IMG/VR virus record: IMGVR_UViG_3300022752_000193
Span: 1-36,615 of that record
Strand: one strand, 5' to 3'
Source: a virus
Length of the DNA: 36,615 bases
The notes below the pieces were generated by a model that had not been told where the DNA came from, did not search any database, and was given only the letters and a program-made list of their open reading frames with translations. A program made the position numbers and the translations under genes. Positions within the stretch are counted from its first letter, which is position 1, and every line of letters begins with the position of its first letter. This document shows, piece by piece, positions 1 through 36,615 of the stretch.

Positions 1-1
1 A

Positions 2-193
2 GAATCAATTCTTGCAACATTCCTTGCTCAAGGAATTACTGTTGCAACGCCAGACGCTCCACAGGGCTTTAAGAATATTAGTGTAAGAATCGAAGGAAAT
101 ACTATATACATCTCTGTTACTATCAAGCTTGTCGAAGGTATTGACTTTATTCTCTCTGAGATCACTCTTCAAAGAGCTACTCAGACAGCTTAA
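2..193 (+). CDS. C-terminal end of a structural protein, probably tail sheath (partial)
   Basis: An open frame enters from the left edge and ends at TAA 191-193, giving the last 63 residues. The fragment alternates hydrophobic beta-strand-like segments (around ISVRIEG and IYISVTIKL) and closes with VEGIDFILSEITLQ. This resembles the last strands of contractile sheath proteins, where a short motif of the form (V)EFI-x-(I/V)-x-(I/V) ends the chain. Sheath directly upstream of tube is the usual myovirus order, which supports the call. It is followed by a strong terminator, so it closes a transcription unit. Another virion protein, such as a tail terminator, is possible because only the tail end is visible. 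Confidence 0.5.
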   Translation, partial: ESILATFLAQGITVATPDAPQGFKNISVRIEGNTIYISVTIKLVEGIDFILSEITLQRATQTA

Positions 194-197
194 GTGG

Positions 198-836
198 TTA
201 AGGTCTTCTATTAAGAAGCTGAAGGCATATTTCTTCAGCTTCTTTTGTTATTTTATTGCTTTTTAATAAATTTTCTTTATGAACCATTGGCCTCCAGTTT
301 GACCAATGTTGAAGTTTCTCTAGTTCTTCCTTGTTTAAGGCAATAGAACAAGGGCAAATGTGATCAAAAGACCAATAGTCGCCATAATTTTGCTCTGTCA
401 TCTCTGTTTCTAGCATAGAGATAATGTGATTCTTAAAATCAGTCCAATTAATTCCTAGTAAACTTTCTAAATTTTTAGTTTTGCAAATTCCTCTATTTGC
501 AAAATGATTAGAAACAAGTGATCTGATAGAACATAGTAGTTTGAAGTTTGTATTTGATAGCTTCTTTTCTTTTTGCCATTTTGCTGTATACGCTAAATGA
601 GCGTCTTTGTTTTCTTCTCGCCATTTATATGTCGATTTTTTATGTCTATCCTTATTAACACTGTTCCATCTTTTTCTATTTTCTGCTTCGCGATCCGCAT
701 TTTGAATTTTCCATTTTTTAGATATTTTTGTACAACATTCAGAACATTTTGATTTTCTTCCAAACAAACCCCTAGTTTCCTTGTGAAAGCTTTCTATCGG
801 TTTGTAGATCAGACATTGAGTGCATTGTTTTTCCAC
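198..836 (-). CDS. HNH endonuclease, probably free-standing homing type
   Basis: A 212-residue protein using the GTG at 834-836. An AGGAGG ribosome site sits 4 bases upstream of that GTG, and the protein then begins MEKQCTQC, as HNH proteins of this kind do; a longer frame to ATG 906-908 adds 24 unrelated residues. Residues 5-34 hold a zinc-ribbon-like C-x2-C and C-x2-C pair. A basic helical middle follows. The C-terminal nuclease motif has NYGDYWSFDHICPC (catalytic D158-H159), then NWRP (N180) and KENLLKSNK (about 187-195). The family nicks or cuts DNA using a metal ion. It is the only - strand gene here and interrupts sheath and tube, as expected of a mobile intronless endonuclease. No intron is visible. 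Its target site cannot be read from the sequence. Confidence 0.88.
   Translation of the reverse strand: MEKQCTQCLIYKPIESFHKETRGLFGRKSKCSECCTKISKKWKIQNADREAENRKRWNSVNKDRHKKSTYKWREENKDAHLAYTAKWQKEKKLSNTNFKLLCSIRSLVSNHFANRGICKTKNLESLLGINWTDFKNHIISMLETEMTEQNYGDYWSFDHICPCSIALNKEELEKLQHWSNWRPMVHKENLLKSNKITKEAEEICLQLLNRRP
213..257 (+). terminator. Rho-independent terminator after the sheath-like gene
   Basis: A perfect 12-bp stem, AAGAAGCTGAAG (213-224) with CTTCAGCTTCTT (233-244), has an 8-base loop and is followed by a T-rich run TTGTTATTTTATT (245-257). It lies 20 bases past the stop codon of the + strand structural gene. It also lies inside the last codons of the - strand endonuclease gene. No T-run follows in the - direction, so it should act mainly on the + strand. 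Confidence 0.85.
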
Positions 837-887
837 AACTCCTCCTAATGAATTTATACTAAGTCGAAGGTATTGTCTCCTATTTTT

Positions 888-921
888 TATTATCATAACT
901 ATAATCATGATAATATAAATA
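888..921. promoter_or_regulatory. Divergent promoter-like region between endonuclease and tube gene
   Basis: An inverted repeat TATTATCAT (888-896) / ATGATAATA (907-915) places the same motif, ATGATAATA, once on each strand facing the endonuclease and the tube gene. The + copy runs into TATAAATA (914-921), which equals the T4-type late promoter consensus. ATGATAATA recurs upstream of the fibre gene at 34098-34106. No convincing -35 box is seen. The location after a terminator and before a highly expressed gene fits a late promoter; activity is inferred. Confidence 0.5.
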
Positions 922-924
922 CAT

Positions 925-976
925 GACTCTTGCGGTAAGAGTTTCTAACGTAATGGGTTCTAGAGCCCTAGGAGAT
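925..976 (+). promoter_or_regulatory. Structured leader and ribosome site of the first tube gene
   Basis: Two short hairpins lie between the promoter-like motif and the start codon: ACTCTT (926-931) / AAGAGT (937-942), and a second at 955-968 (GGGTT/AGCCC with one G-U pair). An AGGAGA ribosome site (970-975) follows. Stable 5' hairpins of this kind often protect abundant phage messages, which would suit a major tail protein. That role is inferred. Confidence 0.4.
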
Positions 977-980
977 AGAT

Positions 981-1526
981 ATGGCAAAGAAGAAAACTAG
1001 TCTGATTACAGGCAGTAATGCAAAGATCAAGATAAATGGTGTGACCTTGGCATATGCCACTGATGTTCAATATGATGTTTCAGTACAGACTATTCCAATT
1101 GAGACAATGGGTCGGTATGAAGTTCTTTCAAATGAACCTATCGCAACTCTTGTTAGCGGATCTTTTTCGATCGTTCGCTACACTAAAGCAGCTTCAGCAG
1201 GAGGAGTTTCCGGCGCAGCTGCAAACGGCAACGGCGTAGGAAATTGGGATGGTGCTTCTGGAAAAATGTCTGAACACTTCAACCCTGGTGATCTTCTTGC
1301 TTCTCAAACTGTTGACATTGAGCTTTTTAGAAAGAACGTAAACGATCCAGCAGACAACACTGGTGTTGAGATCTTCAAGAAGATAATCGACGCAAGGTTG
1401 ACAAGAATGAGTGGCAGCGTTAATAAACGTGGTATATTGATGGAGTCTTTTACGTTCGTTGCTGAGATGATCGAAGATGATTCATTTGCAGCATCAAGAT
1501 CTGGCGAGGCTGACCTTAGCGCATAA
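981..1526 (+). CDS. Tail tube protein, paralogue 1
   Basis: 181 residues starting at ATG with AGGAGA 6 bases upstream. Members of this fold form stacked hexameric rings around the tape measure to make the inner tail tube. The N-terminal third reads ITGSNAKIKINGV, then YATDVQYDVSVQ, then IETMGRYEVLSNEP and VSGSFSIVRY. This strand pattern is shared closely with the next gene and more loosely with the third. A glycine/alanine/asparagine-rich loop lies near residues 73-93. The C-terminus (MESFTFVAEMIEDDSF) aligns with FQFIANYLDEDSF of the next protein. Position after sheath and before chaperones and tape measure supports tube identity. Which of the three paralogues is the major tube protein cannot be decided; this one has the clearest promoter and leader. 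Confidence 0.75.
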   Translation: MAKKKTSLITGSNAKIKINGVTLAYATDVQYDVSVQTIPIETMGRYEVLSNEPIATLVSGSFSIVRYTKAASAGGVSGAAANGNGVGNWDGASGKMSEHFNPGDLLASQTVDIELFRKNVNDPADNTGVEIFKKIIDARLTRMSGSVNKRGILMESFTFVAEMIEDDSFAASRSGEADLSA

Positions 1527-1633
1527 GGAATAGGTCCGTGGCAAATAAAAAACCATTTTTTATTACAGGTTCTAACTGTAAGATAAAAGTAAATGGTGTA
1601 ACTATAGCGTATGCCACGGACCTTTCCTATTCC
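1527..1633 (+). promoter_or_regulatory. Long-range RNA duplex covering the start of tube paralogue 2
   Basis: Bases 1527-1542 (GGAATAGGTCCGTGGC) contain most of the ribosome site (AAGGAA, 1525-1530) and the GTG start (1538-1540). They can pair with GCCACGGACC (1613-1622) and TATTCC (1628-1633): 10 plus 6 base pairs around a 5-base bulge. The downstream arm is codons 26-32 of the same gene. Folding would hide the start until ribosomes or other factors open it. The pairing is seen in the sequence; control of translation is inferred. Confidence 0.5.
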
Positions 1634-2200
1634 GTATCTATAGGCCATATTCCAGTGAAGATACTAGGAGTATATGAATCTGACACAATAGAACCTGTTT
1701 CGTATTCTGTTACTGGAAGTTTTACTGTGATTAGATATGTAGATGGAGCGACCAACTTTATAAAAAATATGGATGGAGCAAGTGGATACGGTAATGGGGT
1801 TGGTTCTTTTGCAGATTCAAGTCAATTCACCAGACCAGATCTTCTTAGACAAGATGGAAAAGCAGATCAAAGTGCAAATCCAGCAAAACTTGGAGACTCT
1901 ACAGGGTTTGATATAGAGATATATCAAAAAATTCCAACAGGATCAAGGGGATCTGTTGCAGATGATCTAGCCAATAAATTTGTAAAAGCTGTGAACTCAA
2001 CCGGTTTGTTGATAGGTGAAGAGTATCAAACTAAAGACATATTAGGAATAGCTAGGATTAGAAACTGCAGAATTGTTGCTATAAACTCTACGATCTCAAA
2101 AAAAACACCAATGATTCAACAGTTTCAATTTATAGCAAACTATCTTGATGAGGATAGTTTTATAGCAGAAACCTCTGGACAAGGTCAACAATTTTCTTGA
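1538..2200 (+). CDS. Tail tube-like protein, paralogue 2
   Basis: 220 residues from GTG 1538-1540, 11 bases after the previous stop, with AAGGAA (1525-1530) as ribosome site overlapping that stop region. The N-terminus FITGSNCKIKVNGVTIAYATDLSYSV repeats the pattern of the previous protein almost position by position. The ends also match (FQFIANYLDEDSF). Compared with paralogue 1 it has about 40 extra residues in the middle, with a glycine-rich stretch (ASGYGNGVGSF) and a further insert around residues 85-150. It is most likely a tube or tube-like ring protein, such as a variant ring at one end of the tail. Translation may be restrained by the duplex at 1527-1633. Confidence 0.7.
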   Translation: MANKKPFFITGSNCKIKVNGVTIAYATDLSYSVSIGHIPVKILGVYESDTIEPVSYSVTGSFTVIRYVDGATNFIKNMDGASGYGNGVGSFADSSQFTRPDLLRQDGKADQSANPAKLGDSTGFDIEIYQKIPTGSRGSVADDLANKFVKAVNSTGLLIGEEYQTKDILGIARIRNCRIVAINSTISKKTPMIQQFQFIANYLDEDSFIAETSGQGQQFS

Positions 2201-2208
2201 GGTCATAG

Positions 2209-2808
2209 ATGAGTAGAAGAAAAGGGTTCGACAGAGGAACAGGGTTAGAAAACTATCTAACTGGAGCTGTTGAGAATTTAATCTCAGCAGCTGGAACCAT
2301 TGCATCGTTAAGACCTTCTGCAAAGTATATGACTGGTGCTAGAACTGTCTTAAAGATAAACGGAAATATCGTAGGCTTTGCAATGCAAGTATCCTGGGCA
2401 ATCAATACAGAACAAACAGAGATTTACACCATAGATGACTATATGCCTTATGAGATAGTTCCTAGAAGAGTGTCTGTAAACGGAACACTCGGCATGTTTA
2501 TGATCCCAGGAAGATCTCCAACGGCTGAGATAATTCAATCTGATAGTCTCAGTTTCTTGTTTAATAAATATATAACTATAGAGGTTAGAGATTCTGTTAC
2601 AGATAATATATTGTTTAAAACAAACAAAGCAGTCATAACATCCTCTAGCGGAGATTTAAGAGCAGATCAGCTCGGATCGATGACGTTGCAGTGGAGAGCA
2701 ATCGGTTGGATAAACGAAACATCTCCACAAATTCCATCCAGTTGGAATAAAACAGCCGATGCAGTATCTGCAGATCCGTCTGCTATCTCAGAAAAGACTA
2801 AAAAGTAA
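2209..2808 (+). CDS. Tail tube-like protein, paralogue 3 (divergent)
   Basis: 199 residues from ATG 2209, 8 bases after the previous stop with TTGAGGT as ribosome site. Residues 1-40 are an extra N-terminal arm (FDRGTGLENYLTGAVENLIS). The shared tube pattern then appears as TGARTVLKINGN, VGFAMQVSWAINTEQTE, IYTIDDYMPYEIVP and VNGTLGMFMIP. The C-terminus is polar and lysine-ended (ISEKTKK). It is clearly more diverged than the first two and may form a special ring at the baseplate or neck end. The tube-fold call rests on this pattern and on its place in the tandem. Confidence 0.6.
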   Translation: MSRRKGFDRGTGLENYLTGAVENLISAAGTIASLRPSAKYMTGARTVLKINGNIVGFAMQVSWAINTEQTEIYTIDDYMPYEIVPRRVSVNGTLGMFMIPGRSPTAEIIQSDSLSFLFNKYITIEVRDSVTDNILFKTNKAVITSSSGDLRADQLGSMTLQWRAIGWINETSPQIPSSWNKTADAVSADPSAISEKTKK

Positions 2809-2847
2809 TTTTTTCTATTACTAGTTTTTAGTATAATATTATAAAAT
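2797..2847 (+). promoter_or_regulatory. AU-rich hairpin plus promoter-like motif before the chaperone gene
   Basis: ACTAAAAAGTAAT (2797-2809) can pair with ATTAC (2817-2821) and TTTTTAGT (2825-2832), 13 base pairs with a 3-base bulge. The hairpin spans the stop codon of the third tube gene. Directly after it is TATAATAT (2832-2839). The combination AGTTTTTA, two bases, ATAATAT (2823-2839) recurs exactly at 34091-34107 before the fibre gene. It may be a late promoter, an mRNA end signal or both. No T-run for a classical terminator is present. Confidence 0.4.
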
Positions 2848-2861
2848 GATGGAGAGTTGCT

Positions 2862-3230
2862 ATGGATCTACCAAAGCGAGAGAAAACTTTTTATTTTGAT
2901 TATGAAGGCGAATCAGGCTTCCGGTATGAAGGAAATTTCACTATAAAATGCAGACTAACTGTTGCAGAAAAGTATGCTGCAGAGTTAGAAAAGACTCGTC
3001 TTCAAGGAGATACTCTAAATCCTTCGCCAGGTCTTTCTGGTATGGCTATAGCAATATCTTCGCTAAGGTCACGTGTTGTAGATGGCCCTAACTGGTGGAA
3101 ACAAGGGTCAGGATTAGGAATAGAGGATGAAGATGCTCTTGTCGAGCTCTATTCAAAAGTTGAAGAAGTTGCAGCAGAATGGGCTTCTGAAGTTAAGAAG
3201 TCTGTAAAAGAAGAAAAGTTGGGAAACTAA
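2862..3230 (+). CDS. Tail assembly chaperone, short (G-type) form
   Basis: 122 residues from ATG 2862, preceded by GGAGAG. In long-tailed phages the gene just upstream of the tape measure makes a chaperone that binds the tape measure and recruits tube protein; it is not in the finished virion. The protein starts with beta-strand-like segments (KTFYFDYEGESGFRYEGNF), then an acidic, helical C-terminal half ending VKKSVKEEKLGN. Its last codons are the slippery site GGGAAAC, and the stop TAA directly follows. A minority of ribosomes should slip by -1 and make the longer product. Position, size and frameshift signal together identify it, although the sequence itself is not strongly conserved in this family. 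Confidence 0.82.
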   Translation: MDLPKREKTFYFDYEGESGFRYEGNFTIKCRLTVAEKYAAELEKTRLQGDTLNPSPGLSGMAIAISSLRSRVVDGPNWWKQGSGLGIEDEDALVELYSKVEEVAAEWASEVKKSVKEEKLGN

Positions 3231-3670
3231 TAGACGGAGATGGCGATGAGTCAATCTCCGTCTACGAAGCAATAGATAAGATAGTTGCAAAGAACGCCAG
3301 AGATCTTATATCTGAAAAAGGCAGACTCCATTTTCTTATGTCATGGTGGAGTCGCACCTACAACCGTCCTCTTAAAGACCCAATCCTACAATCTTACACT
3401 CTAGAAGAACTGTATTACGAATACAGGGATAAAATAGAAAGAGAACTTGCGTCTAAAGAAACGTCAGAGCAAGAAGATGATAAGATAGAACAAGAAAAAA
3501 TAGACAATGCACTTGCTTGGGCCGAGGCAGAAGAAGAAAAAGAAAGACAACAGATGAGTCAAAACCAAGGCGTGTCGGAAGAAGACATGAAGTGGATGAA
3601 GACTCAGATGGAAAAGGCTAAAGAGCAGTTTGGTGAAGACTTTGGCGAAGATATAGACGAGGAATTCTAA
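2862..3670 (+). CDS. Tail assembly chaperone, frameshifted long (GT-type) fusion
   Basis: Joined product: 2862-3227 read in frame, then 3227-3670 after a -1 slip, giving 122 + 147 = 269 residues. The added part begins LIDGDGDESISVYEAID and continues through HFLMSWWSRTYNRPLKD and YTLEELYYEYRDKIERE. It ends in a strongly acidic, glutamine-rich helical tail (EEDMKWMKTQ, EDFGEDIDEEF). Residue content fits the T domain of lambda-type G/GT pairs. The ATG at 3338 lies inside the fusion and has no good ribosome site, so 3338-3670 is not a separate gene in this reading. The stop is 1 base before the tape measure ATG. Confidence 0.85.
3221..3264 (+). promoter_or_regulatory. Programmed -1 ribosomal frameshift signal
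   Basis: The heptamer GGGAAAC (3221-3227) is in the X-XXY-YYZ register with zero-frame codons GGA AAC, one codon before the TAA stop (3228-3230). Immediately downstream, TAGACGGAGAT (3231-3241) pairs perfectly with ATCTCCGTCTA (3254-3264), an 11-bp stem with a 12-base loop. The stem begins 3 bases after the heptamer, or 5 bases if only the inner 9 pairs form. The -1 frame is open from here through 3670. TGGCG (3241-3245) could also pair with CGCCA (3295-3299) as a pseudoknot, but this is weak. Confidence 0.92.
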
Positions 3671-3671
3671 G

Positions 3672-6524
3672 ATGGCTGATGATAATGATATAAAAAATAG
3701 GTCAAGAAAAAAACTACAAGAAATAAACACTCTGCCATCTAGAGTCACAGAGCGAATCTATGATATTTATACCGAGGCATCAACTAAGACAAAAACACAA
3801 TTAGATTTAGAATCTAGATTAGAAAGAGTTCAAGAAGCAAGAGAAAGAGCAAGCAGAAGCGTAGAGCTTGCAAGAAGAACCGGAGATGATCAGTTAGAAG
3901 TCTATCGAAGACAGCATCAAAGATTTGCAGAACGAGAAGCTAAAACAAGAGAACAGATAGAATCTGAAGAAATCAATAGAAGAGAAAATGCAAGAAGAAT
4001 ATCTTCTAGATACGTTGGCATCTCACTTTCTCCAGAGAGATTAGAGAGACAAGTTAACAAACTAGGAGGATCTACAGACGCTAGATTCCTGGGAAGAGAC
4101 ATGGCTCAACAGATGTCTCAGTCTGAGCTTGAAACCCGAGCTAGACAGAATCTAGAACACACACAGCAAACAGCTTCGCAGATTATGGCGTTATCCAAGG
4201 ACATCGACGATCCTCGTTCAGCTGCAAAAATACAAGGATTGGTTAGAACACTTGGTCGTCAGCAAGCTTACGGTGGAATGGTATCCGCTGCCATAAATAC
4301 GCAAAGAGAAATGGGGCTTGACGAAAGAAGTGTTCAAGGAAGAGCTGCATCGATATCTGAAAAGATAAATAGAGAATTGATGGCAGAAGGAGTGAGATCA
4401 GATGTTAGATCTGGAAACGTTCGCTCATACAAAGAAGAAATGGATGAATATAGAAAATTAAGAGAAGCTGTTAAAAACACAGCAGATGAGATCAAATCTC
4501 TTGGAGAAGCTGGGGTTGACTTAAGAAAACAGCAAGAAGAGCAAATATCAGCATATGAAAAACAAAAACAAGTAGTAAAAGAAATGCAAGCTGCCGGCAT
4601 GGATGGCGGCGGCGGTGGTATGACAACTGCTCAAAAAATAGGTTTAGCCGGTCGTGGTTTTTCTGCAATTTCAGGCATAGGGTATCATGCTGTTGTCGGA
4701 TCTGAGATAGAGCAAACTAGAGCTCGAACCGGTCTTGCTGCCGTGATGAATCAGCAATTTTTCAATCAACAAAATGCCCTATCGGGTGATATGTCTTCTT
4801 TGCTTATATCTAGTTCTGGAATCGATGCGGCAATGCTGCAGAGAGCAGAGATAATGCGAACAAGAGCTAGAACAGGCGCAATAGGGTCTACTGTAGGTGG
4901 TGTTGGTCAAACAATAAGCAGTGCAGCTGCATCAGTTGCAAGCAGAGACGCAGGCGGAGCTATTAACACAGTTGTTTCTGGAGTTGAAACCACTGCTAAA
5001 AACGCCATAGACATCTCAAAAGGCATACCGCAAACAAATGCTGCCATAGATGCATACAGCGCCGGCATGGGACTTAGTCAAGAAACCATAAGAATAAGAG
5101 CTCAATCTCTTCAAGCTTTTTACAACGACAGAATGGCAGCTTATCAAGCAGCAACTGGAACCGGAGCATTGTCTTCTACATTGATGGAAGAAATGACAAA
5201 CCCTGCTTTGGCTTCAAGACTTGGCAACATAGATTTAAATAGACAAAAAAATCTTTTTAACATGGGTGCGAATCAAGTTGGCGTGTCTTTCATGCAGAGT
5301 GCAGAGAGTAGAGAAAGAGTTCTGACCTCAGCAGCCTCAGCTGAAAGAAGAGGATTGATATCTGCTGAACAGTACATGAGCAACCTTGGCAAGATCACTG
5401 CAGCGGGAGGTTCTCAGAAAGACTTTGAAGATGCTATGGCAAATGCTGTTGCGCGCGGTGTTAGTGATTCTGCTTCTATAGGCAGAATGGTTGAGGCGAT
5501 GACCAATCTCTCTCAAATGGCAGATCAGGGAAGAGGAGCATCTGGAACAAGTGCTGCGCTTCAGGCATTTGGGATTGGTCTACAGACTTTCGAAGGTACA
5601 GGTTTCGATCAGAGACAAAGAGAACAGAATGTTATGAGAGGTCTTGCTTCTTTTCAAGAGATGACCGGTGGCGTGAATATGGATCTGAGCACAGTGTCTC
5701 AGATAGCAACATTAAAAAAATCATTTCCTGGCATTGGTGGAGCTACGTTGCAAAACATAGCAGGACTTGGAACAGAAGGAGCAGCTGATCTACTTTCATC
5801 GTTGAGAGAGTACGGTGGAGCAGACGCTCAAAAAAGAAAAGACATAGAGAGAAGAATACGAGAAAAAGGTGTATCGGGAGTCTTCTTTGATGAAAAAACT
5901 GGCGAGATGAGATCTGATTATCTAAAAGCCGGCGAAGATATCTATAAAAGCGAACTGCTAAGCGTAGCTCCATCTGTTGCCAATAGAGGAGGAAATAAGG
6001 CTCGTGAAGAATATATAGATGTAATAACAGGTAAAAAGAAATTCAGTGAACTATCGACCAGCACAGTGGATGTCTTAGCAAGTTTGAATCTTGGAGAAGC
6101 AGCTATAGCAGGTGTATCTGGAAGATTGACCGATCGAGGATTTAAGACAACCGCTCCTGAGAAGCCTGGGGGTTTGAGAGATCAGACTGCAACTGCGATG
6201 GAGCTGAGCACACAGGCGACTATAAAGAATATTAATGCATTCGGAAACAGTATGGAAGAAGTTGTACAAAGAATGCAGAAGGTTTTGGATAATTTTGATC
6301 CAGAAAAATCTTTTTCAAGAACTACTCAAGCAGCTGGGGAGATGCATCTAGATGCCTCTGCTTTCGATGGCGCAGTTGTTACATTTAAACAAGCTGTCGA
6401 AATTTTTGCAAAGACTCAGGGAGTGGTTATGCCAGGAACTCCTCAGCCAAGCTTGGATCTAAATTCAAATGCAGGTGGAAGTAATTGGTTGCCGGTTAGG
6501 GGCGGTAGGATTCCGGGTTTTTAA
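3672..6524 (+). CDS. Tape measure protein
   Basis: 950 residues from ATG 3672, one base after the chaperone stop, with GAGGA about 10 bases upstream. This protein runs through the tail lumen and sets tail length. Residues 1-115 are highly charged and coiled-coil-like (LESRLERVQEARERAS, QIESEEINRRENARR). The middle is alanine/serine/glutamine-rich helix. A GGGGGM run lies near residue 312, followed by weakly hydrophobic glycine/alanine-rich segments (about 320-345 and 400-450) that may be the membrane-active part seen in many tape measures. No lysozyme or peptidase motif is recognised. At about 0.15 nm per residue, its length predicts a tail of roughly 140 nm. Position next to the frameshifting chaperone makes the call firm. 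Confidence 0.9.
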   Translation: MADDNDIKNRSRKKLQEINTLPSRVTERIYDIYTEASTKTKTQLDLESRLERVQEARERASRSVELARRTGDDQLEVYRRQHQRFAEREAKTREQIESEEINRRENARRISSRYVGISLSPERLERQVNKLGGSTDARFLGRDMAQQMSQSELETRARQNLEHTQQTASQIMALSKDIDDPRSAAKIQGLVRTLGRQQAYGGMVSAAINTQREMGLDERSVQGRAASISEKINRELMAEGVRSDVRSGNVRSYKEEMDEYRKLREAVKNTADEIKSLGEAGVDLRKQQEEQISAYEKQKQVVKEMQAAGMDGGGGGMTTAQKIGLAGRGFSAISGIGYHAVVGSEIEQTRARTGLAAVMNQQFFNQQNALSGDMSSLLISSSGIDAAMLQRAEIMRTRARTGAIGSTVGGVGQTISSAAASVASRDAGGAINTVVSGVETTAKNAIDISKGIPQTNAAIDAYSAGMGLSQETIRIRAQSLQAFYNDRMAAYQAATGTGALSSTLMEEMTNPALASRLGNIDLNRQKNLFNMGANQVGVSFMQSAESRERVLTSAASAERRGLISAEQYMSNLGKITAAGGSQKDFEDAMANAVARGVSDSASIGRMVEAMTNLSQMADQGRGASGTSAALQAFGIGLQTFEGTGFDQRQREQNVMRGLASFQEMTGGVNMDLSTVSQIATLKKSFPGIGGATLQNIAGLGTEGAADLLSSLREYGGADAQKRKDIERRIREKGVSGVFFDEKTGEMRSDYLKAGEDIYKSELLSVAPSVANRGGNKAREEYIDVITGKKKFSELSTSTVDVLASLNLGEAAIAGVSGRLTDRGFKTTAPEKPGGLRDQTATAMELSTQATIKNINAFGNSMEEVVQRMQKVLDNFDPEKSFSRTTQAAGEMHLDASAFDGAVVTFKQAVEIFAKTQGVVMPGTPQPSLDLNSNAGGSNWLPVRGGRIPGF

Positions 6525-6546
6525 ATATTTAAAAGAGTAACAAAAC

Positions 6547-8169
6547 ATGATAACTCAACCACAAGCCGGAATAAAGATTTACAACTACACAAATAGGCTT
6601 GGTAGTAAATTTGATAATAATAAAATAAACGACGAAACAATTGAAGGTGTTTTAAAGATAAAAAACGAGATAATATCTATATCTACAGTTAAACACAAGG
6701 CTCAACCTTCTGGCGAGTTTCAGATAACATTAGCACCTACTAGAAACTGGATATCTACTATATCTCCAGGAAGTTGGATATCTATCCATATGACATCTGA
6801 CAAGGTCTCAGACACTGAGCTTTTTTCATTTGGCAAAAAATCGCTCAAGATGATAGGAAGAATAGACTCTGTAAGAATGAGTATGAAGGTCAACCAGGCA
6901 ACTGGAGCTAGAGAGACCTATTATTTACTTGTTGGAAAAGACTGGGGACAGGTGTTCGAATCTATCTTATATATAGATCCACTAGTTAAAGGCGAGATAA
7001 ACTCGGCATGGATTTCTATGTTTGAACAGAGTGTTAAAGAACTCTTTGATAAAGAAACAACAGAAGGCGGATTAAGATCCACGTCGCTGTTGACCAAGAT
7101 AATACTGCAACTTTGGGGTCGCACCTCTATAGCTAAGAACATAGTTGGCGTTGGTACTTTCTTAAACACAACATCTCCGTTCTTGATACCAGATGAATTA
7201 TCGAAGGATCTACAGGTAAGCTCCAAGAGTTTATCTGAGTTTGTTATAGAAAATCTAAAGACGGGAAGACTCATTGGTTACAATAAGTATAGTGGAGATT
7301 CTGATCCAGAGACATTTGGCCTTCCTTTAGAGAACGTGTTCAAAGGCGCAAACTCTGTTTGGCAAATACTTTCTGCTCACATCTGTCAAGAGATAAACGA
7401 ACTTTTTTGCGATTTAACTTGGGAGTCTGATAAGACAAAGATGACACTATTCAAGAGAGTTAAACCTTTTGGATTGGATACAGAAAGTTACGAATCTATA
7501 ACCCCTCAAACAGTATCCAAGTTTTTAAATCTTCACAGAACAATGATACCAAAAGAATTAATCTTATCACTTGATTGTGGAGATAATTGGAGAGACAAAA
7601 TAAACGCAATTGAAGTTCTACCAGGAATACCTCCGGGTAGAGCTCCTAATGAGGCAGGGCAACCTCTTTCAAAATCAGAAGCGCAAACAGCAGACTTAAA
7701 TGCTTTAAAAAGAGAAGGTCTTCGTCCGCTTTTTATGCAGCCGCAGTTTTTTCCATCTACCAACGGTATGTTTTATGCTGTGATTAATTGGAAGTTTACA
7801 TTTATAGACTGGTATTTCAACACTCATAAGATGCTTAATGGAAATGTAATGTTTACTGGTTTATCAGATTATATAACTGTTGGAACGAATATAATGCTGG
7901 ATTCTTCAGTCTTCGTAAAAGCTCCCAATGTCGTTGGTCAAAAGATTGATTCTAAATTCGTAGCGCATGTAGAATCTGTGTCTTATACATTTTCAGTTGA
8001 CTCAAACGGAGCGAGATCATATTACTGTGGAGTTAATTTCATAAGAGGTGTGTTTGCAAATGCTAAAGGCACTGAACTATTGAACAAAGAATCTTTTGGA
8101 ATAGACTCTCTTGCAACTGCAATACCGTCTGTAGAAGAATTTATTAAAAATACCTACGAGGTTAAATAA
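6547..8169 (+). CDS. Baseplate hub protein (gp27/gpD-like)
   Basis: 540 residues from ATG 6547, 22 bases after the tape measure stop; AAAAGAG is the likely ribosome site. Hub proteins form the trimeric ring joining tube and spike. The N-terminus carries a hub-type beta segment with STVKHKAQPSGEFQITLAP, then a P-G-SWISI strand, then MIGRIDSVRMS and YYLLVGKDWGQVFES. This order (fold entry, glycine-tryptophan turn, function-defining GKD strand) is common in gp27/Mu gp44-like hubs. The middle and C-terminal parts have mixed strands and aromatic residues. Location directly between tape measure and spike supports it. The call rests on pattern and order rather than a unique motif. Confidence 0.72.
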   Translation: MITQPQAGIKIYNYTNRLGSKFDNNKINDETIEGVLKIKNEIISISTVKHKAQPSGEFQITLAPTRNWISTISPGSWISIHMTSDKVSDTELFSFGKKSLKMIGRIDSVRMSMKVNQATGARETYYLLVGKDWGQVFESILYIDPLVKGEINSAWISMFEQSVKELFDKETTEGGLRSTSLLTKIILQLWGRTSIAKNIVGVGTFLNTTSPFLIPDELSKDLQVSSKSLSEFVIENLKTGRLIGYNKYSGDSDPETFGLPLENVFKGANSVWQILSAHICQEINELFCDLTWESDKTKMTLFKRVKPFGLDTESYESITPQTVSKFLNLHRTMIPKELILSLDCGDNWRDKINAIEVLPGIPPGRAPNEAGQPLSKSEAQTADLNALKREGLRPLFMQPQFFPSTNGMFYAVINWKFTFIDWYFNTHKMLNGNVMFTGLSDYITVGTNIMLDSSVFVKAPNVVGQKIDSKFVAHVESVSYTFSVDSNGARSYYCGVNFIRGVFANAKGTELLNKESFGIDSLATAIPSVEEFIKNTYEVK

Positions 8170-9155
8170 TGTCGCAGATAATAAGAGATTCTTCGATATG
8201 GAAGACACCAATATCAAATCTTTCTAATAAAGAACAGAATAGAATTGATATGGGAATAGTTATAGGCGAGAGATATTCAAAAGAGCTAGACTGTGTACTG
8301 TATTTAGTAGAGACGTATCAAGGACACAAGAGAGCAGTTATGTCCTGTACACAGATGACTAAGAGCGGAGATATATACAACTACGAAGAGATCAAATTAA
8401 GAAATCAATCTAAAAAGAATTTACAAGACGCAAGTTTAGCATTTAAAACAAGACTTGGAGAAATGGTTCTTATTGCGTGCATAGGAGGGATCGACAACTC
8501 AGGCGTAATAATAGGATCTATCAAGCACCCTGGTAGAGCATTGAAGTTAACTACAAAAGACATGGCATACGCCTCTGAATACAATGGTCTAGAGACAACT
8601 ATAGATAAAGATGGTGCTTATAAGATAAAATTTCAAGGAGCACCTACGAATTTAAAAGATGCTCGAGATGGATCTAAACTCGCGCCACCAAAATACGACG
8701 ATAAGACATCGGGTTCGTATCTATCTTTTGATAAGACGGGTAGTTTTACGCTAACTGATGCTGCTAAAGAAAAATCACAAACTATAAAAATAGATAAGCA
8801 AAACGGATTTACAACTATAGTATCTGGCGACATATCCATGACGATGGATAAGAAGTCAAAAAAGATATCTATAAAATGTGAAGAGAAGACAATTGAAGCA
8901 AACAAGAAAATGGTCATAAAGACGCCAGAGTTTTCCGTAGATTCATCTAAGAGTGTGAAGATAAGAGGTCAAAAAATTGCGATAGGGTATGGAGGCAATG
9001 AGCTTCTAGAGATACTAAGCAACCTAATAGATGAGATAGGTCAGTTAGTTATCATATCTCCAGTTGGAACGTGCACGCCAATACAAGGTACTGCGACATG
9101 GCCAAAAATATTACTTTTGAAAAATAAAATATCCAGTATTAAAGGAAGCCTTTAA
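8169..9155 (+). CDS. Baseplate spike protein (gp5/gpV-like OB fold with beta-helix)
   Basis: 328 residues; its ATG overlaps the previous stop by one base (TAATG). Residues about 27-125 look like the OB domain of central spike proteins: MGIVIGERYSKELDCVLYLV at the start, and GEMVLIACIGGID, SGVIIGSIKHPG at the end. After a linker with TSGSYLSFDKTGSFTL, residues 190-275 are short regular strands (TIKIDKQNGFTTIVSGDISM, KSVKIRGQKIAIG) that fit a trimeric beta-helix needle. The C-terminus is about 50 residues, including a strand-rich tip candidate. No lysozyme domain is inserted, unlike T4 gp5. The spike pierces the outer envelope at contraction. Confidence 0.8.
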   Translation: MSQIIRDSSIWKTPISNLSNKEQNRIDMGIVIGERYSKELDCVLYLVETYQGHKRAVMSCTQMTKSGDIYNYEEIKLRNQSKKNLQDASLAFKTRLGEMVLIACIGGIDNSGVIIGSIKHPGRALKLTTKDMAYASEYNGLETTIDKDGAYKIKFQGAPTNLKDARDGSKLAPPKYDDKTSGSYLSFDKTGSFTLTDAAKEKSQTIKIDKQNGFTTIVSGDISMTMDKKSKKISIKCEEKTIEANKKMVIKTPEFSVDSSKSVKIRGQKIAIGYGGNELLEILSNLIDEIGQLVIISPVGTCTPIQGTATWPKILLLKNKISSIKGSL

Positions 9156-9184
9156 TATTTTGATGATAAAATATTAAAGGGAGG
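9137..9184 (+). promoter_or_regulatory. Two mutually exclusive hairpins at the 8169/9190 gene junction
   Basis: TATTAAAGG (9137-9145) pairs with CCTTTAATA (9149-9157). The same middle arm, extended to CCTTTAATATTTT (9149-9161), instead pairs with AAAATATTAAAGG (9168-9180), 13 base pairs with a 6-base loop. The second hairpin takes in the start of the ribosome site of the next gene (AAGGGAGG, 9177-9184) and the stop codon of the spike gene (9153-9155). This three-arm layout is that of a simple RNA switch or translational coupler. There is no T-run, so it is not a standard terminator. Confidence 0.55.
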
Positions 9185-9189
9185 CGTGC

Positions 9190-10089
9190 ATGGCAGATTT
9201 TAATAAAGTCAAAGATGCATTTAGTTCAAAAACAAACAAACCTGAAACACAGATCGGGAACAAAAAAGAGCCAGATGCGTACACTCCATTTCAAGATAAT
9301 TGGTGGAAGGCGTCTTCCTATTGCTTTCAGTGTTCTAATGAAACAATGTATCTGCCAATATCTCCGCAGAATATCTCTATATCCACTCATTTTGCCACCA
9401 ATACGATAACAACTCTCTATTCAACAGTTGAAGAACATTCTGAAGTTAGATACTTTGATATAGCAATACAAGGAACAACTGGTTTTGCACCTAAGTATGT
9501 TGGGGTTAATCCAAATCCAGTCGGCGAGATGGGGAGACTTTCATATGGAACAGGTGCACTTATAGATAGTGGGGTTCTTGGTGGATTTGGTTCTTCAACT
9601 ATAAATAAAATAAATCAGGCAGCAAACAGAGCTTCAGATGCTTTAAACTCTATCTCTGGTAAGAACAGGCCACATGAGTCTGGTGTTTTTAAGGATAAGA
9701 CTGGTTACTGGGCCTTTCATCAACTATATCTATTCTTACTAAGATACAAGAAAAAAGCAGCAGAAGGAAAAGCAGACAAAAAATCGCCTTTGATATTTAT
9801 AAACTATAAAGATAACAATAAATACTCGTGCACTGTTCAGCGCTTTGCTCTAGAAAGAAGCGCAGACAATCCAATGCTATATAACTACAGCATTCAACTA
9901 CGAGCATATAATTTAAGTTCTTTACAATTATCTACTAGTAGTAAAGATTCTGATCTTAATCAGAAACTAAACTCTCTTGGTCTCGACGGTCAAAAAGCAT
10001 CTGTGCTTGCAAGAGCTAGAAACACCATAAGAAATGCTAAGTCTGCAATAAATGCCGCAGGATCTGCTGTGTCTGGAGCAGGGAGATGA
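9190..10089 (+). CDS. Probable baseplate protein (LysM-type tail protein family, XkdP-like N-terminus)
   Basis: 299 residues from ATG 9190 with GGGAGG upstream. The recognisable part is around residues 45-100: YCFQCSNETMYLPISPQNIS, then TVEEHSEVRYFDIAIQGTTG. This resembles the N-terminal strand-turn region of baseplate proteins that carry a structural domain plus LysM, although no LysM is seen here. A second conserved-looking block, FALERSADNPMLYNYSIQLR (about 218-237), lies before a helical tail ending in alanine/glycine/serine (SAINAAGSAVSGAGR). It lies between spike and gp25-like wedge genes and its stop overlaps the next start by four bases (ATGA), so both products are probably made together. 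Exact function is not certain. Confidence 0.55.
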   Translation: MADFNKVKDAFSSKTNKPETQIGNKKEPDAYTPFQDNWWKASSYCFQCSNETMYLPISPQNISISTHFATNTITTLYSTVEEHSEVRYFDIAIQGTTGFAPKYVGVNPNPVGEMGRLSYGTGALIDSGVLGGFGSSTINKINQAANRASDALNSISGKNRPHESGVFKDKTGYWAFHQLYLFLLRYKKKAAEGKADKKSPLIFINYKDNNKYSCTVQRFALERSADNPMLYNYSIQLRAYNLSSLQLSTSSKDSDLNQKLNSLGLDGQKASVLARARNTIRNAKSAINAAGSAVSGAGR

Positions 10090-11684
10090 GTAGCGTAGTA
10101 TTAAATGGATATCTAGCATTGGCAGATTTGAATCTATGGGTCAAAAGTGGACTCGGTGAAGAGTTGTCATTAGCAGATATCCCTTCTTTGATTCCAGGTC
10201 GTTTTAGATATATAGTTGAAAACTGGGCAATATCCATAAGACAGAATATTCTTTTAAAGATGGATGCATATCAAAATCCAGATAGACTTAAACTAGAGAT
10301 AGATAAGTTCAACTCTATAGCTTCCATATATAGACCAGATGCTACTAAAAGACAACCTAGTTTATCGAATCTGATGGATAATTATTTTACAGTTTTTGAC
10401 TCTATACTCATATCAGACATACCAGTCTCCTCGATAGAGGAGAAGCAGATAGAAGATGAGCTTAAAAGAATAAACTCTTTAACTAAAAATGATTTTATAG
10501 AGATTAGAAAAAAGCTCAGAGATAGCAGGGATGCTGTTGCTGATTCAATAGGGGCAACTGATCCAGATTATAACAAAATATATGAAAGATCTCCGTTGCC
10601 AACACTTCTCAATAGATCAGTGTCTCAGATTGAAGTGTCTCTTGCTTTTCAAAAAGGCGTACAGACAATAGAAGATATACTGGCTAATCAGAATTTATTA
10701 AAAACCCAAGCGTTTTTGGATCCGTTTGCATTCGCTAGAGCAAATGCGAATAATCCAGAGATCGATATCGGAAACTATTCATCGGGAATTTTGACTAAGT
10801 TAAACTATGGTGAAAGTTTAAGAACTTTAGCGTACAGAACAATGGGTGACGCCGAAAGATGGATTGATATAGCGATAGCAAATGGTCTAAAACCTCCATA
10901 TATAGACGAGGTTGGTGAAATCATATATTTAATAGCAAATGCAAAAGGCAATACGCTTAATCTTTCTAGGTTAGATCAAAATGGTCAAGCCAACAAAGAA
11001 AAGATATATGTAAATCAAATAGTAATATTGCAATCTAATACTGAAAGAACTCCAGATCAAAGAATCATAACAAGCATCAAAGAAGTTCCTATATCAGGAG
11101 AACTAATAGTAGAGCTAAACGGAGAGTCTGATCTAAGCAAATATAAAACAACAGATCTAGCTCACATTAGAGTTTTTAAGCCAAATACAATAAATAGTAA
11201 TTTCTATATACTAATACCATCCACAGAAGAGATTCAGCCAAAATTTAAAGAAGATCCTTGGTTTCTTAAAAGTAGCGCAGAAGACGAGAAACGTGCTGGA
11301 ATTGATCTACTTATAGACAAAGATTCTGACATTGTCCTATCGCCGCTCGGTGAGATTTCATTGAGCTATGGCGTAGACAACGCTATACAGGCCGTTAAAA
11401 TATTAATGAATACTTTTAAAGGATCCTTAGCAACTCATGAGTCGTATGGAATATCTACTGCAATAGGTGAGAAAAATCTAGATACGGAGACTGTCAAGCA
11501 GCAGATATCTGAGGATATAGTAAATCAAGTATCTAATGATAGCCGCTTTGAAAGATTAGACTCTTTATCGGTAGAATATATAAGTGAAAAAGGTTCTGCT
11601 AACACATACAGGATCATAATGGGCGTTGTTTTGGCAGGTGGATCAACTGTTATTCCAATAAGCTTTAGCGTTAACATCTCCTAA
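10086..11684 (+). CDS. Baseplate wedge protein with LysM-like and gp25-like domains
   Basis: 532 residues; ATG overlaps the previous stop (ATGA). Residues 1-230 are mostly helical with no recognised motif. Residues about 240-275 (NYGESLRTLAYRTMGDAERW, then NGLKPPYI) match the LysM-like module of tail X-type proteins. Residues about 405-465 match the T4 gp25 / GPW wedge domain: DLLIDKDSDIVLSPLGEISL, YGVDNAIQAVKILMNTFKGS and HESYG. gp25-like proteins start sheath assembly at the baseplate and join the J-like protein in the wedge. The next gene encodes that J-like protein, which fits. In most phages gp25 is a separate protein of about 130 residues, so here it is the C-terminal part of a larger protein. 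Confidence 0.82.
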   Translation: MSSVVLNGYLALADLNLWVKSGLGEELSLADIPSLIPGRFRYIVENWAISIRQNILLKMDAYQNPDRLKLEIDKFNSIASIYRPDATKRQPSLSNLMDNYFTVFDSILISDIPVSSIEEKQIEDELKRINSLTKNDFIEIRKKLRDSRDAVADSIGATDPDYNKIYERSPLPTLLNRSVSQIEVSLAFQKGVQTIEDILANQNLLKTQAFLDPFAFARANANNPEIDIGNYSSGILTKLNYGESLRTLAYRTMGDAERWIDIAIANGLKPPYIDEVGEIIYLIANAKGNTLNLSRLDQNGQANKEKIYVNQIVILQSNTERTPDQRIITSIKEVPISGELIVELNGESDLSKYKTTDLAHIRVFKPNTINSNFYILIPSTEEIQPKFKEDPWFLKSSAEDEKRAGIDLLIDKDSDIVLSPLGEISLSYGVDNAIQAVKILMNTFKGSLATHESYGISTAIGEKNLDTETVKQQISEDIVNQVSNDSRFERLDSLSVEYISEKGSANTYRIIMGVVLAGGSTVIPISFSVNIS

Positions 11685-11696
11685 CAAGGGTGAGAT

Positions 11697-14600
11697 ATGG
11701 CCGTTACTATTAGTTCATACAACGAGATATTAGGAAAACTTGTCCGAAAGATGATAGCGGACACACCCGTGAACGACATAAACAGAGGCTCAGTTCTTCT
11801 AACCCTTCTAGAAGCTGTTGCTGCTCAAGATTTTGAGAATAGTGCAAACATATTAAGCGTACTTGAATCTTTAAGCATTGATGCTCTTAAGAACTCAGAT
11901 TTAGATCAAAGAGCAGCCGATTATGGCCTTACCAGAACACCTGCTTCAAAGGCAACTGGTTTTGTAACTATAAAAGACACATCTATCTCAAAGAGATCTA
12001 CTTCTCTATACGCATTGAAGCAACCGCCTATTGCTGGAGTAACTGTTCTATATGTAAACGACGCCTCTCAGTGGAATGCCTCTGGAGGAAGCTTGTACAT
12101 AGGAAGAGGAACTCAGCAGTTTGAAGGTCCAATTGATTATTCTTCAATAGTCAACAATGGTAGCTTTTATACGATAAATCTATCATCTGCTGTTCAGTAT
12201 GATCATCTTATATCAGACTATGTTGTCGACAAGCAGAATACAATAGATCGTTTCATATCATCTGGAACCGTAGTAAAGATACCTGCAAACAATCAAAATC
12301 CAGAAGTACTATACTCAACATTAAGAGATGCAGTTCTTCCAGCAGGAGAAGACTCAATAAGTGGAATAGCTATAGTTGCAAATCAAGTTGGATCATCTAG
12401 CAATACTGGGATAAATACTATAGTTCAATTTTCATCTTTACCATTTGCAACAGCTTCAGTTACAAACTCAAATGCGCTGATAGACGGCAGAGACACAGAA
12501 TCAGATGATGATTTAAGAGAAAGAATAAAATCTTATACGTCAACTCTAGCAAGAGGAACCAGGGCTTCTATATTAAGCGCAATCATAGGCGTGTCGGATT
12601 CAACAGATGGCAAGCAAGTATCTTCTGCAACAATCACAGAACCAGCTGCTATTGGAGAACCTTCTATAGTATACATAGATGACGGTAGTGGCTTTCAACC
12701 TACTTTTAAAGGTCAAAATGTAGATGTTATTTTATCGTCTGCAACAGGTGGAGAAGAGTTTATACAACTAGCAAACTTTCCGCTACCAAGACCTCAGGTT
12801 GTAAACTTGGCAGACGGTCCTTATTCTTTAGTTGACGAGTCTACTATATCCGTTTTAATCGACAACGCAGAAGAGCAGATAACATTCAAGAGCTCTCAGT
12901 TCAACAACATTGCTGCTGCCACTTTGCAAGAAGTTGCAAATGCTATAAATGATCAGTCAATTAATTTTAAATGCAGATTAACAGAAAATTCAACTCGACT
13001 GTTAATCTATCCAACAAATTACGATGTCGAATTCATACAAGTTGCTCCTCTTTCTTCTGGTTCTTCTTCTGTTCTATATGCAAATTCATATCTAAAGTTT
13101 CCAACTAATAGATATTCATATATAACGCTGTACAAAAATAATACGCTATTGTCTGAAAAAGAATTTCCAGCAACATTGCGAACAATTTCAAAATCAAACT
13201 GGGCGATAATTGGAACTGGCGATCTTACTATTCAAGTAGACGAAACACCAGCTCAAAATCGTTCTTTTACTTCTTTAGATTTCGATGGACAAGCTTTTAG
13301 TGTATTGACAGTATCAGATTGGGTTTCTGCTTTTAACAAAAAATTTGCTGGAATAACTGCAAGCGCAACATCTGCTGATCAGATTGAAATATCTTCTAAC
13401 AAGATTGGATCGGGATCTTCCTTGAAGATTGTTGGTGGAACATACTCTTCTCACATGTTCGCTGGAGCTGACACATATTCAGAAGGAAAGACTTCTGACT
13501 TTGCACTAAATAGACAAAATGGAAATTTACAGTTAAAAGTAAAAATAGAACAAGGTGACACTGTTACAGCTGGATCTGCAGATGCAAAAGGAAATATTGT
13601 ATCTGAAACTTCTACTGGTGTTTATAGTTTGACATCAGATTCATTTGAAAGACCCGCTGAGGCCATTGTAATTGCAGATGGCAATAATACAGTATTTAGA
13701 AGTGAAGTGAATCCAATAATCGGAACAACGATTTCTATCTCAGTTCCTTCGACAGGAAAGATGAAAATAACCTCAAACGTAAGTACTCTTTTCGCTCAAG
13801 CTCAGATTGGCGATTTTGTTTACATATCATACAGAGGAACCGGTTCTTCTTGGCTTAGTTTAGAAAATTGTGGACTGTTTAAGATCTGTAAAAAAGGCAA
13901 ACATACTACAGCAGGTGACGATTCTTGGATAATGGTCGACAACGTAGATGCTGTAGCCACAGCATCTAAAATTGTTCAAGCTTCTGAAGATATACAAGTG
14001 TTCTCTGCGGATTCATATCCACAGATTTGGAAAGGTTCTTATTTAGAAACTCCCGGTGCTGCTACTTTTAAATCTATAAATGATTCTATAAAATTAAATA
14101 TAGAAAATGTAAAAAGTTCTACTTATAAAACCAGCTCGATAAAACTCACCAGCTCTACTGAAAACGATGGTTCTATTGCTGTTCCAGTTTCAGTAGGATT
14201 GATGACAAATCTTTTCCCATCAAAAGGAAGTGCTCAGCTTGGTAATCAGTCTAATATTGCAACAAAAGCAACTCAGAAAGATTTAATAAGTTATTTTAAA
14301 AGAACAGATCATACTTCAGCTTGGTTAGACAGGACTTTGTATTCTGATATAAGAGGATCGCTTTCTTCGAGCTCTGTGCCTCCAATTTCTGGAAGCGGAG
14401 AGTTGTTAAGTTTAAATTCTCTCTTGTTAAATAGCTCCAATATAGATCACGATAATTTAATTAATGTAACTAGTGGTTCTAACAAATCTCAATTTAGAAA
14501 TATAAAAGAATTTCCATCTAGCTCTAGTTTGTACACTCAACCTGAAACACCTAATACTATATTTGATTATCTGTCCAATGATGAATTAAGTATCTTAGAG

Positions 14601-17600
14601 TCTTTAACAATATCTGCAGATGACTCAATAGTGTTTATATTAGATGGAGATGCTGTTAATAAAACTGTTAATGTAAACTTTTGGAGAACTGGAAGAATAA
14701 ATTCTAGTTTTGCTGCAACAAATACTCAATTCTCTGCATATGATTCCGACAACGAACCGGGTATTGATTTTGGGAATGAGGCAATTTGGTCTAAGACAAA
14801 CACAAATACAGAATTTAAAGATTATGCCGTTTGGTTTAGAAGTAGAAACTGGTACAAGACAGATTCAGACAATGCGGGCATGATAATTCGTGCTAAAGAA
14901 TACGGACCAATTGGAGATAAATACGGATTCAAAATAGAATATCCATCTTTACCAAATCAATCAGCTTCTATAAAACACTTCAATACTTCAAGTAAAACAC
15001 TTGTAACATATGCGTTTGCGAGCAGTGACCTAATTCCTACTGGAATAACCGGTGGAACTAATTTTTCAGTTAAGAATATATCTAGTAATGATTATAGATT
15101 AAAGTTCAAAGAAACCTATGTAGATTTTTCTTCGTTAAATCCAGAAAATGGAGACATAATAGCAATAACAGATCCCAATGTTTCTTCTGGAAATAGAGGT
15201 ATTTTTAGAATCAATGCTTTTGATGCCGTGAATAGAACAGTTGATATAACAAACGCTGATGCAGTTGTGTCAGACGAAGGGTCTCCTCAATCGTATACGG
15301 TAACTACAACACAAGATATTGTTGGAACACCGGGAAGCATAACCATCACGTGTACAGCTCAGGGCTCTACTACTAGCACGGTGGGAAGCGGTGATTATTT
15401 TGTGCTTAGAGATAGATATGGTAATAAAATTGTCTTTTGGTATGCTATAGACAATGTAGGCTCGCAGCCAACACTTACAGGTATTTATCAATATATAAAA
15501 ATAGGAACTGTAATAACGGGAGCAAGCGCTGCAAGTGTTGCTAGCGCAACTGCAAACATCGTAAACTCAGCTTATCCAGATTTTACCGCTAACTATACCA
15601 GTGGCAATAGTTTTAATGTTATTAATAATTTCAATGGACCAGTTACTTTAGATACTAGCGGAGACTCTTCTACAGGTTTTACTTACAGTAAAGTAGATGG
15701 TGCTTCAAACAACACATTAGGTGGTAAATATTTCACCATACATGACACAAATGGAAGTGTTGCAGTTTGGATGAATGTGTACGGAGAAGCAGAGCCTATT
15801 CATGGAGAAGATAGATCTATACAGATCGTGATTCCCGCAGGAAGCTCAGCAAGTAGTGTTGCAAACTTAATTAAACTTTCTTTGGACGCAGATTCTAAAT
15901 TCGATGCAACAGTTGCATCTAATGAAGTTACTATAAATAATATTGAAAATGGTTTGCTTTCAGCTGGAAATGCTCAAACCTCTGGCTTCACTGTTTCAAC
16001 AGCTCAAGCCGGTGTTGACGATGAGTATGAAACAATCTCATCTGCTCCAGGCATCAAAGTATTTCCATTAATAGAAAATGATTGCCAAACGATAGCAACA
16101 TATATAACACAAAATTCTTCAGTAATAAATGCAGTTCCAATTACTGGTTTAAGTTCTGGTAAATTTACAAAGATCACAAAAGAAGAAACATCGCCAGTTG
16201 GCTATGGACATTCTGTTGGAAATTCTCAGATAAATCTGTTTGACGGCGAATCTTTTGTAAAAACCTTCAGCAATGTGAGTCCACATTTTACATTAAAAAA
16301 ACAATTAACATTGCAAAATCAATCATCCAATTATGACATGAGAACATGTCCAAACTCAGATACGGGTGATCTTGGTGAGTTTTTCAAACTCCTCCCTAAG
16401 ACAGTTAAAAATGTAAAACATCATCTAAGTCACAAAGCGCTGTCTCAACTTCCAATTGTTGCAGATGTAGATATTTCTAATAAGTTTAGAAGGGTTCAGA
16501 TAAAGTCTAAGAAACTTGGAACATCTGGATCTGTTGAGGTCGTTGGTGGAAGGGCTAATTTAGGTGAGTTTAGTATATTCGGAGATGCTCAAGTATCTGA
16601 TGGCACGATTGAGATAAAAACCTCTGCATATCCTTCTACCATAAACACCGGTGACTTGGTAAGAATATATAATGAAAAACCAGCAAAAAGATTATCTAGA
16701 TTGAAGTCAACAGACACTATTGACGTTGAGATATCTACAAACAATGACACTGAGTATGTATTAAATAAAAAACAAATCAATTCTAGCTATTTCACATCTT
16801 GGAAAGTGACAGACGTATCTGCCTCTACGTATGGTGTTCAGCAGGGCACAGTGTGGAGATGGGAGCACAACGAAGCAGGTGGAAGTGTGCAGATAACATC
16901 TACATCAAATGGAGTAGTATCAACTCTTCCAAATGAATATCCTTCTAGCGGATCGACTCCTGGAACTACTGCACTTGAGGTTTTTAATATTTCAAATGGA
17001 ACAGCTAGTACTAAATTAACCTTTAATATATCTGTAAACAGTGTTCCTAATCAAGGTGATTATTTTACGTTTCAAAATGAATTAGGTTATAGTTTTGCAG
17101 TTTGGTTTTCTATTAACGCAAACTCAACGCAGCCAAATGGAACACCTTACACAAGTGCAACAAATAAAATAAGAGTTGATGTACTAAGTACAGATACTCC
17201 AAATACTATTGTTTCTGCAATACAATCCGCATTAGTTAATGCTGGTACTACTTTTTCATATAAATTCATATCTTCTCAGAAATCAGCAACTAGTTTAGAA
17301 GATGTTTCGCCTGGCGATGTTTTGGGTGTTTGGGGAGATGGTTCTGGTTTCATAACTAATTTTAACATAAGAAACCAATCTCAATTAACGGGTGATGGTG
17401 AGATTTCTAATTTTCCAATTATAGCAGTAAATGCTCAACAAAGATACATCGACGTTGTGAATCCAAATGGAGTTGCAGTTTCTTCATTTACGATGCCAAC
17501 CACAGGTGGCAATGTAGAAGTTTTTCCATCCATGGGGATTAGATGGAGAACAAAAGATACATCTTATATTTATATAAAAAACATCACAGTTTCAAGTGGA

Positions 17601-19133
17601 ATTGCAACTGCTTTAACCGATGTCTCTCATGGATTTGGATTAGGGGAAGTTGTACAGATATCTGATTGCGCAAACACTAATCTAAATGGAAATCAAACTA
17701 TAACTGAAACTCCGGGCATTTCCTCTTTTAAATTCTCAACTTCAGCAGCAGATGGAGCATATACTGGAGCTGTTGCTTTAAAATCTGAAAAAACAAGAAC
17801 AAGATACAAGATAGAAAGTTTAGGTTTTAATAGTTTAGTAAGAATAAGTAGAACAGATGGAGATAGTCCTTATTTTACAGACTGCGGCATTGCTGTTGAT
17901 GATTATGTAAAAATAAGTGGATCTACTTTCTCATCTGTAAACAATGGCTTCTTTAGAATTTTAGCTATAGATAATAATTCATTTATAATTGAAAATCCAA
18001 ACTTTAAAGAAGAGTTGAACACATTCAAGAAAATAAACAATTTAGATACTCCAGTTATATGGCAGGCCAATGCAACCCAAGTAACAGGTGTTGCGGGTTG
18101 TTTTGCAAATCTGTCTTTAGGGGATTGGGTAAAGAAAAAAGAAGACGAAAATGATTATCTAGTTCAAGTAATAGGATTCAACACTGGAGATCCTTTAACT
18201 GCTACTTCGATTACAATTGGCTCTAGATATCGCGGATCCGATTCCGCTTCAGAGGGTGTTGCTTTAGATCAAGAAAATGACATAGGAAAAGGTATTTATC
18301 TTGACAGCAAAGACGATTTCATCTTCTATTCAGCGGATTCTGTTGTTGCTGGAGATTCTTTAATAATAGATAATCTGTCAAATCCGACTTGGTTTAAGAC
18401 ATCTAATTCTGGTGTTTTTACAATAAAAGAATATGGAACAAAACCAAATTCTAAATCACAATTTGTCAGAGTATATAATTCGGGTGCTGTTTCTCAATCA
18501 GGTATTAGCTTGTCGTCTAACGAAGATGGTTTTTATATACTTGAAAACGAAAACTATAAGTATGAATCTATAAGATCAGTAGAACATGCGGCTATAAATG
18601 AATTCAACGTAAATCAAAGAGTTTTGTATTTAAAACCAATTCATCAAGTGAATAAAATAAGTGATCTATATGGATCGAAGATACAGTCATTAGGCAAATT
18701 AGGTTTTGATGTCGGAGTAACATCTGGCGTAGATGGATATGTCTATTACACGGGTCTCATGCAAACTGTTCAGAGAATTATAGATGGACACGAACCAGAT
18801 GCAGCCAGTTATCCGGGAAGAAGGGCAGTAGGATCTTTGATAGAAGTTCTTCCTCCTTTGATCAAGCCAATAGAAATAACTATAGATGTAACTACTAGAG
18901 ATGGTATAAACTTAACAGATATATCCAATGATATAAAGTCAACCATAATCAATTATATAAACTCATTGGGAGTTGGACAAGATGTTATTCTTTCTGAGAT
19001 TATAGCAAGAGCAATGTCTATAAATGGAGTAAATGCTGTAACATTTACAAATCCAGCTCCGACAAATGAAAGAATTGCCATAGACGATGATCAGAAAGCA
19101 TTTATATCACCAGATCTTATAAGCTTGTCTTGA
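11697..19133 (+). CDS. Giant baseplate J-like wedge protein
   Basis: 2478 residues from ATG 11697, with AAGGGTGAG upstream. The N-terminal region is a normal baseplate J domain: LVRKMIADTPVNDINRGSVL, ALKNSDLDQRAADYGLTR, and the hallmark NALIDGRDTESDDDLRERI near residues 257-275. The normal J C-terminus is at about 2385-2478 (IEITIDVTTRDG, ILSEIIARAMSINGVNAVTF). Between them lie about 2000 residues of beta-rich insertions, against 350-650 residues for the whole protein in simple phages. Insert modules include VGG motifs at 574-583 and 1612-1621, three copies of a YF-x-VWF-type domain (about 1233, 1344, 1788), and FCCH-like beta modules near 1965-2103. J-like proteins (T4 gp6 group) form the wedge ring that opens on contraction. 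The insertions probably decorate the baseplate surface. Confidence 0.85.
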   Translation: MAVTISSYNEILGKLVRKMIADTPVNDINRGSVLLTLLEAVAAQDFENSANILSVLESLSIDALKNSDLDQRAADYGLTRTPASKATGFVTIKDTSISKRSTSLYALKQPPIAGVTVLYVNDASQWNASGGSLYIGRGTQQFEGPIDYSSIVNNGSFYTINLSSAVQYDHLISDYVVDKQNTIDRFISSGTVVKIPANNQNPEVLYSTLRDAVLPAGEDSISGIAIVANQVGSSSNTGINTIVQFSSLPFATASVTNSNALIDGRDTESDDDLRERIKSYTSTLARGTRASILSAIIGVSDSTDGKQVSSATITEPAAIGEPSIVYIDDGSGFQPTFKGQNVDVILSSATGGEEFIQLANFPLPRPQVVNLADGPYSLVDESTISVLIDNAEEQITFKSSQFNNIAAATLQEVANAINDQSINFKCRLTENSTRLLIYPTNYDVEFIQVAPLSSGSSSVLYANSYLKFPTNRYSYITLYKNNTLLSEKEFPATLRTISKSNWAIIGTGDLTIQVDETPAQNRSFTSLDFDGQAFSVLTVSDWVSAFNKKFAGITASATSADQIEISSNKIGSGSSLKIVGGTYSSHMFAGADTYSEGKTSDFALNRQNGNLQLKVKIEQGDTVTAGSADAKGNIVSETSTGVYSLTSDSFERPAEAIVIADGNNTVFRSEVNPIIGTTISISVPSTGKMKITSNVSTLFAQAQIGDFVYISYRGTGSSWLSLENCGLFKICKKGKHTTAGDDSWIMVDNVDAVATASKIVQASEDIQVFSADSYPQIWKGSYLETPGAATFKSINDSIKLNIENVKSSTYKTSSIKLTSSTENDGSIAVPVSVGLMTNLFPSKGSAQLGNQSNIATKATQKDLISYFKRTDHTSAWLDRTLYSDIRGSLSSSSVPPISGSGELLSLNSLLLNSSNIDHDNLINVTSGSNKSQFRNIKEFPSSSSLYTQPETPNTIFDYLSNDELSILESLTISADDSIVFILDGDAVNKTVNVNFWRTGRINSSFAATNTQFSAYDSDNEPGIDFGNEAIWSKTNTNTEFKDYAVWFRSRNWYKTDSDNAGMIIRAKEYGPIGDKYGFKIEYPSLPNQSASIKHFNTSSKTLVTYAFASSDLIPTGITGGTNFSVKNISSNDYRLKFKETYVDFSSLNPENGDIIAITDPNVSSGNRGIFRINAFDAVNRTVDITNADAVVSDEGSPQSYTVTTTQDIVGTPGSITITCTAQGSTTSTVGSGDYFVLRDRYGNKIVFWYAIDNVGSQPTLTGIYQYIKIGTVITGASAASVASATANIVNSAYPDFTANYTSGNSFNVINNFNGPVTLDTSGDSSTGFTYSKVDGASNNTLGGKYFTIHDTNGSVAVWMNVYGEAEPIHGEDRSIQIVIPAGSSASSVANLIKLSLDADSKFDATVASNEVTINNIENGLLSAGNAQTSGFTVSTAQAGVDDEYETISSAPGIKVFPLIENDCQTIATYITQNSSVINAVPITGLSSGKFTKITKEETSPVGYGHSVGNSQINLFDGESFVKTFSNVSPHFTLKKQLTLQNQSSNYDMRTCPNSDTGDLGEFFKLLPKTVKNVKHHLSHKALSQLPIVADVDISNKFRRVQIKSKKLGTSGSVEVVGGRANLGEFSIFGDAQVSDGTIEIKTSAYPSTINTGDLVRIYNEKPAKRLSRLKSTDTIDVEISTNNDTEYVLNKKQINSSYFTSWKVTDVSASTYGVQQGTVWRWEHNEAGGSVQITSTSNGVVSTLPNEYPSSGSTPGTTALEVFNISNGTASTKLTFNISVNSVPNQGDYFTFQNELGYSFAVWFSINANSTQPNGTPYTSATNKIRVDVLSTDTPNTIVSAIQSALVNAGTTFSYKFISSQKSATSLEDVSPGDVLGVWGDGSGFITNFNIRNQSQLTGDGEISNFPIIAVNAQQRYIDVVNPNGVAVSSFTMPTTGGNVEVFPSMGIRWRTKDTSYIYIKNITVSSGIATALTDVSHGFGLGEVVQISDCANTNLNGNQTITETPGISSFKFSTSAADGAYTGAVALKSEKTRTRYKIESLGFNSLVRISRTDGDSPYFTDCGIAVDDYVKISGSTFSSVNNGFFRILAIDNNSFIIENPNFKEELNTFKKINNLDTPVIWQANATQVTGVAGCFANLSLGDWVKKKEDENDYLVQVIGFNTGDPLTATSITIGSRYRGSDSASEGVALDQENDIGKGIYLDSKDDFIFYSADSVVAGDSLIIDNLSNPTWFKTSNSGVFTIKEYGTKPNSKSQFVRVYNSGAVSQSGISLSSNEDGFYILENENYKYESIRSVEHAAINEFNVNQRVLYLKPIHQVNKISDLYGSKIQSLGKLGFDVGVTSGVDGYVYYTGLMQTVQRIIDGHEPDAASYPGRRAVGSLIEVLPPLIKPIEITIDVTTRDGINLTDISNDIKSTIINYINSLGVGQDVILSEIIARAMSINGVNAVTFTNPAPTNERIAIDDDQKAFISPDLISLS

Positions 19134-19140
19134 GGTTTTT

Positions 19141-21243
19141 ATGGCAAATAATCGTAAAGCAAAAGATTTCTTAGCAGACAATCTGAATCCATATTTCAGA
19201 GTCCAGTCTAATCCTAATTGGAAAGCTTTAATAGAAGCCATAGGAGAGTCAGATCAGGATGTAGCTGATCTGGTCCAAGAGGTTCGTAAGCAATTTTTCA
19301 TAAGTTCATCTAGTAGACCTTACATTGATAAATTAGCATCTAACTTAAAAATAAATCGTCCAAGAGTCGTGGGAATGGACGACGAGACGATGAGAAAATA
19401 CATACCTATATTGGCGTATCAACCAAAGCAAGTAAAAATAGTTTTTGATCAACTATTGGATATATTCTTCTTCAAAGAATCTACAACTGCTTTTGTAGAG
19501 TCTGCTGTAAGTGAACCTTTCTTACTTAAAGATGGCTGGGAATTGGCTTATTTAGTAGACAATTATAATTTAGAAGAAATATACTTCAAACAAGAAGACT
19601 TTGAGGATATATCGAATGCAACAGTGGATGAAGTTGTTGCGATAATAAATCGTCAAGCAAAGAATTCTTTTGCAGTTGCATTTGACAATCGTATACAAAA
19701 AAAGAAGTTTATAAGAATTTTTAGCAAAACAATAGGATCTAAAGGATCAGTTGAGATTGTTGGCGGTAGAGCTAATATATCAATCAACTTTCCAGGTTTT
19801 ATAGAGGGATCTGGATCAGGGCCAAACTCTGGTGAAATCTGGAATACCGTTAAGATAGGTGATACTGTCATCATGCAGACAAGCTCACCCGTAGGACTTG
19901 AGAAAATACAAGTAGGCGACATTGCGATAATAGACATGCCTACGTACACTAAAAACAGTGGAAGTTTTATAATTAAAGAGATTGATCTTAGTAATAATTC
20001 TATTAAATTTACAAATCTATTGTCAACACAAGGAGTTTTTGATCATTCCGCAAACCCAGGATATTTTGTCAGATTCATCTCACCTAGAAAAAGTGTAGTC
20101 TATACAAGAGACAATAGATCAATAGTGTGGGAAACATCTCCCGGTGAAATAGTAATAGAGATGCCAGCAACACCGCCAGTTGTTAGAAGAAGATTAAAAG
20201 GTTCTGCTCATTTAAACGGTTTAGTTTCAAGTATGACAAGCAGAGTCTCAGATACCAGTATAGAGATAGACGATGCATCAGAATGGCCCTCTTCTGGATG
20301 CTTTTTATTAGAGCCTTCAGAAGAACTTAAGATGCATATAGAAACTCTGACAGAAGATTTTATATCTTCAAAAAAAATAGAAGGCAGATATGATCATCGT
20401 GAGTTGTACTTCAGCTATGCCAATAAGAATGGAAATGTATTAAATGGAATAACACCAGGCCTGCCCGAGTTATCAGATGTTTTTGAATTCAATATCTCAA
20501 GCATTCAAAGAGATTCAGAAAATGTTGTAACTGTAACAACATTAAATAACCATAATTTTGTAGAAAATCAATCCATATACATATACGAAGTATCGACTGG
20601 ATCTAATTTTAACGGCATATGGAAGATATATGACGTTTCAAGCAATTCTTTTAAATACAAATCTTTTGGCCCTACTGAAAACTCTACTGGTGGAATCGCT
20701 AGAGGGGAATCTATAGGCTTGGCTACCAATGGAAGCAAGGTATGCTTAGCGTCAGCATTGTCTAATACCAATATAATTGGACCAATGTTGTGGGACACTG
20801 GTGCGCCATTTGTGCTGTCTTCTTATATCGCTAAAACTACAGTAGATATAAAATCAGGGAATATAATCTTAAATTTACAAGTAGATCCTGCTAACAACAT
20901 ACCTATTGAGCAAGGTTTTTTAATATTTGATTATGGATTAGAGACTCAAGAAGGACCTGTCAGATATTTGTATAAAGCATCAGATTCTACGATAGTAATG
21001 GATCCTGCGTATGTCTTTCAATACAATCACTCGGCAGGATCTAATGTTGTCGCAATAAGAAGAAAAGGAGCGCAGGTTCTTGGCGGTCTTGGTAAAGAAT
21101 ATGCTTTTTATATTTCAGATCCAAGTGCAGCTAGAGAAGTGTTGAAGCAACTGATATCATCTGTTAAAAGTGTAGGCGTTTATCTTCGTTATATTATTAG
21201 ATATCCTGAGGTCGTATACTCTGAATATGACTTATATGGATAA
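19141..21243 (+). CDS. Tail protein I-like baseplate wedge protein
   Basis: 700 residues from ATG 19141, with GAGGT (19132-19136) overlapping the previous stop. Residues 1-90 look like tail protein I / wedge: LNPYFRVQSNPNWKALIEAI, then SRPYIDKLASNLKINRPRVV and DDETMRKYIPI. The C-terminal about 50 residues (AREVLKQLISSVKSVGVYLR and following) resemble the closing helix-strand of this family. In between are inserted beta modules: a module with TVDEVVAIINRQ and SVEIVGGRAN (203-212), also found in the J-like protein, and an FCCH-like module (about 462-510). I-type proteins partner with J in the wedge and carry the fibres. The gene follows J as in P2-type clusters. Typical members are 180-250 residues, so this one is enlarged by insertions. 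Confidence 0.65.
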   Translation: MANNRKAKDFLADNLNPYFRVQSNPNWKALIEAIGESDQDVADLVQEVRKQFFISSSSRPYIDKLASNLKINRPRVVGMDDETMRKYIPILAYQPKQVKIVFDQLLDIFFFKESTTAFVESAVSEPFLLKDGWELAYLVDNYNLEEIYFKQEDFEDISNATVDEVVAIINRQAKNSFAVAFDNRIQKKKFIRIFSKTIGSKGSVEIVGGRANISINFPGFIEGSGSGPNSGEIWNTVKIGDTVIMQTSSPVGLEKIQVGDIAIIDMPTYTKNSGSFIIKEIDLSNNSIKFTNLLSTQGVFDHSANPGYFVRFISPRKSVVYTRDNRSIVWETSPGEIVIEMPATPPVVRRRLKGSAHLNGLVSSMTSRVSDTSIEIDDASEWPSSGCFLLEPSEELKMHIETLTEDFISSKKIEGRYDHRELYFSYANKNGNVLNGITPGLPELSDVFEFNISSIQRDSENVVTVTTLNNHNFVENQSIYIYEVSTGSNFNGIWKIYDVSSNSFKYKSFGPTENSTGGIARGESIGLATNGSKVCLASALSNTNIIGPMLWDTGAPFVLSSYIAKTTVDIKSGNIILNLQVDPANNIPIEQGFLIFDYGLETQEGPVRYLYKASDSTIVMDPAYVFQYNHSAGSNVVAIRRKGAQVLGGLGKEYAFYISDPSAAREVLKQLISSVKSVGVYLRYIIRYPEVVYSEYDLYG

Positions 21244-21324
21244 GTGTTAGATTAAGAAAATACAATGTATAATTATTAAGGTTCATACTTGAATTTATAT
21301 TTAAGTAACTGATGGAGTTTTAAA
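21244..21324 (+). promoter_or_regulatory. Intergenic leader with -10-like box and AU hairpin
   Basis: This 81-base gap is one of only a few real spacers on the structural strand. It has TATAAT at 21268-21273 without a clear -35 box. A hairpin follows, TACTTGAAT (21286-21294) with ATTTAAGTA (21299-21307), one G-U pair and a 4-base loop. A TGGAG ribosome site precedes the next ATG. A promoter for the fibre genes is plausible but not proven. Confidence 0.35.
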
Positions 21325-24300
21325 ATGGCTGTATTATCTCGATTGTTAATTGGCTCTCAGCAACGTGTTGATTTGCCTGATATTTTAGCAATCGAGTCGT
21401 ATGTCTCGTCTGATTTTAAAAATCTAATCAAATCTCTTGTCGGAACAACTCCAATGGTTCTGAAAGGATTTGAGATAATCGATGCCCCTCTTTCTATTAA
21501 CACAAGAAGCGTATCTATTCGTGTGGCTGATTCTGTTTTATACAACCCACAATCTTCTGCTGGCAGTTTTTTTTACGGATTACAAGAAGGACATCCGCTT
21601 GCTGCACCGCTTGTTCCCGATCTAAGAACAAATGCAACAAATTATGTATATTTAACTCTAACATCTAAAGGCTATGCGCCAGATAGTAGAGCGTTTTGGG
21701 ACGTCGACCTAAACAGCGGAGAAGGTGGTGAATTTAATCAAATTGTCAACACTCAGTCGGTATTAAGGGTTGAGGTTGGAATTTCTGTTTCGACCTTTCC
21801 AGAAGGGACTATTCCAATTGCAAAAATTGAAGTTGGAAGTTCTACCATAACTAAAATAACTGACTGTAGAAACATGATGTTTCGACTTGGAACTGGAGGC
21901 GTCTCTCCAGATCAAATTGGTAGCTATACCTTTAGATCATTGCCAAGTGCTAGCTATTCTAGAGATGAGCCACCGATATCTGTTGATGATTCAACCTCTC
22001 CAACTCCATTCTTTGGCGGCGATAAAAACATCTTCTCATTAAAAGAGTGGATGGATGCTGTGATGACAAAGCTGCTAGAGCTTTCTGGCACTACATATTG
22101 GTACGAATCTGCCCCTACAATAAACTTATTAAACCTATTCGATGATACAGTTGGAAGTTCAATTAAATCAAAAGGCAAATGGACGCACGATGGTTCGACG
22201 CCTGGAAAAGTTACTTGGTCTGAGGATATTGTTTATAGAAAGATGAATGATCCTCGAGATATTATAATTAGAAAAAACGCAACCACCGGCAAGCAGCTTC
22301 AGAATGAAGAAGTAATGTTTATCGAGATGGTACGAGGAAAGCGCATCAATTCTTTAGGTAATCAAGTTGAATTTAAAAACGGAGCAGCATATATAAATGG
22401 ACCAGAGGGTTCTTTTGAGTATCTATCTAAAGGCGATTGGATTAAAAAATTAAGTGATAATGACAATTTATACTTAAGAGTTGAAGATTTTAGAGCGAGT
22501 CAAAACGGAACTGGAAGTCCAACGTCTGCAAATGTTGCTGTTTCTGTAATACTTAGTGGGACTTATCAAGGAACAACAGAATTTTCTTCTGCTGTGTATA
22601 CAAAAGGCGAATATGCAAACGATGATATTCAAATAGCATCTAGATCAGATTCGGAGCCTTGGCTTTTAGGTGGTCAGTTTTATTGGCTTGCAAATCGTTC
22701 AGATACTATTGAAAAAATAGCGAGCATAACCTCATCCTATAAAACTGGCATTACTATAGATAATTCTGATACAAAAAGAGCAAAGATAACAATGATATCA
22801 CACGGTCTATTAGACGGTGACAGAGTTGTTGTTGCAAATGCATCTAGCTACAACGGAACATATCAAGTTGAGGTTGAATCTGCAAATGTTGTGATAATAG
22901 AAACAACTGGAACGTTCCCAACAACAAGCCAGACGAACGCTACTGTTAGTTGGGCAGTTGTGACTACTGCTGCAAGGTCTACGGATTATGGGTATGAATT
23001 AGAATCTGCTAATCATAGTTTCGAATCAAATCAAACTGTAGTTATAGAAAACACTGGCAGTCTGTATGACTCATACAATAACGGTAGATATTTAATAAAT
23101 GTTAGAAGTGATACTCAATTTCAAATTCCATACAATGCGAACACAGCTGTAGGGGCTATTGGAACTGCTTCATGCGCAAGAATTAATTTAAGGACTGAAT
23201 TTGGAGCAGCAAGAGTTATTCAAGGAGAGTCTCTTGATATCAATGAGCCTGATAGTAAAAATATACTAAACTTCATTGGCATGACTTCTTTAGCTCAAAA
23301 CAATCCAGCATATTTTGTTCCAAATGGATATGGCACGCTCGAAGGGTTTGAAAACTTCAACTCAAGTCCTAGTGATAGTCTAACTGAAAGAGTCTCTAAA
23401 CTAACCTCAATGATGGCGGATAGAGTTCAAGACAGAAGTTCTATAGTTGGAAATAGAGTTGTATTTAGAAACGAAACTTCTGGATCTAATCAGATATTAA
23501 CACCATCTGGCGGAGATCTTTTTATAGAAAAACCTGGATCTTTGCAGCAGACAATAGTCATATCTAACTTCACTCTTCCAACTAATAGTGCAGTAGTTGC
23601 CACAGTTGGAAGAGAAGTTGGAACTTCAATCACCCCTGTTGTAGAGTCTCTATACAATCCATATCTACTAGAAGAAAACAAGATAATTCTTTTCTATAGA
23701 TTTAGCGGAACGTCCGTCTATTCCTGGGATGGTGTTGAGATTAAAAATTCCAGTTCATGGACTAGCAACGATCACGAGAATGCTCAAAACAAAAATATAA
23801 CACTTATAGACAAAGCTGGAGTTGCTTTTTGTGCAACAACTTCATCTGCAGGATATATCTACTATAGAAGCCCATCGACATCCGCAGAAATAACAATATC
23901 GATGAATGGTTCTTCTATAACCAATAAGATAGATGCTTATGCTATAAATCAACTAACAACAGCTCAAAGAACCATATCAGACGGACAATCAGTTTGGTTA
24001 AGAATTAACAGAGCAGTGGCTAAAACATTCAATAACATACAAACAAGTTCAACATATCAAGATACCGACGCAAATGGCTCCTTATATATAACAAGCAAAT
24101 CAGATGTCCCAGTGGATGAAGATGTGTTTGTTATATATACATTAGAAAACTTAGGTTTGGTAACTACAAATCATTCTCAATCAGTTGGGAATATATATGA
24201 AGAAAATTATGAAGTTACAACAACAATATCTTCTGGTTCGGAAATTGTTCTTCCAAATGACACTAGAAACAACAATGAATTACAACTGTACATAAAAGGA

Positions 24301-25167
24301 TCTGGTCAGTTAGAAGTTTACTTAAACGGTCAGAAACTTGTATTAGGAACAGATTGGACAGAGCCTGTAGTAACAGCTAATTATGATACTACTAATAAAA
24401 TTATTATACAGCAAAATTTAGTAATAGGCGATGTTCTTACTTTTAGAATAGCTTCTTCCGGTGGTGTTTATTTTGCAGAAACATCTAATTTTGCAACACT
24501 TCAAAGTGCATATAACGCAGGGTCTTTAGTAACAATTGCATCAGGTGATCCGATTGTATTGAATGCAGGATCCAACACTGCACTTCAGATAACTGGAAAA
24601 TTAGAAATCGGAAACGTTGATTTTGGTGATAATTTTAATTTAAATGTTGAAGGAAGTTCTAAATTCTCAAGTCCATCAAAAGATGTTGTTATTGAAGATG
24701 GAAAAATAAAACTATATGAATCAAACTCTTCATCTTCATACATTGGGCTATCTGCTCCGTCTTCTGTTTCTTCTAATATTACCTTTTCTCTTCCAAACTC
24801 ATATGGAACAAATGGTCAGATATTATCAACAAACGGATCCGGTTCTTTATTTTGGGCATCTAGAAACCCAGTTCTTGCTGGAGAAATGTCTAGCTCAAGT
24901 ACTGCTGGTTCCGTTTTAACAGTTGATCCATTAGTATACAGAAGTTTTATAGGTCATGTTTCTGTATTTGTTGCATCTTCAAACTTAGCAGAAACATTTC
25001 ATTTAATTGGCTCTAACAATGGATTAACTTGGAAGATGAGTCAAGCATCAGGCGGCGATTCTGCAAATGTGTCTTTTACTATAAATAATAGTGGTATTTT
25101 AAGCTTTTCTGATCCTGCTGGACAAAGTAAAGTAATAAAATATGACCTATCACTTATGCCTATATAA
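21325..25167 (+). CDS. Large baseplate appendage / tail fibre protein
   Basis: 1280 residues from ATG 21325 with TGGAG upstream. Residues 1-195 form a baseplate-attachment-like head: LVGTTPMVLKGFEI, then NATNYVYLTL, TIPIAKIEVGSSTITKITDC and RNMMF. This head pattern (strand-rich, ending in IxDxRN) is typical of large phage appendage proteins. Residues about 230-256 contain a helical SLKEWMDAVMTKLLEL. FCCH-like modules lie near 484-534 and 555-606. A receptor-module style motif LEVYLNGQKLVLGTDWTE is near 995-1013. The C-terminal part (SPSKDVVIEDGKIKLYE, NITFSLPNSYGTNGQILSTN, SLFWAS) is a fibre tail found in many phages. Probably gp10-like or fibre-connecting; the attached receptor is unknown. 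Confidence 0.65.
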   Translation: MAVLSRLLIGSQQRVDLPDILAIESYVSSDFKNLIKSLVGTTPMVLKGFEIIDAPLSINTRSVSIRVADSVLYNPQSSAGSFFYGLQEGHPLAAPLVPDLRTNATNYVYLTLTSKGYAPDSRAFWDVDLNSGEGGEFNQIVNTQSVLRVEVGISVSTFPEGTIPIAKIEVGSSTITKITDCRNMMFRLGTGGVSPDQIGSYTFRSLPSASYSRDEPPISVDDSTSPTPFFGGDKNIFSLKEWMDAVMTKLLELSGTTYWYESAPTINLLNLFDDTVGSSIKSKGKWTHDGSTPGKVTWSEDIVYRKMNDPRDIIIRKNATTGKQLQNEEVMFIEMVRGKRINSLGNQVEFKNGAAYINGPEGSFEYLSKGDWIKKLSDNDNLYLRVEDFRASQNGTGSPTSANVAVSVILSGTYQGTTEFSSAVYTKGEYANDDIQIASRSDSEPWLLGGQFYWLANRSDTIEKIASITSSYKTGITIDNSDTKRAKITMISHGLLDGDRVVVANASSYNGTYQVEVESANVVIIETTGTFPTTSQTNATVSWAVVTTAARSTDYGYELESANHSFESNQTVVIENTGSLYDSYNNGRYLINVRSDTQFQIPYNANTAVGAIGTASCARINLRTEFGAARVIQGESLDINEPDSKNILNFIGMTSLAQNNPAYFVPNGYGTLEGFENFNSSPSDSLTERVSKLTSMMADRVQDRSSIVGNRVVFRNETSGSNQILTPSGGDLFIEKPGSLQQTIVISNFTLPTNSAVVATVGREVGTSITPVVESLYNPYLLEENKIILFYRFSGTSVYSWDGVEIKNSSSWTSNDHENAQNKNITLIDKAGVAFCATTSSAGYIYYRSPSTSAEITISMNGSSITNKIDAYAINQLTTAQRTISDGQSVWLRINRAVAKTFNNIQTSSTYQDTDANGSLYITSKSDVPVDEDVFVIYTLENLGLVTTNHSQSVGNIYEENYEVTTTISSGSEIVLPNDTRNNNELQLYIKGSGQLEVYLNGQKLVLGTDWTEPVVTANYDTTNKIIIQQNLVIGDVLTFRIASSGGVYFAETSNFATLQSAYNAGSLVTIASGDPIVLNAGSNTALQITGKLEIGNVDFGDNFNLNVEGSSKFSSPSKDVVIEDGKIKLYESNSSSSYIGLSAPSSVSSNITFSLPNSYGTNGQILSTNGSGSLFWASRNPVLAGEMSSSSTAGSVLTVDPLVYRSFIGHVSVFVASSNLAETFHLIGSNNGLTWKMSQASGGDSANVSFTINNSGILSFSDPAGQSKVIKYDLSLMPI

Positions 25168-25178
25168 GGAAGTGATCT

Positions 25179-26879
25179 ATGGCTAACGATTTTTATAAAA
25201 TAAAAAGTGGCTTAAATATACCAACCTACCCTGATTTAGCATCAGCAAATGCTATTCCAAATTTAAAACAAGGTGATGCAGTAACTATAAATGGAATAGT
25301 TTATGTATACAATGGAACCGGATGGATTGGAGCAAGTGTTTTATCCGTAAATACAAAAACTGGAGATGTTTCTTTAACAACTGCAGACGTTCCAGAAGAT
25401 ACAACACCTGGAACTACACGTTTGTACTATTCAGACAGTAGAGCAAAAGCGGCAGCTGTTGTAAATACAACAACTGGTTCTGAAACTGATCAAGCAGCTT
25501 CTGTTCAGGCTGTAAAGAACTATGCAGTAGCAAAAACTGGAAGTGCAGTTTCTGGAAATATAACTTTCGCAAATCAAACTGGCATAGAGTCTACAGTTGA
25601 CAATTCTGAACTTAATATTGGAACCACACCCTATTCACATAAAGTCAACATTGGAACTGGCGATCATACTTCTGAAATAAATATAGGTACTGGAACGGGT
25701 GTTTCTACTATAAACATCGGACAAACTGGAGACACAGTCAACATTAATGGCAGTGTTAACTATATTGGTGTTACTAATTTAAATGTTGCAGATAAAGATA
25801 TAAATTTAAACGTTGGAGGCGTTGCTGGATCTGGAAACAGCGCCGGTGTACATATTGAAGAAGGTGGTTCGATAACTGGTTTTGTTCATGTTGGTAATTC
25901 TAGAAATAGCTGGGAGATAAAAGCACCCAACAAACCTGGAACAGTTCAAATAACACCACCAAGTAATTCTTCTAATATTGAAATAGTATCTCAAGCTACT
26001 TCTAATAGATCTATCTCAATACCTGATGCAGATGGGACTGTTGTTATTTCTTCTGATGGAAATAAAATAACATCAAATCAACTTCCTACTAATTTTTCAA
26101 CAGCAAATGTCCCAGAAGACACAACACCTGGAACCACGCGTTTGTACTATTCAGACACTAGAGCTAAAACAGCAGCTGTTGTAAATAGTACAACAGGCAT
26201 TCAGACTGATCAGGCGGCGTCTGTTCAAGCTATGAAGAACTATGTAGTGCCGGCAACAGATAAAGGCGCCGCATCTGGAGTCGCTACATTAAATAGCAGC
26301 AGTCAACTAACATCTACTCAATTTCCAGATTCCATATCAAAAACATTAGTAGTAGAAGCTTTTGGTGGAATTGGTGGATCTATAAGATTAAAAGAAAATG
26401 GCGGATCTAATTATGTTGCGCTAAAGGCTGCAGATTCTCTTTCTGTAGACACAACCTGGACACTTCCTGTTAGCGATGGAACAGTTGGACAAGTTTTAGC
26501 GACAAATGGAACTTCTGCTTTAGAGTGGAGAACTAGCGGAACAATTGCTCCCACTGATACAGTAGCAGCAGCAGGGTATGCTTTGAATCCAAGTTCAGTA
26601 AACACAATAACTACTTCATACTTAATGTCTTCACTTGACAATGGAAGAGTAATTATTGCAAACAGCTCTTCTTCGCTTAATATAACTATTCCTACAGGAT
26701 TGCCGGTTGGTTTCAACTGTGTAGTGATTCAAGTTGGAAGCGGGCAAGTTTCAATGGTCGCAAGTGGAACAACTTTAAATTCAGTAAATGGTTTAAAGAT
26801 ATCTGCCCAGCATGGAAGTTTATCTGTAATGTCATATGCAGCAAATGTTTTTAATATTTCTGGAAATACTACTTTTTAA
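25179..26879 (+). CDS. Tail fibre protein with duplicated segment
   Basis: 566 residues from ATG 25179 with AAGGAAG upstream. The N-terminus (MANDFYKIKSGLNI, then TINGIVYVYNGTGWIGA) is a fibre-head pattern. Residues 68-115 and 308-355 are a 48-residue segment in two copies, 41 of 48 identical, beginning with VPEDTTPG and containing RLYYSD. This is a variant of the fibre module often seen as xVxEGSTNLYFTDxRA. Between the copies is a regular run of short strands (KVNIGTGDHTSEINIGTGTG, STINIGQTGDTVNING), consistent with a trimeric beta-helix shaft. The C-terminus (NITIPTGLPVG, MSYAANVFNIS) has the LP-containing strand pattern of many fibre tips. Expected to be a homotrimeric fibre attached to the baseplate. 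Confidence 0.75.
   Translation: MANDFYKIKSGLNIPTYPDLASANAIPNLKQGDAVTINGIVYVYNGTGWIGASVLSVNTKTGDVSLTTADVPEDTTPGTTRLYYSDSRAKAAAVVNTTTGSETDQAASVQAVKNYAVAKTGSAVSGNITFANQTGIESTVDNSELNIGTTPYSHKVNIGTGDHTSEINIGTGTGVSTINIGQTGDTVNINGSVNYIGVTNLNVADKDINLNVGGVAGSGNSAGVHIEEGGSITGFVHVGNSRNSWEIKAPNKPGTVQITPPSNSSNIEIVSQATSNRSISIPDADGTVVISSDGNKITSNQLPTNFSTANVPEDTTPGTTRLYYSDTRAKTAAVVNSTTGIQTDQAASVQAMKNYVVPATDKGAASGVATLNSSSQLTSTQFPDSISKTLVVEAFGGIGGSIRLKENGGSNYVALKAADSLSVDTTWTLPVSDGTVGQVLATNGTSALEWRTSGTIAPTDTVAAAGYALNPSSVNTITTSYLMSSLDNGRVIIANSSSSLNITIPTGLPVGFNCVVIQVGSGQVSMVASGTTLNSVNGLKISAQHGSLSVMSYAANVFNISGNTTF
25380..25523 (+). repeat. Direct repeat copy 1 in fibre gene
   Basis: 144 bases encoding a 48-residue segment (residues 68-115) that recurs 720 bases downstream with 41 of 48 identical residues. 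Many of the differences are synonymous at DNA level, so the duplication is old enough to have drifted or is under codon-level change. Confidence 0.8.
26100..26243 (+). repeat. Direct repeat copy 2 in fibre gene
   Basis: Second copy of the 144-base segment (residues 308-355), exactly 720 bases after copy 1, so in the same frame. It marks a repeated shaft unit. Confidence 0.8.
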
Positions 26880-26896
26880 AATGGGGAAATATAGAA

Positions 26897-29800
26897 ATGT
26901 TCTCTGTCCCTACTTTACATGGAAATTTAAGTAAGCAGCTATTTTTTCCTTTTGCAAATTTGCAAATAAATGGAACTACCTACGCTCAGGTTCAAGATTC
27001 TGATTATTTTTATATTGGTGGTAGTTTTTCAACAGTAACAGATATTGGAAATATAAAATCAAGAAACGGAACTGTTCTAGATAAAACAACTGCATTATTC
27101 CCTTCTGCGTTCTTAAGATCTTATTTCAATGGTGCTGTTTATTGTTCTGTAGTAGATGGTGATTATATATATGTTGGTGGTGGTTTTGCTTCCTACAATG
27201 ATGCAACTGTAAATGGTGTTGCTAAAATACACATACCAACTGGTCAATTAGATACGTCTTTCAAATTATTTTCTGGTATTAGTAATGTTTATTCATTGGC
27301 GATAGATGGAGATAATTTATACATTGGCGGAGCAATTAGTCTATATAATGGAAAATCTCGTCAGGGTTTGATAAAAATAAATAAAAACACAGCAGAAGAA
27401 GTAGATGCAGATGGTACTGGTTTTAGTACTACTAGTGGATTCAATGCTCAAGTTAATTCTATGATAATAGACGGAAACAATCTATATGTAGGTGGACAGT
27501 TTACTGCTTACAAAGGTTTAACTAGACAATGTATAGTCAAAATAGATAAAACCACTGCTGCAGAAGTAGATACTAATGGAACTGGCTTTAGTACCAATAA
27601 TGGATTTAGTATTTCAGGAACTGCTCAAGTTAATTCTATGACAATAGACGGAAACAATTTATATGTAGGTGGTTATTTTAGTTCTTATAAGTTAAACCTT
27701 AGACAACATATAGTCAAAATAGATAAAACCACCGCTGCAGAAGTAGATACTAATGGAACTGGCTTTAGTACAACAAGCGCCTTTGGATCCACTGGTCAGA
27801 TAAATTGCATGGTATTGGATAACAATAATCTATATGCTGGTGGACAGTTTACTGCTTATAAAGGTGTAGCTAGACAATTTATAGTCAAAATAGACAAAAC
27901 CACTGCTATAGAAGTAGATACCAATGGAACTGGTTTTAGTACCACTAGTGGATTTAGTAGTTATGTGTATTCTATGGTCTTAGATGGCAATAGTTTATAT
28001 GTAGGTGGTAATTTTAATACTTATAAAGGAAACACTAGGCAGCGTATCGTAAAAATAGACAAAACAACTGCTGCAGAAGTAGATGCTAGTAGTAGTGGAT
28101 TTAGTACTACTAGTGGATTTAGCAATGCAGTTAGAACAATTTCTTCTTACAATGACAAAGTATATCTAGGTGGTGATTTTTCAAATTATAAAAATGATAG
28201 CTCTTTTACTGGAATCTGGAATTTGTTGAAGATATCCAAAAAAGGTTCTATAATCAATACTTTTAATTCGAATATAGCTGGCAATAATGGCGTATCAGCT
28301 GGTTTTCCAGTTTATTCTCTTGCTTTAGATGGTAACAATCTATACGTAGGCGGTAGTTTTACTACTTATAAAGGAAACTCCAGATCCCGTATTATAAAAA
28401 TAGATAAAACTACAGCCGCAGAAGTTGATGCAGACGGCACTGGTTTTAGTACTGCTAATGGATTTGATTCTGATGTTAAGCTTATGACAATAGATGGAAA
28501 TGCTATTTATGTAGCAGGTAGTTTTTCAAATTATAAAGGAACAAGCCAGAATTTTTTGGCTAAAATAGATAAAAACACTTCACTGTTATTGACAAGTTTG
28601 CCCGAAGATATTATTTTTAATAAAAATTATCCAAATGGTTATATTAATTCATTAGCAATTGATTCTAATAGTGTTTATTTAGGCGGTGGCTTTACATCCA
28701 TAACAAATAATTTGACTTCAAAATCCAGTCGTGGATCCTTGATAGATAAAAATGATGCATCTTTAGTTTCATCTGTTAATAGATCTTATTTCAATGGTGC
28801 TGTTTATTGCTCTGTAGTAGATGGTGATTATATATATGTAGGTGGTGCTTTTACTACTTATAACGATACTTCGGCAAATCGAATAGCAAAAATATACATA
28901 CCAACAGGTCAGTTAGATACTACTTTTAGTCCAGGAACTGGATTTAATTCATATGTATCTTCAATGATTTTAGACGGCAACAATCTATATGTGGGTGGTA
29001 ACTTTACTACTTATAAAGCAAATGTTAGACAATATATCGCAAAAATAGACAAAACAACTGCTGCAGAAGTAGATGCAAATGGAACGGGTTTTAGTACTGC
29101 TAGTGGTTTTAATAATGAAGTTAGTTCTATGGCAATAGATGGCAATAATCTATACGTAGGTGGATTTTTTACTTTTTATAAAAGTCTTACTAGACAACGT
29201 ATCGTAAAAATAGATAAAACTACCGCCGCAGAAGTGGATACAAATAATACTGGTTTTAGTACCACTAGTGGATTTAATGGAACAGTTAAATCTATATCCA
29301 TAGTAGACGAGAAGCTTTATATTGCAGGTTCTTTTACCTCCTATAAAACGACAACTAATTTAAGCGGTTTTTATAAAATAAATCTTTCTTTAAAAAACAT
29401 ATCTCTTTTTGACAATTCTGTTTCTTGTTCAATAGTGGATGGTGATTATATATATGTGGGTGGTAGCTTTAGTACTTATAACAATATTACAGCAAATCAA
29501 ATAGCAAAAATATACATACCAACAGGTCAGTTAGATACTACTTTTAACACAGGTTCCGGATTTAATTCCGGCATAACCTCAATGATCTTAGACGGAAACA
29601 ATCTATATGTAGGCGGTAACTTTACTACTTATAAGGGTCTAACTAGACAATTTATAGTCAAAATAGATAAAACCACTGCTACAGAAGTAGATACCAATGG
29701 AACTGGTTTTAGTACCATTAGTGGATTTGATTCCGGCGTATCTTCAATGATCTTAGACGGAAACAATCTATATGTAGGTGGTTATTTTAGCACTTATAAA

Positions 29801-32800
29801 ACAAAAAACAGACAGGGTATTGTAAAAATAGACAAAACAACCGCTGCAGAAGTAGATGCAGATGGTACTGGTTTTAGTACTACTAGTGGATTTTATTCAA
29901 GCGGTTTTGCAGCTGAAATTTATTCTATGATTTTAGACGGCAACAATCTTTATGTAAGTGGTTATTTTACAACTTACAAAACAAAAAACAGACGATATAT
30001 AGTTAAGATAGACAAAACAACCGCTGCAGAAGTAGATGCAGATGGTACTGGTTTTAGTACTGCATGGAGTCTTTTAAATGGTTTTAATTCTTATATCTAC
30101 TCAATGGTCTTAGATGGAAACAATCTATATGTAGGTGGTAATTTTACTACTTATAAAGGTTTGAATAGATACTATGTCGCAAAAATAAATAAAACCACCG
30201 CCGCAGAAGTAGATGCAGATGGTACTGGTTTTAGTACTATTAGTGGATTTGATAGCAATGTATATTCTATGGCGTTAGACGGCAGCAATATGTATGTAGG
30301 TGGTAATTTTACAACCTACAAAGGCAATACTAGACAACGTGTTGTAAAAATAGATAAAACAACTGCTGCAGAAGTAGATACTAGTGGAACTGGTTTTAGT
30401 ACTATTAGTGGGTTCGACAATACTGTTTATTCGATAGTGATAAGTAACAATAATCTTTATGTAGGTGGTCTTTTTAATACTTATAAATCATACGACAGCA
30501 TCAATCGATTCGTGAAGATAGATAAAAATAATGCAAATCCATTTTTCACAAGTTCAATGAATGCTAAAAATTACAAGATTTTAAAAGATGCATCGCCATC
30601 ACCTAGCGCTTTGTATACTCAAGGTTCTGTTTATGATATGAAAATAAACTCTGATTCTATCTATATAGCTGGTGATTTTGACGTGATTGGAAATGCGACT
30701 GAATCAAGATCTTTTAAGGGAACTGTTGTAAATAAAACAACTGGAGAAATTTTTTCTAGTTTAATAAGATCTAATTTTACTAATTCAAATAATTATTCAG
30801 ATGGTAATGAAAATATTTATTGTTGTGTTTTAGATGAAAATTACGCGTATGTTGGCGGTTCTTTTAATTACTACAATGGTGAATATGTTGGAAATATAGT
30901 TAAAATAAATTTAATAGACGGAACTAGAGATACTAATTTTATTTTAAGTTTATCAGGCGGAACAGGAGGAATAACTTCAGTTACATCTATTGTTTTAGAT
31001 GGCAGCTCTATATATATGTGTGGTGACTTTGAATATGCGAACACATCTAGTGGTGGATACGGTGCAAAAAGAATTATCAAAGTAAATAAAACAACTGGGG
31101 CTGTAGATTTTAATTTTAATACTTTAACTGGTTTTGATTCTAATTATGGAATTCCTTATTACTTAAATTTTGATTCTAGCTATGTATATGTAGGTGGTAA
31201 TTTTACTAGATACAAAAATACACAAGTAGAAAATTTTATAAAAATAAACAAAAATACAGCAGAATACATTGTAGATAGCGCTAGTAAAAATATATTTTTA
31301 TCAAACCTATCACGAAGTGTTAGATCAATAGAGACAGATAGCGATTTCATATATGTGGGTGGTGATTTTAAATACACAGACACCTTGGACAACACAAAAA
31401 CACTAAGAGGATCTTGTTTAGATATAGACACTCTTTCTGCTAATTATTCAAATACAAAATCCACAATATCAAACATTGCCTTCAACGGAACAGTTACCTG
31501 TTCAATAATAGATGGTAACGATTTGTACGTAGGTGGTTATTTCACCATGTACAACGGTGTTGTTAGAAATAAAATAGCAAAAATAAATTTAACAACTGGA
31601 GCATTGGATACAACTTTCGATCCTGGTGATGGATTTGGTCCTTTGTTAAACAGTGTTAAAATAAACTCAATGATAATAGATGGAAATAATTTATATGTAG
31701 GTGGATGGTTTACATCATATAAAGGAAAAAGTAGAGGTGGACTTGTAAAAATAAGTAAAATAACTGCTGCAGAGATTGATGCAGATAATACTAATTTTAG
31801 TATTACTAATAGTTTTACTGCATTAGGAACAACTGCTGAAATTTGTTCTATGATCTTAGATGGCAATAATTTATATGTAGGTGGTTTTTTTAATGCCTAC
31901 AAAGGTCTTACTAGACAACGCATCGTAAAAATAGACAAAACAACTGCTGCAGAGGTTGATGCAGACGGCACTGGTTTTAGTACTACTAGTGGATTCGATA
32001 GCTATGTATATTCTATGATCTTAGACGGAAACAATCTATATGTAGCTGGTAATTTTAGTACATACAAAAGTCTAACTAGATATTTTATAGTTAAGATAGA
32101 TAAAACTACTGCTGCAGAAGTAGATGCAAATGGTAGTGGTTTTAGTATTGCTAGTGGATTCAATAACTCTGTTTATTCAATGTTGTTAGACGGAAGCAAT
32201 CTATATATAGGTGGTGCTTTTACAACTTTTAGAGGATCTACTCGGCCTGGTTTGGTTAAAATAAACAAAACAAACGCAACAGAAGTAGATGCAAATGGAA
32301 CAGGTTTTAGTACAGATCTTGGTTTTAATAATGCATATGTTTATTCAATGGCACTGAACGGAAACAATCTATACGTAGGTGGTACCTTTACTAGTTACAA
32401 AGGTTCGACTAGATCATATCTAGTAAAGATTAATAAAACAACAGCTTTAGAGGTTGATGCTAATAATAGTGGTTTTAGTGTAACGAACGGATTCAATGGT
32501 CAAGTTTCAACACTAGCATTGAGTGGTACTAGTTTATTTGCAGGTGGTGGATTTGTTGTTTATAAGCCTGTCTTTAATTTCAACATAAATAAATCAAATA
32601 TTGTTAAAATTAATAAAACAACTGGCATATTAGACTCTTCTTTTAATGTCAATTCTTTCACATCTCCTGTATATGATATAAAAAATAAAGACACTGATCT
32701 TTATATTGCATATTCAAATGGAATTAGTAAAATAGATAAAACCACTGCATCAACTATTTATGATAAATTTACAGGCTATGAGGTAAATAAAATAGCAGTA

Positions 32801-33889
32801 GATGACTTATATATATATGCAGTAGGAAGATTCTGGACTGTTGGAAGTACAAGTGCCAGAAATATTGTAAAAATAAATAGAACAAATTATACAATAGATA
32901 CGGTTTTTAACAACAACAATGGATTAAGATGTGGTGTTGGTTATGCTATAGATGTAAATTCTACAGTCATATATGCTGGAGGTTCTTTTATCAATTATGG
33001 AAAAAGTGAAAGAATATTAAAAATAAATAAGAACACTGAAACTATAGATACTAATTTTAACACTAGTTCTGGTTTTAATAATTTCACAAACTCAATTGCA
33101 TTGGACGGCAACAATCTATATGTAGGCGGTAACTTTACTACTTATAAAGGCTTAACTAGACAATATATCGCAAAAATAGACAAAAACACCGCTGCAGAGA
33201 TTGATGCAGATGGCACTGGTTTTAGTACTGCTATTGGATTTGGCAATCAAGTGAGATCATTATCGATTAACACATATGGACTAAGTGTTGGTGGTGATTT
33301 TACTTATTATAAAGACGATGCTGGATTTAGAAACTACGTAGCAAAAATTAATAAAACAACTGGAAAATTAGATTCTATTTTTAACACTTCTTTAACTAAT
33401 GGATTTAATAATCAAATCAATTCTATGATCTTAGACGGAAACAATCTATATGTAGCTGGTAATTTTAGTACATATAAAGGCAATACTAGACAATATATCG
33501 CAAAAATAGACAAAAACACCGCTATAGAAGTTGACACTAGTGGAACTGGCTTTAGCACTATCAGTGGATTTAATAATCAAATTAATTCTATGGTATTAGA
33601 TGGTGATAATTTATATATAGGTGGTACATTTACCAGTTATAAAGGATCATCTGCCAAAGCACTGGCTAGCGTAGATAAAAACACAGCTACTTTAAGCAGC
33701 TCCTTTAATACATCTATAGGTTTTAATAGTGGAGCAACTGTTTGGTCAATAGGCATAGATTCTTATAAAGTATATGTTGGTGGAAGTTTTACTAGTTACA
33801 ATAATCAAAATATAAGTAATTATGTTTTTATAGATAATAAAAATGCTCTTATATATAGTAAAAGAGTTAGTTTGGGAGGGAATTCCTAA
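26897..33889 (+). CDS. Giant delta-60 (DUF5122-like) beta-propeller repeat protein, probable adhesin
   Basis: 2330 residues from ATG 26897, with GGGGA upstream. Nearly the whole chain is about 42 copies of a unit of roughly 55 residues: SMILDGNNLYVGGNFTTYK, then R-x-IVKIDKTTAAEVD, then GTGFSTTSGF. This fits the delta-60 / DUF5122 repeat, known in large surface proteins and predicted to fold as propeller blades. Forty-two is a multiple of 6 and 7, so several complete propellers are possible. Units with SRG or SFKG and a following CSVVDGDYIYVGG (around units 1-2, 11-12, 15-16, 23-24, 27-28) mark higher-order blocks. There is no signal peptide and no enzyme motif. Lying between fibre genes, it is likely a virion adhesin or baseplate decoration; a binding partner is unknown. 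Confidence 0.75.
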   Translation: MFSVPTLHGNLSKQLFFPFANLQINGTTYAQVQDSDYFYIGGSFSTVTDIGNIKSRNGTVLDKTTALFPSAFLRSYFNGAVYCSVVDGDYIYVGGGFASYNDATVNGVAKIHIPTGQLDTSFKLFSGISNVYSLAIDGDNLYIGGAISLYNGKSRQGLIKINKNTAEEVDADGTGFSTTSGFNAQVNSMIIDGNNLYVGGQFTAYKGLTRQCIVKIDKTTAAEVDTNGTGFSTNNGFSISGTAQVNSMTIDGNNLYVGGYFSSYKLNLRQHIVKIDKTTAAEVDTNGTGFSTTSAFGSTGQINCMVLDNNNLYAGGQFTAYKGVARQFIVKIDKTTAIEVDTNGTGFSTTSGFSSYVYSMVLDGNSLYVGGNFNTYKGNTRQRIVKIDKTTAAEVDASSSGFSTTSGFSNAVRTISSYNDKVYLGGDFSNYKNDSSFTGIWNLLKISKKGSIINTFNSNIAGNNGVSAGFPVYSLALDGNNLYVGGSFTTYKGNSRSRIIKIDKTTAAEVDADGTGFSTANGFDSDVKLMTIDGNAIYVAGSFSNYKGTSQNFLAKIDKNTSLLLTSLPEDIIFNKNYPNGYINSLAIDSNSVYLGGGFTSITNNLTSKSSRGSLIDKNDASLVSSVNRSYFNGAVYCSVVDGDYIYVGGAFTTYNDTSANRIAKIYIPTGQLDTTFSPGTGFNSYVSSMILDGNNLYVGGNFTTYKANVRQYIAKIDKTTAAEVDANGTGFSTASGFNNEVSSMAIDGNNLYVGGFFTFYKSLTRQRIVKIDKTTAAEVDTNNTGFSTTSGFNGTVKSISIVDEKLYIAGSFTSYKTTTNLSGFYKINLSLKNISLFDNSVSCSIVDGDYIYVGGSFSTYNNITANQIAKIYIPTGQLDTTFNTGSGFNSGITSMILDGNNLYVGGNFTTYKGLTRQFIVKIDKTTATEVDTNGTGFSTISGFDSGVSSMILDGNNLYVGGYFSTYKTKNRQGIVKIDKTTAAEVDADGTGFSTTSGFYSSGFAAEIYSMILDGNNLYVSGYFTTYKTKNRRYIVKIDKTTAAEVDADGTGFSTAWSLLNGFNSYIYSMVLDGNNLYVGGNFTTYKGLNRYYVAKINKTTAAEVDADGTGFSTISGFDSNVYSMALDGSNMYVGGNFTTYKGNTRQRVVKIDKTTAAEVDTSGTGFSTISGFDNTVYSIVISNNNLYVGGLFNTYKSYDSINRFVKIDKNNANPFFTSSMNAKNYKILKDASPSPSALYTQGSVYDMKINSDSIYIAGDFDVIGNATESRSFKGTVVNKTTGEIFSSLIRSNFTNSNNYSDGNENIYCCVLDENYAYVGGSFNYYNGEYVGNIVKINLIDGTRDTNFILSLSGGTGGITSVTSIVLDGSSIYMCGDFEYANTSSGGYGAKRIIKVNKTTGAVDFNFNTLTGFDSNYGIPYYLNFDSSYVYVGGNFTRYKNTQVENFIKINKNTAEYIVDSASKNIFLSNLSRSVRSIETDSDFIYVGGDFKYTDTLDNTKTLRGSCLDIDTLSANYSNTKSTISNIAFNGTVTCSIIDGNDLYVGGYFTMYNGVVRNKIAKINLTTGALDTTFDPGDGFGPLLNSVKINSMIIDGNNLYVGGWFTSYKGKSRGGLVKISKITAAEIDADNTNFSITNSFTALGTTAEICSMILDGNNLYVGGFFNAYKGLTRQRIVKIDKTTAAEVDADGTGFSTTSGFDSYVYSMILDGNNLYVAGNFSTYKSLTRYFIVKIDKTTAAEVDANGSGFSIASGFNNSVYSMLLDGSNLYIGGAFTTFRGSTRPGLVKINKTNATEVDANGTGFSTDLGFNNAYVYSMALNGNNLYVGGTFTSYKGSTRSYLVKINKTTALEVDANNSGFSVTNGFNGQVSTLALSGTSLFAGGGFVVYKPVFNFNINKSNIVKINKTTGILDSSFNVNSFTSPVYDIKNKDTDLYIAYSNGISKIDKTTASTIYDKFTGYEVNKIAVDDLYIYAVGRFWTVGSTSARNIVKINRTNYTIDTVFNNNNGLRCGVGYAIDVNSTVIYAGGSFINYGKSERILKINKNTETIDTNFNTSSGFNNFTNSIALDGNNLYVGGNFTTYKGLTRQYIAKIDKNTAAEIDADGTGFSTAIGFGNQVRSLSINTYGLSVGGDFTYYKDDAGFRNYVAKINKTTGKLDSIFNTSLTNGFNNQINSMILDGNNLYVAGNFSTYKGNTRQYIAKIDKNTAIEVDTSGTGFSTISGFNNQINSMVLDGDNLYIGGTFTSYKGSSAKALASVDKNTATLSSSFNTSIGFNSGATVWSIGIDSYKVYVGGSFTSYNNQNISNYVFIDNKNALIYSKRVSLGGNS
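26990..33850 (+). repeat. Tandem array of about 42 delta-60-type units
   Basis: Units were counted by their LYVGG-like core. Unit length is about 165 bases, with variation of tens of bases. Some units are close to identical at DNA level: 32010-32064 equals 33420-33474 over 55 bases. A 54-base stretch near 29830-29885 recurs near 30008-30062. Other units are degenerate (near 32690-32740). Recent copying or gene conversion is likely, and read assembly here deserves care. Confidence 0.85.
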
Positions 33890-34089
33890 TGTTAAAAATA
33901 CTATACTCAAGAAGAACATTGATTGCAGTAGTATCAATGACTTATCTACTTGTACTTGGACTTGTTGTCAAGGCTGATGTAGTAGGTGCTTTAGTTATAG
34001 TGTCTACTTCATTGGCACTTGGAAATGCAGCAGAAGGCATATTCAGCCAAGTCCCCAACAAGCAAAAATCAAATAAAGAATTAGAATAA
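33889..34089 (+). CDS. Small two-helix membrane protein, holin-like
   Basis: 66 residues. Its ATG overlaps the previous stop by one base (TAATG), and a GGGAGGG ribosome site (33875-33881) lies in the end of the propeller gene. Residues 1-10 are basic (LKILYSRR). Residues about 11-27 (LIAVVSMTYLLVLGLVV) and 31-48 (VVGALVIVSTSLALGNAA) form two membrane segments with a short turn KAD. The tail is polar and lysine-rich. Size and topology fit small phage holins that open the inner membrane at lysis, but no endolysin gene is visible. It could instead be another small membrane-active protein. No family motif is recognised. Confidence 0.5.
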   Translation: MLKILYSRRTLIAVVSMTYLLVLGLVVKADVVGALVIVSTSLALGNAAEGIFSQVPNKQKSNKELE

Positions 34090-34090
34090 C

Positions 34091-34192
34091 AGTTTTTATG
34101 ATAATATAGTATAGACACACACTTGGGGAGCTAACAAGTCGTGAGATAGTATCGTCATACTTGTCGCTTCCCGTTTGTATTTAGGGTGGAAG
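34091..34192 (+). promoter_or_regulatory. Promoter-like motif and structured leader of the last fibre gene
   Basis: AGTTTTTA, two bases, ATAATAT (34091-34107) equals the arrangement at 2823-2839, and ATGATAATA (34098-34106) equals the motif at 907-915. Downstream, GGGAGC (34126-34131) pairs with GCTTCCC (34166-34172), and ACAAGT (34134-34139) with ACTTGT (34159-34164). Inner TGAGAT / ATC-TCA pairs continue the hairpin, giving a long bulged stem. GGGTGGA (34184-34190) is the ribosome site. ACTTG at 34121-34125 could pair with CAAGT (34135-34139) instead. The 47-base size and shape do not fit a tRNA. Confidence 0.5.
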
Positions 34193-36615
34193 ATGACAAT
34201 TAAGAATAAGTTAGATAATCGCCAATCTCGTCAAAGAGAAAAACTTGATCAAGTAAGTGAAGATTTAGATCTTCGTCTGGATTCTATACTTAATCTCATA
34301 AATGATGAGCTAACACCGCCTATTAGATTAAGAGCTGATACTCCAGCAACTAGAACAGTTTATGTAGATTCTAATATTGTGCAGACTTTTGATTCTACTA
34401 ATTCAACCGGTCATAAACGACAAAGATCTATTCCACCTTTTCAAGATAAGATTCCCACTTTTACAGGCGGTAGTTTTACAATACCAAGTACAAATGGCGG
34501 AACTATTTCTGGAACAATTCTTGATCAATCCTACACATTAACCATAACGGTTGGTAATTTTAGAAAAATGATCTTATCTTTAAATTCAGATGGTAAGATC
34601 ATTTTATCTTTTGGAGCTCAGAGTACAATAGAAAGTACTGCAACTCTACCTGCCTTAGGTTCTAATACTTTTCCAATTGGGATGATTGTTTTAAAGAATG
34701 AAGGTGGAACAATAAGAACTGTTTCAAACGAACATATCTATCAGTTTACTGGAAACACAAATTCTGGTGCAGATGTAAATATAATTAGAGTAACAAAAAA
34801 TAATCATGGATTTGTAATAGGCGAAGTCCTATATTTAGATTCCTCTGGTGTTTATCAAAAAGCAAATGCATCAGCATCAAATACATCAAATGTTATTGGA
34901 ATGGTTTCTAAAGTTGTAGATGTAAATACGTTTGAATTAACTACAGATGGTCAGGTTTCAAACATAGGCATAGGCTCTATTCAAGGATCATTAGTAGGTG
35001 GGACTAAATATTTTCTAAGCAATACAGACGGAAGAGTATCTACTTCTGCTCCAACAGTTGTTGGACAGATGAGTGTTGAGCTTGGAACTGCTATAAACGC
35101 AACAACGTTTGCAATATCTCCAAAACTTGGTCTAACAGTAGGTCAGGTAAATCTTCTTCCAAATCTTAGAACTCAAATAGTTTTAAATGGTTCTGCTGGT
35201 AGTTCTCAGACTACTTTGATACAGAACGTATTAAGCTATGAAGCAGGCGAAGTAGTTGGATGGGTTTATTTAAACGCAGATGTTGATTATAGATTTTATA
35301 TCCAAGCTCAGTTTACTAAGAATGCAGCCGCAACAGATTTCAACATCTCTTACCAAACCTCTGGAGAGACGCCTCCAGCTGGTTTTTCTATGAACATTAC
35401 CGCAGCAGGTAATATCAATATTGTTCTTCCTAGCATGACGGGCTGGGTGAGTGGATATTTAGTATATGCACTAAATGCACCTGCACTTGGAACTTCTTTT
35501 CCATTGGCAGTAAATCAATCAAGTGTAAATTCTAACTATAGAGAGATATCTACAAGCACAACATTGACAGATTCAGATTACATGGTAGTTGCTACTGGAT
35601 CTAGTAGCTTGATTGTTACGCTTCCAGCTCTTTCTGGATCTGGAAAGAACTATGTTGTCAAATCATTATTGACGTCTGGAACGGTTACAGTTCAAACAAC
35701 CGGCGGCGTTTTGATAGATTCTGCTTCGACTAAAGTTCTTCAATCTGGAGAATATCTAGAGGTAACAAGCAGCACTACAAAATGGATTGCAGATTACAAC
35801 GCCGCCTTTGCACTTCCTTCTGGAGCTGGGACTAGTAATCAGTTAGTGAAATCAAATGGAGATGGAACATCATCTTGGACTTCTAGTATTAATGTAACTG
35901 GAGCCAATGTTTCTGGATTAACGGCCTCTAGAGCAGTTCAAACAGATGCTAGTAAAAATTTAGTAAGCGCAGATTTTGCTTTACCAGTTGGAGCCGGAAC
36001 ACTTTTAAATGTATTGTCTTCAAACGGTAATGGTACTTCGTCCTGGGTGACTCGTCCAAAGATTAGAAAGCAAGAATTCACATCAAATGGAAGCTGGACT
36101 TGTCCAGCTGGCGTTGATACTGTTTTTGTATTTGGATGTGGAGGAGGTGGTGGCGGTGGTCAATGGGTTTCTGGAAACGCCACTGGTCCACAAGGAGGAG
36201 GTGGATCTGGTCTTCAATCTTACATAGTATCTGTAACTTCAGGAAACTCTTATTCGATAACAATTGGATCAGGAGGAGCGGCGAACGGTGGAAATGGAGG
36301 CTCTTCTATCTTTGGATCTTCTTTGGCAGTTTTTCTTGGCGGAAAAGGAGGTTATTCGAGATTTTGGCAACCAAACGGTACAGCCGGAGGTGGAGATGGT
36401 GGAATGGGTGGAAATTGGGAAATTGCTTTAAGTGGCGGTGGAAATAGTAATGGACAAAATGGCCAATCAGGTTTTAATTCTACTGGTGGTATTGGTTCGA
36501 ATGGTAATTTTAGCATAGAGTCAGGTGGAGGTGGTGGAGGTGGTTATACTGGATCCGGTGGAAATGGTGCATACACTTATTACGCAGGTGGTGGCAGTTA
36601 TACTTATACTGCAGG
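34193..36615 (+). CDS. Tail fibre protein with glycine-rich tip (runs off the window)
   Basis: Open frame of 807 codons from ATG 34193, without a stop before the window end. Residues 1-40 are a charged, coiled-coil-like start (DNRQSRQREKLDQ, SEDLDLRLDSILN). An FCCH-like module is near 196-256 (RVTKNNHGFVIGEVLYL). Residues about 455-532 form a common fibre module (LTDSDYMVVATGSSSLIVTL, then GEYLEVTSSTTKW). Two related linkers follow (ALPSGAGTSNQLV and ALPVGAGTLLNVL). From about residue 623 the chain reads FTSNGSWTCPAGVDTVFVFG, then glycine runs, matching the glycine-rich domain of fibre tips (polyglycine-rich host-recognition tips such as those of S16-type gp38). It is likely the receptor-contacting end. 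The C-terminus and any chaperone domain are outside the window. Confidence 0.8.
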   Translation, partial: MTIKNKLDNRQSRQREKLDQVSEDLDLRLDSILNLINDELTPPIRLRADTPATRTVYVDSNIVQTFDSTNSTGHKRQRSIPPFQDKIPTFTGGSFTIPSTNGGTISGTILDQSYTLTITVGNFRKMILSLNSDGKIILSFGAQSTIESTATLPALGSNTFPIGMIVLKNEGGTIRTVSNEHIYQFTGNTNSGADVNIIRVTKNNHGFVIGEVLYLDSSGVYQKANASASNTSNVIGMVSKVVDVNTFELTTDGQVSNIGIGSIQGSLVGGTKYFLSNTDGRVSTSAPTVVGQMSVELGTAINATTFAISPKLGLTVGQVNLLPNLRTQIVLNGSAGSSQTTLIQNVLSYEAGEVVGWVYLNADVDYRFYIQAQFTKNAAATDFNISYQTSGETPPAGFSMNITAAGNINIVLPSMTGWVSGYLVYALNAPALGTSFPLAVNQSSVNSNYREISTSTTLTDSDYMVVATGSSSLIVTLPALSGSGKNYVVKSLLTSGTVTVQTTGGVLIDSASTKVLQSGEYLEVTSSTTKWIADYNAAFALPSGAGTSNQLVKSNGDGTSSWTSSINVTGANVSGLTASRAVQTDASKNLVSADFALPVGAGTLLNVLSSNGNGTSSWVTRPKIRKQEFTSNGSWTCPAGVDTVFVFGCGGGGGGGQWVSGNATGPQGGGGSGLQSYIVSVTSGNSYSITIGSGGAANGGNGGSSIFGSSLAVFLGGKGGYSRFWQPNGTAGGGDGGMGGNWEIALSGGGNSNGQNGQSGFNSTGGIGSNGNFSIESGGGGGGGYTGSGGNGAYTYYAGGGSYTYTA

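Follow-up and report, generated by a model that had tools for sequence, protein, structure and literature searches.

A tail-fibre cluster of a metagenomic phage encodes a 42-blade delta-60 protein that is best read as a chain of six seven-bladed propellers

The window, by which we mean the whole 36.6-kb IMG/VR virus record analysed here, is a metagenomic fragment that contains a phage tail module. Genes for a tail tube, a tube initiator, a sheath initiator and a baseplate J-like wedge protein (11697-19133, + strand, assigned by profile matches) lie upstream of the gene under study, with the tail-tube and sheath-initiator matches falling below the Pfam cut-offs. This set of genes makes a contractile tail most likely, and a close relative of 83.6 kb (G004) carries a tail-sheath gene and has a contractile tail. 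The same relative encodes a GroEL-like chaperonin (L097 1571-3295; PHROG 5725, E=1.5e-94) near genes of the PHROG "DNA transfer protein" family and a DnaE-type DNA polymerase. Judged by baseplate J, the nearest named phage is Myxococcus phage Mx1 (29%).

Downstream of the baseplate genes follow, in this order, gp700, gp1280, a 566-residue fibre-like protein (gp566; 25179-26879, +; phrog_21978), the propeller gene (26897-33889, +), a small hydrophobic protein of 66 residues (33889-34089, +) and a tail-fibre gene with a glycine-rich distal domain (34193-36613, +; PF21722, by profile matches) that runs off the window. The propeller gene thus sits in a tail-fibre cluster and is embedded in the tail module, with the same direction and short gaps: gp566 ends 17 bases before it, a purine-rich stretch (GGGGAAA) precedes its ATG, and its stop codon overlaps the start of the 66-residue gene (TAATG). 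No long frame is found on the opposite strand, and a pattern scan returned no relatives of the 566-residue protein.

The propeller gene is a complete open reading frame of 2330 codons for amino acids. Its product matches the Pfam family DUF5122 (PF17164) with E=4.8e-64 and 212.7 bits, far above the gathering score of 27, and 11 of its stretches are individually significant; a search with this profile was the check proposed in a preliminary description of the locus. PHROG 5490, a family annotated as of unknown function, matches in 14 stretches along the chain (E=5e-195), the best of them spanning positions 25-328 of the 382 in the profile. Motif anchoring gave 42 units of about 55 residues each, mostly 50-60. 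A blade profile built from the protein's own units found 42 domains between residues 23 and 2322, and an iterated profile of about 930 blades, mostly those of relatives, again found 42, the largest count among the stand-alone phage proteins we collected. Unit 1 starts after only 21 residues, and unit 42 reaches the final residues of the chain, so that the preliminary description (about 42 delta-60 repeats, some 25 residues before the first and almost nothing after the last) proved accurate.

A misassembly is unlikely to account for the 42 copies, because no exact DNA repeat within the gene is longer than 55 bp and even the closest unit pairs reach about 86% DNA identity; moreover, a 14-blade relative has the same length in four contigs from four different IMG/VR datasets (L015-L018). 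A fifth contig (L019) stops inside the gene for this relative. Blades take up the whole protein sequence from residue 22 onward, and no stem or trimer-forming region could be seen in it, as the preliminary description had noted for the tip. Most fibre tips have a trimerisation region; having blades only and no stem, the propeller protein is best compared with the trimeric fibre families as working like them, not as a member. Its sequence also does not begin like a signal peptide, as that of an exported host-surface protein would.

Ring size was judged from the blade totals of relatives drawn from viral contigs and bacterial genomes, counted with the iterated profile. In the set of 56 complete phage and bacterial relatives, from which near-duplicates and the window protein itself had been removed, the total was a multiple of seven in 47 cases against 8 expected (binomial p ~4e-31, a nominal value given that the counted proteins share kinship, although the same regularity is seen across phages and many bacterial phyla). 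At a stricter threshold the figure was 43 of 54, and multiples of 5, 6, 8 or 9 were rare. Complete phage relatives, the window included, have 7, 14, 21, 28 or 42 blades and bacterial relatives 7, 14, 21, 28 or 35; complete proteins with a single set of seven blades exist. The window total of 42 is itself a multiple of seven. Since the totals of the relatives come in sevens, the counts strongly favour six seven-bladed propellers for the 42 blades. The other arrangement that the preliminary description had allowed, seven six-bladed propellers, was rejected, as multiples of six occur in just 1-3 of about 56 relatives, depending on the threshold. The sevens rule for DUF5122 blade totals is strong and easily checked, and it gives the ring size without a solved structure.

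Grouping the motif units by seven places the six putative propellers, all on the + strand, at units 1-7 (residues 22-405, 26960-28111), 8-14 (residues 406-790, 28112-29266), 15-21 (residues 791-1170, 29267-30406), 22-28 (residues 1171-1582, 30407-31642), 29-35 (residues 1583-1956, 31643-32764; unit 35 is short, at 38 residues) and 36-42 (residues 1957-2330, 32765-33886). These boundaries are provisional, since the only positional signal was weak: the least typical blades occupy positions 1 mod 7 with p ~0.05-0.07 when sets are pooled and 0.44 for the window by itself, too little to set ring boundaries from atypical blades.

Structure models support a propeller fold class. An AlphaFold model of units 1-21 from a loosely aligned set (pLDDT 67, pTM 0.41) was uninformative as a guide to rings. 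For units 8-21, which cover the second and third putative propellers, a set of 39 alignment rows in register gave pLDDT 80 and pTM 0.52. The top PDB matches of this 14-unit model are propeller proteins, led by the periplasmic sensor BT4663, which we take to consist of two seven-bladed propellers; its matches run along the whole model with TM 0.36-0.46, and the best TM against single rings is about 0.6. Among the BFVD matches are a Phabio virion structural protein and a phage protein that carries the annotation "Delta-60 repeat". In a published modelling study of DUF5122, a homology model agreed with a contact-based model (TM 0.82; PMC8078820). A literature search for "delta-60 repeat" found nothing. 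The structure prediction suggested in the preliminary description thus favours propellers, yet the open solenoid that it had named as the contrary outcome is left standing by the models alone, given the poor 21-unit model and a TM of only about 0.45 between the 14-unit model and two-propeller proteins; the case for closed rings comes from the blade counts.

Within the window protein, blade similarity carries no period-seven signal, and marker blades recur at about units 1-2, 11-12, 15-16, 23-24 and 27-28. Blades are more alike within one phage than between it and its relatives: the nearest neighbour lies within the same phage for 60 of 94 blades, against 36 +/- 5 in shuffles. The clearest internal duplication in L015 (9632-10160 versus 10442-10970, 81%) is offset by five blades. 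Growth by copying of whole propellers was rejected on these grounds, and copying so appears to act on single blades or odd-sized blocks. As the internal duplications do not come in steps of seven, the total of 7n is probably kept by selection for ring closure. The array would then grow through recombination among similar blades, with selection holding the totals at values at which every ring closes.

The same irregularities, together with the low global scores of the structure models, could be taken to mean that the 42 blades make up an open superhelix, or rings with other blade numbers, rather than six closed seven-bladed rings: marker blades that return at units 1, 11, 15, 23 and 27, and a similarity matrix with no period of seven, are what such an array might show. 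An open array would, however, tolerate any number of blades, whereas multiples of seven are far commoner among the relatives' totals than chance would give, and complete proteins with just seven blades exist; we consider this arrangement very unlikely.

The slot held by the propeller gene varies between phages. In L015-L018 the gene order is identical, and the slot holds a 782-residue protein with 14 blades. The L015 neighbours are 74% (gp700), 65% (gp1280), 61% (gp566), 80% (the 66-residue protein, in the same place) and 60% (the glycine-rich fibre) identical to those of the window, and the propeller proteins are only 45-52% identical, below the 60-80% of the flanking proteins. In a further phage (L014 4187-11557), two tandem delta-60 genes with 28 and 14 blades, again 42 in total, follow a collagen-like, coiled-coil-like fibre gene. 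When the window proteins from baseplate J onward were compared by tblastn with the 20-kb L014 locus, only the propellers and the last 105 fibre residues matched; baseplate J, gp532 and gp700 had no match anywhere in the 57-kb L014 record, which is possibly incomplete. Within the shared locus, the L014 phage therefore appears otherwise unrelated to that of the window. The C-terminal 110 residues of the window fibre protein (26547-26876, +) are 78% identical to the L015 gene, and the last ~105-110 are about 51-53% identical to the end of the L014 collagen-like gene. Because only these parts match between the window and L014, the data point to the fibre end and the propeller gene behaving as one cassette.

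The propeller proteins of the window, L014 (both genes) and L015 also share an N-terminal pattern, MF[ST][VI][PS][ST][LM][HR]GxxSK, present in 4 of 4 and at none of the other gene starts searched in these loci. In the window it falls in residues 1-21 (MFSVPTLHGNLSK..., 26897-26959, +), a candidate docking peptide. Most simply, the peptide would dock on the C-terminal end of the upstream fibre, whose last 110 residues would be the partner domain. Such a docking pair would not be general: by hhalign, the fibre-end domain of the window, L014 and L015 has no detectable relation to the ends of fibres encoded next to other phage propeller genes, and the idea of one fibre-end domain common to all phages with a stand-alone propeller gene was dropped.

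Stand-alone DUF5122 propeller genes with 7-28 blades recur among phage fibre genes, and propeller genes have fibre-gene neighbours in several unrelated phage groups. Other arrangements were also seen. A 631-residue phage protein (L003 9224-11116 and L002 1398-3290) has about 300 non-propeller residues followed by seven delta-60 blades, is encoded directly before what looks like a tail-sheath gene and is read as a fusion of a propeller to a probable tail-completion or neck protein; a second gene in one of these records (G001), on the other strand, encodes 543 residues with seven blades. Stenotrophomonas jumbo phage RAS14 has four tandem large "hypothetical protein" genes (L099 3117-12696), three of them with Thr/Pro-rich ends and the last two with about six or seven well-scored delta-60 blades each, behind other sequence. 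A 153-kb phage record (G009, the L039 record) holds a 21-blade gene and a second delta-60 gene, an 855-residue frame at 92172-94217. In the 14-blade proteins of L020, L021, L043 and L023 the first strand of blade 1 is missing, and those of L020, L021 and L023 end in a solitary first strand (e.g. GFNAAVASII), as though one ring were closed by the two chain ends, in which case the second propeller would be an insertion in the first. These four proteins begin with MFTPFAF or similar and the Leptospira phage protein with MFLPFAH.

We propose, with a probability of about one half, that the window protein is a six-propeller rod or string that most likely serves as a virion adhesin at the end of a tail fibre. 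In this proposal, six seven-bladed beta-propellers in a row would form the rod or string, and the conserved N-terminal peptide would dock it on the C-terminal domain of the preceding gene's fibre, so mounting it on the particle. The six propellers would present repeated, individually weak faces to glycans of the host surface, and the valence of six would give grip. Given the phage propeller precedents, the position in the fibre cluster, the cassette and an N-terminus free of export signals, we regard a multivalent fibre-tip adhesin as the best explanation. A more tentative idea, which we hold with clearly less than even confidence, is that valence follows from how many whole propellers there are: blades would recombine freely and only 7n arrays would survive, giving steps of 1, 2, 3, 4 and 6 propellers, mounted on a constant fibre-docking cassette that is passed among unrelated phages. 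The natural series of 7, 14, 21, 28 and 42 blades suits a study of disc number versus phage adsorption.

The same six-propeller chain might instead be attached elsewhere on the virion, at the neck, the sheath or the baseplate rim, and act as a decoration or as an adhesin on the side of the particle. The 631-residue fusion, with its gene directly before the apparent sheath gene, would fit such a place, as would the propeller genes of L031, L032, L036 and L043, which lie between fibre-like genes and a sheath-like gene. In the lineage of the window, however, the gene lies between fibre genes, and the fibre end alone is shared alongside it with another phage, and we consider side attachment rather unlikely here. 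A non-virion protein of the infected cell, for instance one secreted or exposed as a block to receptors or to other phages, seems to us distinctly improbable: the N-terminus has no export signal and the gene lies inside the tail module, in the same direction and with short gaps, although the same blades occur in bacterial relatives that are large proteins, some of them with extra regions beside the blades, and many large bacterial proteins of this blade type would be surface proteins. Nothing was found in favour of the surface shield offered in the preliminary description. Its interpretation is thus partly supported: the adhesin part gains from the gene context and from the cassette shared with L014, while "new type" goes too far, given how DUF5122 genes recur in phages.

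The repeat of the window protein is the same as that of DUF5122/delta-60 (PF17164), which Pfam describes as a beta-propeller with no function assigned. PHROG 5490 and a 381-residue protein of Leptospira LE1-type phages belong to the same sequence family; the latter is a stand-alone protein of seven blades, one propeller against six in the window, and its gene lies directly after another gene on the same strand. Mx1 has a 982-residue protein (L012 23766-26714) directly after baseplate J, a likeness by annotation only, as it is annotated as kelch and not DUF5122; it is possibly an analogue from a different propeller family in the same place.

T4-like adhesins of the gp38 type are separately encoded proteins at the fibre tip with a glycine-rich fold. 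The window propeller gene resembles them in being a separate gene downstream of a fibre gene, with a product proposed to sit on the fibre end, but the gp38 fold is glycine-rich and unrelated, and in the window it is the neighbour at 34193-36613 that has a glycine-rich distal domain. Propellers have been established or proposed in host-recognition or baseplate proteins of other phages, including phi11 Gp45, a five-bladed receptor-binding protein, PRD1 P2 and the C-terminal domain of phiKZ gp131 (gp131C), a seven-bladed propeller at the baseplate periphery (PDB 4GBF; PMC4901313). The comparison with phiKZ gp131 and phi11 Gp45 concerns only how they work, as a PDB sequence search with the propeller protein returned no relatives; moreover, Gp45 has one propeller per chain and a stem, whereas the window protein would string six together in a single chain with no stem.

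No function is assigned to DUF5122 proteins, and this holds for their phage family PHROG 5490 too. Both the repeat family and its representatives in phages were already known, and the window gene is a large variant and not a new category. What is new here is the putative single chain of six propellers, a slot whose occupant changes length by multiples of seven blades, and the cassette formed with the fibre end.
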